A DNA stretch of 64,000 nt from Rhodoligotrophos sp. CJ14 (GTDB lineage Bacteria; Pseudomonadota; Alphaproteobacteria; Rhizobiales; Im1), in NCBI RefSeq assembly GCF_038811545.1, contig NZ_CP133319.1, positions 4,538,001 to 4,602,000 on the forward strand, given 5' to 3'. The translations under genes were made by a program, and so were the position numbers. The notes below the pieces were generated by a model. It searched no databases and was not told the DNA's origin. It worked only from the letters and a program-made list of their open reading frames with translations. Each line of letters begins with the position of its first letter. Position 1 is the first letter of the stretch. Of the stretch, positions 1 to 64,000 are shown in pieces.

Positions 1-23
1 CATCCGTGGAAATTCCACGGATG
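1..23. terminator. Perfect hairpin, probably the terminator of the gene upstream of the window
   Basis: The first 23 bases form a perfect inverted repeat with 11-base arms, CATCCGTGGAA and TTCCACGGATG, followed by a T-rich stretch (CTTCGTTTCGTCTC). It ends 63 bases before pyrG. A Rho-independent terminator of the preceding gene is the simplest reading. The T tract is broken, so termination strength is uncertain. Confidence 0.5.
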
Positions 24-47
24 CTTCGTTTCGTCTCAATAAAATAG

Positions 48-1712
<1,665 letters not shown>

Positions 1713-1715
<3 letters not shown>

Positions 1716-1745
1716 AGCAATTTCGAGCGAGGCGGATCCCTCCGA
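1713..1745. repeat. Degenerate copy of the TAGAGCA dispersed intergenic repeat
   Basis: The pyrG stop codon begins TAGAGCAATTTCGAGCGA, which matches the first 18 bases of the elements at 8930 and 23421 with one difference. Similarity then fades. It looks like a decayed member of the same family. Confidence 0.4.
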
Positions 1746-1855
1746 GCGTCTCGCCCCGAAGCCTGCTCGTGCTTTGCCTTTAAAAGGCCCAGCTCACGCA
1801 GCATGACCGGGCGATTTTGTGCAGCTGCGCAAGGCCTGACCTCACACGGGGGATC

Positions 1856-4276
1856 ATGAAGGGACGATCGCTTACAACGGCGCCTTATCTGGTGATCCTG
1901 ACGCTCCTGGCATTGGCCCTATGGAGCATGGGCACGGCTCATGCCCAGGACGCAACCGTCGATCGCATCCAGCGTCAGACGGCGCCTCTCACCAAGCAGC
2001 TGGAGGGAATTAAAACCCAGCTGGACCGTGTGGATCTGCCGACCTCCGAGCTGGAGAAGATCCGCACGAGCATCGAACAGATCCGGGCGCTAACGCTGCA
2101 GATGACGGGAGATCTGCAGGCGCCTCTGACAGCGGCCACCCAAAGCCTCGATCAGCTGGGCCCCCCGCCCGAAGGCGATGCCAAGGAAGCCCCGGAAATC
2201 GCCCAGCAGCGCCAAGCATTGACCCAGCGGCGCGATCAGATCCGGGCGATCCAGGCGCAGCTTGACCTGCTCCGCGTGACAAGTGAGCAGCTCTCCGAGC
2301 AGGCCTCCCGCATCCAGCACGAACGGTTCTTCAGCAAAATCTTTGAGAGCGGGCGCTCAGTGCTCGACCCCAGATTGTGGCTCGAAGGTTTCGCGTCCAT
2401 CGACGCCTTTGTGACGCGCTTTATGACCGTCGTCAGCAATTGGTGGAGCAGGCTTATAGGCGGGCTCTCTCCGCTCACCGCGATGTTGCTCATCGTCGAG
2501 CTGGCCGCGACGATCGCCGCAGCGATGGGGGCCCATCGTGTGCTCAACTGGCTCCTGCGGCCACGGCTGAACAAGCCCAATCCGACCGATCTCGAGCGTC
2601 TCTGGAACGTCTTCGCCGGCGTCTTCGCAGCGACGATCCCGCTGATGATCGCCGTGTTTCTCGTCTCGCTCGTCTTGTCGAGCATCACCGAGATGAGCCA
2701 GCAGGCGCGGCGTATCTATTGGATTTTGGCGTTCTGGGCGGTCATCGCCACGAGCGGCCGCACCTTCATTCGCGGAATCCTGTCCCCGAACGATTCGGCC
2801 TGGCGCGCAGTCGGCATCGCCGATCTTCTCGCTTATCGTTTGAGCAGGCTGCTGGGCGCGCTCTTCCTGGTTTATGCCCTGGACGGCGTCTTCCGCCGTC
2901 TTGCCGACGTCCTTTTCTTGCCGGTCGAATTCTTTTCGATGCAGGGCGCCATAACGGGTGTTCTCACCGTCTTCCTGTTGATCGCCGTGCTGCTGACCGT
3001 TCGTCGAACCGAGGATGGCGAGGATACGGACTCAAAGCCACCACCGGATCTGGGCTGGTTCGGATGGGCTGCCAAGCTGCCCCTGGTTTATTGGGCCATT
3101 GCGGCCACCATCTCCGTCGCGCTGGTGGTGGGCTTGATCGCGCTGGCCCAATATCTCAGTCAGCAAGTTGTCGTGCTGACGATCCTGGTGGCTGTGCTGA
3201 TGCTGATCCACTATCTGGCGGATCACCTTGTCAGCGACGGCATCAAACCGAACCGCCCGGTGGGCCGCTTCCTGCGCCGCACCCTATCCTTGACCAATCA
3301 CAGTGTGGATCGCATCGGCGTTGTCATTACAACGCTGGTGGATTTCGGTCTGGTCTTCATCGGCGTCCCGCTGGTGATCTTGCAGACCGCCGTCACCTGG
3401 GTCGACATTACGAGCTGGCTCACCACCGCCTTCTGGGGCTTCCGGCTCGGCGGCATAACCATATCGCTTTACACGGTGGTCGCGGCCATCCTGGCCTTCG
3501 CCTTTGGCGTGATCATCACCAAGCTGTTTACCCGCTGGCTTGATGCGCGCGTGCTTGCGCGCACGCAGCTCAACAAGGGCTTGCGGGATTCGATCCATAC
3601 CGGCGTCACCTATATCGGCTACATCCTGGCCGGCATCTTCGCCCTCAGCTATGCCGGCCTGAACTTCGCGAACCTAGCCATCATCGCCGGTGCGCTGGGT
3701 GTCGGTATCGGTTTCGGCCTGCAGAGCATCGTCAACAACTTCGTCTCCGGCCTCATTCTCTTGGCCGAGCGCCCGATCAAGGTGGGTGACCTGATCAAGG
3801 TGACGGGCGGGCAGGGGATCGTGAAGCGCATCAATGTGCGCTCCACCGAGATCGAGACGGCGGACAAATCCTCCGTGATCGTGCCCAATTCGAGCCTGAT
3901 CTCGGAAAATGTGCAGAACTGGACCCATACCGACACTATGGGCCGGGTGCTCGTGGCCGTGCGTGCAGATCCGGAGGCCGATCCTGAAAAGGTGCTGCAG
4001 ATCATGACGAGCATCGCCCAGCGTCATGAAAAGATCCTGGCTTTTCCAGCGCCTTTGGCCCTGTTCACCAATTTCGGCCCGGCCGCCAATGAATTCGAGC
4101 TCTACGCCTATGTCGCCGACGCGCTCTCGGTCGGCGGGGTTGCAAGTGATTTGCGGATCGCCATCAGAAAGGCCTTTGAAGAGAACGATATCGGGATGCC
4201 TTACAACGTCCAGGACGTTAAGCTCGTCAAATCGGCCGACAAAGCCGCGCCGCAAGAGGGTGAGGGTGGAGAATGA
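1856..4276 (+). CDS. DUF3772/MscS-type mechanosensitive channel protein
   Basis: Large inner-membrane protein of 806 residues from the ATG at 1856, which follows a GGGGGAT ribosome site; an in-frame TTG at 1817 is less likely. A signal peptide ends near AHAQ. A periplasmic coiled-coil region of about 150 residues follows, then about ten hydrophobic segments. The last third is the MscS core: a Gly/Ala-rich pore helix (GALGVGIGFGLQ), then SIVNNFVSGLILLAERPIKVGDLIKV and the beta domain with VIVPNSSLISENVQNWT. Members open under membrane tension to release solutes during hypo-osmotic shock; large versions may have other gating roles. It overlaps the next gene by ATGA, so it is translationally coupled to the VOC gene and kdsA. 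Confidence 0.9.
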   Translation: MKGRSLTTAPYLVILTLLALALWSMGTAHAQDATVDRIQRQTAPLTKQLEGIKTQLDRVDLPTSELEKIRTSIEQIRALTLQMTGDLQAPLTAATQSLDQLGPPPEGDAKEAPEIAQQRQALTQRRDQIRAIQAQLDLLRVTSEQLSEQASRIQHERFFSKIFESGRSVLDPRLWLEGFASIDAFVTRFMTVVSNWWSRLIGGLSPLTAMLLIVELAATIAAAMGAHRVLNWLLRPRLNKPNPTDLERLWNVFAGVFAATIPLMIAVFLVSLVLSSITEMSQQARRIYWILAFWAVIATSGRTFIRGILSPNDSAWRAVGIADLLAYRLSRLLGALFLVYALDGVFRRLADVLFLPVEFFSMQGAITGVLTVFLLIAVLLTVRRTEDGEDTDSKPPPDLGWFGWAAKLPLVYWAIAATISVALVVGLIALAQYLSQQVVVLTILVAVLMLIHYLADHLVSDGIKPNRPVGRFLRRTLSLTNHSVDRIGVVITTLVDFGLVFIGVPLVILQTAVTWVDITSWLTTAFWGFRLGGITISLYTVVAAILAFAFGVIITKLFTRWLDARVLARTQLNKGLRDSIHTGVTYIGYILAGIFALSYAGLNFANLAIIAGALGVGIGFGLQSIVNNFVSGLILLAERPIKVGDLIKVTGGQGIVKRINVRSTEIETADKSSVIVPNSSLISENVQNWTHTDTMGRVLVAVRADPEADPEKVLQIMTSIAQRHEKILAFPAPLALFTNFGPAANEFELYAYVADALSVGGVASDLRIAIRKAFEENDIGMPYNVQDVKLVKSADKAAPQEGEGGE

Positions 4277-5142
4277 AAGGCATCGATCATCTCGTGCTCT
4301 GTGTGGATGATCTTGACGAAGCGGTGGCCCGCTACAGGGCGATGGGCTTCACCTTGACGCCGCGCGCGATCCACCCCTTCGGCACCATGAACCAGCTCGT
4401 GCAGTTCGATGGCTCCTTCCTTGAGATCCTGGCCGTGCGTGCGCCGACTGAGGTGCCCGAGCATGGTGCCCATCACTTCAGCTTTGCGGCCTTCAATCGC
4501 GATTTTCTCGACCGCGGTGAAGGCTTCTCGATGCTGGTGCTCGACAGCGATGATGCCCGCGCCGACCAGCAGCGCTATGTGAAGGCGGGCATCTCGCGCT
4601 TCGAGCCCTTCGACTTCCAGCGCAAGGCCAAGCTGCCCGATGGCGAGGAGGTGACGGTGGGCTTCTCGCTCGCTTTTGCCGCCCACGAGGCGATGGGCCG
4701 GGCCGGCTTCTTCGTTTGCCAGCAGCGGGCACCGCAATATTTCTGGAAGCGTGACTACCAGCTCCATCCCAACGGCGCGCTTGGCATTGGCTGTGCGCTC
4801 ATGCTGGGCGAGGAGCCGAAGGCCTATGCGGATTTCTTCCAGGCCTTCACGGGCGAGGAGCCTCAGCGCCTTGCCGATGACGAGATCGCATTCAGCCTCA
4901 GCCGCGGCGGTGTCCGCATGTTCTCTCCGGCTGCCTGGGCGCGGCATTATCCGGCCGCCCTCGCGCCCGATCTGGCCGAGGGGCCATGCTTTGCAGGCTT
5001 CGTGATCGAGGTCAGTGATCTCGGCCGCACGGCCGAAGCGCTCGATGACGGCCATATCGCCTATCTCCGCGATGGAGGCCGGCTGATCGTGGCGCCCGAT
5101 GAGGCCTTTAACACCACCATCCTGTTCGAGGAACGGCGCTGA
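4273..5142 (+). CDS. VOC-fold glyoxalase-like protein
   Basis: A 289-residue cytoplasmic protein of the vicinal-oxygen-chelate fold, Glyoxalase_3-like type. The N terminus [26 protein letters not shown] is the usual first beta-alpha unit with the metal-type His. HHFSF near residue 75 and the second half ([11 protein letters not shown]) complete the two modules. The substrate is unknown. The start overlaps the mscS stop (ATGA) and its stop overlaps the kdsA start (TGATG), so the three genes form one tightly coupled operon. The placement next to kdsA is likely positional rather than functional. Confidence 0.85.
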
Positions 5143-5972
5143 TGCTCAATTCGGTCGTATCGATCGGCAATGTTCGCTTCGGCAATGACCTGCCGCTCAC
5201 GCTGATCGCGGGCCCATGCCAGCTCGAATCGCGCGACCATGCCTTCGACATGGCAGGCAGCCTCAAGGAAATTGCCGAGCGGCTGGGGATCGGCCTCGTC
5301 TACAAGACCTCGTTCGACAAGGCCAATCGCACGAGTTTGAGTGGCAAGCGCGGCATCGGGCTGGATGCGGCGTTGCCCATCTTCGAGGATCTGCGCCGCG
5401 CCTTTGCGCTGCCTGTCCTGACCGATGTGCACGAACCCGGCCAATGCGCCGAGGTGGCGACCGTGGTCGATATTCTGCAGATCCCCGCCTTTCTGTGCCG
5501 TCAGACCGATCTGCTTATCGCGGCTGCGCGCACCGGCAAGCCGGTCAATGTAAAGAAGGGCCAGTTCTTGGCACCTTGGGATATGCGCAACGTCGCCGAT
5601 AAGCTCTCTGGCGCCGGCGCGCGTGATGTGCTGCTGACGGAACGCGGTGTCTCCTTCGGCTACAACACCTTGGTATCCGACATGCGCGCGCTGCCCATCA
5701 TGCGGGCCATTGGCTCCCCCGTCATCTTTGACGCAACCCATTCGGTGCAGCAGCCGGGCGGCCAAGGCACATCCTCCGGCGGTGAACGCTCCTTCGTGCC
5801 GGTGCTGGCGCGCGCCGCCGTGGCGGTGGGCGTTGCAGGCGTTTTCATTGAGACGCACGAAGACCCGAACGAGGCACCCTCCGACGGCCCAAATATGATT
5901 CCCCTCAGGGACATGGAAGCGCTGCTTGAGAATTTGATTCAGTTCGATAAGCTCGCCAAATCTTGCCGCTGA
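5142..5972 (+). CDS. kdsA: 3-deoxy-8-phosphooctulonate synthase (KDO-8-phosphate synthase)
   Basis: Condenses phosphoenolpyruvate with arabinose-5-phosphate to KDO-8-phosphate for lipopolysaccharide inner core. At 276 residues it is of normal length. Family motifs are [44 protein letters not shown] and the C-terminal [18 protein letters not shown]. The Cys in AGPCQLES is the residue that marks the metal-dependent class; the metal-free class has Asn there. It follows the VOC gene with a one-base TGATG overlap. Confidence 0.97.
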
Positions 5973-6160
5973 TCATCGTTGCTTCGGCCCGGCCAGCGCG
6001 CTACTTTTGCCGGCAAGGCCGATACAGCCTGCCGCTCGCGAAGCCGATATGGCTTTTGGTGAATGTATCGTGAGAGTGGTCATCGTCCGATCCTTCAAGG
6101 CCGGCGAATGTCAGCAATGCGAGCCCTGACGTGATATCGCCGGGTTGTGAGGATTGCGAC

Positions 6161-6703
6161 ATGCGCACCTTTCGCGATGCCAAACTGATGGCCAAGGCGC
6201 TTCGAAGCAGCCTTGAGCAGCACGGTCTTATGCTGTCCCATGCGAACGCCTTGGAACTGGTCGCCAAACAATTTGGCGTGCCCGACTGGAACGTGCTCGC
6301 GGCGAAGATCGCACACGCCGACAATGACGGTCCCCGTTTCGAGCGTACGGCGCCTATTCTGCGCATCTTCGATGAGCAGAGGGCACGTGAATTCTACCTC
6401 GACTTTCTTGGCTTCACGCTCGATTGGGAGCATCGTTTCGGCGAAAATCTCCCGCTCTACGCGCAGGTTTCGCGTGCCGGGCTCACCCTCCATCTGAGCG
6501 GCCATCATGGAGATGCGAGCCCAGGATCGACTGTCTTCGTCACCATGCGCGGCGTGGCAGATTATCAGCGGGAGCTGGTGGCCAAGAACTATCGTCACAT
6601 GCGGCCTGGCGTGGAGACCGTTCCCTGGGGACGGGTGATGGAGGTCATCGATCCCTTCAGCAATCGCATTCGCTTCTGCGAGCCGTCGCAGGCTGAACGC
6701 TGA
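6161..6703 (+). CDS. Glyoxalase-superfamily (bleomycin-resistance-like) protein
   Basis: A 180-residue protein from the ATG at 6161; an in-frame GTG at 6131 is possible but adds a Cys-rich lead. The first 60 residues (DAKLMAKALRSSL..., ANALELVAKQFGVPDWNVLAAKI) form a small helical module that often precedes a VOC domain. The VOC domain follows (PILRIFDEQRAREFYLDFLGFTLDWEHRF ... RVMEVIDPFSNRIRFCEP) and closes with the Glu-containing metal strand. Members are annotated as glyoxalase or antibiotic-binding proteins, but no substrate can be assigned. It stands alone between kdsA and serS. Confidence 0.85.
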   Translation: MRTFRDAKLMAKALRSSLEQHGLMLSHANALELVAKQFGVPDWNVLAAKIAHADNDGPRFERTAPILRIFDEQRAREFYLDFLGFTLDWEHRFGENLPLYAQVSRAGLTLHLSGHHGDASPGSTVFVTMRGVADYQRELVAKNYRHMRPGVETVPWGRVMEVIDPFSNRIRFCEPSQAER

Positions 6704-6789
6704 CATCGGGCGAGCCGGGCTGAGGCCCAGGTTCAGGTGGCTTGCCGCATCCGGAGCGAGCGCGTATACAGCCACCTCTAACCTAGTGA

Positions 6790-8929
<2,140 letters not shown>

Positions 8930-8932
<3 letters not shown>

Positions 8933-8996
8933 AGCATTTTCGAGCGAAGTGGTTACCGGTTCGCGTGAAGAATGCGAGCAGCAAAAGACTAGAGCA
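8930..8996. repeat. Dispersed intergenic repeat, copy 1
   Basis: Begins with the surE stop codon: TAGAGCATTTTCGAGCGAAG followed by TGGTTACCGGTTCGCG. The first 36 bases differ at one position from the copy at 23421. The unit seems to run on to a second AGAGCATT near 8991. Elements of this sequence type are frequent between genes in Hyphomicrobiales. Confidence 0.75.
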
Positions 8997-9067
8997 TTGC
9001 TCGGTCAGCGGAGCACCGATGGCCGTTGGAATGCGATAGGACACAGAGCCAAGACAAAGAGATTGAA

Positions 9068-9102
9068 GAGCATGATCTGCTTCGGCAGAACGGATCATGC
9101 TC
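9068..9102. repeat. Inverted repeat GAGCATGATC...GATCATGCTC
   Basis: Perfect 10-base arms at 9068-9077 and 9093-9102 around a 15-base centre that itself pairs (TGC TTCG GCA). It lies 24 bases before pcm. The form is that of another common Hyphomicrobiales intergenic element. A transcript across it would fold into a stable hairpin just upstream of the pcm start. Confidence 0.65.
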
Positions 9103-9126
9103 CGGGGTCCGACGCAGGATTCTAAG

Positions 9127-9837
9127 ATGGCATTACCGCCGCGCGGCAAGCAGACCACGATCGCGCCGCCTCATCTCGCGCAAATCGGCAAGGTCAACGC
9201 AACCGATACCCGCAAGATCCAGCTGATCATGCATCTGCGTAACCAGGGGATACGTAGCATCCGGGTGCTCGACGCTATTGAGCGCGTGCCGCGCGAGATG
9301 TTCATTGAAGAGATCTTTGCCGATCAGGCCTATGCCGATCAGTCGCTGCCCATCGCCTGCGGCCAGACCATCTCGCAACCCTTCATTGTTGCCTTCATGA
9401 GCGATCGGCTCGATGTGACGGACCGGATGAAGGTTCTGGAGATTGGCACGGGCTCGGGCTACCAGACGGCCGTGCTGGCCCATATAAGCCGCCGCGTCTA
9501 TACGATTGAGCGCTATCGTGCCCTCACGCGCGCCGCTGAGGATCGCTTCAAGGCGCTGAAGCTCACCAACATCACCGCCGTGACTGGCGATGGCATGAAG
9601 GGCTGGCCCAGCCAGGCACCGTTCGACCGCATCATTGTCACCGCCGCGGCCCCAACCATGCCGCTTGCCTTGCTCGAGCAGTTGAAGGTTGGCGGCACCA
9701 TGATCCTGCCGATCGAAACCTCACCAGGCCGCCAGGAGCTCCAGCGGGTCGTGCGCACCGAGGAGAGCTACGAACGCCAATCGCTTTTGCCAGTCCGCTT
9801 CGTGCCGCTCGTGCCCGGCATGCCCCGCGAGGCGTAA
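9127..9837 (+). CDS. pcm: Protein-L-isoaspartate O-methyltransferase
   Basis: SAM-dependent repair enzyme that methylates isoaspartyl residues in damaged proteins. A start at ATG 9127 gives 236 residues. The PCMT fold is clear: RVPREMFIEEIFADQAYAD, the substrate loop PIACGQTISQPFIVAFM, SAM motif I VLEIGTGSGYQTAVLA, and FDRIIVTAAAPTMP. The 30-residue lead before the methyltransferase fold is slightly longer than in E. coli. It follows surE after a 194-base gap filled with repeat elements. Confidence 0.95.
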   Translation: MALPPRGKQTTIAPPHLAQIGKVNATDTRKIQLIMHLRNQGIRSIRVLDAIERVPREMFIEEIFADQAYADQSLPIACGQTISQPFIVAFMSDRLDVTDRMKVLEIGTGSGYQTAVLAHISRRVYTIERYRALTRAAEDRFKALKLTNITAVTGDGMKGWPSQAPFDRIIVTAAAPTMPLALLEQLKVGGTMILPIETSPGRQELQRVVRTEESYERQSLLPVRFVPLVPGMPREA

Positions 9838-9963
9838 AGCTCAGGGCAGAGGCGCCACCACTTGGACGATCCGTGCGGCGTCCGGAACTGTCGAAAACCC
9901 GTCATATTTCCGGCCTGGATCTGTGTAGCATCCGCGAGCTTCCGTACCTTTTTAGGGCTTGGC

Positions 9964-9979
9964 TTAAGTGTCTTTTAAC
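9964..9979. promoter_or_regulatory. Candidate CtrA-binding box (TTAA-N7-TTAAC)
   Basis: TTAAGTGTCTTTTAAC fits the full CtrA consensus TTAA-N7-TTAAC of alphaproteobacteria. It ends 52 bases before the LysM/M23 gene. A further TTAAC lies at 9980-9984. The location suits cell-cycle control of an envelope/division factor. Based on consensus match only. Confidence 0.55.
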
Positions 9980-10031
9980 TTAACCCGTTCACTATCTTGT
10001 TCGAATGGTTCAGTTGCGGGAGTTGAGTTTG

Positions 10032-11390
10032 ATGCGTTGCTCCACCACGGGCCCGATGAGGGCAAAGCGCGTTGCACGGTTTGCAGGCGCGGTGGCGCTC
10101 GCCGGTCTGTCGGCCGCGTGCAGCGCCGACATGACGCGTTTCGGGCCAGCGACGACAGGGTCCACCGGGGGCTCCTATGGAGCGGCGCAGGCGACAGCGC
10201 CGACCGCCGTGGCATCTTCGGATGGTGTCCAAAGATCCCAGATCCCTCCAGCCGGAGGCGGCGCCTATTCGACCGGGGCCTATCAGACTGGCGCCTATCG
10301 CCCGGCGAATACAGCCTATACCGGCAGCACCGGCGGCTATGCCTCCGCCCCGGCCTCAGCCCCCGTTCAGCAGGCAAGCTATAGCGCGCCAGCAACCGGC
10401 GGTGCACAAGTGACCGTGCGGCCGGGCCAGACCCTCTATGCAGTTGCGCGTGAGAATGGTGTCTCGGTCAACCAGCTGGTCGCCGTGAATGGGCTCACCC
10501 CACCTTATGCCGTCAAGCCTGGCCAGGTGCTGCGCCTGCCAAGCGGAAATACATCCTCGGCCTCGACCTATGGTGGTGGTGCGACCGGAATTCGCTCAGC
10601 CCCGGCTGTGGCCGCGGCGGCGACCGCATCGGCCTCCGGCAGCCATGTGGTGAAGCCCGGCGAGACCCTTTACAGCCTCGGCCGCGCCTACAATGTATCG
10701 CCGGCTACCATCGCGAGCCTCAATGGCTATTCCATGGATTATCAGCTGAAGGTGGGCGAGAGCGTTCGTATCCCCGGCTCGGGCTCCTCGACTGCTGCCG
10801 CAACGACGGGCACCAAGGTCGCCTCGCTCGATCCCAATCCACCGGCATCCGCCACGCCTGCGCCAGGGCCGAGCACCCTTGGTCAGATCCCGGCAAAGGG
10901 CGCATCGACGAGCGCCGACATGGGGGCGAGCAGCACCGCTCCGCAGACATCCAAAGCGGCCGCGGCGCCCGCCGCCCCGCCGCCCGCCAGTGCGGCCAAC
11001 AACTTCCGCTGGCCGGTGAAAGGGCGCGTCATCTCCAAATATGGCGACATGCCCAATGGCGCGCGGAATGACGGCATTAACATTGCCGTTCCCGAGGGCA
11101 CCAGCGTGCGAGCTGCGGAGAATGGCGTGGTTGCCTATGCCGGCAGCGAGCTGAAAGGCTATGGCAACCTCGTGCTCATCCGCCATGAGGGTGGCTGGGT
11201 GACCGCTTACGCTCACAATAAGGAACTTCTGGTCAAACGTGGTGATCAGATCAAGCGCGGTGATGTGATCGCCAAGGCCGGTGCCACCGGCTCCGTCTCG
11301 AGCCCGCAGGTCCATTTCGAGATCCGTAAAGGTGCTCAAGCCGTCGATCCCATGAGCCACTTGGGCTCGACCTATGTGGCGGGCGACTGA
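10032..11390 (+). CDS. nlpD: LysM/M23 lipoprotein-like amidase activator (NlpD type)
   Basis: Exported peptidoglycan-binding protein of 452 residues. The N terminus is a signal peptide ending LSAAC, a weak lipobox. Two LysM modules follow at about 126-168 (VRPGQTLYAVARENGVSV) and 203-246 (KPGETLYSLGRAYNVSP), separated by Ala/Ser/Thr/Pro-rich linkers, then an M23 (LytM) domain at about 325-450. The M23 zinc site is degenerate: the usual HxGxD reads NDGIN and the final HxH reads QVH. That pattern marks EnvC/NlpD factors, which activate cell-wall amidases rather than cut peptidoglycan themselves. Gene order surE-pcm-this gene supports the name. Starts at 10005 or 10056 are possible. Confidence 0.88.
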   Translation: MRCSTTGPMRAKRVARFAGAVALAGLSAACSADMTRFGPATTGSTGGSYGAAQATAPTAVASSDGVQRSQIPPAGGGAYSTGAYQTGAYRPANTAYTGSTGGYASAPASAPVQQASYSAPATGGAQVTVRPGQTLYAVARENGVSVNQLVAVNGLTPPYAVKPGQVLRLPSGNTSSASTYGGGATGIRSAPAVAAAATASASGSHVVKPGETLYSLGRAYNVSPATIASLNGYSMDYQLKVGESVRIPGSGSSTAAATTGTKVASLDPNPPASATPAPGPSTLGQIPAKGASTSADMGASSTAPQTSKAAAAPAAPPPASAANNFRWPVKGRVISKYGDMPNGARNDGINIAVPEGTSVRAAENGVVAYAGSELKGYGNLVLIRHEGGWVTAYAHNKELLVKRGDQIKRGDVIAKAGATGSVSSPQVHFEIRKGAQAVDPMSHLGSTYVAGD

Positions 11391-11422
11391 GCATCGCCTG
11401 GCATACAGTAACTGTCCTATTG

Positions 11423-11461
11423 CAATCGGTCGGATATAACAGTCCGGCCGATTGTTTTTTT
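11423..11461 (+). terminator. Rho-independent terminator after nlpD
   Basis: CAATCGGTCGGA pairs with TCCGGCCGATTG (one G-U pair) around an 8-base loop and is followed by seven T. It ends 28 bases before the GST gene. Confidence 0.9.
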
Positions 11462-11489
11462 AGCGATCGCGCTTGCTCGGGAGGAATTC

Positions 11490-12152
11490 ATGCTCAAGGT
11501 TTGGGGCCGCGCCAATTCCATCAATGTGCAGAAGGTGATGTGGACCCTCGGCGAGCTCGGGCTCGCCTATGAACGCACGCCCGTCGGTGGCAGCTTCGGC
11601 GGAACCGCTGACCCAGCCTATAGAGCAATGAACCCGAATGGACTCGTGCCCACCATCCTTGATGGTGACACGGTTCTGTGGGAATCCAACGCGATCGTGC
11701 GTTATCTCGCGGCCAAGTACGATGCGGGCGGCCTTTGGCCGGAGGATCCGCTGGCCTGTGGCCGCTCGGACCGCTGGATGGACTGGACCGCGACGACCTT
11801 GTCCCCCGCCATGACGCCGGTCTTCATGGCAACGGTCCGTGCGCCGCGCAATGCACCTCCGCCGGAAGACTTCTCCGCGGCGCTCGACAAGCTCTCAAGC
11901 CAGTTCCGCATCATCGAGGAGGCGCTGAGCCGGAGCGACTATATTGCCGGAACGAGGCTCACCATTGGTGATATCGCAGTGGGTGTCTTCGTCGCCCGCT
12001 ATCTCCGCATGCCGATCACCCGGCCGCTTCTGCCGCGCATTGAGGTCTATTTTGCCCGTCTGAAGGAGCATCCGGCCTTTCGCACCCATGTGATGGTGCC
12101 CTTCGGCACCTGCCAGGAGGAATGGGCAGCACTTGAGCGAGAGCACGGCTGA
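11490..12152 (+). CDS. Glutathione S-transferase family protein
   Basis: A 220-residue cytosolic GST-fold protein. The N-terminal thioredoxin-like domain (LKVWGRANSINVQKVMWTLGELGLAYE) contains the cis-Pro (GLVPTI) and the gamma-glutamyl-binding pair WESNAIVRYLA. The all-helical C-terminal domain has the N-capping motif TIGDIAVG. The catalytic Ser/Cys position near residue 11 is Ser-like (NSINVQK). A strong ribosome site (GGGAGGAA) precedes the ATG. Substrate unknown. It converges on the copper amine oxidase gene. Confidence 0.93.
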   Translation: MLKVWGRANSINVQKVMWTLGELGLAYERTPVGGSFGGTADPAYRAMNPNGLVPTILDGDTVLWESNAIVRYLAAKYDAGGLWPEDPLACGRSDRWMDWTATTLSPAMTPVFMATVRAPRNAPPPEDFSAALDKLSSQFRIIEEALSRSDYIAGTRLTIGDIAVGVFVARYLRMPITRPLLPRIEVYFARLKEHPAFRTHVMVPFGTCQEEWAALEREHG

Positions 12153-12173
12153 AGCGGGCCACATGCCGCTTCA
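12150..12173. terminator. Hairpin between convergent genes that contains both stop codons
   Basis: TGAAGCGG at 12150-12157 pairs perfectly with CCGCTTCA at 12166-12173. The first three bases are the GST stop and the last three are the complement of the amine oxidase stop. It may act in both directions, though T tracts are short. Confidence 0.5.
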
Positions 12174-14153
12174 TTGCTGAGCATCGGGGCTGAGGGCAGC
12201 CGAAGGATCGCTGTCGAAGAAGCCATAGGGGCGTAAGGTGAAGCTGTGCCACATGGTGGGCAGGATCGGCCAGTCCTCGGGTCTCGTCACGTGGCGAAAG
12301 CCGATCGTGTACCAGAAGACGAGATCCTGATTTTCGACGGAGTCCGCATCCCCGGCGAATTTGGGCACGCCCTCATCGAGGCTGACCAAGGGAAAATCAC
12401 CGGCGGCATAGAGCTCGGCGGGCTTGGCTTGGGTGACCCATAGGGTGGAGCTGGAAAAAGCGGCGCGTCGCTGGGCCGGATCTTGCGGATCCAGCAGCGA
12501 TGTTGCGGTGCCGTGTCCTGGCATGATCTCATATCCCGGATGATAGCCGAGGGCGGTGCGTTGATTGGGATTGATGACCCGCCAGATCTCGCCCGCCCCG
12601 TGATGGCTGCCGGTAACGGGGCCCTCCTTGGCAATGATCTCCGGCTTAAGCCGCCAAAGGCTCGTGCGCGGGTTGTCCGTCGGTAGGGCTTCTGGAACAA
12701 AGCGCTCGGTGATGAAACTGTTCTGGGGCCCATCCACATCGAGATCGAGCCGGAACGCGAAATAATGGTCGTGATAGGGGGCAACGGTCTGGGGAGCAAC
12801 GAGCGCGCCATAGCGGGTATCTTCAGCCGCATGGGGTCCGGTGAGTGCGTCCGATCGCACCGTCTTCACCGCATCGATCCCGGTTGCGCCCGCTCGGATC
12901 GTGATGCTGCCGCGCGATGAGAAGATGTAATCGATGATATAGTCGTAATTGCCGATGGTCGGGATGGTCCGCACCACCAGCTCGATGTCCGGCCGGGCGA
13001 TGGTTTCGCCGGTTTCAGCTGCATAATGCCGCCAGGCGGGATCCCCGGTCGCCCGCTCGAAGATGCACAACGCGCGATCGGCCTTGAACATGCCGCCGCG
13101 ATCGCTCGGCATGAGCATGTCGAGATAATAGGACTGTGCGGGGCAGTCACGCCCCTCCGCAAGCGACGAGACGAGATAGCCCAGCCCGAGCTCACCCGCA
13201 TCGAGATAATTGCGGGTATTCCATCCAAGTGCCGGATCCATATAGGGCACGAAGAGCTCCGCCAGGGCCATCTGATACGCGACCAGCCGCTCCCGATCGC
13301 CATCCTTGAAACGCGCCAGCGAGACCACAAGCCCCTGGCGCCGGTCGGGACGAAGGTGGAAAGACCAGTTCTGCCATTTCACCTGCCATGTGCCGGTGAT
13401 CTCGATATTGGTCCCTTGGGGCGATGCATTGATGACCGGTTTCTGAGCGGGCAGAGGACCGGGTGCAGCCAATGGCTTTACCGGCGCAGGTGCGATGACC
13501 GGCGGCTCGACCTTCACATCGATGACCTCGCCGGTCTCCGCATCCACGATGGCGAGAATGCCTTCGATCGAACGGCTCGAATAGGGCGAGAGCCGATGCT
13601 TGTCATCATAGCAGGTCACCCTCAGGATGCGCCGCGTGCCGAAGGCCTCACTGGGAAACACCCCCGGCGGCATCGGCGTGCAGCTCACATCCGACAGATC
13701 GGTGATCCCGGCATTCTGCATGGCGGCGCGCCAGCGCGAATCTCCCGTCACAACATCGGCCACGCGCGCCCACTCATCCTGCATGAGAGATGGCTGTGCG
13801 CCGGGGAGGTCGCGATGGGAGGCGACGCGGTTTCCGGCAAGGTCGACAATCGCCTCTCTCGTCTCCCCATCACGGCGCATGATCACCAGCGCATTCCGTG
13901 GGAACGGCTTGCCGGGCGACCAGGCCAGGACATTTGCCTTGGGCGGCTCCTTCAGGGTGATGGTGGGGAACAGCGTGTCGTCATCCGCAAGACCGGCTTG
14001 CTTCAGAACACTGACGGCGCGGCCGATCTCCTGATAGGTGAGTGCATCCAGCGGAAATTGCGGCTCGGCCATCTGGGCTGAGCCTGGCTGTATTGCACAG
14101 AGAAAAGTGGCCAGCGCGCCGAGAAGAATCAGGAGGCGGGAATTATGTCTCAT
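12171..14153 (-). CDS. Exported copper amine oxidase (TPQ type)
   Basis: Oxidises primary amines to aldehydes with release of ammonia and hydrogen peroxide. Starting at ATG 14153 gives 660 residues with a signal peptide (RLLILLGALATFLCAIQPGSAQ), so it acts in the periplasm; a TTG at 14186 is also in frame. The catalytic domain carries the TPQ precursor Tyr in GNYDY, the copper ligands HxH in PYHDHYFAFRLDLDVDG, the third His in RHVTRPEDWPILP, and the base-containing YLDAGELGLG. It seems fully equipped for catalysis. The natural amine is unknown; no adjacent amine pathway genes are seen. Confidence 0.9.
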   Translation of the reverse strand: MRHNSRLLILLGALATFLCAIQPGSAQMAEPQFPLDALTYQEIGRAVSVLKQAGLADDDTLFPTITLKEPPKANVLAWSPGKPFPRNALVIMRRDGETREAIVDLAGNRVASHRDLPGAQPSLMQDEWARVADVVTGDSRWRAAMQNAGITDLSDVSCTPMPPGVFPSEAFGTRRILRVTCYDDKHRLSPYSSRSIEGILAIVDAETGEVIDVKVEPPVIAPAPVKPLAAPGPLPAQKPVINASPQGTNIEITGTWQVKWQNWSFHLRPDRRQGLVVSLARFKDGDRERLVAYQMALAELFVPYMDPALGWNTRNYLDAGELGLGYLVSSLAEGRDCPAQSYYLDMLMPSDRGGMFKADRALCIFERATGDPAWRHYAAETGETIARPDIELVVRTIPTIGNYDYIIDYIFSSRGSITIRAGATGIDAVKTVRSDALTGPHAAEDTRYGALVAPQTVAPYHDHYFAFRLDLDVDGPQNSFITERFVPEALPTDNPRTSLWRLKPEIIAKEGPVTGSHHGAGEIWRVINPNQRTALGYHPGYEIMPGHGTATSLLDPQDPAQRRAAFSSSTLWVTQAKPAELYAAGDFPLVSLDEGVPKFAGDADSVENQDLVFWYTIGFRHVTRPEDWPILPTMWHSFTLRPYGFFDSDPSAALSPDAQQ

Positions 14154-14191
14154 GCGGGCAGTTAACCTTGAGACAAGCTGGCCCAACAGAG

Positions 14192-14215
14192 AAAAAGGCG
14201 CCGATTGCTGCGCCT
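14192..14215 (-). terminator. Rho-independent terminator of the peroxiredoxin gene
   Basis: On the minus strand AGGCGC, an 8-base loop, and GCGCCT are followed by a run of T (plus-strand AAAAA at 14192-14196). It begins 28 bases after the stop of the gene at 14243. Confidence 0.75.
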
Positions 14216-14242
14216 CTTTCGCCCACTATGGGTATACGGTCG

Positions 14243-14878
14243 CTAAGACTTGGGCTGCTCGACCAGCCGCAGATAAGGCTTCAGCGGCCTCCAGCCTTGC
14301 GGGAACTTGACCTTCGCCTCTTCATCGCTGACCGACGGCACGATGATCACATCCTCACCTTGCTTCCAGTTCACCGGGGTGGCGACCTGGTGCTTGGCGG
14401 TGAGCTGCAGGCTGTCGATCACCCGCAGGATCTCATCGAAATTGCGTCCCGTAGATGCGGGATAAGTCAAGGTCAGCTTGATCTTCTTGTCCGGCCCGAT
14501 GACGAACACGGAACGCACCGTCATTGTGTCGCTCGCATTGGGATGGATCATCCCATAGAGATCGGCAACCTTCCGATCCGGGTCCGCAATGAGCGGGAAG
14601 TTCAAGGCATAGCCTTGCGTCTCCTGAATATCCGCAGCCCATTTATCGTGGGCATCTAGCGGGTCGACGGAAATACCGATCACCTTCACATTGCGTTTGT
14701 CGAACTCAGGTTTGAGCTTCGCGGTATAGCCGAGCTCAGTTGTGCAGACCGGTGTAAAATTCCGAGGGTGCGAGAACAGCACGCCCCATTTATCCCCGAG
14801 CCATTCATGAAATCGGATCGTTCCCTCGGTCGTCTCGGCCGTGAAATCCGGCGCGGTATCTCCAAGCTGTAGGGTCAT
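14243..14878 (-). CDS. Peroxiredoxin, 1-Cys (Prx6) type
   Basis: Thiol peroxidase of 211 residues reducing hydrogen peroxide and organic hydroperoxides. The peroxidatic Cys sits in NFTPVCTTELG, after SHPR, the arrangement of the Prx6 class. The C-terminal dimer extension (GWRPLKPYLRLVEQP) is also typical. No second conserved resolving Cys is seen. It neighbours the hydrogen-peroxide-producing amine oxidase on the same strand but has its own terminator, so co-function is only suggestive. Confidence 0.95.
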   Translation of the reverse strand: MTLQLGDTAPDFTAETTEGTIRFHEWLGDKWGVLFSHPRNFTPVCTTELGYTAKLKPEFDKRNVKVIGISVDPLDAHDKWAADIQETQGYALNFPLIADPDRKVADLYGMIHPNASDTMTVRSVFVIGPDKKIKLTLTYPASTGRNFDEILRVIDSLQLTAKHQVATPVNWKQGEDVIIVPSVSDEEAKVKFPQGWRPLKPYLRLVEQPKS

Positions 14879-15022
14879 GTTCGTCTCCCTTTGGCTCTGA
14901 CGGCTCTGTTTCCCCTGGTTCTTTTATCAGAACAAAAGTGCGATAGAAAGAACTCTTATTTTAGCCGCACTGCAACATATAAGGTGCGATGATCCAATCA
15001 ATTCCAGGTCCATGTCGGTTTT

Positions 15023-15982
15023 ATGATGCGATCAGTCATCTCTGTGGCACTGCCCGTACTCGGCCTGCTGATCAGCCTTGCAGTGCTTATTGCCGGCTTT
15101 TTCGGCCAGTGGTGGCTGCCATTGGACGTTCTGTCCCACGTCAGACTCCATGCCGTTGGCATGGCGCTGATCTTCGCCTTCGCCATCATGACCGGTCGCC
15201 TCTGGTTCCCGGTGACCGTGGCAGGCTGCGTCTGCCTATATCTCGGGATCGGCCTGTCCTGGATGGCAGCCGCAAAACTCTCCCCGTCCCCTGAGCCTTT
15301 GCGTCCCGAGGAGCGCCAGCTGACACTCCTATCCTTTAACAGCTGGGTTCAGAACGATGACATTACGGCGGTGGAGGCGGCTGTGCGCCGCGAGAGCGCG
15401 GACGTCGTGGTGCTACAAGAGTTCTTCCGCGAGAAGAAAGCGCTGATCGAGCGCCTCCGTGATCTCTATCCATTTTCCTTCGGCTGTGGGAAACCCGCCG
15501 ACTGCAGCATGGTTATGCTCGCGAAACATCCCATCGAGAAAGCTGAGGTGGTGACCCTGGGCGAAAACCTGCCAGTGCTGATCGGCCGTTTCGGCTCGCA
15601 GCTTGGCTATGCGACGGTGATAAGCGTGCATACGCTGCGCGCGCCCTGGATCTATCACCAGGCGCGGCAGGTCTCGTCCCTTGCCGACCTTCTGAACCAC
15701 CAGAATGGCCCTTTGATCGTGGCCGGTGACTTCAACGCGACCCCCTATTCGGAAATGTTCAGGAGTTTGCAGCAGGACTCTGGTCTGACGGGCCTCCAGT
15801 ACTGGCCGACTTGGCCCGCCATGCCCGTGGCGTTGCCCCAGCTTGCAATAGACCACATGTTCATCTCGCGGGAGGTGCGTCCGCTCGGAGAGCCGCGGCC
15901 GATCGCTCCGGCTGGCTCAGATCATCTGCCCATACTTGCGACATTCGCTATCTCTCCACCGGCGGCCCAAGCTGCGCGGTGA
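15023..15982 (+). CDS. Membrane-anchored endonuclease/exonuclease/phosphatase family protein
   Basis: A 319-residue protein with three N-terminal hydrophobic segments (to about residue 85), then a metal-dependent EEP hydrolase domain. Motifs seen are LLSFNSWVQN (strand with metal Asn), VVVLQEFF (metal Glu), AGDFNATPYS (catalytic Asp/Asn) and GSDHLPI (catalytic His with Asp). The fold faces the periplasm if the usual topology holds. Substrate could be phosphoesters of nucleic acid or lipid. The EEP gene runs divergently from the peroxiredoxin gene. Confidence 0.88.
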   Translation: MMRSVISVALPVLGLLISLAVLIAGFFGQWWLPLDVLSHVRLHAVGMALIFAFAIMTGRLWFPVTVAGCVCLYLGIGLSWMAAAKLSPSPEPLRPEERQLTLLSFNSWVQNDDITAVEAAVRRESADVVVLQEFFREKKALIERLRDLYPFSFGCGKPADCSMVMLAKHPIEKAEVVTLGENLPVLIGRFGSQLGYATVISVHTLRAPWIYHQARQVSSLADLLNHQNGPLIVAGDFNATPYSEMFRSLQQDSGLTGLQYWPTWPAMPVALPQLAIDHMFISREVRPLGEPRPIAPAGSDHLPILATFAISPPAAQAAR

Positions 15983-16066
15983 GAACACCTTTTGAGGGCT
16001 TGCCCGCGAATGCGTTGCGGTTCACTCTTTGCCCTTCTGGCCCTCGTGGCAATCTCAGCGTGATTC

Positions 16067-16972
16067 ATGCGGTATTACGTTTTTTTGGCGCTTGCCCCGC
16101 TTTTCTGGGCAGGCAACTGGGTGGTCGGTCGCGGGGTGCATGATGCAATCTCGCCGGTTGGCCTGAATTTCTGGCGTTGGTTTGTCGCCCTAATCATCCT
16201 GTTGCCGATCGGCATTCCCGCCGTGATCCGGCAATGGCCCATTGTGCGCCGTGAGGCGCGGCATTTGCTGCTCACCTCCCTTGTGGGCGGCGTATGCTTT
16301 TCCTTTCTCGTGTTCTGGGGCCTCAACCACACCAGCGCCATCAACGCCGTGGTGCTGAATTCGAGCCTCAGCTTCTTCATCATTCTCGGCAGCTGGCTTC
16401 TGCTGGGCGATCGCATGTCGCGCCGGCAGACCATCGGCATGATCATTTCAGTCATCGGCGTGCTGGTGGTGGTGAGCCATGGCGACCCGGCTTTCCTGTT
16501 TCATCTCGAGTTCGGCTTTGGCGACCTGTTGATCCTCATCGCCATGCCGTTCTGGGCACTCTACTCCGTCATGCTGAAGAGCTGGCCCACACGGCTCGAT
16601 GGCTTGGGGCTCCTGACGGTCACGGCGGCCATGTGTGCCCTCATGTGCGCTATGGTCTATCCCATCGATATCCTGTTTAACCCGAAGGCATTGCCGGCCA
16701 TCGAGCCCGGCATCATCGGCGCCATTCTCTTCATTGCTGTCTTTCCCTCGATCGGCGCGTTCTTCTTTTGGAGCGAGGGGATCAAGGGTCTGAGCCCGAA
16801 TATGGCGAGCTATATGTACCCGCTGATGCCGGCTTACGGCACCATCCTCGCCGTGATCTTTCTCGGCGAGGATCTCCACGGCTTTCAGCTGGCGGGTCTC
16901 GGCATCATCCTAGCAGGCGTCTATATCTGCACCGTGCCGCCCCGGCGAAGGCTTCAGGAGCAGGAGGGCTGA
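16067..16972 (+). CDS. EamA/DMT-family transporter
   Basis: A 301-residue inner-membrane protein with ten predicted helices in two EamA repeats. The first repeat opens YYVFLALAPLFWAGNWVVGRGV and the second LIAMPFWALYSVMLKSW, with the typical end of each repeat LGDRMSRRQTIGMIISVIGVLVV and LGEDLHGFQLAGLGIILAGVYI. Members export or exchange amino acids, metabolites or sugars; the substrate cannot be read from sequence. It follows the EEP gene after 84 bases. Confidence 0.92.
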   Translation: MRYYVFLALAPLFWAGNWVVGRGVHDAISPVGLNFWRWFVALIILLPIGIPAVIRQWPIVRREARHLLLTSLVGGVCFSFLVFWGLNHTSAINAVVLNSSLSFFIILGSWLLLGDRMSRRQTIGMIISVIGVLVVVSHGDPAFLFHLEFGFGDLLILIAMPFWALYSVMLKSWPTRLDGLGLLTVTAAMCALMCAMVYPIDILFNPKALPAIEPGIIGAILFIAVFPSIGAFFFWSEGIKGLSPNMASYMYPLMPAYGTILAVIFLGEDLHGFQLAGLGIILAGVYICTVPPRRRLQEQEG

Positions 16973-17155
16973 CTAAGCGAGAGAGGCGGCTTTCAGTTTC
17001 CATTAACCACGTTGCTTAACCCGGCATTCTCCATAGCCAGGCAAGATGCTGTTTCCGGCTGAACAGTATCTTCTGCGCTTTTCCGCCGGAGAATGCCCGA
17101 TGGCGGTTTGGTTCGTGACGTCTCGTATGTCTCGTTGCGTGGAGAGTGGGTGCAA

Positions 17156-17419
17156 ATGGCGGATTTGACCCTGGTCGTGTCGAATGATCAGCCCGCGAAT
17201 GCGCGGCAGCATTCAAGCCGACTGCTGCTGAAGCTCGGGCTGATGGCCGAGCAGGGGCGGCCTCGTGATCTCATCAACGCGCATAAATGGATGAGCCTCG
17301 CAGCGCTCAAGGGAAGCGGAGAGGCCCGCATGCACCGGCTCCGGCTTGCGAAGGAGATGGCCCCCGCCGATCTCGCCGAGGCTCATCGTCGGCTGCGGGA
17401 ATGGCTCGATCGCCACTGA
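17156..17419 (+). CDS. Small Sel1-like repeat protein
   Basis: An 87-residue protein starting at ATG 17156 after GGAGAGTGGG. The segment LGLMAEQGRPRDLINAHKWMSLAALKGSGEA resembles one Sel1/TPR-like helix pair (usual form LG..Y..G.GV..D...A..W...AA..G). No signal peptide. Single-repeat proteins of this size occur in Hyphomicrobiales; the role is unknown. An upstream in-frame start at 17093 is possible but lacks a ribosome site. Confidence 0.7.
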   Translation: MADLTLVVSNDQPANARQHSSRLLLKLGLMAEQGRPRDLINAHKWMSLAALKGSGEARMHRLRLAKEMAPADLAEAHRRLREWLDRH

Positions 17420-17422
17420 CGC

Positions 17423-17446
17423 CACAGGCGCTGCTCCGCGCCTGTG
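17423..17446 (+). terminator. Hairpin after the Sel1-like gene
   Basis: CACAGGCG and CGCCTGTG pair perfectly around CTGCTCCG, four bases after the stop codon. There is no T tract, so it could be a transcript-stabilising hairpin instead of a terminator. Confidence 0.45.
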
Positions 17447-17486
17447 CGGAGAGACGCAGATCACATCTGAGCTCGAAAAGCTTTTA

Positions 17487-17518
17487 GCCAAATAAAAGGG
17501 AGAGACTTGCATCTCCCC
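17487..17518 (-). terminator. Rho-independent terminator of the minus-strand secreted protein gene
   Basis: Read on the minus strand: GGGAGA, loop TGCAAGTC, TCTCCC, then TTTTATTT. It lies about 40 bases after the stop of the gene at 17559. Confidence 0.75.
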
Positions 17519-17558
17519 CTGATCTCGATCGAAATGATCTCGGGCCTTCACCCGGCCA

Positions 17559-17882
17559 TTACCACGCGGAATTCAGCGCGTTCGGCGTATTGAAGTCGTG
17601 ATCGAGCATCCTGTTCATGTTTTGAATGAGATACCGCTCGCGATACTGGGACTTGTAGATCTCCGTCTCGCGCACCGCGGCCATGGCGTCGATGCGATCC
17701 TGTTCGCTGTTCAGCGGCGGTAGCTCATCGCGTCCGGGGCCATAGACGAAGCCTTGCGGGATGAACTGCTCGGCTGCGTGGCTCGGGCCTGCGTGCCCGG
17801 TGACCGCGTGACCGGCCGTGAGTGAAACCGATGCCAAGATCAGCGCGATCGCCAGACGTGAACATTGCCTCCTAGATATCAT
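17559..17882 (-). CDS. Small exported protein of unknown function
   Basis: A 107-residue protein starting at ATG 17882, which has a strong ribosome site (AAGGAG, six bases away). The N terminus MISRRQCSRLAIALILASVSLTAGHAV is a signal peptide. The mature part is polar, with FIPQGFVYGPGRDELPPLNSEQDRIDAMAAVRETEIYKSQ and a short C-terminal tail rich in Asn. No domain is recognised. It has its own terminator and is probably monocistronic. Confidence 0.7.
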   Translation of the reverse strand: MISRRQCSRLAIALILASVSLTAGHAVTGHAGPSHAAEQFIPQGFVYGPGRDELPPLNSEQDRIDAMAAVRETEIYKSQYRERYLIQNMNRMLDHDFNTPNALNSAW

Positions 17883-18271
17883 GCTGATCTCCTTGCGCGA
17901 CATGCAACTGCGATAATCCATGCCGTCCCATATTCCTCTAACGGACCCGGTCGCGCCGCCGTTCCCATCTCATATAAGCACAGCGGCAGTGGCGCTCCAT
18001 ATGAATTTCATGGGCGGTTCATTTCTTGTGGAGTCTTGCGGCAACTGTGCAACGTAACGTCGAGGCATTTTGGTCAGCGCGGCCTCATTCCCCGCCAACT
18101 TAAATCAGTTTCCTTACAGAAAGGTAGAGATCGGATTGGCTTTGACTTGGCCACGGCGGGTTTTCTAATGTCCGCTTGAACAGGAATGCGCCAAACGCTG
18201 CCTGCTGATGAAACCCAGTGGTCGGTGTTCATCCTGTAGGCCAGCCACCGCGGCAGGAAAGAGGGGCGACC
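17883..18271. other. 389-base intergenic region with a candidate promoter
   Basis: Holds the upstream signals of two divergent genes. TTGACT at 18142-18147 and TCTAAT at 18164-18169, 16 bases apart, form a plausible promoter for the transporter fusion. No convincing coding sequence or RNA is seen. Confidence 0.4.
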
Positions 18272-20464
18272 GTGGTCACCGAAGCGAAATCTGCCGGTTC
18301 GGCGCAATCCTCAAATCTCGCAACCTGGATCCTTCTGAGCGCGGTCCTGGGCCTTGTATGCGGCATTGCCGTGGGCAACCGGGCAGCGGTTCTGCAACCG
18401 CTCGGCATTGCCTATTCGAAAATGCTGGAGATCTCGGTTTTCCCCTATCTGATCTGTTCGCTTCTGGTGGGCCTGGGCGGTCTTGCGCGCGACAGGGCGC
18501 CGAGGCTTCTGAAGGCGAGCTGGCCCGCCTATCTCCTGTTCTGGGCCCTGACCTTCGCGACAATTCTGCTGCTGGGCTCCGTGGTGCCCCGTCCGCCCTT
18601 GCCGAGCCTCGTCACCCCCGAGACATCGAACCTTTCCACGAGCCTGATCGATCTGCTCATTCCAGCCAATCTGATCCAGGCTCTGCAGAACGATTTCATT
18701 CCGGCGATCGTGATCTTCTCGATCCTGTTCGGCATCGCCATACAGGCCGTGCCGCAGAAGGCCGCCTTTCTCGAAACCATGGAGGTTCTGCGCAAGGCGA
18801 GCGTCACCATTTGGATGTGGGTGGTCTATTTCGCGCCCATCGGTGTTTTCGCGCTCTTTGCGAGCACCGCAGGGACAGTCAACCCACAGGTTGCAGGCTC
18901 GCTCCTCTCTTACATGGGCTTGTTTCTGCTCGGCAGTTTCGGGCTTGCCTTCCTGGTCCTTCCCATCGTGCTGCGCCGGCTTGTTCCCCTGAGCTATCGC
19001 GAGATGATCGAGGAGCTGCGGCCGGCCATCACCCTGGCCCTGGTGACGACCCTATCCGCCGCGGCCCTTCCGCAAATCCAACGCGCGGCGGAACGCTTGC
19101 TCGCCACCCAGGGCATAGAGGGTGATGAAGCTAAGGATGTCATTCGCGCAACCCTGTCGATCAGCTACGTGCTATGCCAGCTCGGCAACTATTTCATCGC
19201 CCTGTTCGTCATCTATCTCAGCTACCATTTTCGCATAGCGCTCGATTTCAGCCATCTGGTGCTGCTGCCGCCGATGACCCTGCTTGCGGGCATCGGCTCG
19301 CCGAGCGCATCGGTGGAGGCGGCGGCCTTCCTGTCCCAGTGGCTGAACCTGCCGGCCGGATCGACCGATCTCTACGTGGAGACCATGACGGTCACCCGCT
19401 ATGGTCAGGTGGCTGTCTCGGTCATGGGCTTTGCCTGCGTGACCCTGGTGGTGCCGATGATCTATTTCGGCCGGACCCGCTTCAGGCTGCAGCCGATCTT
19501 GCCGGGCCTGCTTGCCGCAGCCATTCTGTTCGGAGGCATAGCGATTGGCGGGCGCATCCTGCAATCTTCCCTGTTTCCGCCACCCAGCGATGCGGCCGTC
19601 TTGGCTCGCAGTTTGAGTTCCGACACGGTGCAAGGCGTTGAGGCGACCATCCTGAGAGCACGGCCGCAGGGGCTGACAACGCTTGCCGGGGCAGGGAGCC
19701 TCGATGCGATTCGCGCCCGCGGCTTCATGCGGGTTGGCTATGGCGTCAACATCATGCCATTCAGCTATTTCAATGCGCGAGGCGACCTCGTCGGCTATGA
19801 CGTGGCAGCCGCCTATCGGCTGGCGAGAGATCTGCATGTGGCAATCGAGCTCGTTCCGGTGGATTGGTCATCCCTCGAGGCGGACCTCGCCGGAGGCCGT
19901 TATGACATCATCATGGCAGGTGCTTATGCGACGGCGGACCGCCTGCGCAACCTGGACGTCTCGGCATTCTACCTGACGAGCCCCATCGCGCTGATCGTGC
20001 CGTCGGAGAAGACCCCGCTGTTCCGAGACTATGATGCAATTGCCGCGCGCAAGGGCTTGAAGCTCGCGGTGTTTCGCGACCCGGTCCTCGAGCCGCTCGT
20101 TCACAGCCTTTTTCCACAGGCGGAGATCACCCTGCTGACCTCCTATGACGAGCTGCCCGACGATACTGTTCTTGATGGGGCATTATGGACTGCAGAGCAG
20201 GCGGCCTCCTGGACGGCTGCCCGCACCGGGTACACCGCGGTCGTCCCCGAGAATATTGGGGCGCCGTTGCCCTTTTCCTACCTGATGCCCAAAGGCTCAC
20301 ATGACCTCGCCCGCTACGTGGATCTCTGGATGGCGCTCGAGACCGCCGAAGGCACCAGGGACCGCGAAATGGCCTATTGGCTGCGGGGGCAAGCGCGGCC
20401 TGATCCAAGCCGCCGCTGGAACTTGCTTGACAATGTGATCGCCCCGCTCTGGGCCAAGCACTGA
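18272..20464 (+). CDS. Cation:dicarboxylate symporter-like protein fused to a periplasmic solute-binding domain
   Basis: A 730-residue fusion. Residues about 15-430 are a DAACS/SDF-type membrane domain (for example SVFPYLICSLLVGLGGLARD, LIPANLIQALQNDFIPAIVIFSILFGIA). Residues about 470-715 are a type 3 extracellular solute-binding domain (SLDAIRARGFMRVGYGVNIMPFSYFNARGDLVGYDVAAAYRLA ... AGGRYDIIMAGAYATADR). The C-terminal domain would sit in the periplasm after the last helix. Conserved cation-site motifs of the symporter family look degenerate: the region of NMDGT reads VLCQLGNYF and the later Asp-containing helix reads ETMTVTRYGQ. GTG 18272 follows AGGAAAGAGGGG and is preferred to the in-frame 18218 start. 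Substrate unknown; an amino or dicarboxylic acid is likely. Confidence 0.85.
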   Translation: MVTEAKSAGSAQSSNLATWILLSAVLGLVCGIAVGNRAAVLQPLGIAYSKMLEISVFPYLICSLLVGLGGLARDRAPRLLKASWPAYLLFWALTFATILLLGSVVPRPPLPSLVTPETSNLSTSLIDLLIPANLIQALQNDFIPAIVIFSILFGIAIQAVPQKAAFLETMEVLRKASVTIWMWVVYFAPIGVFALFASTAGTVNPQVAGSLLSYMGLFLLGSFGLAFLVLPIVLRRLVPLSYREMIEELRPAITLALVTTLSAAALPQIQRAAERLLATQGIEGDEAKDVIRATLSISYVLCQLGNYFIALFVIYLSYHFRIALDFSHLVLLPPMTLLAGIGSPSASVEAAAFLSQWLNLPAGSTDLYVETMTVTRYGQVAVSVMGFACVTLVVPMIYFGRTRFRLQPILPGLLAAAILFGGIAIGGRILQSSLFPPPSDAAVLARSLSSDTVQGVEATILRARPQGLTTLAGAGSLDAIRARGFMRVGYGVNIMPFSYFNARGDLVGYDVAAAYRLARDLHVAIELVPVDWSSLEADLAGGRYDIIMAGAYATADRLRNLDVSAFYLTSPIALIVPSEKTPLFRDYDAIAARKGLKLAVFRDPVLEPLVHSLFPQAEITLLTSYDELPDDTVLDGALWTAEQAASWTAARTGYTAVVPENIGAPLPFSYLMPKGSHDLARYVDLWMALETAEGTRDREMAYWLRGQARPDPSRRWNLLDNVIAPLWAKH

Positions 20465-20674
20465 AGCCGCTTGAAGTTTGGCAGCACCCTGTCGCGTTTT
20501 TCCGGCGTGGTGCCGGGTTTCTTCGTGACATCTCTGTTAACTCGCGGTTCACTAGGCCGCTGCCGTGCGCGGGTATGAGTCGCGGCAGGACGGGGAATCA
20601 CAATGGGCCCGCCCTTAGGCATGTCTGTGGCGACCGCTTCGGATCGCACGACGGCGCCGTGATTGTTGGCGGGC

Positions 20675-23005
20675 ATGGGCTGGAGCATCGGGGTGCGGTT
20701 TCTACCTCCCTCAAGTCGCGCGACTTGGCGGTTCTCGACCAGGGTGGTGGCGCCTGTCGCGATTATGATGATGCTGGGCATCACCCTTGCGACTGTTGGA
20801 CTGTTCTGGGCGGTCCACCAGAGCGATCGGCTTTCCGTCGAGCGGCAGATTCGCACGACCCAACATGCCATAGAGGCGATGATTCAGCAGTTTGTCCGGC
20901 AGCAGGAGATCGTCGCCGTGTCCGATGAAGCGGCGCGACGGTTTGAGGAACGAACTCTCGATCTGCAATGGATCGACCACAACATTGGACTATGGCTGAA
21001 CCGCACCTTTCTCCACGACCGGGTCTATGTTCTCGATCCTCAGGGCCAGCCGCTCTATGCGATGGTCGATGGCACCCGGCAAAGGACGTCTGCCTACGAG
21101 CCTGTTGCGCCGGTGGTCACCCCGATCGTGGAGCAGCTGATTAACGTCCATCGGATGGACCACGGGCACAGAGCGCGCCCCGTTGCCGTCTTGAACCCGG
21201 AACGAACCCGGTATCACGCCCATCTGGTCAACATGTTCGGTCGCCCGGCTGTCGTGGGCGCCATGAAGATCATGCCGCAGACGAATGCGGTGCGTTCAAC
21301 CCAAAGCGGGGAATTCTTGTTGCTCAGCATTCGTCTCATCGACAAGGAACTCATTCAGCAGCTCTCGCGCAGAAATCTGATCGACAATCTCCGCTATTCT
21401 CCCATCGCAAATCCCGCGCCCGGCGAAGAGGTTCTACCGCTCAAAGATGATGGGGCGGGCACAATCGGCTATTTCATTTGGCGGCCCGAATTACCCGGCA
21501 CCCAGATTTTACGCACGTTGGGACCTGCAACTGCACTTGCGCTGTTCCTCATCGTGGGCCTGACCGGTATTCTTGTCTGGTCGCTGCGTCGCTCGACTCT
21601 GCAGCTTGAGAAGACCGTGCTCGAGCTGCAGGCGAGCGAGGCCCATGCACAGCATCTGGCCTTTCACGACACCCTGACCGGCCTCCCCAATCGCGCCCTG
21701 TTTAATGATCGTTTGGATCAGGCGCTCGCGCTCACCCGTCGCGGCAAGAAGCTGGCGTTGATCACCATCGATCTCAACCGCTTCAAGAATGTGAACGACA
21801 CACTCGGCCACCATGTCGGGGATAGTGTGATCAGCGAGGTGGCGCGCAGGCTCTCGCACCTGATCAGGTCGACCGATGTGGTATCCCGCATCGGCGGCGA
21901 TGAATTCGCTGTGATCCAGTTCGGCATTGGGAAGCGGGAAGATGTGGAATCTCTCTGCCGGCGGATCATTGCGGTCTTGGGCGAGCCCTTTCATGTTCTC
22001 GGGCGGCAAACTTTCATCGGGGCAAGCATCGGTGTGGCGCTCGCCCCCGACGCCGCGACCGATCGGACCGAGCTCATGCGCCGCTCGGATATCGCGCTTT
22101 ATCTGGCCAAGAACGAGGGCGACACCTACCGCTTCTTCACCGAGGCGATGGACGAGGTGGTGAAGCTGCGCGGCTCGATCGAAGAGGAGTTGCGTTCAGC
22201 GCTCGCCACGGGCGATGGCCTCGAAGTTCATTACCAGCCTCAGATCTCGGCGGCCGAGCAGCGGATTATCGGCGTCGAGGCCCTTCTGCGCTGGCGGCAC
22301 CCATCCGGCGTCTTCATACCGCCCAGTCAATTCATACCGATTGCAGAGGAATCCGGCCTCATTGGTCAGCTTGGCGACTGGGTTCTGCGGCAGGCCTGCG
22401 CAGCCTCGCACAGCTGGCCCGATCTGTTCATCGGGGTCAATCTCTCGCCCCTTCAGTTTCGCGCGCACGACTTTGCCGACCGGGTAATCAAAACCGTACA
22501 GGATTGCGACGCAGATCCCACGCGTATCGAGCTCGAGGTGACCGAGAGCGTGCTGCTGGAGGACGAGGAACTCTGCCGCACCGCATTCCGTAAACTGCGC
22601 AATGCCGGGTTCCGGATCGCGCTTGATGATTTCGGCACCGGCTATTCGAGCCTGAGCTATCTCAGACGTTTCGAGTTCGACAAGATCAAGATTGATCGCT
22701 CCTTCGTTCAGCATCTCGGGCACGCGGCCGACAGCCCCGCCATCGTGACCGCCATCGCCAATCTGGGCCGCGCGATGGATCTCACCGTGACGGCCGAAGG
22801 TGTCGAAACCGAAGCTCAGAAGCGCTTCCTCACTCGTGCCGGTTGCACCGTGCTTCAGGGCTTCTTCTTTGCGCGGGCTTTGCCCTTTCCCGAGATGGCG
22901 GCCGTGCTTTCATCAAAGAAGGGCAGTATCCAGACTGGCCGCTTGACCCGGACCGGACCACAACGTGCCGCAGCGCCAAAGCCACGGCGGGCTGCGATCA
23001 GCTGA
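20675..23005 (+). CDS. CHASE4-GGDEF-EAL protein (c-di-GMP synthesis/degradation)
   Basis: Membrane signalling protein of about 776 residues. Two hydrophobic segments near 25-47 and 285-307 flank a periplasmic CHASE4-type sensor. The diguanylate cyclase domain has an intact active site RIGGDEF (about residue 405). The phosphodiesterase domain follows with EVHYQPQ, VEALLRW, and the metal/catalytic motifs ELEVTES, DDFGTGYSS, and TAEGVET, all intact. Both activities are possible; one usually dominates. The start is uncertain (TTG 20663 or ATG 20675, both with weak ribosome sites). An imperfect CtrA-like box lies at 20537. It overlaps the convergent DUF488 gene by 8 bases. Confidence 0.93.
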   Translation: MGWSIGVRFLPPSSRATWRFSTRVVAPVAIMMMLGITLATVGLFWAVHQSDRLSVERQIRTTQHAIEAMIQQFVRQQEIVAVSDEAARRFEERTLDLQWIDHNIGLWLNRTFLHDRVYVLDPQGQPLYAMVDGTRQRTSAYEPVAPVVTPIVEQLINVHRMDHGHRARPVAVLNPERTRYHAHLVNMFGRPAVVGAMKIMPQTNAVRSTQSGEFLLLSIRLIDKELIQQLSRRNLIDNLRYSPIANPAPGEEVLPLKDDGAGTIGYFIWRPELPGTQILRTLGPATALALFLIVGLTGILVWSLRRSTLQLEKTVLELQASEAHAQHLAFHDTLTGLPNRALFNDRLDQALALTRRGKKLALITIDLNRFKNVNDTLGHHVGDSVISEVARRLSHLIRSTDVVSRIGGDEFAVIQFGIGKREDVESLCRRIIAVLGEPFHVLGRQTFIGASIGVALAPDAATDRTELMRRSDIALYLAKNEGDTYRFFTEAMDEVVKLRGSIEEELRSALATGDGLEVHYQPQISAAEQRIIGVEALLRWRHPSGVFIPPSQFIPIAEESGLIGQLGDWVLRQACAASHSWPDLFIGVNLSPLQFRAHDFADRVIKTVQDCDADPTRIELEVTESVLLEDEELCRTAFRKLRNAGFRIALDDFGTGYSSLSYLRRFEFDKIKIDRSFVQHLGHAADSPAIVTAIANLGRAMDLTVTAEGVETEAQKRFLTRAGCTVLQGFFFARALPFPEMAAVLSSKKGSIQTGRLTRTGPQRAAAPKPRRAAIS

Positions 23006-23384
23006 CCGCAGCTTCGCGCGCCACGAGCAGCGCCCGTAAGACGGAACGATGACAGCGGGCCTCATTCTCGCAATAGCAGCCAAGTGAGAAATTGGCATTG
23101 TGTGAGAGCGCGGCGAGCAGGTCGAGCGTTCGCTTGGCCGTAGGCGCGTTCATTTCCGCTCGGAATGCTTTCACGAATGCGGCCCACTCCTCATCCGTTC
23201 GCGCCGTCCTTGCCTGCTCGACCAAATCAGCGCTTGGCGAAAGATCGGGATACCAGACATCGAACCAGTCATCGGCCGCGTAACGTTCCTTGCGAACGCC
23301 GCGGGGCAGCCGGCGCACCGCGCCAATGCGCGTGCCCTCCTCGGCAAGACGTGGTGTACCCAGGCGAACGAAACGGAGGGGCAT
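22998..23384 (-). CDS. DUF488 family protein
   Basis: A 128-residue cytoplasmic protein. The family signature is seen in RLPRGVRKERYAADDWFDVWYPDLSPS and in the Cys-rich C-terminal motif GCYCENEARCHRSVL. DUF488 proteins are of unknown biochemical role; the Cys/His cluster suggests metal or nucleic-acid binding. It ends inside the last codons of the convergent c-di-GMP gene. Confidence 0.88.
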   Translation of the reverse strand: MPLRFVRLGTPRLAEEGTRIGAVRRLPRGVRKERYAADDWFDVWYPDLSPSADLVEQARTARTDEEWAAFVKAFRAEMNAPTAKRTLDLLAALSHNANFSLGCYCENEARCHRSVLRALLVAREAAVS

Positions 23385-23420
23385 GGCTGCTACTCTTGCT
23401 CACTATGCGCGAGGTGAGCT

Positions 23421-23456
23421 TAGAGCATTTTCGAGCGAAGTGGATACCGGTTCGCG
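23421..23456. repeat. Dispersed intergenic repeat, copy 2
   Basis: TAGAGCATTTTCGAGCGAAG followed by TGGATACCGGTTCGCG, 35 of 36 bases identical to the copy starting at 8930. It lies between the DUF488 gene and the end of the next minus-strand gene. Confidence 0.75.
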
Positions 23457-23475
23457 ACCATCTAAGAACTTAGCT

Positions 23476-24144
23476 CTAAAAGCGGATCTCCTGTTGCTCC
23501 CGTGGACATTCAGCGCATGTCTTGGCGGTCACCACGAAACTGCGCGCCCCGGTCCAGCGCAGTGTCTCGGGCTCGATCGTCCAATTCACTTGCGCCGTCT
23601 CATCAGGAAAGCTCCGGGACTTGCCGCTCGTCATGTCCACCACATGGAGCCACGATGCGCCCTCCGAGCGGCTTGCGAGCACCGCATGAGTCTCATCCGC
23701 GCTCCAGCTTTGCCAGTGCAATGGACCATAATGTCCAGCATAGGCCTTCTTCAGAATGTGCCGCTTGCCATCCGCAGCGAAAACCGACCAGCACAGCGCG
23801 TCCGATCCCAGGCCATCGCAAGCCTGTAGGATCCGGAACCGCCCGGACGGGGAGGGAGGAAACAGCACCACCTTGCGCGCGGCAATGGCCCGTCGGCCCC
23901 TCGTGCCCTCCTCATAGCCAGCCGCGAGCGGATCAGCCAGCCGGCGCTTGTCTTTGAGGAGCTTGCCCGCTTCGGTCAAGCTGAAGCCGCAGGCCGGGGC
24001 AGTAGGGGTCACCTCTACGAAAGCCTTTGTGCATAGAGCGGTCGCCGGAGCTTGGGCGCGAAGGCTGAAGGCCGGCGCAGTGAGGATCAGCAGGCTCGCC
24101 GCAAGCACGAGGGAAGGCAGGCTGCACTGGGGAACTCTCGTCAT
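23476..24144 (-). CDS. Exported protein of unknown function
   Basis: A 222-residue protein if read from ATG 24144; the frame stays open to 24396 but the upstream part is low-complexity and lacks a better start. The N terminus SLPSLVLAASLLILTAPAFSLRAQ is a signal peptide. The mature part has Cys residues spaced for disulfides (ALCTK, PACGF, QACDGLG, ALCWS, KTCAECP) and beta-rich, WD/TolB-like segments (HWQSWSADETHAVLASRSEGASWLHVVDMTSGKSRSF). A periplasmic beta-propeller-like or sensor role is only a guess. Confidence 0.65.
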   Translation of the reverse strand: MTRVPQCSLPSLVLAASLLILTAPAFSLRAQAPATALCTKAFVEVTPTAPACGFSLTEAGKLLKDKRRLADPLAAGYEEGTRGRRAIAARKVVLFPPSPSGRFRILQACDGLGSDALCWSVFAADGKRHILKKAYAGHYGPLHWQSWSADETHAVLASRSEGASWLHVVDMTSGKSRSFPDETAQVNWTIEPETLRWTGARSFVVTAKTCAECPREQQEIRF

Positions 24145-24326
24145 GGGGTCATGCCTCAAAGCCAAGCTGTTGTCCCCCGACGCTACCCCCAAGGATCTAA
24201 ACGCCGCCTTGCCGATGAAACCATGTGCACGCGCCAGTGTTGTTCGCGCATCGGCATCGGCCAGAGCAGCTGCCCGATTGACCAGAGCAGGACAAGGCAA
24301 TGCGAGCAGGCGAGCGGGGGTTGAAG

Positions 24327-25017
24327 ATGGGGGATCGGCGTATCGTTCTGGTGGCCACGATGAAGAATGAGGACCCTTCATGCCCGCCGAAGCCATTCAT
24401 CCGGATAATCGAGACAGGGGCGTAAAGCCTTTGCCATCAACAGCCATGTGCTCGGCCAAGGCGGCGGCTTCCTGATGGTGCTCGACGCCGATGACTGGGT
24501 GGACCAGCGCCTGGTGGAGGTCACCCGGGCCACCATGACGCTGGACCATGCTGTTGGCATTATCCAGGCGGGTTTTGCCGTGGATATCAGGAATTTGTAC
24601 GCAGCCCCGCTGCCTCACCCCCGCATATTTCCAGAGCCCTTTCACCGGATCTGCGGCTCGAGTGCGATCTTCTGGCTGAGGCCGAATGAGCCCGATCCTC
24701 TGCGCCGTGATCCCTATCAGAGGTTACATGAGCATTATCGGCTGAACGAAGCGGCCGCAGAGGCGCAGCTTGGCGTGACAGGGCTTCCCGTATCTGGCGG
24801 CTACATCGTCAACACCGATGATAGCCACTCCGAGACATATGGGCCCTATGCCCAATGGCGCAGACGCTTCAATCAGGCTGTGCAGGCTATAGGCGAGCCC
24901 ATTGATGAGCGATTTGCGGCACGGTTTGGCCTCTCGCTGGCCCAGCTCCACTCGGACTGTGGCGGGCGCGCTGGCAGATATGAAGGCGCCCTGCCGATGT
25001 CTTCACCTGCTGAATGA
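24327..25017 (+). pseudogene. Decayed family-2-like glycosyltransferase
   Basis: ATG 24327 opens a frame reading MGDRRIVLVATMKNED, the classic N terminus of a GT-A glycosyltransferase, but it stops at TAA 24425 after 32 residues. A different frame, open from about 24409, continues with FLMVLDADDWV (a DxD-type metal motif), HRICGSSAIFW and a plausible C terminus to 25017. The middle of the usual N-terminal domain is missing, so a deletion plus frameshift is inferred. The second piece could still be translated from GTG 24448 but would lack the nucleotide-binding half. Confidence 0.5.
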
Positions 25018-25200
25018 CATCATCCGGTTCACCGACACCGCAGTGGCCGTCACGACGAGCCCTGCCTGACTGCCGGTCATCCAGCTCGTCACAGCTTGAA
25101 CTTGATGATGCTGGCTGGGTCACAGCTCTGCCGCTTTCATGACCAGCTTATGCTGGCTGGGCGGACGGGTGTCATCTTGGCTCCATAGCGGGGCAAGCGT

Positions 25201-26013
25201 CTATTGAAGCGTACTGCAGCCGGATACGGATGCACCGGTCATCGTCAGCAGGTCGAGTACGGCATCGATGACCAGCTCTGGTCTGTCCGCCTGGATGAAA
25301 TGGCCGCTGCCTTGGGCGATGACCAGCTTGCCGCGTGGCGAGAGCATCGCTGTCCGGCGCTGTAGATCGAGCCAGAGCCGCTCCCGATCAGGGGTGTCCT
25401 GGTGATCGGTTGCTGCAAGGACGATCAGTGGGATATCGGCAAAATCCCGGCGAGTGTTCAGGGCAAGGATGCTTGATGAAACACCTGCTTCCTCCATCGC
25501 TGCGGTGCTGCCCTCTGGAGGTGGTTGCGTCGAGATGAACACACCCGGAGGCTCCAAGGGGCTTGTCGCATCGACCAGCACCATCCCGGCGGTCTCCTGC
25601 GGATAGTCCTTCGCAAAGGCCTGGGCATAGAGGCCGGCGATTGAGTGCGCCACCAAGACATATGGTGGCGGCAAGGTGAGCGCCCTCAGAATGTCCATGA
25701 GCTCTGAGGCCACCCTCTGCGCCAGAACCGGCGCCTTTGGCACCGGCTTGCTGCCGCCCGTTCCGGGCCGATCATACCGCAACACTCTTGCGCAACGGGC
25801 TATTGTTGGAGCGACGGCCCGCCAGCTTTCATGGGGCTCGTCGAGACCTGACATGAGGATGACCACCGGTCCGGTTGATCCGTCCACTTGGCCGGTGATG
25901 ATCAGACCGTTTTGCCGCAAGAGTGGCTCTCCCCGGGCTGGACTCATGGCGGCAGCCAAGAACCCCAGAAGAGCTAACGTCCAAAGTGAGCTCGGACAGA
26001 TGCGGTGCAGAAT
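25201..26013 (-). CDS. Alpha/beta hydrolase, probably exported, with a non-standard start
   Basis: An alpha/beta-hydrolase with strand-turn VVILMSGLDEPHESW (oxyanion region), nucleophile elbow VAHSIAGLYA, and C-terminal His in AQGSGHFIQADRP. The first ATG in frame (25947) lies after a segment reading LWTLALLGFLAAAMSPARGE, which looks like a signal peptide. That segment stays open back to a TGA at 26017-26019 but offers no ATG, GTG or TTG before the TTG at 25959; only ATT (26013) or CTG (26010) could start it, and both lie just after AAGGATGAG. Either a rare start codon or a cytoplasmic product from 25959/25947 applies. Substrate unknown. Confidence 0.7.
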   Translation of the reverse strand: MLHRICPSSLWTLALLGFLAAAMSPARGEPLLRQNGLIITGQVDGSTGPVVILMSGLDEPHESWRAVAPTIARCARVLRYDRPGTGGSKPVPKAPVLAQRVASELMDILRALTLPPPYVLVAHSIAGLYAQAFAKDYPQETAGMVLVDATSPLEPPGVFISTQPPPEGSTAAMEEAGVSSSILALNTRRDFADIPLIVLAATDHQDTPDRERLWLDLQRRTAMLSPRGKLVIAQGSGHFIQADRPELVIDAVLDLLTMTGASVSGCSTLQ

Positions 26014-26171
26014 GGCTCATCCTTTGTCCACTGGGAGTATCAGCCCAGAATTATGCTGCCGCGACCGGCATTGGCAAGCTCCAGCTTGGCGGATGGACCG
26101 GCAGATCATGCTATTGCCGCATTGGCCTTTGGGTCGGAAGGGAGGGTCCAGACAGCGTTCGCCTCCGGGTA

Positions 26172-26936
26172 TCAGCGCCAGCGACTAAAATCCGGACGGC
26201 GTTTTTCGAGGAATGCTGTTGCTCCCTCGAGTTGTTCTCCGGTTTCGAAATAGTCCGGTGCGACCGAGTTGACGATCTCATCAAGCTCCGTCCAGTCCAT
26301 GATCTTTCGGAACGAGGCCTTGAGGATCTTCAGACATGTCGGGCTGAGGGCAAGGAGATCGTCACACCAGCGTTTAACCTCTTCGTCGAGCTTGTCTGCT
26401 GGCACGACGGCGTTGATGAGCCCCCAATCGAGCATCTGCTGCGCGGAGTGCTTACGCGCAAGCATCCACATCTCGCGTGCCCGTTTGTGGCCAATGATGT
26501 TCGCCAGATGGGCAACTATGTGCCCAGCGGCCGGAGAGCCGATACGTGGTCCGTTCTGGCCGAAGATCGAGTGTTCCGATGCGATCGTGAAGTCACAGAA
26601 ATAGGCCATGTGATTGCCCGCCGCTATCGCATAGCCATTCACACGAGCAATCGTTGGCTTAGGGCATTCGGCAAGCATCCGGTTGATCCGGAAATCGAGA
26701 TCTTTGAGGCCGCCAGCTGCTTCCCAATTCACGTCACCGCCAGCGCAGAAGGCACGGTCGCCGACCCCCGTTAAGACCACAACGCCGACATCCTTGCGCT
26801 TCGAAGCCTCTTCGATGGCGACCTCGAGCTCTCGTATCGTGTCACCCGTCAGTGCATTGAGCACCTTTGGCCGGTTGATGGCGATGGTGGCGACCTGATC
26901 CGACACTGAAAATAGGATGTCTTGCAATTCCGTCAT
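26172..26936 (-). CDS. Enoyl-CoA hydratase/isomerase family protein, BadI/MenB-like
   Basis: A 254-residue crotonase-fold enzyme. The oxyanion-hole motif is DRAFCAGGD, and the central stretch CPKPTIARVNGYAIAAGNHMAYFCDFTIASEHSIFGQNGPRIGS matches the style of BadI (2-ketocyclohexanecarboxyl-CoA hydrolase) and MenB more than that of ordinary hydratases; the end KRRPDF also fits. BadI opens an alicyclic ring by a reverse Claisen reaction. The gene is divergent from the SDR operon across the first shared palindrome (26990-27007), so it most likely belongs to the catabolic regulon. Hydratase or ring hydrolase cannot be told apart here. Confidence 0.85.
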   Translation of the reverse strand: MTELQDILFSVSDQVATIAINRPKVLNALTGDTIRELEVAIEEASKRKDVGVVVLTGVGDRAFCAGGDVNWEAAGGLKDLDFRINRMLAECPKPTIARVNGYAIAAGNHMAYFCDFTIASEHSIFGQNGPRIGSPAAGHIVAHLANIIGHKRAREMWMLARKHSAQQMLDWGLINAVVPADKLDEEVKRWCDDLLALSPTCLKILKASFRKIMDWTELDEIVNSVAPDYFETGEQLEGATAFLEKRRPDFSRWR

Positions 26937-26984
26937 TGCCGATGCTCCACGCGGGACGACGCTGCCCTGGCGACATATTAGATG

Positions 26985-27022
26985 GAAAAAATGATCTGTC
27001 GATCATTGTTCATTTTGTTGAC
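26985..27022. promoter_or_regulatory. Operator A and divergent promoter of the catabolic island
   Basis: Contains AATGATCTGTCGATCATT at 26990-27007, a perfect inverted repeat with 7-base arms and a 4-base centre. Flanking bases to 27022 (AACAATG/TCAAC side on the minus strand) match those at 37997-38033 almost base for base. On the minus strand TCGACA inside the palindrome and TAATAT 16 bases on form a promoter for the BadI-like gene; on the plus strand TTGACA at 27018-27023 faces the SDR gene. A repressor bound here would cover both. Confidence 0.75.
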
Positions 27023-27111
27023 AGCCGAAGGCGGAAACGTCACTCTCGCGAGCAAAGGAAGTAGCGTCACGAGAGCTACAAAAAAGCCAATACCGTAGCA
27101 GGGAGGGATCG

Positions 27112-27876
27112 GTGCTGATCGGCAATGCTGCTCTGGTCGCAGGTGGCGGCCGCGGCATAGGTCGCGCGACGGCCATCGAGCTAGCGCGACGAGGCGCTGA
27201 CGTAGCATTCCTCTATCGCAGCGATGCGACGGCGGCGGAGGAAACCGCTTCCGCCATTCGCGAGACGGGAGGGCGCGCATTCCCCATCCAATGCGACGTG
27301 GCGGATGCCGGCCAGGTGAGCGATGCATTCGCGACGGCTTTCTCCGAACTGCCAGGCATCAATATGGTGGTCAATTCGGCGGGCACGGCCGCACCCACCC
27401 GATTGGTGAACGACCTCAGTCCCGAAGTCTGGGCCCAGTGTATCGCTGTTGATCTCAACGGGGCCTACAACGTCATCCACAATGCCGTGCGCCGCCTAAG
27501 AAAGGTCGAGACAGGCGGGGCCATCATCGCCATGTCCTCGATTGCCTCACAGATGGTTCCGCCCCGGAACAGTTGCGGAGCGGCAGCGAAGGCCGGGGTC
27601 GAGGCCCTCATTCGCGTGACGGCCCGCGAAGAAGCCCGCCACAACATCCGCGCCAATGTTGTTTCCGTCGGCATCACAGACACCGATATCATCCGGCCGA
27701 TCTTCGAGAAGTGGGGTCCGGAGACCACGGCCAAGGTCTTGAGAGAGATCCCGCTCGGGCGGATCGGCCAGCCCAAGGAAGTGGCAAACATGATCGCCTT
27801 CCTGCTCAGCGAGGATGCGGTCTATGTGACTGGTAAGGTCATGCAGATCGATGGCGGTCAGTTCATTGGCGGATGA
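27112..27876 (+). CDS. SDR-family protein lacking the catalytic Tyr
   Basis: A 254-residue short-chain dehydrogenase/reductase fold. The dinucleotide motif GGGRGIG, the NSAG motif and the Ser of MSSIAS are present. The YxxxK site is not: the stretch reads NSCGAAAKAG, where Lys is kept and Gly occupies the Tyr position, with Cys one residue before. The enzyme may be inactive, or use another acid. GTG 27112 follows a strong AGGGAGGGA. It is the first gene of a three-gene operon, 28 bases before the CoA ligase. In Pseudomonas Atu clusters two SDR genes (atuB, atuG) occupy a similar context. Confidence 0.88.
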   Translation: MLIGNAALVAGGGRGIGRATAIELARRGADVAFLYRSDATAAEETASAIRETGGRAFPIQCDVADAGQVSDAFATAFSELPGINMVVNSAGTAAPTRLVNDLSPEVWAQCIAVDLNGAYNVIHNAVRRLRKVETGGAIIAMSSIASQMVPPRNSCGAAAKAGVEALIRVTAREEARHNIRANVVSVGITDTDIIRPIFEKWGPETTAKVLREIPLGRIGQPKEVANMIAFLLSEDAVYVTGKVMQIDGGQFIGG

Positions 27877-27904
27877 TCAAAACACAGGTATCCGGGAAGA
27901 ATCC

Positions 27905-29356
27905 ATGCAACCCGCGCTCTCTCGAACCAACCTACCGCTGTACATCAAGTCAATTGACTGGGATGCCTATTTCGAAGTCATTCCGCCGCCGGACGTCTGG
28001 TATAATGAGATCTTCTTGTCATGGTCAAAGGACCAGATCCGCGCCTATCAGAACCATCATTTTCTCAAGATGATGGGCCATGCCTGGAAAAACCCGTTCT
28101 ATCAGAAGCTGTGGGGGGCGGCCGGGATCGAACCGGGCGACATCACCAGCATGGAGGATCTGCAGAAGCTACCGAGCTTCGACAGCGATGACATCAAGAA
28201 GAGCTTGGAGGCCAAACCGCCCTTCGGTGAGATGTGCGGTATCGAGTTTGCGGAATTTGCCCGCAAGTCTCCGCTGAAGCTGCAGACCAGCGGCGGCACC
28301 ACGGGAATGCCGAGGCCGACGCTCTACGGGCCGCTCGAGTGGGAGTATAATGGCGCTTTCATCGCGCGGACGATCTACGCGCAGAGCGGTAGGCCCGGTG
28401 ACGTGATGCAGATCACGAGCACCCTCTCGCTCGCCAATATGGGCTGGGCTTATTACAAGGCGTGTCATGACTATCTCGGGATCGTACCGATCACCACTGG
28501 AACAGGCGTGGTCACTCCGAGCCGCCGCCAGATGGAATATGCCCGGGCCCTCGGTGTGAATGCTTGGGTGTCGTTCCCCGAATATCTCACACAGCTGGCC
28601 AAAGTCATGAAGACGGAGCTCGGGCGCGATGTACGCGAGCTCGGCACCAAATATATCTGCGCCTATCTCGGGCCGGATGTCGACAATGGACTCCGCATCC
28701 AGCTGCAGGAGCTATGGGGATGCCCCGTCTACGACAATTACGGGACTCATGAGGGCGGTGCTCTGGCCTTTGAGGCAGAGGATCAGGAAGGTCTTTACTT
28801 CATGGAGGATGCCGTCATATTCGAGTTCCTCGATGTGGAGACCGGACGCCCGGTGCCGACTCGGCAAGCAGGGGATATCTGCATCACCCACCTCCATCGC
28901 CATATACCGCCACTGATCCGCTATAACCTCCGCGATCTCGGCCGGATCAAATATGACGGGGCGAGTGCACTCGGCAGCAACTTCCGACGCATGGACAAGT
29001 TCCTTGGCCGATCGGACCAGATGGTCAAGATCCGGGGGGTCAACATCTATCCAATGGCCTGTTTGCAGGCCGTTCGCAGCGATGATCGCTCGACCGGTGA
29101 ATGGATCTGCATTGCTACTCGGCACGAACGGGATGGGGTGCTGCGTGACGAGCTGACGGTCCGGATTGAATTGAAGAGCGACGGGCGTTCCCGCGAGGGC
29201 TTGAAAGAATATTACGAGAACCGCCTGCAGAATGATCTTGGCATCAAGATCGGCGTGGAGTTCGTGGAAGAAGGCAACCTGCCTGAGGCGAATATTGGCA
29301 AAGAAGGCAAGCCGCGCCGGTTGATCGATGAACGCGGCACGGTTAAAGCCTCCTGA
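27905..29356 (+). CDS. Phenylacetate--CoA ligase-like acyl-CoA synthetase
   Basis: An adenylate-forming enzyme of 483 residues, activating a carboxylic acid with ATP and CoA. It starts at ATG 27905. The AMP-binding P-loop is QTSGGTTGMPRPT; further motifs are YDNYGTHEGG, RYNLRDLGRI, KFLGRSDQMVKIRGVNIYP and the C-terminal catalytic Lys region NIGKEGKPRRLIDER. The architecture is PaaK-like, so a small, possibly cyclic or aromatic acid is more likely than a long fatty acid. It lies between the SDR and the TetR-hotdog gene and would make the CoA thioester that enters the pathway; in Pseudomonas the equivalent step is given to AtuH. Confidence 0.92.
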   Translation: MQPALSRTNLPLYIKSIDWDAYFEVIPPPDVWYNEIFLSWSKDQIRAYQNHHFLKMMGHAWKNPFYQKLWGAAGIEPGDITSMEDLQKLPSFDSDDIKKSLEAKPPFGEMCGIEFAEFARKSPLKLQTSGGTTGMPRPTLYGPLEWEYNGAFIARTIYAQSGRPGDVMQITSTLSLANMGWAYYKACHDYLGIVPITTGTGVVTPSRRQMEYARALGVNAWVSFPEYLTQLAKVMKTELGRDVRELGTKYICAYLGPDVDNGLRIQLQELWGCPVYDNYGTHEGGALAFEAEDQEGLYFMEDAVIFEFLDVETGRPVPTRQAGDICITHLHRHIPPLIRYNLRDLGRIKYDGASALGSNFRRMDKFLGRSDQMVKIRGVNIYPMACLQAVRSDDRSTGEWICIATRHERDGVLRDELTVRIELKSDGRSREGLKEYYENRLQNDLGIKIGVEFVEEGNLPEANIGKEGKPRRLIDERGTVKAS

Positions 29357-29358
29357 TC

Positions 29359-29376
29359 GAACCGCTGCAGCGGTTC
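29359..29376. repeat. Perfect 18-base palindrome before the regulator gene
   Basis: GAACCGCTGCAGCGGTTC is self-complementary without a loop. It lies between the ligase stop (29354-29356) and the ATG at 29402. It differs from the AATGATC operators. It could be a separate regulator site, a weak attenuating hairpin or chance; no T tract follows. Confidence 0.45.
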
Positions 29377-29401
29377 ATGCCGATGAAGGGTTGCAGAGAA
29401 A

Positions 29402-30541
29402 ATGACCGTCGCGGCGGAAGATCAGGACAAGCGTCTGCGCAAAGGCCGACGTGCCGAAAAGAGCGAGTTGACCCGAAACCGTCTCTTTGAGGCGGCCATC
29501 CGCCTCGTGGGTGATCGCGGCTATGCGGGTTCGACCATTCGCAAGATCACGTCACATGCGCGCATCGCTCATGGCACCTTCTACAACTACTTCGAAAGCC
29601 AGCAGGATATTTTTGATCAGCTCTTACCTTACTTGGGAGAGAAGCTGAGGCAGTATCTCGAGACGAGGCTTGAGGACAATGTGAGCTTTTTCGAGCGGCA
29701 GGATGTGCTGCTCGTGGCATTTGACGATTTCATCCAGGAAAATCCGGCTTTCTACCGCGTCTTGACTGAGGCGGAAGTCTTCGCGCCAAAGGCCTACAGG
29801 GTATATGTCGCAGACAACGTAGAATGGTTCATTCGGCATTTCTCAGCCGACCGCCGGCGCGGTGAGTTTGATGCGATCCGGGAGCAGCAGCTCGAAGTCA
29901 TCGCTTTCATCCTGATGGCGTCCCATCACTATCTGAACATGCGATTCAGCAACTGGATGGGTGAAGTGACGCGCATGCCGAGCTGGGCTGTCGAAACGTT
30001 CCGCGACTTCGTGCGTGGCGGTATGATGAGCGTTAACGGCAGGCAGGATCTGATCGAGCCACCCGTGCAGGCGGACTTGACCGCTCCAGCCGCATCTTCG
30101 GCACCCGCCTCAGCCGATCAGCCGACGGAGATCGTCAAGTTCACCCCGCGGCCTGCCGATACCGAGCTGTCCTACAGTGCACAATCGATCCAGCTCGATT
30201 GCCGCACCACCCATATCGAGCGCGGGCATGTGGTTGTGGAACTCGATGTCGATCGCCGCACGCTTAACAGTCGTGGCGCTGTATCAGGCGGCACACTGAC
30301 GGCACTGATGGAGATTGCCGGGGCTGCGGCCATGCATGACCGCGCACACCAGTTATCGGCCGAAACGATCAGCATCAATTGCACGGTGATCCGGGCCGCG
30401 ACCGAGGGAGTGCTTTGTGCTGATAGCCGGGTAGAAAATGCCGGCCGCAACATTCGTTTTGTCACCATAAGGATTACGCTCGACGGCGTCGATGGGCCCT
30501 TGATCGCGCAGGGGACTGTCACCTACCGCGTGATCGAGTGA
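29402..30541 (+). CDS. TetR-family regulator fused to a PaaI-like hotdog domain
   Basis: A 379-residue fusion. Residues about 25-72 are a TetR DNA-binding domain (TRNRLFEAAIRLVGDRGYAGSTIRKITSHARIAHGTFYNYFESQQDIF), 80-210 the helical TetR ligand/dimer domain. An Ala/Pro-rich linker (225-245) joins a hotdog thioesterase-like domain at 250-379 with GAVSGGTLTALMEIAGAAAM, the position of PaaI HGG...LAD; His is Ser and Asp is Glu here, so catalysis is doubtful. An acyl-CoA-sensing role is inferred, comparable in logic to FapR, which joins a different HTH to a hotdog that binds malonyl-CoA. It most likely binds the palindromes at 26990 and 38013. The stop abuts the convergent AtuA gene. Confidence 0.9.
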   Translation: MTVAAEDQDKRLRKGRRAEKSELTRNRLFEAAIRLVGDRGYAGSTIRKITSHARIAHGTFYNYFESQQDIFDQLLPYLGEKLRQYLETRLEDNVSFFERQDVLLVAFDDFIQENPAFYRVLTEAEVFAPKAYRVYVADNVEWFIRHFSADRRRGEFDAIREQQLEVIAFILMASHHYLNMRFSNWMGEVTRMPSWAVETFRDFVRGGMMSVNGRQDLIEPPVQADLTAPAASSAPASADQPTEIVKFTPRPADTELSYSAQSIQLDCRTTHIERGHVVVELDVDRRTLNSRGAVSGGTLTALMEIAGAAAMHDRAHQLSAETISINCTVIRAATEGVLCADSRVENAGRNIRFVTIRITLDGVDGPLIAQGTVTYRVIE

Positions 30542-32332
30542 TCAGGCATCATCGAGGAGCGCGACCGGCATCTCGATCGGCATGTCGAGCAGCATCTGCG
30601 CAAAGCCTTTTCCGAGCGGATCATTGCGCAGAGAGGCCACCCCGCCCCCGTCGAGGGCCTCGTGCAGTAGGAAGTTGAAGGCATCGAACCCGGGAAGAGC
30701 ATAACGTTGGACCGGGCCATGGGCCAGATGAGCGAAGTAGGCCTTCACGGCTTCCGCTGTGACCTGTTCGGCGATGATTGGGAGATAGGCTGATTTGCGG
30801 GCGATGACGCCGATATTCACGGTGTTTCCCTTATCGCCGCTGCGCGCAACAGCAATATCGGCCAGAGCCATTCTCCTCGATGGCCCGTCCCAATCGGGTG
30901 AAGTGGCTTCCTTGAATTGCGCTGGAGCCGGAGGCTGAAAGGGCTCGCCCCGGGCGACCACGACCGGATGGCGCTGACCATTGATGTCAATCTCTATTTC
31001 CACCCGGTTCTTGGGCCAAAGGAAGGAGAACAGCCGCACGAGCGGCGTCACGTCTGGCCGCCCGCCGACGAGACTGCAACGGCCCGGACCCATGGCCGTT
31101 CCGGCCGGCGCGATCTCGCGTGTAAAGATCTTGAGGGCTTCGGCCTCGTCATGATGTACGTCGAGGCGTAACAACTGCTCGCGTGATTGCATGGCGCCTT
31201 GCCGAGCATGAGGACCATAGACGTCCTCAGCGCCGATAATCTTGAGGCTTACACGACGGTAGTCACCAAACCCGCGTTCTCGGAACAGGCGCCGAGTGCG
31301 AGCCAGGATGGCCCCGCCGACCTTCTCGATCTTCGCCCGATTATTGCGCCCGACCATGGTGAACATCGCAGTTGAGCGGAAGCCGTCCTGATATGTTGCG
31401 CTCACCTTGTAACTGTCGGTTGCTACACGGCCGCGGGCCCCCTTCACCTCGACACGATCATGGCCGAGATCCGTCAGGCTGACATGCGTGAAGTCGCAGA
31501 TGACGTCAGGAAGGATATAGGTCGCAGGCTCACCCAGTTCATAGAGCAGTTGCTCGCCAACTGTAAGCGGGGTGACGAGCCCGCCGGTTCCTTCCGGCTT
31601 GGTCACGATGAAGCTGCCATCCTCGGCGCAGTCGACGATGGGAAACCCCATATCCTCCCATCCTTCGACCTGTTCCCAGTCGGTAAAGTTCCCGCCAACT
31701 GCCTGAACACCACATTCGACGATGTGCCCCGCGAGCGAGCCGCCCGCCAATCGGTCATAATCCGAAGCTTGCCAGCCAAACTCGTGCATCAGCGGAGCCA
31801 GCACAATGGCGCTATCTGCGCAGCGACCCGTGATGACCATATCGGCACCCAGCTCTAGAGCAGCGCGGATGGGTTCGGCACCCAGATAGGCATTCACGCT
31901 GTAGAGGCTTTCCGGCAGACGGGAGCCATCGTCCATGTGTTCGACATCGGCCGCCCGCAATTCGGCTTCCCTCAGCATGAGGTCATCGCCCAGGACGACT
32001 GCGATCTTCAGATTGAGGCGCTGCTTGTCGATAAGATCTGCTAGCGCATCTCGACAGGCGAGGGGATTGATACCCCCGGCATTGGCAATGACCTTTGTCC
32101 CAGTCTCGGCAATACGCCCGAGGAGCCCACGCATCGTGGGGGAAACGAAGTCGCGGGCATAGCCGAGCCGCGGATCCTTAGCCCGAGCACGCGCCAGGAT
32201 CGACATCGTGACTTCGGACAGATAATCGAAGACCAGATAGTCCACGCGATCCCGGTAGAGCAGTTGGCGGGCACCATCCTCGCTATCGCCCCAGAAGCCG
32301 GAGGCGCAGCCAATCCTGATCCGCTTGGACAT
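30542..32332 (-). CDS. AtuA-family acyclic terpene utilisation protein
   Basis: A 596-residue member of the AtuA/DUF1446 family, beginning RIRIGCASGFWGDSEDGARQLL, with the conserved KVIANAGGINPLACRDAL and VITGRCADSAIVLAPLMHEFGW and a C-terminal AtuA-like alpha/beta domain (ALADIAVARSGDKGNTVNIGVIAR). In Pseudomonas, AtuA is needed for citronellol/geraniol catabolism but its reaction is not settled. The gene is last in the five-gene minus-strand operon and overlaps the biotin carboxylase stop by one base (TAATG). Terpene catabolism as such is inferred from the family name and neighbours. Confidence 0.9.
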   Translation of the reverse strand: MSKRIRIGCASGFWGDSEDGARQLLYRDRVDYLVFDYLSEVTMSILARARAKDPRLGYARDFVSPTMRGLLGRIAETGTKVIANAGGINPLACRDALADLIDKQRLNLKIAVVLGDDLMLREAELRAADVEHMDDGSRLPESLYSVNAYLGAEPIRAALELGADMVITGRCADSAIVLAPLMHEFGWQASDYDRLAGGSLAGHIVECGVQAVGGNFTDWEQVEGWEDMGFPIVDCAEDGSFIVTKPEGTGGLVTPLTVGEQLLYELGEPATYILPDVICDFTHVSLTDLGHDRVEVKGARGRVATDSYKVSATYQDGFRSTAMFTMVGRNNRAKIEKVGGAILARTRRLFRERGFGDYRRVSLKIIGAEDVYGPHARQGAMQSREQLLRLDVHHDEAEALKIFTREIAPAGTAMGPGRCSLVGGRPDVTPLVRLFSFLWPKNRVEIEIDINGQRHPVVVARGEPFQPPAPAQFKEATSPDWDGPSRRMALADIAVARSGDKGNTVNIGVIARKSAYLPIIAEQVTAEAVKAYFAHLAHGPVQRYALPGFDAFNFLLHEALDGGGVASLRNDPLGKGFAQMLLDMPIEMPVALLDDA

Positions 32333-34287
32333 TATGCGGCCTCATCGATCGAGATTTCCGCAAGGACGTGCTGCGCGGTAACCTGTTCACCGACGCGAGC
32401 ATCGAGCACGGTCACCACGCCATCAACCCCGGCGCGAAGCTCCGTTTCCATTTTCATGGCTTCGAGCACAACGAGACAATCACCCCGAGCGACGCGGTCC
32501 CCGACACAGACGAGCACTTTCACCACGCAGCCCGACATCGGCGCCCGCAGGCGCCCATCCGATGCTATGTCTTGAAGCCCGCGTGCCTGCTCATCAATCT
32601 CCGAGAATGTGGCGTAGCGTCCCTGCCAAACGATCTCGACAGTACTCTTGCTCCGGGCAAAGGTGGCATGCTCCAGCATGTCGCCGACCCGCAACGTGAG
32701 CGTGTCCTCATTGAGAGTGATCGGTGTCACCTCGAACCGGCTATGCGCGAGTGTTATCGTCGCGGTGCCGTCGATATGGCGTTCGATCATCACCACAGTC
32801 TTGTCATTGCCATCGAAGCGAATTCGCCAGCTCGCTCCGCCCGCCTCTCGCCACTGGCGAACCGACATGCCCAGCGGCCAGCACAGCAGAAGCGCCGCAA
32901 CGGCTTGTTCGAAGGCCTCTGGCTCGTCGGCCCGGGCAAGACCATCAGCCTGCGCGAGATAATCCGTCGTGATGGTGCCGCTGACAAAAGCGTCATCTTT
33001 CAACAAGCGCGTGAGATATCGCCGGTTGGTGCCCACCCCGAGGATGATCGTATCTTCCAAGGCGCGGTCGAGCGCACGCCGGGCATCCTCGCGAGTGGGA
33101 CCCCAGCCGATGATCTTGGCAAGCATCGGGTCATAGAACGGGGTAACGCTCTGGCCTTCATGAATGCCCGAGTCAACGCGGATGCGGGGGCCGCTGGCCG
33201 GGCGCCAGCGAGTGATCGTGCCTGTCTGCGGAAGGAAGCCTGCGGATGGATCCTCTGCATAGAGGCGAGCTTCAATGGCACTGCCCGTAAAGGAAATATC
33301 CTGCTGCTCTAACCCGAGTGGCTGACCGGTAGCGACGCGGATCTGGAGCTCCACCAGATCGACGCCGGTGATCATTTCCGTAACCGGATGCTCGACTTGA
33401 AGCCGGGTGTTCATTTCGAGAAAGAAGTGTTTGCCCTTCTGATCGAGCAGGAATTCGACGGTCCCGGCGCCCACATAGCTGATCGATCTGGCCGCGGCGA
33501 CCGCGTCGGCACAGATCCGCTGCCGCTGCTCGTCATTGAGGGCAGGCGAGGGGGCTTCCTCGAGAATCTTCTGATTGCGGCGTTGCGTCGAGCAGTCGCG
33601 TTCACCGAAGTGGAGGACCTTACCATGGGCATCTCCCATGATCTGCACCTCGATATGACGCGCGGAAATGAGCGCCCGTTCCAGATAGAGAGTACCATCG
33701 CCAAAGGCGTTGCGCGCTTCGGACGAGGCCGTGTTCATGGCCGGCAAAAGCTCGGCTTCGCTGTGCACCAGCCTTATACCTCGACCGCCACCACCTGCGG
33801 CGGCCTTGATCATCAGAGGAAAGCCAATTCGCCGCACGGCTGCGGCCATGGCTTCGGGGCTCTGGTCTGCGCCGCGATAACCCGGAATGCAGGGAACGCC
33901 GGCAGCCTCCATGCGCTCCTTTGCCATCCGCTTATCGCCCATGGCCCGGATGGCCTCGGGAGATGGGCCGATGAAAATAATCCCAGCCTCAGCGCAGGCG
34001 GCAGCAAACTCCGCATTCTCGGAAAGGAAACCATAGCCGGGATGGATTGCATCGGCATTGCTGAGGCGCGCGGCAGCGATGATCGCGGGGGTCGAAAGAT
34101 AGGATTTGCCGACGGGGGCTTCCCCGATACGGATGGCGCGATCGGCAGCCATGACATGTGGCGCATCGGCGTCAGCGTCACTAAAGACGGCGATGCCGCG
34201 ATAACCGAGCTCCTTCACGGTACGCAATACGCGCACGGCAATCTCGCCGCGATTGGCGACGAGAATGGTTCGAATCCCTGCTGGCAT
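32332..34287 (-). CDS. Acyl-CoA carboxylase alpha subunit (biotin carboxylase-BCCP), AtuF/LiuD-like
   Basis: ATP-dependent biotin carboxylase and carrier in one 651-residue chain. The N-terminal carboxylase has ILVANRGEIAVRVLRT, the ATP-grasp Gly-rich loop KAAAGGGGRGIRLV, and FLEMNTRLQVEHPVTE. The C-terminal carrier has the biotinylation motif EAMKMET. It would pair with the beta subunit at 36298 to carboxylate an alpha,beta-unsaturated branched acyl-CoA such as geranyl-CoA or 3-methylcrotonyl-CoA. ATG 34287 overlaps the preceding hydratase stop as TGATG; an in-frame start at 34308 would overlap it by 22 bases. Confidence 0.93.
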   Translation of the reverse strand: MPAGIRTILVANRGEIAVRVLRTVKELGYRGIAVFSDADADAPHVMAADRAIRIGEAPVGKSYLSTPAIIAAARLSNADAIHPGYGFLSENAEFAAACAEAGIIFIGPSPEAIRAMGDKRMAKERMEAAGVPCIPGYRGADQSPEAMAAAVRRIGFPLMIKAAAGGGGRGIRLVHSEAELLPAMNTASSEARNAFGDGTLYLERALISARHIEVQIMGDAHGKVLHFGERDCSTQRRNQKILEEAPSPALNDEQRQRICADAVAAARSISYVGAGTVEFLLDQKGKHFFLEMNTRLQVEHPVTEMITGVDLVELQIRVATGQPLGLEQQDISFTGSAIEARLYAEDPSAGFLPQTGTITRWRPASGPRIRVDSGIHEGQSVTPFYDPMLAKIIGWGPTREDARRALDRALEDTIILGVGTNRRYLTRLLKDDAFVSGTITTDYLAQADGLARADEPEAFEQAVAALLLCWPLGMSVRQWREAGGASWRIRFDGNDKTVVMIERHIDGTATITLAHSRFEVTPITLNEDTLTLRVGDMLEHATFARSKSTVEIVWQGRYATFSEIDEQARGLQDIASDGRLRAPMSGCVVKVLVCVGDRVARGDCLVVLEAMKMETELRAGVDGVVTVLDARVGEQVTAQHVLAEISIDEAA

Positions 34288-35114
34288 CACATCCTCGTTT
34301 GCCGCCATGAAGGCGCGCGCTTTTCCCTGAAAGCGGCAGCACCCTCGATGCCCTCAGCCCCCTGGGTCATGCGGGAGATGATCTGCGAGGCTTGATCCAG
34401 GAAACCGGACTGGTCGGTGAGTTCAGCCTGTCTAATCAGCTGCTTGGCCACCGAAATCGCGCCCGGGGCACCCCGGTCGATCTCATTCGCAAGGGCGGCG
34501 ATACGCTGTTCGATGGCCGCCTCATCCGGGCACAATTCATCGATGATGCCGATTCGATAGGCCTCGGCCGCATCTATTCGCGCGGCCGTCAGTGCGAGCC
34601 GGCGCAATCGCGCAGGCCCTATGCGGCGCAGCAGGAAGGGCACGATTTGTGCCGGTGCGAGGCCAAGCGTGACCTCCGGCAAGCCGAAACGAGCGGTGGA
34701 GGAGCCGATCACGATGTCGGCCGCGCAGGCAAGGCCAAAGCCACCCCCCAGTGCGGGTCCTTCGACCACTGCGATGACAGCTTGTGGCGCTTCATCGATG
34801 CGTGAAAAAATAAAGCCGGCCCGGCGGTTCCGCTCGGCAACGGGATCGCCCCCCTCCAGTGGGGCATTGTCGCGCAACTGCGAGCGCTCGCCGATATCCC
34901 CGCCAGAACAAAAGGTTCCCCCGGCACCGCGCAGCACCACGATCTTGATCGACCGGTCGGGGGCGATCGCCTGGAACACCGCGTTGATCTGGTCCCACAT
35001 TGCACTGTTCAGCGCATTGCGTACGGCTGGGCGGTTCAACGTGATGAAGAGGGCTGCACCCTTACGATCGAGCAGCAGCGTTTCACAATCAGGCAAGGCG
35101 CTGCTCATGATCAT
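34287..35114 (-). CDS. Enoyl-CoA hydratase/isomerase, AtuE-like
   Basis: A 275-residue crotonase. The oxyanion motifs are GTFCSGGDIGE and VEGPALGGGFGLACAADIVI, with a Glu-rich substrate region IIDELCPDEAA. In the Atu/Liu pathway this position is filled by the enzyme that hydrates the carboxylated glutaconyl-CoA-type product; that role is inferred. The start overlaps the acyl-CoA dehydrogenase stop by ATGA (35111-35114); ATG 35108 is an alternative start. Confidence 0.9.
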   Translation of the reverse strand: MIMSSALPDCETLLLDRKGAALFITLNRPAVRNALNSAMWDQINAVFQAIAPDRSIKIVVLRGAGGTFCSGGDIGERSQLRDNAPLEGGDPVAERNRRAGFIFSRIDEAPQAVIAVVEGPALGGGFGLACAADIVIGSSTARFGLPEVTLGLAPAQIVPFLLRRIGPARLRRLALTAARIDAAEAYRIGIIDELCPDEAAIEQRIAALANEIDRGAPGAISVAKQLIRQAELTDQSGFLDQASQIISRMTQGAEGIEGAAAFREKRAPSWRQTRM

Positions 35115-36280
35115 GCCCGCTTGTTACGACCGGGCAGGATTCCGAGCTCCTTGGAGATGATCGCCATCATCACCTCATTCGCGCCGCCGCCAATCGCCAC
35201 CAGGCGGCTGTCGCGGAGGATGCGCGAAACACGCGATTCCCACAGATAGCCCGCACCGCCCCAGAACTGCAGGCATTGGTCGGGGATTTCACGGGCGAGT
35301 TTACCGGCCTTCAGCTTGGCCATGGCAGTGAGCAGCTTGACGTCCTCACCCTTCACGTAGTTCTCGACTGCTGTGTAGGTCAGGCAGCGTAATGCCTCGA
35401 CCTCGGTCGCCATGTCGCTCAAGGTGTAGTGGATCCACTGGTTGTCTAGCAGCGGCTTGCCGAAGGCGACACGCTGACCGGTATATTCGATGGTCGCGTC
35501 GATCAAACCCTGCATCTGGGTCACGGTGCGGGCGGCCGCAAACAGGCGCTCTTCAGCGAACTGCTCCATCTGATAGATGAAGCCCATGCCCTCCTCGCCA
35601 ATCAGGTTTCGGCGCGGCACGCGAACATTGTCGAAAAAGACCTGCGCGGTATCGGATGCCCACAACCCGAACTTTCGCAGCTTGGTCGAGCGGTCGATGC
35701 CTTTGGCATCCATGGGAACGACGATCAGCGACTTGTTCTTGTGCGGACCGTTTTCGTCGCTGGTATTTGCAAGCAGACAGATCCAGTCGGCCTTGGTGCC
35801 GTTTGTGGTCCACATCTTTCCGCCGTTGATCACATAGTCATCGCCATCCCTTCGGGCATAGGTCTTGATGCTGGCGACGTCTGATCCGGCCCCGACTTCA
35901 CTAACGCCCAGGCAGCCCACATAGTCGCCGGCGATGGTCGGTGCAAGGAACTCGCGGCGGAGTTCGTCATTGCCGTGCTTGGCCAGGGCGGGGGTGCACA
36001 TGTCGGTCTGCACCCCGAGCGCGGAGGCAATGCCGCCACAATGGATGGTCCCGAGAGCCTCGGCCCAGATCGTGCTGTAGCTGTAGTCGAGCCCGAGCCC
36101 GCCGAACTCGACCGGCTTGCTGATCCCGAGGAACCCCGCATTGCCAGCCTTCTTGCAGATCTCGTGGCTGGGAAACTGCTCGATGTCTTCCCATTCCTGG
36201 ACGAAAGGGTTGATTTCGGTATCGATGAACCGACGCAGCGAGCGGCGCAGTTCTTCATGCTCAGGGCCGAAAATCGTCAT
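35111..36280 (-). CDS. Acyl-CoA dehydrogenase, AtuD-like (branched acyl-CoA)
   Basis: FAD-dependent dehydrogenase of 389 residues that introduces an alpha,beta double bond. Family landmarks are CLGVSEVGAGSDVASIKT, the FAD segment FWGGAGYLWESRVSRILRDSRLVAIGGGANEVM, and FGKPLLDNQW. The usual C-terminal catalytic Glu segment (YEGTNEI) reads IGGGANEV, as in citronellyl-CoA and isovaleryl-CoA type enzymes whose base lies elsewhere. The N terminus closely resembles AtuD in style (EHEELRRSLRRFIDTEINPFVQEWE). The gene starts 17 bases after the carboxylase beta stop. Confidence 0.92.
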   Translation of the reverse strand: MTIFGPEHEELRRSLRRFIDTEINPFVQEWEDIEQFPSHEICKKAGNAGFLGISKPVEFGGLGLDYSYSTIWAEALGTIHCGGIASALGVQTDMCTPALAKHGNDELRREFLAPTIAGDYVGCLGVSEVGAGSDVASIKTYARRDGDDYVINGGKMWTTNGTKADWICLLANTSDENGPHKNKSLIVVPMDAKGIDRSTKLRKFGLWASDTAQVFFDNVRVPRRNLIGEEGMGFIYQMEQFAEERLFAAARTVTQMQGLIDATIEYTGQRVAFGKPLLDNQWIHYTLSDMATEVEALRCLTYTAVENYVKGEDVKLLTAMAKLKAGKLAREIPDQCLQFWGGAGYLWESRVSRILRDSRLVAIGGGANEVMMAIISKELGILPGRNKRA

Positions 36281-36297
36281 TCTGTTCCTCCCGGGAA

Positions 36298-37908
36298 CTA
36301 AAGGCGGGCAGCGCCAAAGGTTATTGGTTGGAGTTGGCGTGCTTCTGCTTCGTGGCAGGTCCTCAGGCAGAACGCCAGGACTCGGCGGCTGTCGCGGGGA
36401 TCGATGATGCCGTCATCCCACATGCGCCCGGTGGCGGCGAGTGCGGTCGATTCCGCTTCGACCTTCTGAATAATGGCGACCCGAGTAGCCGCCATCCGCT
36501 CCGGGTCCGGCGTGCGGCCCTTTCGCGCGAGCTTCTGTTCAGTGACGATTTCCATGACGGTAGCGGCCTGTTCGGCGCCCATGATCGATATCCGCGAATT
36601 GGGCCAGGCGAAGATGAAGCGTGGGTCGTAAGAGCGACCGCACATGCCGAAATTGCCGGCACCAAACGAGCCACCGATGAGCAGAGTGATGCTAGGTACC
36701 GGGGCATTCGAGACAGCTTGGATCATCTTGGCGCCATGCTTGATGATGCCCGCGCGCTCCGCGTCACGGCCAACCATGAAGCCTGTCGTGTTCTGCAGGT
36801 AAATGATCGACTTTCGTGCTTGCGAGCAGAGCTGGATGAACTGCGCGGCTTTCACAGCCGCTTCCGGGAAGATCGGGCCATTATTCCCGATCAGGCCGCA
36901 CTGCATACCTTCGATGGCTGCAAATCCGCAGAAGATCTGGCTACCGAAATCCTTCTTGAACTCCAGGAAATCCGAGCCATCCACCAGGCGCGCCACAACC
37001 TCGCGCACATCGTAGCGTTTGCGGTAATCCGTCGGGACGACACCGGCCAGTTCATCGGGAGAGTAGAGCGGCTCCTGCCAGTTCTGCGACGCCGGTCGCT
37101 CCTGCCATCCGAGTGAGCCGATGACGTTACGAGCGATCTCGATCGCCTCTGCATCGTTATCGGCGAGAAATTCGGCCGTTCCTGCGACCATGCCATGCAT
37201 GTCGGCACCGCCGAGCTCTTCGTCATCGGCGATCTCGCCGGTAGCCGCCTTCAGAAGGGGTGGGCCGGCGAGGAAGACCTTGGCGCGACCTCTCACCATA
37301 ATGCAGTAATCCGACATGCCGGGGAGATAAGCGCCTCCTGCCGTGCAGGAGCCGTGCACGATAGCGACCTGCGGAATGCCCGCGGCCGAGAGCTTGGCCA
37401 TATTGTAGAAGCGTCGGCCTCCCTCGGCGAATAGCTCGGCCTGATAGGCGAGGTTCGCACCGGCGCTTTCGACCAACAGAACGACCGGGAGGCGGTTCGC
37501 CAGGGCGATCTCCTGCGCCCGAAGATACTTCTTTAGCCCCATGGGCATGGTCGCGCCGCCCTTGATGGCACTGTCATTGGCAATCGCCATCACACGGGTG
37601 CCATTGACGAAGCCGATCTGAGCGATCACCGAGCCGCCAAGCACGTTCTCGACCCCGTCATCGTCATGCATTCCTAGCCCAGCCAGGGGGGTGAGACTGA
37701 GAATCGGGCTGCCTCGGTCGAACAATCGCGCAAGGCGCTCGCGGGGGAGCAGTTGACCGCGCTCTTCGAACCTCGCTCGCGCAAGCTCGGAGCGTGCCCG
37801 CACCTTGTTCTCTAGGGCGTCCACCTCGGCAATGAGCGCAAGCATCGCTTCGCGCTGGGTGGCGAAGGTCTCGCTTGCCGGATCGATGGTGCTTCTGAAG
37901 GGCGGCAT
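36298..37908 (-). CDS. Acyl-CoA carboxylase beta subunit (carboxyltransferase), AtuC/LiuB-like
   Basis: Biotin-dependent carboxyltransferase of 536 residues from ATG 37908, which follows a GAGG ribosome site; the frame is open to 38004. Family motifs include RERLARLFDRGSPILSLTPLAGLG, ANDSAIKGGATMPMGLKKYLRAQEIA and LLIGGSFGAGNFGMCGRSYDPRF. The last is the acyl-CoA oxyanion region; its GFGMCGR-like sequence resembles geranyl/methylcrotonyl carboxylases, not propionyl ones. It is first in the five-gene minus-strand operon and lies beside operator B. Together with the alpha subunit at 32332 it forms the alpha-beta carboxylase of the pathway. Confidence 0.93.
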   Translation of the reverse strand: MPPFRSTIDPASETFATQREAMLALIAEVDALENKVRARSELARARFEERGQLLPRERLARLFDRGSPILSLTPLAGLGMHDDDGVENVLGGSVIAQIGFVNGTRVMAIANDSAIKGGATMPMGLKKYLRAQEIALANRLPVVLLVESAGANLAYQAELFAEGGRRFYNMAKLSAAGIPQVAIVHGSCTAGGAYLPGMSDYCIMVRGRAKVFLAGPPLLKAATGEIADDEELGGADMHGMVAGTAEFLADNDAEAIEIARNVIGSLGWQERPASQNWQEPLYSPDELAGVVPTDYRKRYDVREVVARLVDGSDFLEFKKDFGSQIFCGFAAIEGMQCGLIGNNGPIFPEAAVKAAQFIQLCSQARKSIIYLQNTTGFMVGRDAERAGIIKHGAKMIQAVSNAPVPSITLLIGGSFGAGNFGMCGRSYDPRFIFAWPNSRISIMGAEQAATVMEIVTEQKLARKGRTPDPERMAATRVAIIQKVEAESTALAATGRMWDDGIIDPRDSRRVLAFCLRTCHEAEARQLQPITFGAARL

Positions 37909-37996
37909 ATACGCCTCGTTGCGATGGCGGTCGGCTAGAGGGGGAGCGGCGGGGCGGTCCCCCTGGCGGCAGAATGTGTCAGCCCTGCCAAAGCTC

Positions 37997-38033
37997 GTCA
38001 ACAAAAATGAACAATGATCATCTGATCATTTTT
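37997..38033. promoter_or_regulatory. Operator B and divergent promoter of the Atu-like and ABC transporter operons
   Basis: Contains AATGATCATCTGATCATT at 38013-38030, with 8-base perfect arms around TC. The preceding GTCAACAAAAATGAACAATG matches the complement of operator A except for one inserted A. Minus-strand TTGACG and CACATT, 17 bases apart, may be the carboxylase promoter. The box lies 105 bases from the carboxylase start and 113 from the binding-protein start. Confidence 0.75.
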
Positions 38034-38142
38034 GTTCGACAAAGAACAGCGCCGATGCTAGCGTTCAATGGACTTACCGATCAGAACGTCAGCCAATGGC
38101 GCTGTCCGGAGTCCTGGCGATCCCATGGGAGGGAGGAGTTCC

Positions 38143-39333
38143 ATGAAGTGGTTTCAGCTTGCGGCTTCGGTCGCTGCATTTGGTATTGCGGCGATGATGC
38201 CTGCAAAGGCCGACGAGACATTGAAGCTTGGTATGTCCGCCGTTCTGTCCGGGCCCGGTGCGTTTTACGGCACTGGCGCTGTTTGGACGGCTGAGCAGGC
38301 AGCCAAGGCGATCAATGAAGCCGGCGGGATCAAAGCGGGCGGAAAAACCTACAAGCTCGAGATCGTCGCCTATGACAACAAATATTCGGCGACGGACGGG
38401 GCGAAGGTGGCGCAAACGCTGATCGTCCGCGACGGGATCAAGCACATCATAGCGACCCAGTCGACCGCTGCCGTTTCTGCGCTGCAGGCCATTTCTGAGC
38501 GCCGTGGCGTTCTGCACTTCACGGGAGCTTGGGGTAAGCGATTGCGCGGCAAGGAATTCCCCCTGACCTTCACGATGCTGAACAGCCCCGGTGAGATACT
38601 GCAGCCTCTCTACACCTTCATCCAAAAGACATATCCCGAGGCGAAGAGGGTTGCATTGCTGAACCCCAATGACGCGACGGGTCAGGACATTCAATCCGCC
38701 TCCATCGAGAACTGGAAGGCGCTGGGTTATGAGATCGTGAGCGACGACTTGTTTGAGCGCGCGACCACCGATTTCGCTCCGATAGCGACCCGCATGATCG
38801 CCGCTAAGCCAGACATTATCGACGTGGGCGGCACACCGCTGCCGAATGCCGGCCAGCTGTTCAAGGAGCTGGAGATCCAGGGCTGGAAAGGCGTCAAGAT
38901 CGCGTCGGCCGGATCGTCCCCCGCCGCACTGGTGAAGACGGGTGGAGCTGCCGCCGAGGACGTCTATATGGGACTTGCTGCGGTCTTCACCGGAGACAAG
39001 GCAACCGAGATCGAGAAGGCGCTCAACGAGCGGGCTATCAAAGAGCTTGGCCAGCCGCTCGATCAGGTAACGATTTCTCCATGGGATTCGATCGCGGCTC
39101 TAAAGGCAGGGATTGAGAAGGCAGATAGCATCGAGCCGGAGGCCATTGCCAAGGTCTTGCCGGAGATCGTCTTCGAATCCTCCTATGGCCCGGCCGCTTT
39201 TGGTCTGGCTGACGTTTATGGACTTCCCAACCAGATGCTGCTGCCGGTGATCATAAGCCAGATCAAGAATGGTGAAGCGGTAGAGATTGCGCGCATCAAT
39301 CCGGCAGAGCTCGCAAAGAAGCTGGGCCAGTGA
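38143..39333 (+). CDS. ABC transporter substrate-binding protein, LivK-like
   Basis: Periplasmic binding protein of 396 residues (type I fold, Peripla_BP_6). ATG 38143 follows GGGAGGAG; the signal peptide is MKWFQLAASVAAFGIAAMMPAKA. Mature sequence starts DETLKLGMSAVLSGPGAFYGTGA, as usual for the family. The family is named for branched-chain amino acids but also binds aromatic acids, urea and amides. The shared operator with the Atu-like operon suggests that it captures the island's own substrate. A 7-bp hairpin follows at 39345-39362. Confidence 0.92.
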   Translation: MKWFQLAASVAAFGIAAMMPAKADETLKLGMSAVLSGPGAFYGTGAVWTAEQAAKAINEAGGIKAGGKTYKLEIVAYDNKYSATDGAKVAQTLIVRDGIKHIIATQSTAAVSALQAISERRGVLHFTGAWGKRLRGKEFPLTFTMLNSPGEILQPLYTFIQKTYPEAKRVALLNPNDATGQDIQSASIENWKALGYEIVSDDLFERATTDFAPIATRMIAAKPDIIDVGGTPLPNAGQLFKELEIQGWKGVKIASAGSSPAALVKTGGAAAEDVYMGLAAVFTGDKATEIEKALNERAIKELGQPLDQVTISPWDSIAALKAGIEKADSIEPEAIAKVLPEIVFESSYGPAAFGLADVYGLPNQMLLPVIISQIKNGEAVEIARINPAELAKKLGQ

Positions 39334-39344
39334 TGTGCCCTGAG

Positions 39345-39362
39345 GCGACAGGCAACTGTCGC
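39345..39362 (+). repeat. Stem-loop between the binding-protein gene and its permease gene
   Basis: GCGACAG and CTGTCGC pair around GCAA. No T tract follows. Hairpins at this place often stabilise the binding-protein message and raise its level over the permeases; that is inferred. Confidence 0.45.
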
Positions 39363-39426
39363 TCACTGCCTCCATCGAAATGGCGGCTCCAGTACCCCGA
39401 ATGTCCAGCGCATCCTGGAACAGGCC

Positions 39427-40311
39427 ATGAGCACTTTCGTCCAGCTTCTGATCAATGCCGTGCAGATCGGCGCAATCTATGTGCTGTTTTCGCTGGGGCT
39501 CACCCTGATCTTCGGGGTGATGAGGATCATCAATTTCGCACATGGCGAGTTCTTTAGCTTAACAGCGCTGCTGATTTCCGTGCAGGTGGGCTGGTTGACG
39601 AGCCAGGTTGGGCTGCCACCCTGGGCAGATTATCTGCTGGCATTTGCTGTGGCGCTGGTGGTGCTGCTGATCATCTCGGTCCTCGTCTTCCGGTTCGGCT
39701 TTGCACACTACCTTGGGGACATGACATCGGGCTTCATCCTGTCTTTGGGCCTTGTGCTCATTATGCAGGGGGGCATGCTGGAGCTCTTTGGCGGCTACCC
39801 GCGCTCTGTTCCTGCGCTGGTTGAGGGCAGCATCACAGTGTTGGGTGGCGCAATCTCGCTACAGAAGCTGTTGATCTGTGCGTTGGCTTTGGCTGCCACT
39901 GGAGCAATCCTTTTCATGGTGATGCGAACGCCGCTCGGCGTTTCCCTGCGCGCCGTGGCGGAAGACCAGGAAGCCGCAATGCTGCAAGGCATCCGCTATC
40001 GACGTATAGCCCTCTATGGTTTCTTGATCGGCTCGGCTCTCGCGGCGCTTGCGGGGGGCCTGATCGCGCCTCTGGCGGTCATTCTACCCTCCATGGGCGG
40101 AGAGTTCCTGATCAAGGCATTCATGATCGTGATCATAGGCGGGCTCGGCAGCATTCCCGGCGCCATTCTCGCGAGCTTTCTGCTCGCCGCCATCGAGAGC
40201 TTCGGTTCCTTCTACGTGGATCTTCCCACCGCGACGATCGGCATGTTCGTGCTTGTGGCCGTGGTGCTGGTCCTCCGACCACAGGGATTACTTGGCCGTG
40301 TCGTCCGATAA
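39427..40311 (+). CDS. livH: ABC transporter permease, LivH-like
   Basis: Inner-membrane permease of 294 residues with about eight helices. The N-terminal signature VQIGAIYVLFSLGLTLIFGVMRIINFAHGEF and the EAA-like region LRAVAEDQEAAMLQGIRYRRIALYGFLIGSALAALAGGL are diagnostic of the LivH half. It pairs with the LivM-like permease that begins inside its last codons. Confidence 0.93.
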   Translation: MSTFVQLLINAVQIGAIYVLFSLGLTLIFGVMRIINFAHGEFFSLTALLISVQVGWLTSQVGLPPWADYLLAFAVALVVLLIISVLVFRFGFAHYLGDMTSGFILSLGLVLIMQGGMLELFGGYPRSVPALVEGSITVLGGAISLQKLLICALALAATGAILFMVMRTPLGVSLRAVAEDQEAAMLQGIRYRRIALYGFLIGSALAALAGGLIAPLAVILPSMGGEFLIKAFMIVIIGGLGSIPGAILASFLLAAIESFGSFYVDLPTATIGMFVLVAVVLVLRPQGLLGRVVR

Positions 40312-41251
40312 CCTGTCTCGTCTTGCGGTTGCCGTCGGTATTACGCTCGCGGCCTACTGCCTCTTGGCGCCCACGGATTTCGTCGTCCAGGTGATCCTGT
40401 GGATGGCACTGGCTGCAGTCATTGCTGCTGCGATGCGCTTCGTGATGCTGATTGGCGAATTCAACATGGCGACCGGCGCCTTCTATGGCATCGGAGCCTA
40501 TACCGCAGGGTATATTGCGACCAGCCTTGACTGGCCTTTGCTCCTCACGATCCCAGTGGCGGGAGTCGTAGCGGGATTGGTTGCGCTCGCCTTGGGCTAT
40601 GCCACCATGCGGACGTCGGGTGCCTATTTCATGCTGATCAGCTTCGCATTCGCGGAGATCATGCGGCTCTTCTATGTGGAGTCGGATTTCCTCGGCGGCA
40701 ACAACGGCATTCTGGGCATTTTGGTCCCCGCCTGGATCGAGCCCTATTATCCTGCTTTCGTTGTCATCGTCTGTATGATGCTCATCGTTGCTCTGGCGGT
40801 GGTAGAACGATCCCACCTCGGGAAGATCTTTACGGCAATTCACAACAACGAACAGGTCGTGCGATCCGTGGGCATCAATGTGCTTGCCATGCGGGTGACC
40901 TGCCTGGTTATTGCCAGCATCGTTCTAGGGATCGCCGGCTCACTTTATGCCTATGTCGCCTCGGTGATCAGCCCCGGCGACTTCACCTTTATGCTCTCTG
41001 TATTCGCGCTCGCCTATGTAAAGCTCGGCGGTGACAAGCACCCGGTCGGTCCGGTATTGGGCGCGGCGCTGCTCACTCTTGTCGCACAGTACTTGCTGGG
41101 CTTTGGCGCCTATGATCAGCTCTTTTACGGCATCGTCATTGTGATGGCGATGCTCGCCTTGCCGAACGGATTGCTGGGGCGTCTCGCGCAGCTCCGACTT
41201 GTAAAGCCCCTGGCGGCAGCCCTGCACAGTCCGGGAGGCCGCGATGCTTGA
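40298..41251 (+). CDS. livM: ABC transporter permease, LivM-like
   Basis: Second permease half, about 317 residues from GTG 40298. The frame is open from 40253, but that part is only an extension across the livH end. Characteristic segments are [58 protein letters not shown] and [42 protein letters not shown]. It overlaps livH by 14 bases and livG by 8, consistent with coupled translation. Confidence 0.9.
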
Positions 41252-42011
41252 CCGGCCAGGCGCCGCCTCGAATGCACACAAGCTACTGCTCGAAGCCCGG
41301 GGCATCACCAGGCGCTTCGGTGGACTGCTCGCCGTGAGCGATCTGACATTCGAGCTACGCGAAGGAGAAATTTTGGGGCTGATTGGCCCGAACGGCGCGG
41401 GCAAGAGCACCACCTTCAATTTATTGAGTGGCTTCTATCGGCTCACATCGGGCTCGATCAGCTTCCTCGGAGAGAGATTGGAGAGCGGACATCCCTGGAA
41501 GGCCGCGCGGCGCGGGCTGATCCGCACTTTTCAGCACGACAGTCTGCTCAAAGATATGACTGTCTATGACAACATCCTGATTGGCGCCTGCCAGAGCATT
41601 CGCAGGCCCAGCGAGCGCGACACGCGCGTGCGTGAGACGGCGAGGATCATGCATCTGGACGGCCTCTTGGATGAGACGGCGCGTAACCTGCCGCATGGTC
41701 TGCAGCGGATGCTCAGTATGGCCATCGCCTTTGCCGGCAGACCGAAGCTTTTGTGCCTCGACGAGCCGCTGACTGGGCTGAACCAGACCGAGGCGGCCGA
41801 GGCACTCAAGGTCATCCGAAGGCTGCGCGATGAGTTTGGCATCTCGATCCTTTTCGTTGAGCACAACATGCGGGCGGTTATGTCTCTATGCGACCGCATT
41901 GTGGTCCTGCACCACGGCCGAAAGCTCGCATCAGGCACGCCTGCGGAGATCAGCAACGACCCCGTGGTGATCGACGCCTATCTTGGAGGCGCGATCGATG
42001 CCGCAGACTGA
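41244..42011 (+). CDS. livG: ABC transporter ATP-binding protein, LivG-like
   Basis: A 255-residue cytoplasmic ATPase. Walker A is GPNGAGKST, the C-motif region reads [16 protein letters not shown] (a divergent signature), Walker B is [12 protein letters not shown], and the switch His is in FVEHNMRAV. The LivG subfamily tail ([11 protein letters not shown]) is present. ATG 41244 overlaps livM, and the gene end overlaps livF. Confidence 0.92.
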
Positions 42012-42720
42012 TGCCATTCTCGACCTGCGTGGGGTCCACCTTCGCTACCAGAAGGTTCACGCGGTTCGCGGTGTCGACATGGTGGTCCGCTCGGGCCGGT
42101 TGACCACGATCATCGGCTCCAACGGCGCCGGCAAGACGACCATCCTCAAGGCGGTGACCGGCCTTCTCAAGCCGAGTGAGGGACACATCCTGTTCTGCGG
42201 CGAGGATATTGCCGGACGCGAGCCCGATGACATCGTGCACCGGGGTATCTCGCTGGTGCCGGAGGGACGGCGTTTATTTGGTCCCCTTACTGTCCGGGAA
42301 AACCTGAATATCGGCGCCTATCTGCGCACCGACAGAGCCGCCGTGGTCCGGGATTTCGATAAGGTCATGGCCTATTTCCCCGATCTTGTCGCCAAGCTGG
42401 ATGATCGCGCTGAGAGCTTGAGCGGCGGGCAGCAGCAGATGGTGGCTGTCGGAAGAGCGCTGATGGCAGCGCCTCGCCTCCTGATGTTGGATGAACCGAC
42501 GATTGGCCTAGCGCCTAATCTCGTACGCACGATCGGCAAGATCATTAAGACGATCAGCGATAATGGCACCGACGTGTTGTTGGTGGAGCAAAACGCGTCC
42601 ATCGCCCTGGCTCTCTCATCCGAAGCCTATGTGCTAGAGAACGGAATGATCGCCATGCAGGGGCCGTCCGCGGAACTTGCTGCGAGTGAGAACGTAAAGC
42701 GAGCCTATCTCGGAAACTGA
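41998..42720 (+). CDS. livF: ABC transporter ATP-binding protein, LivF-like
   Basis: The second ATPase, 240 residues from ATG 41998. Walker A is GSNGAGKTT, signature LSGGQQQMVAVGRALM, Walker B LLMLDEPTIGLAP, switch His replaced by Gln in VEQNASIAL, as usual in LivF. The typical LVPEGRRLFGPLTVRENL segment is present. Last gene of the importer operon; no clear terminator follows. Confidence 0.93.
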   Translation: MPQTDAILDLRGVHLRYQKVHAVRGVDMVVRSGRLTTIIGSNGAGKTTILKAVTGLLKPSEGHILFCGEDIAGREPDDIVHRGISLVPEGRRLFGPLTVRENLNIGAYLRTDRAAVVRDFDKVMAYFPDLVAKLDDRAESLSGGQQQMVAVGRALMAAPRLLMLDEPTIGLAPNLVRTIGKIIKTISDNGTDVLLVEQNASIALALSSEAYVLENGMIAMQGPSAELAASENVKRAYLGN

Positions 42721-42786
42721 CGCCCCGGGGCAGGACCTCGCTGAGATAGTTGAGCCGGCGCCTCGCTGCTCTGAGGGCATTATACC

Positions 42787-43305
42787 ATGTCGCTCGTCGT
42801 CATTGCCGACCCAAAGCTACCGCAGCCGCTTCGACGGCAGATCGAAGCCATTCGCCAGCAGCATGATCCAAATTTTAAGCGGGTGCCTGCTCACTTCACA
42901 CTGGTATTTCCGTCAAGAACGGTGGATGAGGCCGCCCTCACAGCCCATGTGAGAATTGTCGTGGAGAAGACGGCAAGAATTCGCTTCTGTCTTCGCACCG
43001 CGCTGTTGGTAAAGGATTTCCTGACTGAGGTCTTCCATGTTTATCTCGTTCCAGAGGAGGGTTTTTCGGCTCTGGTCAGGTTGCATGACCAGCTCTATAC
43101 AGGGCCGTTGAGCGGGTCTCTGCGCCTGGAATTGCCCTTCATCCCCCATATCACGGTCGGCGCGTTTAGAGACGGCGTCTCGGGCAAGAAGCTTGCCGAT
43201 GAGCTGAACAGTCAAGGGCTCGAAATGGCCGGTGAACTTGATACGATCAGTGTTTTCCGGTTCGATGATGGAGCACTGACTCTGCTTGATGAGATAAACC
43301 TTTAA
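42787..43305 (+). CDS. 2'-5' RNA ligase-like (2H phosphoesterase) protein
   Basis: A 172-residue protein with the two HxT motifs of the 2H phosphoesterase fold: HFTLVFPS near residue 36 and HITVGAF near 120. Such proteins hydrolyse cyclic or 2'-5' phosphodiester bonds in RNA or small nucleotides. It stands alone after livF. The exact substrate is unknown. Confidence 0.85.
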   Translation: MSLVVIADPKLPQPLRRQIEAIRQQHDPNFKRVPAHFTLVFPSRTVDEAALTAHVRIVVEKTARIRFCLRTALLVKDFLTEVFHVYLVPEEGFSALVRLHDQLYTGPLSGSLRLELPFIPHITVGAFRDGVSGKKLADELNSQGLEMAGELDTISVFRFDDGALTLLDEINL

Positions 43306-43683
43306 GCGAAGGCTGCCGGCAGCAGGTCGAAGACATAGGCTGTGTGGCCGAGGCCATAAGTGGCCCAGGATGCGCTTAAATTGCTTGGCGTCCCCACGGG
43401 AGGAGACTGCGGGGGCCGTTTACATCTCTACGGCCTCGTTATTCTGCGGCCTGCACCCGGCGGCCGCTCGGCCCGTGCTGAACGAGCGCCACGCGAGATG
43501 AGCGCACGCTGATTCGGCGTTGGATTTCTTCCGCCCAGCGGTTCCCAACCGAGAAACAGCCCTTCCACCAATCCCGATGTTTTGTTGCAAAATTGGCAAT
43601 ATAGTGGCGCATGTGTGGCGATTCGGTCGGGCAGCAGCAAACCCGAACTGTGCGTCGCGGTTTCGAGGTTTGTTGGGGGGAAC
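43306..43683. other. 378-base region upstream of the autotransporter
   Basis: No terminator with a T tract is seen. A possible small minus-strand gene is listed separately. AT-rich sequence near 43580-43606 (TTTTGTTGCAAAATTGGCAATATAG) probably contains the autotransporter promoter, but no well-spaced -35/-10 pair can be chosen. Confidence 0.35.
43439..43612 (-). CDS. Possible small basic protein
   Basis: A 57-codon frame from ATG 43612 reading MRHYIANFATKHRDWWKGCF and then a basic region (AEEIQRRISVRSSRVAL). It is protein-like in composition, with a Trp pair. No ribosome site is visible and no family is recognised. It runs opposite to the autotransporter leader. Confidence 0.3.
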   Translation of the reverse strand: MRHYIANFATKHRDWWKGCFSVGNRWAEEIQRRISVRSSRVALVQHGPSGRRVQAAE

Positions 43684-46600
43684 ATGGGGGAACCGTCGTG
43701 GCGTTCGGCGCCAATCAGAACTGCACGTCCGAATAACATCACGCGAAAGATCTGCAGGAAAGGTGCGTGGACGGTATCGGCTCGGACTGAAGAGCGGAAA
43801 TCATTGCTCCTGCTCGGGGCTGCACTTTCCGGATTGGGCCTGTTCTTGTTTCAACCAGCTGGCGGGACGGCCTGGGCGGCGTCTTGCGCGCCGGTGCCGG
43901 GCGGGGCGAACTGCGCTCCAGGTGGAACAGGCGCGATATCCTACCCCGGCAGGACGAGCGATTTCGTCCTGACCATCGAGGATGGCGTCGTCGTCATTCC
44001 CCCGCCGGGCACGATCGGTGTGAATGTCACGACTGGTGGGTTCCTGGGCTTGGCGGATGCAGATCTTACGGTCAATTCGCAAGGCAGCATCACCACCACC
44101 AACGCGACCGCGATCAATGTCTCCGGCCTGCTTGGCAGCCGCACCGTCATCCAGCAAGGCACCATCACGGCAAATGGCACCGGCATCGGTGTCAATGCCA
44201 CCACGGGGCTCGGGAATGTTGTCGTCGATGTCGATGACGTGATCGCAGGCGGCACCGGCATCAACGCCACATCCGGCGCCGGCGATGTCGATGTCACCGC
44301 CGGAAACGTCTCGTCCGCAACGGGAATGGGGGTTAACGCGACGACCGCCCTGGGCGCTGTGACCGTGGATGTGAACGACGTCACCAGCCAGGGCATCGGT
44401 GTGAACGCACAGGCCCTCGTCGGAACCGCCTTCGCCTCGGCCCATGATGTCACGACCACTGGAAACGGCGCCCATGGCATCAATGCCACCGCCGGCCTGA
44501 TCGCGGTTGCCACGAGCGATGGGCAGATCACCACATCGGGCAATGACGCCCATGGCGTCAATGTTGAGGGTACGCTCGCAGCCCTCGCTTCGGTCAATAA
44601 TGTGACGACCACGGGCGATGGCTCGATCGGCGTTGTGGCAAATTCCGCTGGCCTGGCCGGGGTGCTTGCCAGCGGCACGGTCTCGACCGATGGGCAGGAT
44701 TCCCACGGCATCGTCGCGAACGGCTCCGTCTTTGCCGGCGTGATCGCCAATGACGTCGTGACGGCCGGCCCCAGCTCGCAGGGCATCATCGCCACCGCCA
44801 CTGACGGGCCGGCGCTGGTTCTCGCAGACACGGTGAACTCGACCGGAGCCGGCATCACGGCATCCGCTCAAAGCGGCTTTGCGGCTGTCGCTGCGGCCGA
44901 AGTGAACACCACCGAGAACAGCGCCAATGGCATCACCGCAACCATAGACGATGGCGATGCCTATGTGGTCGCCGGGTCAGTTTCGACGAGCGGCCAGCAT
45001 TCCGAAGGCATCAGTGCGGAGGCGCAAGCCGGTGCAGTCAATATTCTCGCCGGGCAGGTTGCCACTCAGGGCGCCAGCGCCAATGGAATCATGGCGGTAG
45101 CCGCTGAAGGCATCAATATCGCTGTCCTCGATGTCGACGTGGTCGGGGACAATGCCGCTGGCATCGTCGCGCGCAACGAGTCGGGCGATACCGTGGTCAG
45201 TGCGGGCTCCGTCTCCACCAATGGCCTGAATGCGGTGGGGATCTGGGCAGGGACCCTAGACGGGGAAGCGATCGTGATTGCGGGCGATGTCTCCACGTCC
45301 GGGCAATGGGCCGATGGCATAAGGGCGGCCGGGGCCGATGGCGCCTTCGTTCTCGCCGGCACTGTGAGGACGGATGGCGAGCGCGCCGACGGGTTGACGG
45401 CCAGTGCGCGCGATGGTGAGGCGATCGCCCTGGCGGGACGCGTCGAGACCACAGGTCTTAATTCCGACGGCATCCTCGCAAGATCTCGAACGGGCGGCGC
45501 TTATGTCGGCGTGAGCGAACTTGCTACAAACGGTGATCGCTCCAACGGCATACGGGCGACGGGGACGACGGGCGCCGGCGTCGCCGCCGGCAGCGTGACC
45601 ACCAATGGTCGCGAATCCGATGGCATCGTGGCGGAGACCGCCAGCGGTACGGCCTTCGTGCTGGCCGGCACGGTTGACACCACCGGCCTCGATGCGGATG
45701 GCATCATCGCCAAGAATGCCGATGGCTCGACCTACGTGCTCGCCGAGAGTGTCACCACCCATGGCGACGACTCGACAGGCATTCTCAACGAGGCGAACGG
45801 CACGTCGCTGACCGTGTTCGGCGATGTGGAAACCTTCGGCAACAATTCTCCAGGTGTGGTCGGCACCGACCCGGCCAGCGATGCGATCGCGATCGGCAAT
45901 AGCGTGACCACCCATGGCGCAAATTCCACCGGCATCGATTTGATGGCGGGCGGGCCAGGCTCGGCCTATGTGGGTGTCGGCTCTGTGGTGACCGAGGGAG
46001 CCAACTCCAATGGCATCCTGGCCCAGAGCGAGTTCAATGATGTCATCGTGGTTGCCGGATCGGTGAGCACGCTCGGCGGGAACGCCGATGGCATCCTGGC
46101 GCTCGCGCTGAACGGCTCCAGCATCGTGGCTGCCGGCGACGTCGTCACGCAGGGCGCTTCCGCAACGGGCATCTTTTCGATGGCGCTCGATGGTCTGAGT
46201 ATCGTGCAGGCAGGAAGCGTCTCGACGGCGGGCGATGGTGCAGCGGCGATCTTCGCCCTCAGCGAGGACGGCACTTTCGTCGAAGCGGAACGGATTGCTA
46301 CACAGGGAAATGACGCCGCCGGTGTGATTGCAAGATCGGAAGGTGACGTGACCGTCATAGCCGGCGAGACCAGCACGTTGGGCGCCGGTTCAATAGGTAT
46401 CGCAGCCTCGAGCGGGGACGGGGACACATTCGTCCTGGCGGGCCGCGTGGAAACGCATGGCGATGAGAGCGACGGTATCGTGGCCAGGGCGCCTGAAGGT
46501 CGCGCGGCCATCGTGGCGGAGGAGGTCTCGACAGGCGGAAGCCACGCCGATGCCGCGCGGGCCGACGGAGAAAGCGGGGCCTTCGTGGTCGCCGGCTCTG

Positions 46601-48831
46601 TTGAGACCGCAGGCGATCACTCCCGCGGTGTGGTGGCCACCACGGAGACCGGACCTGCCGTCGTCGTCGCGGGCGATGTGACGACGGCAGGAGAGGACGC
46701 CACGGGTATTACCGCGCGCACGGCGGACGGATCCGCTTTCGTCCTGGCGGACACTGTCATCACCTATAGCGACCATTCAGCCGGCATTTACGCCGAGGCC
46801 AATGGCACGGCCGAGGTGCGGTTCTTCGACGTGGAAACCTTTGGCGATAATGCGCCGGGTGTGGTCGCGGTCGATCTCACCAGCGACGTGCTGGTGGGCG
46901 GAGCAAGCGTCATCACTCATGGCGACTTCGCACCCGGAATCATGGCCCTCAGCGAAGCGGGCGATGTGGGCATCGGGATCACCTACGTCGTGACCACGGG
47001 TGAGGCCAGCAACGGCATCATGGGGCAGACCACGGATGGCGAGGTCAATATCTACACGGACGGCTTGATCTCCGCCACCGGTCTTGATGCGACCGCGATC
47101 GCTGCCCAGAGCGAAAATGGCAGAGCCGTCGTCTATGTGACCGAGACGAGCGAGGTGGTCGGCGGCACGGGCGATGGCGCCGGTGTGGTGTTCGACGGCG
47201 GTGCCGGCTCCAGGCTCGTCAATCTCGGTTCGATCTCCTCGCTCAACGACCGGGCGATCGTCAACTTCGACAGCGATTCCGTGGTCGAGAATGCCGGTGA
47301 TGTGACCGGCTATATGACCATGGGCGGCGGTGCCGACACCTTCAACAACTACGACACCGGCGCGGTTTATGCCCGCGGCGACAGTGATTTCGGCGACGGG
47401 GATGACCGCTTCAACAATGGCGGTCTGTTGACCCTCGCTGAGCGGAATGCGCCGGCAAGCGTGACCATCGCCAATCTCGAAGTGTTCGACAACAGCCTCG
47501 GCGGCGTGATCGACATGCAGGATGATCGCGAGGGCGACCGGATCATCCTCGCCGATAGCGACTTCATCGGCGGCGGCGCGCTCGGGGTTGATGCCTTCCT
47601 GGGCGGGCCCGGCTCGACGGCCGACGTGCTCGAGATCGGCGGCACCGTCATCGCCAGCGGCAATGGCAGCCCGACCGCGCTCTATGTCAACGACACCAAT
47701 GCAGGTCCCGGGGGATATGTGCCCGGTGGCATCGAGGTGGTGGATGTCTCGAACGGCTTCACCCAGGAGGGTGATTTCTACCTGGTGGGCGGCCCGATCG
47801 ACAAAGGCTTCTTCACCTATGATCTTGATCTGCGTCCGGACCTCGTCTGGGTGCTCCAGAGCAATCCCGATGATGAGGTCTTCGAGACCGCAAGCGTGAT
47901 GAGCGGTCTGCAGAACGTCTGGTATGCGACCACCGGTGCCTGGCATGAGCGCACGGTTGATCTGCGCCAGACCTATCGCGGCACCACCCTGGTCAGTCCT
48001 GTTGCCGACCTGCCTCAGCCCATGCCACCGGCCGTGGTGGGCCGTCCATTGGGCGGCTTCTGGGGCCGGGCGATCGGCGATTGGGCAAAATATGATGCCT
48101 CCCATGGCGTGAAGTACAAACAGGACACGTTCGGCTTCCAGGCCGGTTTCGACATGGGCTTCGAGCTCGGCCAGGGCATCTTGGTTCTGGGTGTGCTCGG
48201 CGGCTATGTGAATTCGGACCTCGACTACCGACACAGCCTCTCCTCGGCCGATTACGAGGGCGCATCGGTGGGCGGCTATGCCACCTATCTCCAGGGTGGG
48301 TTCTACGTCGATGCTCTGGTGAAGGCGGACCTGCTCGATGTGAGCTACAAGGTGCCGGCTGTGGGCGATAAGTCCAAGTCGGATGCCACCAATATCGGCG
48401 CATCCTTCGAGGCCGGCTATCGCTTCGACCTCAACCCGGCGGTGTTCCTCGAGCCGGAATTGCAGGTCACCTATCTGTCCTCGGAGATTGATGGGACCTT
48501 CATGGCGGGCAACCATATCGACTGGAACGACGGGGAGAGCCTGCGCGGCCGCCTCGGCGCAAGGCTCGGGACGAGCTTCATCCAGGCCGACGGCTCACGG
48601 CTCGAGCCCTATATCAAGGCGAGCGTGGTCAACGAGTTCGAGGGCGACAACAAGCTCAATCTCGGTGGCTTCATCACCGCCGATGACCGGTCTGGCACCT
48701 GGGGCGAGGCGGGGCTGGGCATTCAGTTCATCGGCTCCGGCGCGCTCTCCGGCTATATCGATGGCAAGACCTATTTCGGCGACGATGTCTTCGGTGGCAC
48801 CGTCAATGCCGGATTGCGCTTCAGCTTCTGA
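43684..48831 (+). CDS. Autotransporter adhesin-like protein with long tandem-repeat passenger
   Basis: A 1715-residue type V secretion protein. ATG 43684 follows GGGGGG; an in-frame start at 43582 is less likely. A long n-region precedes a signal peptide ending GTAWAA. The passenger (about residues 200-1160) is some 37 degenerate units of about 26 residues with the pattern VLAGSVSTxGxxADGIxA, expected to stack as a beta-helix. A collagen-like or Cys-rich element is absent. Around 1400 comes the linker helix, and 1455-1715 is the autotransporter beta-barrel (GFWGRAIGDWAKYD ... GGTVNAGLRFSF), ending in Phe. Adhesion or biofilm formation is the usual role; the target is unknown. Confidence 0.93.
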   Translation: MGEPSWRSAPIRTARPNNITRKICRKGAWTVSARTEERKSLLLLGAALSGLGLFLFQPAGGTAWAASCAPVPGGANCAPGGTGAISYPGRTSDFVLTIEDGVVVIPPPGTIGVNVTTGGFLGLADADLTVNSQGSITTTNATAINVSGLLGSRTVIQQGTITANGTGIGVNATTGLGNVVVDVDDVIAGGTGINATSGAGDVDVTAGNVSSATGMGVNATTALGAVTVDVNDVTSQGIGVNAQALVGTAFASAHDVTTTGNGAHGINATAGLIAVATSDGQITTSGNDAHGVNVEGTLAALASVNNVTTTGDGSIGVVANSAGLAGVLASGTVSTDGQDSHGIVANGSVFAGVIANDVVTAGPSSQGIIATATDGPALVLADTVNSTGAGITASAQSGFAAVAAAEVNTTENSANGITATIDDGDAYVVAGSVSTSGQHSEGISAEAQAGAVNILAGQVATQGASANGIMAVAAEGINIAVLDVDVVGDNAAGIVARNESGDTVVSAGSVSTNGLNAVGIWAGTLDGEAIVIAGDVSTSGQWADGIRAAGADGAFVLAGTVRTDGERADGLTASARDGEAIALAGRVETTGLNSDGILARSRTGGAYVGVSELATNGDRSNGIRATGTTGAGVAAGSVTTNGRESDGIVAETASGTAFVLAGTVDTTGLDADGIIAKNADGSTYVLAESVTTHGDDSTGILNEANGTSLTVFGDVETFGNNSPGVVGTDPASDAIAIGNSVTTHGANSTGIDLMAGGPGSAYVGVGSVVTEGANSNGILAQSEFNDVIVVAGSVSTLGGNADGILALALNGSSIVAAGDVVTQGASATGIFSMALDGLSIVQAGSVSTAGDGAAAIFALSEDGTFVEAERIATQGNDAAGVIARSEGDVTVIAGETSTLGAGSIGIAASSGDGDTFVLAGRVETHGDESDGIVARAPEGRAAIVAEEVSTGGSHADAARADGESGAFVVAGSVETAGDHSRGVVATTETGPAVVVAGDVTTAGEDATGITARTADGSAFVLADTVITYSDHSAGIYAEANGTAEVRFFDVETFGDNAPGVVAVDLTSDVLVGGASVITHGDFAPGIMALSEAGDVGIGITYVVTTGEASNGIMGQTTDGEVNIYTDGLISATGLDATAIAAQSENGRAVVYVTETSEVVGGTGDGAGVVFDGGAGSRLVNLGSISSLNDRAIVNFDSDSVVENAGDVTGYMTMGGGADTFNNYDTGAVYARGDSDFGDGDDRFNNGGLLTLAERNAPASVTIANLEVFDNSLGGVIDMQDDREGDRIILADSDFIGGGALGVDAFLGGPGSTADVLEIGGTVIASGNGSPTALYVNDTNAGPGGYVPGGIEVVDVSNGFTQEGDFYLVGGPIDKGFFTYDLDLRPDLVWVLQSNPDDEVFETASVMSGLQNVWYATTGAWHERTVDLRQTYRGTTLVSPVADLPQPMPPAVVGRPLGGFWGRAIGDWAKYDASHGVKYKQDTFGFQAGFDMGFELGQGILVLGVLGGYVNSDLDYRHSLSSADYEGASVGGYATYLQGGFYVDALVKADLLDVSYKVPAVGDKSKSDATNIGASFEAGYRFDLNPAVFLEPELQVTYLSSEIDGTFMAGNHIDWNDGESLRGRLGARLGTSFIQADGSRLEPYIKASVVNEFEGDNKLNLGGFITADDRSGTWGEAGLGIQFIGSGALSGYIDGKTYFGDDVFGGTVNAGLRFSF
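44290..47160 (+). repeat. Tandem repeats of about 78 bases within the autotransporter gene
   Basis: Protein-level repeats of about 26 residues fill this part of the gene. There is also a higher-order repeat: the unit with DVETFGNNSPGV (near 45823) and the one with DVETFGDNAPGV (near 46828) lie 1005 bases apart, and their neighbours correspond too (EANGT before, SVTTHG/SVITHG after), so a block of about 13 units seems to have been duplicated in frame. Confidence 0.8.
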
Positions 48832-49347
48832 AATGGGCTGGCAAGCTCAGCTCCGTCTTGGTGAGAATTGCTTCCTGCGATGGTCAGGTCTCGAAAGGGG
48901 ACGTTCGAGACGATCGGGCAGCTGGGAGGACGATGACTGACCCCATCGTTCAGCGATTTGGCTGACTTGATCTGAACGGCGGTCTGGCCACACCCGCACG
49001 TGGCCGGGCTACCGCCGGTTTGCCTTCGGGCAAGCGCTTCAGCACCTTGCCACCTTCGCGCTGTCCCCCCATCGGTTCAGCTTTTCATTAAAAATTGCGG
49101 AGCACTGCAAGCAGAGTAGCTTTGCTGGACGCCTAAGCTGGTTGACGATGAACTTGTTGAGGCAATCCGCTGGGCAAAGCGAGCGGCGGGCCGCATTGGC
49201 CCGGCCGCTGTACCGGAGAATTGGGATTGGGTTCTTCCGCCCGACGCCGACAGGAAGCTGCGCATCTATCTATCACCGGCCCGGATAGATCAGCTCGAGA
49301 GAGTGCTTTGGGCTCAGCACTATTTTCAATGGCTTAAAAAGGGAGGC
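48832..49347. other. 516-base region between autotransporter and tRNA-Ser
   Basis: No complete gene is seen. The second half has an open frame listed separately. The 5' half (48832-49080) shows nothing coding and no clear terminator for the autotransporter. Confidence 0.4.
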
Positions 49348-49389
49348 TGGCGGAGACGGAGGGATTCGAACCCTCGATACGGCTTTTGA
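49120..49389 (+). pseudogene. Possible gene remnant running into the tRNA-Ser 3' end
   Basis: A frame open from a TAG at 49117 reads LVDDELVEAIRWAKRAAGRIG, then NWDWVLPPDADRKLRIYLS and DQLERVLWAQHYFQWLKKG, which looks like real protein. It lacks ATG, GTG or TTG, and its last 14 codons are just the antisense of the tRNA. A decayed gene or a mobile-element relic at a tRNA site would explain it. No family recognised. Confidence 0.3.
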
Positions 49390-49440
49390 CCGTATAACGG
49401 TTTAGCAAACCGCCGCCTTCAGCCTCTCGGCCACGTCTCC
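49348..49440 (-). tRNA. tRNA-Ser (anticodon GCU)
   Basis: Read on the minus strand, a 93-base class II tRNA. The acceptor stem GGAGACG pairs with CGTCTCC, followed by discriminator G and an encoded CCA. The anticodon loop TTGCTAA places GCU at 49404-49406. The long variable arm (TACGG/CCGTA) is diagnostic of serine tRNA. The T arm is GAGGG-TTCGAAT-CCCTC. Confidence 0.97.
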
Positions 49441-49846
49441 AGCGGCTGCAAGGCTTAGGAGATCAGGCATCTCCGGTCAATATCCAATGTCCGCAATCAA
49501 CGAAAAAGCGGCGCTTGTGGCCGGCGTGAGGGCGCACGGAACGCGCACAGTCGTTGCGTATGTGTTGGGCTGCAGAGTAGGGCGGGGCGTGCACACGTCG
49601 CCTCCTCTTTGGATGGCTGGTCGAAAGCCCTGGCACGGAAGGTCGGCCTCGCGCCGCCTTGCCCGTCATTGGTCGGAATTGCTGTGCTCTTGTCCTGATC
49701 GGAAGGTCCCGTCCCATTGCGGTAGTGAGCCGGCCGCGCCATTCATAGTCGTGCGGCCTGTGAACGGATGATGCCGCAAGAGCCTCCCAGGGTCATCGAC
49801 GCCGAGGCAGGACGCAACGGCCATGCAGAATTCGGAGATAATCGTC
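49441..49846. other. 406-base region between tRNA-Ser and the cupin gene
   Basis: It should contain promoters for the tRNA (minus) and the cupin gene (plus). No convincing coding sequence, repeat or RNA is seen; open frames on both strands are unrelated to known families and lack ribosome sites. Confidence 0.4.
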
Positions 49847-50275
49847 ATGAACAGGAAAATTGGTCTCGTCACGGCCGGCATCCTCCTCGCGCTGAGTGGT
49901 GCAGCGCTCGGCCAATCCCCCGGATTTGCCCAGGGTGGCGAAGAGGTAAAGCCTATCTTCGAGCACGCTCTCCCCAATGTCGAGGGAAAGCGGATGGTTG
50001 CGGTGCTCGTGACCTATGCGCCCGGTGGCAAATCCCACGCCCATCACCATGCCCCTTCGGCATTCATCTATGCGCACGTCCTTTCTGGCGCCGTTCGCAG
50101 CCAGGTCGGAGATGAGCCCGCCAAGGTCTACAAAGCCGGCGAGGGCTTCTACGAGGAGCCGGGCTCCCATCACAGGGTCAGCGAGAATGCCAGTGACCAG
50201 GAGCCGGCGAGCCTGCTGGCTGTCTTCGTGGTGGACGCCAAGGATAACCCCCTGACCACTCCTGACCCGAAGTAA
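49847..50275 (+). CDS. Exported cupin-domain protein
   Basis: A 142-residue protein from ATG 49847 after GGAG; an in-frame ATG at 49823 is less well placed. The signal peptide is MNRKIGLVTAGILLALSGAALGQ. The cupin core has the metal-binding His cluster GGKSHAHHHAPSAFIYAHVLSG and the second motif GEGFYEEPGSHHRVSEN. Metal-binding periplasmic cupins of this kind are often of unknown role. It lies 44 bases upstream of the oxidoreductase and may share its transcript. Confidence 0.88.
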   Translation: MNRKIGLVTAGILLALSGAALGQSPGFAQGGEEVKPIFEHALPNVEGKRMVAVLVTYAPGGKSHAHHHAPSAFIYAHVLSGAVRSQVGDEPAKVYKAGEGFYEEPGSHHRVSENASDQEPASLLAVFVVDAKDNPLTTPDPK

Positions 50276-50319
50276 GGCGTGCCGCTATCCATGGCCCAAC
50301 CATAGCGAAGGAGCTCCAA

Positions 50320-51300
50320 ATGACCTCCAGCAGCGATCGTCATCAAGCGGATGCGGTTGAAGCCCAACCAGGGATGATGGCCTGGCGGGTGCACGAGTTC
50401 GGCCCGCCGGACGTCATGAGATTCGAGAAGGTCTTGCGGCCAAACCCCGGCCCGGGCGAGGTCCTGGTCAAAGTTGCAGCCGCAGGCGTCGGCCCGTGGG
50501 ACGGCTGGATCAGGGCGGGAAACAGCGCCCTGCCGCAGCCGCTTCCCCTCACTTTGGGCTCGGATCTCTCCGGTAAGATCGTTGCGGTCGGGCCGGAGGT
50601 CTCGAACCTGAAATTGGGCGATGAGGTCTATGGTGTCACGAACCCGCGCTTCATCGGCGCCTATGCCGAATATGCCCTGGCTTCGGCGGCAATGGTTGCG
50701 AGGAAACCGAGCACCCTAACCCATGTCGAAGCGGCCTCCGTTCCCGTGATCGCCGTGACCGCATGGCAGGCTCTTTTCAATGAAAGCAAGCTCCAGGCGG
50801 GCCAAACTGTGCTCATCCACGGGGCCGCGGGAAATGTCGGCGCCTATGCGGTTCAACTGGCCCATGGCGCTGGTCTGCGAACCATCGCGACCGCTGCGGC
50901 TGAGGACATAGTCTTTGTGCGCGACCGCGGCGCCCATAGCATCATCGACTACAAGACCCAGCGCTTTGAGGATGAGGTCCGCAATGTGGATGCAGTCATC
51001 GATCTGGTCGGCGGTGAAACACAACAGCGCTCGTTTCAGGTGCTCCGCCCTGGCGGCAAGCTGATATCAGCCGTGTCCAGTCCAGACCAGGATGTTGCGG
51101 AGAGCCATCGGGTCGAAGCCAGGTTCTTTCTGGTTAAGGTCACCGACGAGCATCTGGCTAGGATCGGTCGTCTCATTGACGAGGGGAAGCTGAAAACCCG
51201 GGTGGGGGCAGTGCTTCCGCTGGCCGATGCCCGCGAGGCTCATCTCATGCTGGAGCACCTTGCGCCTCAGCCCAAGGGCAAGATCGTGCTGACCATATGA
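50320..51300 (+). CDS. MDR-family NAD(P)-dependent oxidoreductase (quinone-reductase-like)
   Basis: A 326-residue zinc-free medium-chain dehydrogenase. The GroES-like N-terminal part (WRVHEFGPPDVMRFEKV ... GSDLSGKIVAVGPEV) leads into a Rossmann domain with VLIHGAAGNVGAYAVQLA, the NADPH-binding AxxGxxGxxA form typical of quinone oxidoreductases. Structural zinc Cys residues are absent. A good ribosome site (GAAGGAG) precedes ATG 50320. It overlaps the HD gene by ATGA (51297-51300) when the upstream start of that gene is used. Confidence 0.92.
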   Translation: MTSSSDRHQADAVEAQPGMMAWRVHEFGPPDVMRFEKVLRPNPGPGEVLVKVAAAGVGPWDGWIRAGNSALPQPLPLTLGSDLSGKIVAVGPEVSNLKLGDEVYGVTNPRFIGAYAEYALASAAMVARKPSTLTHVEAASVPVIAVTAWQALFNESKLQAGQTVLIHGAAGNVGAYAVQLAHGAGLRTIATAAAEDIVFVRDRGAHSIIDYKTQRFEDEVRNVDAVIDLVGGETQQRSFQVLRPGGKLISAVSSPDQDVAESHRVEARFFLVKVTDEHLARIGRLIDEGKLKTRVGAVLPLADAREAHLMLEHLAPQPKGKIVLTI

Positions 51301-51311
51301 GGGAAGTCGTT

Positions 51312-51971
51312 ATGGAGGAACTGGCCGTGACCGCGAAGGATATTTTCGGCGTCGGCATTCCCGACAGTGCACTGGCTCGCGCCGCAACCCAGCTCATTCG
51401 CGACACAGAGAGCGATTTGCTGTTTCACCATTCTGCGCGGGTCTATTTTTGGGGCGCGTTGACCGGCAAGCGTAAGGGGCTGATCTTTGACCCGGAGCTG
51501 CTTTATATCGCGGCCATGTTCCACGATATCGGCCTGACCGCGGCTTATAGCGAAAGCAAGCTTCGCTTCGAGGTGGATGGCGCGAATGCCGCGCGCGATT
51601 TCCTGAAAGGCCACGGCATTTCTGAGGCCGAAGTCGAAAGGGTATGGGCGGCGATTGCTCTCCACACCACCCCGGGCATTCCGGAGCACATGCATCCGGA
51701 AATTGCGCTTGTACAGGTGGGGGCGGGGATGGATGTCGTGGGCCGTGGCTATGAGCAATTCAGCGAGGAGCAACGCGAGGCGGTGCTTTCAGCCTTTCCC
51801 CGGGGCGATGATTTCAAGCATGGAATCATCGATGCCTTCTATCAGGGCATGAAGCATCGGCCTGAAACCACCTTTGGCACGTTCAACGATGATGTGCTCG
51901 CCTTCAAGGACCCCCATTTCCAGCGCCTGAATTTCTGCAGCATCATTTTGGCGTCCCCATGGGCGAGTTGA
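51312..51971 (+). CDS. HD-domain protein
   Basis: A 219-residue protein with the metal-dependent phosphohydrolase motif: His in HHSARVYFWG, the HD pair in MFHDIGL, His in ALHTTPG. Members hydrolyse cyanamide-like compounds, nucleotides or other phosphoesters; no substrate is clear. ATG 51312 follows GAGGGAAG, while ATG 51297 overlaps the preceding stop and would add five residues. It is probably co-transcribed with the oxidoreductase. Confidence 0.87.
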   Translation: MEELAVTAKDIFGVGIPDSALARAATQLIRDTESDLLFHHSARVYFWGALTGKRKGLIFDPELLYIAAMFHDIGLTAAYSESKLRFEVDGANAARDFLKGHGISEAEVERVWAAIALHTTPGIPEHMHPEIALVQVGAGMDVVGRGYEQFSEEQREAVLSAFPRGDDFKHGIIDAFYQGMKHRPETTFGTFNDDVLAFKDPHFQRLNFCSIILASPWAS

Positions 51972-52127
51972 ACTGCTCATCAGCTGACTGGCGAAGGTGG
52001 AAATTGCAAGGGCTAAGACCCTCGCAACGAATTCGCCCTACGATCGTCTCGGAACCATGCGGCTGTCCGTCGGATTATTCTTGTTTGCCCGGCAATGCCG
52101 GTTGGGCCGGATCTGGAAATCACCACC

Positions 52128-52949
52128 ATGGCGCCACGCGCGTTCTGGACAGGTTATCTGAAGCTCTCACTGGTGACGTGCCGCGTCTCCATGGTGCCGG
52201 CCACCAGCGAGAACGAGCGCGTGCGCTTCCACATGGTCAATGCCAAGACGGGCCACCGCCTGGTGAGCCAATATGTGGATGCCGAAACCGGAAAGCCCGT
52301 GGAGGACGAGGACTACGTCAAGGGCTATCCGCGCGGCGAAGACGACTATGTTCTCATCGAGGATGACGAGATCGAGGCGGTCGCGCTGGAAAGCACCCGC
52401 ACCATAGATATCGACATGTTCGTGGCATCGTCCGAAGTCCCGTGGATCTGGTACGACAAGCCCCATTACCTCAGGCCGGATGACGATGTGAGTGCGGAGG
52501 CTTTCGCGGTGATCCGCGATGCCATGGCCGCAACGGACAAGGTTGGCATCGCGCGCCTTGTGCTGTATCGGCGCGAGCGGGCTGTGATGCTTAAACCGCG
52601 CGATCGCGGGATCGAGCTTTGGACCCTTCGCTATGGCGATGAGGTGCGCCCCACCGAGAACTATTTCGGTGATCTCGAAAAGCCCCATGTGGAGAAGACC
52701 ACGATGGAGCTGGTGAAAAAGCTCATCGATGAGCGCACCACCGAATGGGATCCGAAGCTCATGAGCGATCCCGTGCAGGACCGGTTGCTGGACATGATCG
52801 AGGCCAAGAAGAAGGGGCGCAAGCGTCCGGCGAAGGCTCGCGCCAAAGCGGCGAGCGAGACGGAGGCCCCCACTGGCGACAATGTGGTCAGCATCGTTGA
52901 TGCCTTGAAGCGCAGCCTAGAGGCGGAAGGCAAGAAGTCGAAGCGGTAA
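52128..52949 (+). CDS. Ku protein of non-homologous end joining, copy 1
   Basis: DNA-end-binding homodimer of 273 residues from ATG 52128 (MAPRAFWTGYLKLSLVTCRV). The core Ku domain is seen in YVDAETGKPVEDEDYVKGY and LYRRERAVMLKPRDRGIELWTLRYGDEV. A Lys/Arg-rich C-terminal tail (KKKGRKRPAKARAKA) is typical of bacterial Ku and affects DNA binding and ligase contact. It converges on ligD, 25 bases away, while a second Ku gene is upstream of ligD. Confidence 0.94.
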   Translation: MAPRAFWTGYLKLSLVTCRVSMVPATSENERVRFHMVNAKTGHRLVSQYVDAETGKPVEDEDYVKGYPRGEDDYVLIEDDEIEAVALESTRTIDIDMFVASSEVPWIWYDKPHYLRPDDDVSAEAFAVIRDAMAATDKVGIARLVLYRRERAVMLKPRDRGIELWTLRYGDEVRPTENYFGDLEKPHVEKTTMELVKKLIDERTTEWDPKLMSDPVQDRLLDMIEAKKKGRKRPAKARAKAASETEAPTGDNVVSIVDALKRSLEAEGKKSKR

Positions 52950-52974
52950 GCCGTGGCCGCCAAGCCCGGCTTCT

Positions 52975-55590
52975 TTAACGTGCGCGCTTGGTTTTCTTTT
53001 TTTCCAACGGAACAGCAGCCTTCCGGAAATCGGCCCATGGGTCGGTCGTGAGTGCGCTCAGCCGCGCGGGCGTGTTGGTGACGGTGAAATGCGCAGGCCC
53101 GATCGCCGGGGTAAGCTCGCTCCAGTCGAGCGGCATCGAGACCGGGGCACCGGGGCGGGCGCGGGTAGAGTAGGGCGCAACCGCCGTGCTGCCCCGGCCA
53201 TTGCGCAGATAATCGACCAGGATCTTTCCGCGCCGCTTCGATTTGGTGATGGTGGCCACATAGCGCCCGGGACTGTCGGACACCATGGCCTCTGCAAGCT
53301 CTTTGGTGAAGGCCTTAGTGGTCTCCCAATCGGTATTGGGCGTCAACGGTGCCGTGACATGCAGGCCTTTGCCGCCCGTCGTCTTGAGGAAGGGCACGAG
53401 CCCCGCATCGATCAACCGCTGCCTCACCTCTTGGGCCGCTTCGATGACCTCGCTCCAGCCGACATTCTCGCCGGGATCGAGATCGAGAATGATCATGTCC
53501 GGCCGCTCCAGATCGGCAATCGTCGAGCCCCAGGGGTGAATTTCGAGAACGCCCCCTTGCACGAGCCCCATCAGGCCATCGAAGCTGTCGATGCTGAGCA
53601 TCGGCTCCTCGTCCTTGTCCTTCGGGTCCTTGAACAGCACGATATTGCGGTTGAGGCCCTTCCAGGCATGCTTTTGGAAGAAGCAGGCTTCGCTGATGCC
53701 GCCCGGGCAGCGCAAAAGTGCGAGCGGTCGGCCGACAAGGAATGGCGCGATGAAGGTCCAGACCTGCGCGTAATAATCGGCAAGGCCTTCCTTAGTGACA
53801 CCCGCATCAGGCCAATAGAGGCGATCGGGATGGGTGAGCGAGACGGTTCGGCGGGGCAGTTCCGGAGCAGATGTGTCGGTGGTCTCCCGTGTGATCTCTT
53901 CCGCGGGCTTGTCTTCCCTGAGGCCCCGGAACGACGCGTGCCTCAGATGTGCATCCCCCGTCCAGCCGCGGAACTCGATCTCGGCGACCAGCTCGGGTCG
54001 AACATGGACGAGGCCGCGCCGTTCCTCCGCAGAAAGCTTGCCTGAAAAGGGCGTGCGCTCTGCGCGAAGTGGCTGCAGGCGATCGAAGAGCTCAGCCGCG
54101 AGCTTGGCGGTAAACCCGGTACCCACCCGACCAACATGTTGGAGCTTGCCATTCTCATAAACCCCGAGGGCGAGCGATCCGATGGCCTGTCGCGAGGTGG
54201 TCGATGGAACATAGCCGCCCACCACGAATTCTTGCCGCGCGGAACATTTCGATTTGATCCACGAACGGTTGCGGCCCGAACTATAGCTCGCGCTGCGGAG
54301 CTTGGAGACCACGCCCTCGAGGCTTAAGCGGCAGGCGTGGCGCAGCACCATCTCGCCGCTGACCTCGAAATGCTCGCTATAGCGTAGCCTCTCGGGCGCG
54401 CCTTCGAGCAATTGCTCCAATGCCGCCTTGCGCTCGACCAGGGGCGATGCCCGCAGGTCCTGCCCGTCGAGATAGAGAAGGTCGAACGCGTAATACACGA
54501 AGCGATCCGTGCGGCCCTCGCTCAGATCCGCCTGCAGGGTTGAGAAGTCAGACGCACCCGCATCACCTTCGACCACCAATTCGCCATCGATGATCGCTTG
54601 GCCAACCGGCAGCGCACGGAACGCGTCCGCGATTTCCTTGCCGAACCGGTCGGTCCAATCAAGTCCGCGCCGGGTGAGCAGCTTGACATCATCCGCATCG
54701 ATCCGCGCCTGCAGGCGATAGCCGTCGAACTTGACCTCGTGGATCCAGCGGTCACCCTCCGGTGGCCTCGGGCTGAGCGTTGCCAGCGACGGCTCGATGA
54801 AGCCGGGCATCGCAGCCTTCTTTGCCTTCTTGACCGGCCTGATTGTGGCGGCTTCTTTGCCTTTCGCCTCGGTAACCTCAGCCGTCTTTGTGCTGGCTTT
54901 TCCACCCTTGGCGGCGCGCGCTTTCTTGACGGGTTTCTCCGTTGTCGTTTTGGACTTTGTAGATGTCGCGACGCCATCGGCCGGGGTCTTGCGGATGCGG
55001 CCGGTTTTGGAGGACCAGCCGGGCGCTTCCTTGCTGATCTCGTCAATTGAGCGCCCGGTGATCACTGACTGCGGCTGTTCCTCGAGGATATCGGGGTCAT
55101 CCGGCTCGCGCGCGGCCTCATCCTCTCCCTTGATCAAAAGCCAATTGTCGCGTCTTTCCCCAGCGCGCCGTGCCATGCGTACGAGATGCCAGCGCCCGCT
55201 CAGCTTCTCGCCATGGAGCTCGAACTCGAGATGGCCTTTCTTGAGCCCGTGATGGGCATCGAACAGCGGCTCCCAGGTTCCGCGATCCCAGACCAGAACC
55301 GTGCCGCCGCCATATTCACCTTTGGGAATCGTTCCTTCAAAGCCGCCGTAATCGAGCGGATGGTCCTCGACCTCGACCGCCAGCCGCTTTTCGCCGGGCA
55401 CGAGGCTTGGTCCTCTTGTCACCGCCCAGCTTTTCAGCACGCCGTCAAGCTCGAGTCTCAGATCATAGTGCAGCCTGCGCGCTGCGTGCTTTTGAATGAC
55501 GAAGTTATGGCCGCCGGTTTTGCCTTTTCGCCCCTTCGGCTCCGGCGTCGCGGTGAAATCCCGCTTGCGGCGATAGGTTTCGAGCGCCAT
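52975..55590 (-). CDS. ligD: DNA ligase D (multifunctional end-joining ligase)
   Basis: An 871-residue NHEJ enzyme from ATG 55590; the frame is open to 55698. Domain order: N-terminal 3'-phosphoesterase (FVIQKHAARRLHYDLRLELDG, GEYGGGTVLVWDRGTWEP), a basic linker, the ATP-dependent ligase with nucleotidyl-acceptor Lys in EVKFDGYRLQARI, then the primase-like polymerase (MIILDLDPGENVGWSEV, FLKTTGGKGLHVTAPL). This PE-ligase-polymerase order is common in alphaproteobacteria. It lies 1 base downstream of ku2 on the same strand. Confidence 0.95.
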   Translation of the reverse strand: MALETYRRKRDFTATPEPKGRKGKTGGHNFVIQKHAARRLHYDLRLELDGVLKSWAVTRGPSLVPGEKRLAVEVEDHPLDYGGFEGTIPKGEYGGGTVLVWDRGTWEPLFDAHHGLKKGHLEFELHGEKLSGRWHLVRMARRAGERRDNWLLIKGEDEAAREPDDPDILEEQPQSVITGRSIDEISKEAPGWSSKTGRIRKTPADGVATSTKSKTTTEKPVKKARAAKGGKASTKTAEVTEAKGKEAATIRPVKKAKKAAMPGFIEPSLATLSPRPPEGDRWIHEVKFDGYRLQARIDADDVKLLTRRGLDWTDRFGKEIADAFRALPVGQAIIDGELVVEGDAGASDFSTLQADLSEGRTDRFVYYAFDLLYLDGQDLRASPLVERKAALEQLLEGAPERLRYSEHFEVSGEMVLRHACRLSLEGVVSKLRSASYSSGRNRSWIKSKCSARQEFVVGGYVPSTTSRQAIGSLALGVYENGKLQHVGRVGTGFTAKLAAELFDRLQPLRAERTPFSGKLSAEERRGLVHVRPELVAEIEFRGWTGDAHLRHASFRGLREDKPAEEITRETTDTSAPELPRRTVSLTHPDRLYWPDAGVTKEGLADYYAQVWTFIAPFLVGRPLALLRCPGGISEACFFQKHAWKGLNRNIVLFKDPKDKDEEPMLSIDSFDGLMGLVQGGVLEIHPWGSTIADLERPDMIILDLDPGENVGWSEVIEAAQEVRQRLIDAGLVPFLKTTGGKGLHVTAPLTPNTDWETTKAFTKELAEAMVSDSPGRYVATITKSKRRGKILVDYLRNGRGSTAVAPYSTRARPGAPVSMPLDWSELTPAIGPAHFTVTNTPARLSALTTDPWADFRKAAVPLEKKKTKRAR

Positions 55591-55591
55591 C

Positions 55592-56467
55592 TCAGCTTGC
55601 CTTGCGCCGAGCGGCGGGCTTCGAGGCCGCCCTCGAAGACTTGGCGGTGCCTGCCGTCCTGCGCTTGCCGCCCGTTGCTGCCGGCTTCTTATCCGCAAGG
55701 CCGGCGCTCTGGCGCAGAGCTTCCATCAGGTCGACCACCTTGGCGGGTTCACGCGGTTTGGCCTTGGGCAACGGCTTGCCTTCGATCTTGGCCTTCACGA
55801 GCTCGGCGAGTGCCGCCTCATACCGGTCATCGAAGGTCGAGGGATCGAAATGGCCCGACTTCGTGTCGATGATGTGCCGGGCAAGATCCAGCATATCCTT
55901 CGTGATCTTGATGTCGGGAATTTCCCGGAAGGCCGTTTGGGCCGAGCGGACCTCATAATCGAAATTGAGGGTATTCGCGATCAGCCCGCGCTCGTGCGGC
56001 CGGATCAGCACGGTTCTCAGGCGCCGAAACAGGACGGTACGAGCAAGCGCTGCCACGTTCTTGGCAGACAACCCCGCCACGATCACGGAATAGGCCTCTT
56101 GCGCCTCGCGGCCGGCCGGCGCGAGATAATAGGGCTTGTCGAAAAAGACCTCGTCCACTTCGCTGCAGGGAACGAACGCTTCGACGGCGAGCTTCTTGTC
56201 GCTCTGCGGCACGGCGCTCGCGATCTCGTCCGGCGTGAGCACGATATAATCATCCTTGCTCACCTCATAGCCGCGAACCTGGTCCTCGCTCTCAACCGCC
56301 TTTCCCGTGCTCTCATCCACATATTGCCGCCGCACGCGGTTTCCCGTCTTGCGGTTGATCGTGTGGAACGAGACACGCTCCGATGTCGAAGCGGCCGTAT
56401 AGAGAGCTACGGGGCAGACGACTTCGCCGATCTGCAGGTAGCCCTTCCAATTTGCACGCGGTGCCAC
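55592..56467 (-). CDS. Ku protein of non-homologous end joining, copy 2
   Basis: A 291-residue Ku paralogue from GTG 56467 (APRANWKGYLQIGEVVCPVALYTAAS); the frame is open upstream but that part is not Ku-like. Core segments are RRQYVDESTGKAVESEDQVRGYEVS and LFRRLRTVLIRPHERGLIANTLNFDYEV. The C terminus is Lys/Arg/Ala-rich (KPAATGGKRRTAGTAKSSRAASKPAARRKA), longer than in copy 1. The stop ends one base before the ligD ATG, so the two form an operon and are probably the functional pair; copy 1 may form a second or mixed dimer. Confidence 0.94.
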   Translation of the reverse strand: MAPRANWKGYLQIGEVVCPVALYTAASTSERVSFHTINRKTGNRVRRQYVDESTGKAVESEDQVRGYEVSKDDYIVLTPDEIASAVPQSDKKLAVEAFVPCSEVDEVFFDKPYYLAPAGREAQEAYSVIVAGLSAKNVAALARTVLFRRLRTVLIRPHERGLIANTLNFDYEVRSAQTAFREIPDIKITKDMLDLARHIIDTKSGHFDPSTFDDRYEAALAELVKAKIEGKPLPKAKPREPAKVVDLMEALRQSAGLADKKPAATGGKRRTAGTAKSSRAASKPAARRKAS

Positions 56468-56655
56468 GGGGCTGGCCTCCGAAATACGAAGCCTCAACGT
56501 ACCGGCCAAATGTTTCGTTCCTGGTAAATGGGGAATCCTTTCCGGCCCTGCAGCCCCAACTCGGGATGCGCTGGGGCGATCTGGCGCCTTGTCCTGATCA
56601 TGCGACCGGGCTAAGGAGCGCGGGGCTGGTCTACCGGGGCAGATTCGGGGGTTCC

Positions 56656-57462
56656 GTGGATATTGTATTGGTTCTCGAAGCAATTCTGCTCGGCTTGGTG
56701 GAAGGGCTGACCGAGTTTTTGCCTGTTTCCTCGACGGGTCATCTCATTCTTGTCGGCGATCTCATGGGCTTCCAGGGCCCGCCCGGCCGGGTGTTTGAGG
56801 TGGCCATTCAGCTTGGTGCGATCCTGGCGGTCGTCTGCGTCTACTTCCACAAGCTATGGCAGGTGTTGATCAATTTGCCTTATAGCCCTGCTGCACGTCG
56901 GTTCACGATCGCGATCCTGTTGGGCTTTCTGCCCTCTGCCGCCATTGGGGCGGCAATTCACGGCTTCATCAAGTCGGTCCTCTTCAACCCGCTGGTGGTC
57001 TGCGTGGCCTTGATCCTCGGCGGCTTTGCGATCTTGGCTGTAGAGCGGCTCGTTCACGTGGTGCGCTGGCGCCGCGTCGAGGACTTTCCCGCCTCGCTCT
57101 CCTTGCGGATCGGCTTGTTTCAGTGCTTGGCACTGGTGCCCGGCGTCTCGCGCTCCGGTGCCACCATTCTCGGTTCGCTTCTGATGGGTGTTGAGCGCAA
57201 GACGGCGGCGGAATTCAGCTTCTTTGTGGCCATTCCCACGATGTTGGGTGCCACCGCCTACGACTTGTTCAAGAACCGGGATGTGCTGACCCTTGATGGC
57301 ATGGGCGTGATCGCGATCGGTTTCATCGCCGCCTTCATTGCCGCCCTGGTGGTGGTCCGATCCGTCTTGAGCTTCATTTCCCGCTACGGCTTTACCCCGT
57401 TCGCCTATTACCGCATCGCCTTGGGTTCACTCATGCTGGTATGGCTGCTTGCGATGAGATGA
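56656..57462 (+). CDS. uppP: Undecaprenyl-diphosphatase
   Basis: Integral membrane enzyme of 268 residues recycling undecaprenyl diphosphate for peptidoglycan synthesis; also confers bacitracin resistance (BacA family). GTG 56656 after GGGGG gives the usual N terminus DIVLVLEAILLGLVEGLTEFLPVSSTGHLIL with the conserved ExxxE and PVSSTGH motifs. The second conserved region is PGVSRSGATI. The frame is open from 56383 but that extension overlaps ku2. Confidence 0.95.
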   Translation: MDIVLVLEAILLGLVEGLTEFLPVSSTGHLILVGDLMGFQGPPGRVFEVAIQLGAILAVVCVYFHKLWQVLINLPYSPAARRFTIAILLGFLPSAAIGAAIHGFIKSVLFNPLVVCVALILGGFAILAVERLVHVVRWRRVEDFPASLSLRIGLFQCLALVPGVSRSGATILGSLLMGVERKTAAEFSFFVAIPTMLGATAYDLFKNRDVLTLDGMGVIAIGFIAAFIAALVVVRSVLSFISRYGFTPFAYYRIALGSLMLVWLLAMR

Positions 57463-57512
57463 GGCGGTGCGCTTTGCTCGCCCCCAATGCGTTTCGGGTT
57501 CCCGAACTGAAA

Positions 57513-57535
57513 CAGGCCGGCGAAAGGCCGGCCTG
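57513..57535. terminator. Strong hairpin between uppP and the convergent gene
   Basis: CAGGCCGGC and GCCGGCCTG pair perfectly around GAAAG, 51 bases after the uppP stop and 24 before the end of the minus-strand gene. There is no T run on either side, but the stem is very stable. Confidence 0.55.
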
Positions 57536-57558
57536 CATATGCTCTGATCACCTGAGGC

Positions 57559-57891
57559 TTATGGGACGATAACCACTGCGGGTCCGCCTGGTACGCGCCA
57601 CCACGGCGTTCTATAGTAATAGCCACCATAATAGTAGCCATATCCCGGCCGCCGAACCTTATAACGCGGCCCATAGCGCTTCGAGCTATAGACGACAGTC
57701 TTCCGCTTTACCTTGCCGTTCCGTTTGACGACCACCTTTTTCTTGACGACCTTTCTTGCCACCTGATGGATATCAGTGGCTTGGACGGCTGGTACGTGGT
57801 TCGCCGATACTATGGGCGCCGCCTGCGCGGCTCCGAACAAAAGACCGGACAGGCAAATGCCCATCGCGGCCGCAATAAAGCGATGCTTCAT
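57559..57891 (-). CDS. Small secreted protein with a Tyr-rich motif
   Basis: A 110-residue protein with a signal peptide (MKHRFIAAAMGICLSGLLFGAAQA). The mature part has a Lys/Val-rich stretch (ARKVVKKKVVVKRNGKVKRK) and a C-terminal Tyr/Gly/Arg segment, RYGPRYKVRRPGYGYYYGGY followed by YYRTPWW. The last part is shared with the BA14K-family protein at 58184. Function unknown. It probably acts in the envelope. Confidence 0.75.
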   Translation of the reverse strand: MKHRFIAAAMGICLSGLLFGAAQAAPIVSANHVPAVQATDIHQVARKVVKKKVVVKRNGKVKRKTVVYSSKRYGPRYKVRRPGYGYYYGGYYYRTPWWRVPGGPAVVIVP

Positions 57892-58183
57892 GTGCTAGTG
57901 CTCCGACAAGCGGACTTGCGGGATGTGCCGCCTATGCGGTTATCCGTATAGCGCGTGCGCACCGATGTCCGCGCGTTGAAACTGTATCGGATGTCTGCAT
58001 GCCCGTCCATGGCGCCATATGGGACCGGCGGCCTGTCCTGCTTACAGAGTTAATTCATGAAAATTGCCAAATATCCGGGCGCCTCCCTGGGTCAGATGGC
58101 AATCAGCCCCGGAGCTGTGGAACGAAACCGGTGCCGATGCTTTACGCATGCATCCGACAACGGCTCTCAAGGGAGGCCATCAC

Positions 58184-58642
58184 ATGGCTAGAAAGACTTT
58201 GACCATAGCAGCGGGCCTGCTGATGTTTGGCGTCGCTGCGTTGGGCGGAACGCCTCCGCAAGCGTCCGCAGCACCGATAGGGTCGGTCCTGAAGCAGGCA
58301 TCGACCGCTGCAGATGCGAACAGTCTGATTCACGAGGTGCAGTCCCGGCGCTATCGCGGCAGCTATCACCGCCATCGCCACGGCCCCCGCTATCGCCATA
58401 GGCGGCCTGGATATCGCTATTACCATGGCGGCTATTACTATCGCACGCCTTGGTGGCTTGGCGCGGCAGCAGCTGCCGGCATTGCGGGAACCATCGCCGG
58501 TGCCGCTGCAGGTGCGGCCCGGGGAGCAGCGGCCAGCTCGCATGTGGCCTGGTGCCAGCAGCGCTATCGCTCCTACAACCCCGCCACCGATACCTTCACC
58601 GGTTACGATGGCCGGCAATATCGCTGCAACAGCCCATACTGA
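58184..58642 (+). CDS. BA14K family secreted protein
   Basis: A 152-residue protein from ATG 58184 after GGGAGG. Signal peptide to about residue 30. It carries RHGPRYRHRRPGYRYYHGGY and YYRTPWW (as in the gene at 57559), then a Gly/Ala helix (AAAAGIAGTIAGAAAGAARGAAAS), then the BA14K C-terminal module WCQQRYRSYNPATDTFTGYDGRQYRC with two Cys. BA14K proteins are immunoreactive, lectin-like envelope proteins first known from Brucella. The frame is open from 58064 but that part is not a likely start. Confidence 0.88.
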   Translation: MARKTLTIAAGLLMFGVAALGGTPPQASAAPIGSVLKQASTAADANSLIHEVQSRRYRGSYHRHRHGPRYRHRRPGYRYYHGGYYYRTPWWLGAAAAAGIAGTIAGAAAGAARGAAASSHVAWCQQRYRSYNPATDTFTGYDGRQYRCNSPY

Positions 58643-58664
58643 TAGAGTGCGACATTGACCTGAG

Positions 58665-58690
58665 AAAGGGAGGCCGGTGGCCTTCCCTTT
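58665..58690 (+). terminator. Terminator-like hairpin after the BA14K gene
   Basis: AAAGGGAGGCC pairs with GGCCTTCCCTTT (one bulged T) around GGT, 23 bases after the stop. Confidence 0.6.
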
Positions 58691-58734
58691 CCTTGAGCCG
58701 CCCGGTCGGGGATGGCCAGTCGGGTTCCGCCCAT

Positions 58735-58762
58735 AAAAAACGCGGCTCACGAATGAGCCGCG
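58735..58762 (-). terminator. Rho-independent terminator of the EAL gene
   Basis: On the minus strand CGCGGCTCA, loop TTCG, TGAGCCGCG are followed by TTTTTT (plus-strand AAAAAA at 58735-58740). It begins 39 bases after the stop of the gene at 58801. Confidence 0.9.
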
Positions 58763-58800
58763 TAAGGTTGGGGAGTTTTCGGGAGAGATGAACTAGGAGA

Positions 58801-60024
58801 TCATGCCGCGGCGCCTGATCGTTTTCCCGCCGCATTATCGGTGATGACGCGGAGCGCCGGTTTTCGGTTCGTCCAGCGACGCACGAAATTCTCAAACGCC
58901 TCCGCGGCAAGCGGCACCGTTATGAAATAGCCCTGTGCCTGCTCGCACCCGACTTCGCTGAGGAAGTTCAGGATTTTCGAAGTCTCGACACCTTCCGCGA
59001 CCACGCGCAAACCGAGATTATGCCCAAGCCCCACAATCGAGCGGACAATGGTGCGAGCATCCTGATCTCGTTCCACCTGGCTCACGAATGAGCGGTCGAT
59101 TTTAATCTCGCTGAACGGCATGCGATAGAGCTCGACCAGCGATGAATAGCCGGTGCCGAAATCATCGAGTGCCAGGGCGAAGCCCTTCAACCGCATGCGC
59201 GTGAGCACATCGAGTGTCGTGGGCTGGTCATCGAGTGCAACGCTCTCGGTGATCTCGATGACGATACGCTTGGGATCAATGCCGGTGCTGCGCGCCTTCT
59301 GCTCTATTTTGTCAGGCAGGCTGAGATCGGTCAGTAGATCGCCTGGCACGTTGACTGCCATCGTGAAATCAGGCGGGAGATAGGTCCATCGCGCGAGATC
59401 GGAGAAGGCAATGTCGATGACCCGGTCCGTCAGCTGGCCCATCATGCCGAAATCAGCGATTGCCCCGAGGAACCTGTCCGGTGACAGGACCCCGCGCACC
59501 GGATGATGCCAGCGCACCAGCGCCTCGGCACCCTTGAGGGGCAGCTTGTCGCCATCGAGGCTGACCTTCGGCTGATAGCGCAGGACGATTTCGCCTCGGC
59601 CAAAGGCCTGCTCAATCTCACGGAGTGTGACCGCTTCCTGTTTCATCTGGGTTGCCTCGAACAGGGCGGTTGTGTCTTCGCTCGCGAACGGCTTGCGAAG
59701 AATGCCTGCCACATCCAGATGGCGTGCCGCGGCAAGGCTTGCGGCCGTGTGAAGAACCTTTCCGTCGGCATCGCCTGTGATGATTAGCTTGGCATCGCAT
59801 TCGCGGTCGGAGAGCCACCGGATCAGTTCGACCCCGTCCATGTCAGCGACATTTAGGCTCACGCAGACGAGCGTCGGCTGCCAGCCCGAATAGAGTTCGA
59901 TAAACTCATTCGCTGTGGTGAGGGTCCTGGCCTCTATGCCGAAACGACCAGCGAGCGAAACCAGCAATTTGCCCGCCTCGCGATCTGGGTCGACAATCAG
60001 AAGTCTTTGGGTCGTCTGGCTCAT
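58801..60024 (-). CDS. Receiver-like/EAL-domain c-di-GMP phosphodiesterase
   Basis: A 407-residue cytoplasmic protein from ATG 60024. Residues 1-120 are a receiver-like domain (RLLIVDPDREAGKLLVSLAG) in which the usual phospho-acceptor Asp is Ser: CVSLNVADMDG. Residues about 150-395 are an EAL domain with intact EIVLRYQPKVS, GAEALVRWHHP, IEITESV, DDFGTGYSS, KIDRSF and VAEGVET, so it should cleave c-di-GMP. The receiver is probably phosphorylation-independent. No GGDEF domain. It has its own terminator. Confidence 0.92.
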   Translation of the reverse strand: MSQTTQRLLIVDPDREAGKLLVSLAGRFGIEARTLTTANEFIELYSGWQPTLVCVSLNVADMDGVELIRWLSDRECDAKLIITGDADGKVLHTAASLAAARHLDVAGILRKPFASEDTTALFEATQMKQEAVTLREIEQAFGRGEIVLRYQPKVSLDGDKLPLKGAEALVRWHHPVRGVLSPDRFLGAIADFGMMGQLTDRVIDIAFSDLARWTYLPPDFTMAVNVPGDLLTDLSLPDKIEQKARSTGIDPKRIVIEITESVALDDQPTTLDVLTRMRLKGFALALDDFGTGYSSLVELYRMPFSEIKIDRSFVSQVERDQDARTIVRSIVGLGHNLGLRVVAEGVETSKILNFLSEVGCEQAQGYFITVPLAAEAFENFVRRWTNRKPALRVITDNAAGKRSGAAA

Positions 60025-60478
60025 AAAGGCTCGCGAATGTGTCTGCTCTGTTGCTCGGCTCCTCACTGGCCTTCCCAGCTTTGTCCTTGCCGAGTGAGCA
60101 TGCCATAGAGTGATCCGGAAGTCTTACTAAGTTATTCTAATCGGGCCGAAGTACAACCCAGGTGTTTTGTAGTGCCAAAATGAAAAACCGAGAAATTTCA
60201 ATCGCTTGCTGTCGGGCGATGCATTCCTGCATCGGCGTGGTTCAGAGTTGCAAATATGAAGCCCTAGGGAATTGGCCGAGTTCGGACGCCGCGATGGCGA
60301 TTTTGCGACTGTTCAAGGGGTTCTGCGTTCAGCGTAAAGAGCTCTGTTTGGCATTAATTTTACGAGGTTTTGAGCAGTGGTCCGCCAAATTAGCAAGAAG
60401 ATCCGGGGAGAGAGTAAGCTGGACCTATTGAGCAACTGCAAAAAAGCATCACCCTCCGAAAATTTAGAGAGGAGGACT
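60025..60478. other. 454-base AT-richer region between the EAL and metallophosphoesterase genes
   Basis: AT content is higher than in the neighbours (for example 60120-60200 and 60340-60470), as expected of promoter DNA for the divergent genes. Short open frames on the plus strand (60162-60431, 60377 onward) are not protein-like. No repeat or RNA is recognised. Confidence 0.4.
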
Positions 60479-61255
60479 ATGGCGACCCGGCCTGGGACTG
60501 CGCGCGTGCCCGACAAAATGCGCGTATATGCGATTGGCGATGTGCATGGCAGGGCCGACCTCTTGCAGCAAATGCTCCAGATGATCGCCCAGGATATGAA
60601 AGATATAGATCAGGAGCTGTGCAGTTGCGTTTTTCTCGGTGATTATCTCAATCGCGGACCAGCAACGAAGGGCGTAATCGAAACCCTGGTGTCGAGGCCG
60701 ATGGCGCCCGCACGCCACACTTTTCTGCGCGGCAACCACGAGCAGGTGCTGCTTGGCTTTCTCAACGATCCGGGTGGCCTCGCTCAGTTCCTGCGATATG
60801 GCGGAAGTGCAACGCTAGCGTCCTATGGGATCGAAGTTTTTGACGCCCGTGGCCGGCTGCGCGCCGACCGCGAGCTCCATCGCGCCTTCCTGGATGCTTT
60901 GCCCGAAAGTCATTTGAAGTTCTTTCGCGAGTTGATCCTCTATTCTGTTATTGGCGATTATCTCTTCGTGCACGCAGGAATTCGGCCAGGTGTTGCGCTC
61001 GACAACCAGCAGCCGGCCGATCTCGTCTCGATCAGAGAGCCATTCCTGTCCTTTGAGGGCGAGCTTCCCTATGCGGTGGTGCATGGCCATACGCGGGTAT
61101 CCGAACCTGAAATCAGAGCCGCCCGCATTGCCATAGACACCGGGGCATTCAAGACGGGACGGCTCACCTGTCTGGTCCTAGAGCAGGACCAGCGCCGTTT
61201 CCTGATGACCAGCGGAAACGCGATCGCCGCACATGCCGCGTGCCGCTTCGGCTGA
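60479..61255 (+). CDS. Metallophosphoesterase (PPP-type serine/threonine phosphatase-like)
   Basis: A 258-residue protein from ATG 60479 after GAGAGGAGG. PPP-family motifs in order: GDVHGR (about 20), GDYLNRGP (about 54, where most members have DRG), RGNHE (about 84), then a His in LFVHAGIRPG and VHGHTR. This is the layout of bacterial PrpA/ApaH-related phosphatases. Substrate may be phosphoprotein or dinucleoside polyphosphate. The frame is open from 60377 but that start is weak. Confidence 0.9.
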   Translation: MATRPGTARVPDKMRVYAIGDVHGRADLLQQMLQMIAQDMKDIDQELCSCVFLGDYLNRGPATKGVIETLVSRPMAPARHTFLRGNHEQVLLGFLNDPGGLAQFLRYGGSATLASYGIEVFDARGRLRADRELHRAFLDALPESHLKFFRELILYSVIGDYLFVHAGIRPGVALDNQQPADLVSIREPFLSFEGELPYAVVHGHTRVSEPEIRAARIAIDTGAFKTGRLTCLVLEQDQRRFLMTSGNAIAAHAACRFG

Positions 61256-61400
61256 TCTGCGAGCGAGACGACAGAGCCGACGGAACCGGTGGGTGATTAT
61301 TCGGCTCAGCCGTCTCGCAAAACGTTACGATGGCTTAATAAATATTGATGAAGATGGCCTGGGGGGCGTGGTTACCGGTCCGTGACCGAGGCGAGGGTAC

Positions 61401-63170
61401 ATGGCCATGCGGTCAGGCGAGCCCAGGACATCATTTCACACATCCTTGGTGGTGGACTCCCGGAGACGGGGCCTGGCCCGCGCGCAGCCCGAGATTTCCC
61501 TTGCGCAACCGGCCTCATCGCGGTTCCCCGCCGAGGGAGCGGACCTCGCACCGCAAGCTGCGCCGCATCCTGCTTCCGACCCGGATAGGACGGCGAATGG
61601 AGACCGATACCGGGACTTGGCGCGCCTTTCCGCGCATTGGATGTGGGAGACCGACAACTCTGGCAGGCTTCTCTGGCAGGAGGGAAAGAGCCCGCGGGTC
61701 GAGGCCGTTGATCTTGCTGATTACCTCCTTGGCGCAACCCTGCCGGAGCTGATGGCGGCGATCTCGGCCGAACCTTTGCAGGATACCACCATCGACCAGG
61801 TGATCGCACGTGGCGCTGCCTTTTCCGACATCATCTACCGCTATATCGATGCGCTGGATGGGGAGACCTGGATTGGCTTCTCGGGCCTGCCTTTGACCGA
61901 CCCCAAAGGGAATGTGCGGGGCTTCCGGGGCATTGCCAGTGATGTATCAGCGCTCGCCCGATCCGAGATCGAGCTGCGGCATACCAATCGTCAGCTGGTC
62001 CACTCAACCGAGCTTGCGGGCCTCGGCTACTGGGTCTGGGACCTTGAGCAGGATTGCTTCCTGGAATGCTCTGAGGCCCTGGCCCGGCTTTGCGGTGTCA
62101 CGGTCGAGGAATTCAAGGCCATTAATGTCAATGGCCGCGCGTTCATTCATCCGGAAGACGTCGCGGAATACCGGCGCATCGACCACGCCTTCACCACGGC
62201 AGGTAGCCGCTATGAGACGGTCTATCGCATCAGAGCGAGGGATGGTGCGGTGCGGATCTGCCGGGAGATTGGCGAGCGCATTCCGGGAAGCGCCGGCCGG
62301 CCTGACCTTGCCATCGGCACGGTTCAGGACATCACCGAGGATCATCGGCTGCAGGCCGAGCTCAGCGCCGCCAAGGAGCAGCTGGAGCAGCAGATCATCT
62401 CTGAACGCGCCCTCTTTGCCGAGCTCCGCCAGAAGGAGGAAAAGCTGCGGGTGGCACAGAAGCTCGAGGCGGTGAGCCGCCTCGCCAGTGGCATTGCCCA
62501 CGACCTCAACAATATCCTTTTGCCCGTGATCGTTCTGGCCGAGCGCCTTGCGGACAATCTCCCGCCGGGGTCGGCGCGCGGTGACGCGAAAACCATTATG
62601 CTTGGCGCGGAAAGGGCCGCGAGCCTCCTGCGTGACCTTCTCGATTTCACAAGGCAGGGCACCTATACCGCGGAGAGTTCTGATCCGGCGGCGGTCATCC
62701 GCTCCGCCCTGCCGATGATTGAGGCGCAGCTTCCCGCAGGAATTCGGTTGGCGACCGAGATAGAGGCGGATGGCGGCGAGGTGGCGATGAGCAGCGTCCT
62801 GCTCACCCGGGTGGTGCTCAACCTCGCTTGCAACGCTATCGACGCCATGGCGGACCAAGGCACTCTCTATATCGGGCTGAAGCGCATCTCCGGGCAGGAG
62901 CAAGGAAAAGCTTTCTCGATCCATGTCCGGGATACCGGATGCGGCATCGAGCCGGAGGTCGCGAGCAGGATCTTCGATCCCTTCTTCACGACCAAGCCGG
63001 TCGGGAAGGGCACCGGCCTTGGTCTCTCCGTCGCCCATGGTATCGTGACGGCCCATGGCGGATCGATCACCGTCTTAAGCGAGCGAGGACGGGGCACGCT
63101 CTTTGAAATAACCCTGCCGCAAAGCGGCGATCGCGCGGAACGGGATCAATTCCAGGAGGGGCGATCGTGA
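61401..63170 (+). CDS. PAS-domain sensor histidine kinase (soluble)
   Basis: A kinase of up to 589 residues. No membrane helix is seen. After a low-complexity lead come two PAS-type domains (the first near 75-190, the second about 195-325: ELAGLGYWVWDLEQDCF ... RTVYRIRARDGAVR in altered form), a coiled coil, HisKA with the phospho-His in LASGIAHDLNNILLP (about 367), and the HATPase domain with N-box VLNLACNAIDAM, DTGCGIEPE and GKGTGLGLSVAHGIV. The start codon is not certain; a later ATG is possible. It overlaps the response regulator by four bases. Confidence 0.9.
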   Translation: MAMRSGEPRTSFHTSLVVDSRRRGLARAQPEISLAQPASSRFPAEGADLAPQAAPHPASDPDRTANGDRYRDLARLSAHWMWETDNSGRLLWQEGKSPRVEAVDLADYLLGATLPELMAAISAEPLQDTTIDQVIARGAAFSDIIYRYIDALDGETWIGFSGLPLTDPKGNVRGFRGIASDVSALARSEIELRHTNRQLVHSTELAGLGYWVWDLEQDCFLECSEALARLCGVTVEEFKAINVNGRAFIHPEDVAEYRRIDHAFTTAGSRYETVYRIRARDGAVRICREIGERIPGSAGRPDLAIGTVQDITEDHRLQAELSAAKEQLEQQIISERALFAELRQKEEKLRVAQKLEAVSRLASGIAHDLNNILLPVIVLAERLADNLPPGSARGDAKTIMLGAERAASLLRDLLDFTRQGTYTAESSDPAAVIRSALPMIEAQLPAGIRLATEIEADGGEVAMSSVLLTRVVLNLACNAIDAMADQGTLYIGLKRISGQEQGKAFSIHVRDTGCGIEPEVASRIFDPFFTTKPVGKGTGLGLSVAHGIVTAHGGSITVLSERGRGTLFEITLPQSGDRAERDQFQEGRS

Positions 63171-63589
63171 CCTGCGCCGCCCCAACGAGATCTCATCCCC
63201 TCCACTGCCTCGTGGTGGATGACGACCCGATCGTGCTCGAAACCCTGGTCTCGTTGATGCGGGCGGCGGGTTTTGAGACGATCGGAGCGGCCGACGGTCG
63301 GCAAGCCATGGCGCGATTGCGTGAGAGCCAGCCCGACCTCTTGATTTCCGATATCGTGATGCCGGAGATAGAGGGTATCGAGCTGATCCTGCATGTTCGA
63401 GAGCGCTTTCCCAGCATGGCTATTCTTGCCATCTCCGGCGGCTCCCTCAAGCGGGAAGGTGACTTGCTGCGCTATGCCTCCGCGCTCGGCGCAGATGCCG
63501 TCCTCGCCAAGCCCTTCCGCCGGGGCGAGCTGCTCGATGCCATCATGCGCATCCTGCCGGCCGAAAAGGCAAGCCGGGTCATTCGCTAG
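63167..63589 (+). CDS. Single-domain response regulator
   Basis: A 140-residue CheY-like receiver. Acidic pocket in CLVVDDDPIVLETL, phospho-acceptor Asp near 61 in LLISDIVMPEIEGIEL, conserved Ser in ILAISGGS, and Lys in LAKPFRRGEL. No output domain, so it acts by protein contact or as a phosphate shuttle. GTG 63167 overlaps the kinase stop (GTGA), which makes it the cognate partner. Confidence 0.93.
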   Translation: MTCAAPTRSHPLHCLVVDDDPIVLETLVSLMRAAGFETIGAADGRQAMARLRESQPDLLISDIVMPEIEGIELILHVRERFPSMAILAISGGSLKREGDLLRYASALGADAVLAKPFRRGELLDAIMRILPAEKASRVIR

Positions 63590-63632
63590 TCGAGCCGTAC
63601 CTGGCGGACGCGCACCACGGATCCCATGTGCT

Positions 63633-64000
63633 TCAAGCACTTGCCTGCTGTGGCGGCGGTGCGTCTTCCGGTGGGACTGCGCCGAGATCATCGGGAATGC
63701 CGCCGAATTTGTCGCCCAGCCATTGGAACATCACATAGAGCGCCGGAATGAGGATGATGCCGAAGAGTGTGGCAGCGGTCATGCCGCCAAGCACGGTCAC
63801 GCCCATGGAGAAGCGGCTCGCAGCGCCCGCACCCGTCGCGATGACCATCGGCACCACGCCTAAGATGAAGGCGATGGCGGTCATCAGCACCGCGCGAAAC
63901 CGCATATAGGCGCCGACAAGCGCTGCCTCCAACCGCGGCAGACCCGCCTCCCGCTGCTCCTTGGCGAACTCCACGATCAGAATGGCGTTCTTGGCGGCAA
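63633..64000 (-). CDS. RND-family efflux permease, 3' end only
   Basis: The C-terminal 121 or so residues of an AcrB/MexB-type inner-membrane pump; the rest lies beyond the window edge. The visible part starts inside the hallmark [15 protein letters not shown], then [59 protein letters not shown], as in the family. Such pumps export drugs or solvents by proton antiport with a periplasmic adaptor and outer-membrane channel, presumably encoded beyond the window. Confidence 0.93.

Follow-up and report, generated by a model that had tools for sequence, protein, structure and literature searches.

A single gene in the window, as we call the whole 64,000-nucleotide stretch of DNA that was analysed, encodes a TetR-type regulator joined to a C-terminal hotdog domain. 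On the sequence evidence the fusion is taken as real, that is, as one polypeptide with two complete domains. The explanation that we tentatively place first, at a little under an even chance, is that the product is an acyl-CoA-responsive, FadR_Sa-like TetR repressor of the catabolic cluster in which it lies, and that its flexibly tethered PaaI-type hotdog binds, and most likely hydrolyses, acyl-CoA. Among the observations in its favor, both domains are complete and significant in one frame, and the neighboring genes are predicted CoA-ester enzymes. The positions of all these features are given in Table 1.

Table 1. Positions in the window of the fusion gene, its parts, the surrounding genes and the candidate operators.
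Feature	Position	Strand	Remarks
TetR-hotdog fusion gene	29402..30541	+	379 codons, single open frame
TetR unit, residues about 12-209 (HTH 29-73 and helical ligand domain)	29435..30028	+	profile, 6EL2 alignment
Linker, residues 213-262	30038..30187	+	22 of 50 residues Pro, Ala or Ser
Hotdog domain, residues about 263-379 (~117 residues), TIGR00369 type, PaaI/THEM2/EntH clan	30188..30538	+	
Active-site stretch	30266..30313	+	Asn289 30266-30268, Ser295 (replaces HGG His) 30284-30286, Glu304 30311-30313
Crotonase-family enzyme, MenB/BadI-like; presumed target unit	26172..26936	-	profile
SDR oxidoreductase	27112-27876	+	upstream of fusion gene, same direction
PaaK-like CoA ligase	27851-29356	+	upstream of fusion gene, same direction
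AtuA	30542-32332	-	profile
Biotin carboxylase with biotinyl domain	32332-34308	-	profile
Enoyl-CoA hydratase	34287-35114	-	profile
Acyl-CoA dehydrogenase	35111-36280	-	profile
Carboxyltransferase, start uncertain	36298-38004	-	profile
Branched-chain-type ABC uptake system	38068..42720	+	LivK, LivH by profile; LivM, G, F by eye from ORFs
Candidate composite operator 1	26980..27022	.	exact palindrome 26990-27007 and arm GTTCATTTTGTTGAC; the BadI-like and SDR genes diverge from it
Candidate composite operator 2	37997..38041	.	exact palindrome 38013-38030, inverted AACAAAAATGA-like arms; the carboxyltransferase and LivK genes diverge from it

The sequence-only reading of this DNA had described one 379-residue protein combining a TetR regulator with a PaaI-like hotdog, and the description is borne out by the open frame and by profile scores above their cut-offs. 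In an hmmscan, residues 29-73 match Pfam TetR_N (PF00440; E 1.3e-10, 41.3 bits against a cut-off of 24), which marks a TetR HTH, and residues 292-360 match Pfam 4HBT (E 1.7e-7), both above cut-off. The NCBIfam hotdog thioesterase domain model TIGR00369, with a cut-off of 36.6 bits, gives 47.8 for the full protein and 51.1 for the hotdog alone. A TetR profile built from relatives ends at residue 209. The linker, with its 9 alanines, 7 prolines and 6 serines, is flexible-looking by eye. An AlphaFold2 model of the fusion protein made without an alignment had a mean pLDDT of 40.3 and was too poor for use.

The joining of two genes by an assembly or sequencing error, a failing that the earlier reading had raised against itself, is highly improbable. 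GC contents at codon positions 1, 2 and 3 are coding-like in all three parts of the gene (0.59, 0.37 and 0.70 in the TetR part; 0.66, 0.58 and 0.72 in the linker; 0.64, 0.48 and 0.68 in the hotdog part), both alternative frames contain stops, and the genome is complete in one contig (100% complete, 0.76% contamination); on these grounds the fusion is considered real. Between residues 227 and 276 the frame also offers no ATG, GTG or TTG at which a separate hotdog gene could start. What speaks for an error is that the fusion is missing from every other sampled genome.

Third in the SDR-ligase unit, the fusion gene is convergent with AtuA, and the stops of the two genes touch at 30541/30542. The claim that the neighboring genes make and consume CoA thioesters is upheld by profile matches, at the level of predicted enzymes. 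The cluster looks accessory: in two same-genus genomes the nearest counterparts of its AtuA and carboxyltransferase are distant, at 54% and 49%, which is about the level of the second copies in the genome of the window itself (55% and 48%), and a search of one further genome of the family gave no AtuA counterpart at E 1e-60. A second AtuA cluster of this genome (L089, C1:1078501-1098500) has a different, unfused TetR gene between its AtuA and liv genes, and pairs of AtuA and carboxyltransferase genes with similar spacing are present in both same-genus genomes. Located 3' of the liv operon of the window is an ORF of 1749 codons (43582-48831) with many imperfect repeats, whose C-terminal end is autotransporter-like by eye.

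Matching sites at 26990 and 38013 had also been proposed, and these prove to be the only exact palindromes of their kind in the genome. The pattern AATGATCN4GATCATT occurs exactly at two places in 4,813,108 bases, 26990-27007 and 38013-38030, one in each divergent intergenic region of the cluster, and its backward control occurs at none. Genome-wide, 4 further places match with one mismatch and 19 with two (23 in total), which is a point against the explanation placed first. Only the exact palindrome is special, since within the window 5 matches with up to three mismatches are found where 2.75 are expected. The flank GATCATTGTTCATTTT(T)GTTGAC is common to both sites, and the composite pattern is present at 2 places in this genome and at none in the same-genus genomes G001 and G002. 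These features make the two palindromes good candidate operators.

The arm GTTCATTTTTGTTKAC was searched with up to two mismatches. It is found at 3 places in the genome of the window (G000; backward control 1), which are the 38-kb site, a position that precedes the first matched codon of L003, an unfused paralogue, by about 125 bases, and 876826; the 27-kb site, in which one T is missing, is not matched by this search. G002 has 4 places (backward control 0), one of which is exact and precedes L009, an unfused relative, by about 125 bases. In G001 there are 3 places (backward control 2), none of them next to the TetR relatives that were found in this genome. The operator arms of the window were turned into a weight matrix, which was scanned over 36 upstream stretches, that of the fusion gene included, with 200 shuffles each. 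The scores of L009 and L003 were reached by 0 of 200 shuffles and that of L136 by 1 of 200. L003 and L009 are probably of one lineage and therefore provide a single independent support for the operators belonging to this TetR type. Upstream of L002, the closest relative (46% identity), the matrix finds no site, the score there being equalled in 174 of 200 shuffles, nor does it find one upstream of the 41-43% relatives L016, L017 and L018 (10, 7 and 40 of 200). This silence, together with the backward controls of 1 and 2 in G000 and G001, counts against the explanation placed first.

Two-arm inverted sites are present before further unfused TetR relatives, at about 10170-10220 in L043 and about 9475-9525 in L042, and these two are alike by eye across about 45 bases. 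Directly 5' of the fusion gene, the 45-base gap contains a perfect 18-base palindrome of another sequence, GAACCGCTGCAGCGGTTC, at window positions 29359-29376; it is the single match within the window at up to three mismatches, with 0.09 expected.

Both candidate operators are composite, a form that would suit a hotdog serving as an oligomer module. PaaI and 4HBT-II hotdogs are described as dimer-of-dimers tetramers (PMC2698920, PMC13114782), and dimers or tetramers of this PaaI-type hotdog could tie TetR dimers together, for cooperative binding to a composite operator or for an 11-kb loop between the two sites. We regard such a role as quite improbable. Similar two-arm sites are shown by L003 and L009, which are unfused and have no hotdog, and an oligomer state is readable neither from the sequence nor from a structure model of the quality obtained.

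The best solved relative of residues 15-187 is 6EL2 (E 4.2e-24), a structure of FadR_Sa of Sulfolobus acidocaldarius (PDB 6EL2/6EN8); the runner-up is at 1e-9. The alignment to 6EL2 over this range, and to unfused relatives until their ends, predicts the all-helical C-terminal ligand and dimer domain of the family. 6EL2 is reported to contain FadR_Sa with lauroyl-CoA, and FadR_Sa is described as the repressor of a 30-kb fatty-acid cluster that is freed from its DNA by acyl-CoA but not by acetyl-CoA, CoA or free fatty acids (PMC6449355). As so described, it resembles the window protein in that a large acyl-CoA catabolic cluster is controlled via few dyad sites; it differs in having no hotdog. 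Among the residues of FadR_Sa that were compared, Arg73 and Phe97 are kept in the fusion protein, as R83 and F107. Lys77, Arg86 and Met101 correspond to E87, F96 and I111, and Phe68, Phe111, Phe126 and Arg132 to L78, L121, V136 and W142. The positions of the acyl pocket are thus predicted to remain hydrophobic, and the CoA grip to be mostly altered relative to FadR_Sa. Only one of the four polar CoA contacts (Arg73, Lys77, Arg86, Arg132) is matched by a similar residue of the fusion protein, R83, which again counts against the explanation placed first.

The unfused TetR relatives L002, L003, L009 and L016-L020 are 37-46% identical to the fusion protein across the TetR unit. They differ from it in the absence of a hotdog from their ORFs, and L003 and L009 have the operator-like arm in common with the window cluster.

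The solved matches of a ten-member hotdog profile (A3) are headed by THEM2, with SaPaaI (4M20) at 7e-13. Relative to the PaaI, THEM2, EntH and 4HBT-II thioesterases, the window hotdog scores above the TIGR00369 cut-off and preserves the positions of the catalytic Asn/Gln (Asn289) and Asp/Glu (Glu304). It differs from them in having Ser295 in place of the HGG His and in being attached to a transcription factor. It also falls below the cut-off of the PaaI equivalog TIGR02286 (24.9 bits vs 118.9). In homologue rows that are partly redundant, the Ser295 column is His in 22 of 22, the Glu304 column is Asp in 21 and Glu in 1, and the Asn289 column is Asn in 15 of 22. At four columns where all nine A3 homologues agree the window hotdog is unlike them, namely T287 (His), S295 (His), E304 (Asp) and A308 (Gly), and these substitutions are a further point against the explanation placed first. 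The five glycines that are invariant in A3 are retained.

The sequence-only reading had reported two of these changes, HGG to SGG and LAD to LME, and took both as signs of possibly lost catalysis. The letters are as it gave them, S295 for the HGG His and E304 for the Asp; the conclusion is not supported, as Glu serves as the catalytic acid in related enzymes and Asn289 is kept. SaPaaI is reported to use Gln32 and Glu47 in catalysis, alanine at either abolishing activity, and the catalytic residues named for AsACT and EcACT are Glu73 and Gln48/Glu63, respectively (PMC13114782). With Glu catalytic in all three enzymes, Glu304 instead of Asp would not by itself be a mark of inactivity. Asn289, Ser295 and Glu304 have the same spacing as SaPaaI Gln32, His38 and Glu47, which suggests that His38 is the HGG His. 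His38 is described as forming an inter-subunit hydrogen bond to Thr48, and it is not among the two residues reported as tested and found essential (PMC13114782). The change from His to Ser at HGG is unusual; PDB 2QWZ, a hotdog deposited as phenylacetic acid degradation-related, likewise aligns with Ser at this position. With Asn289 and Glu304 at the catalytic positions, the essential role of SaPaaI His38 not reported and Ser also found in 2QWZ, activity remains plausible, and in our judgement the hotdog is probably a working thioesterase.

The main rival to this explanation is that the hotdog is a second, FapR-like sensor, a non-catalytic domain that binds an acyl-CoA, for instance a carboxylated pathway intermediate, as an effector altering DNA binding by the TetR half. 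We consider this rather unlikely. Hotdog sensing is known in FapR (PMC3536700, PMC516016), and the loss of a His found in every homologue row, the three further columns that depart from all nine A3 homologues and the retained glycines would all be compatible with a hotdog put to a changed job. The neighboring genes, moreover, are predicted to produce carboxylated acyl-CoA. The presence of Asn289 and Glu304 at catalytic positions argues against it, as does a TetR half that has its own full ligand domain and is related to an acyl-CoA receptor. FapR of Bacillus and Staphylococcus, whose hotdog takes malonyl-CoA as effector, is like the window protein in joining an HTH to a hotdog for CoA-ester regulation; as described, its HTH is DeoR-like, its hotdog is the sole effector domain, and switching involves an amphipathic linker helix that moves between the DNA domains and the hotdog (PMC3536700). 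The window protein differs in its TetR HTH with a ligand domain and in its long linker rich in Pro, Ala and Ser, in which no sign of a FapR-type helix is seen by eye. In NCBIfam, which presumably includes a FapR model, no such model matches at E up to 10, a search in which the HMMER filters drop most weak matches.

If the fusion protein is instead a FadR_Sa-like repressor with a hydrolytic hotdog, it would bind the two composite sites and repress four units, which are the BadI-like gene, the SDR-ligase-regulator unit, the carboxylase-AtuA unit and the Liv uptake system. From the likeness to FadR_Sa, a CoA thioester formed by the PaaK-like ligase or at a later step would bind the TetR ligand domain and release the protein from DNA. 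The tethered hotdog may bind this CoA thioester, or one related to it, and, given the kept pair Asn289 and Glu304, cleave it, which would lower the signal near the repressor and reset the switch. We give an even chance to the proposal that the protein is a dual-receptor or self-clearing factor, in which the attached hotdog senses a second acyl-CoA or destroys the inducer, and that hotdog recruitment was independent of FapR. Were this true, the switch would gauge the balance of two CoA esters or reset itself, TetR and hotdog would form a second, separately built link of the hotdog fold to gene control, and the protein would possibly be a regulator that clears its own inducer. Since the two candidate operators are clean and the target cluster is defined, one protein and two DNA probes would suffice to test the idea.

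The full protein was used as a query against 61 genomes of relatives (E 1e-20) and samples of 385 genomes from the class (1e-40), 398 from the phylum (1e-15) and 367 from the order (1e-40). No second TetR-hotdog fusion is found in these four samples, which overlap and include the genome of the window, in which up to 5 candidates per genome (class and order) or 4 (phylum) were scored, and in which a fusion with diverged halves could escape. With the hotdog alone as query, 14 of the 385 class genomes match at 1e-8, this genome included. Profile scans of ORFs of at least 90 codons at loci L001-L124 and L125-L142 place both domains in one ORF in the window gene only, which appears there as L001, L021 and L055. 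In a scan of GTDB contigs for close relatives, 146 stretches matched the pattern, of which one encodes a relative (28%, residues 1-145) and none a fusion. Plasmid protein searches gave 40 matching records, the best from Neorhizobium and Azospirillum, and in none of them does a single place cover 80% of the protein. Viral contigs scanned for TetR relatives yielded 6 loci, all weak. Because the fusion is known from one genome only, no cross-species conservation stands behind a regulatory role of the hotdog, and the reach of the finding is limited. Judged from titles and the starts of abstracts in the open-licence literature searched, no listed paper reports a TetR-hotdog fusion. Fusions of hotdogs to enzymes have long been described (PMC516016), and FapR is the known hotdog regulator; new here is a TetR regulator with an added hotdog.

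Co-occurrence of such fusions with AtuA clusters in general, which the sequence-only reading had proposed to check, is not seen. Forty AtuA regions, one of them the second cluster of this genome, were scanned of 67 other places, and none holds a fusion. A TetR gene of the window profile is present in 12 of the 40 and a hotdog gene in 5, two of which (L105, L113) are from one genus; in 3 the two occur together as separate genes. No enrichment of hotdogs in AtuA regions is claimed from these counts. These unfused PaaI-like hotdog genes are a point in favor of a passenger, that is, of a cluster thioesterase that was fused to the regulator when a stop codon was lost, its domain working independently of the TetR half. 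Hotdog fusions that arose through stop-codon loss between neighbors have been described (PMC516016), the linker is flexible-looking, and the fusion has been seen once. In L036, L043, L092, L105 and L113, however, which hold both genes, the hotdog gene is never directly 3' of the TetR gene on one strand. Nor does the linker look by eye like a translated intergenic gap, and there is no close donor, the hotdog rows being 16-29% identical over the aligned domain and 23-38% over local matches. We regard a passenger fusion as improbable.

Several long frames were considered as fusions and rejected. The frames of L022/L049 (497 aa) and L024/L050 (318 aa) have N-terminal parts that overlap better frames by eye and give no TetR profile match. 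The ORFs of L015, L018, L020, L131 and L142, where TetR matches lie in long open frames, contain no hotdog. In L092 the TetR frame of 443 aa encodes a tandem TetR-TetR protein with two TetR_N and two TetR_C_24 stretches. In that AtuA cluster, which is from another genome, two tandem hotdog genes face the tandem TetR-TetR gene (L092 15669-17899), and the second hotdog has Glu instead of the usual Asp.
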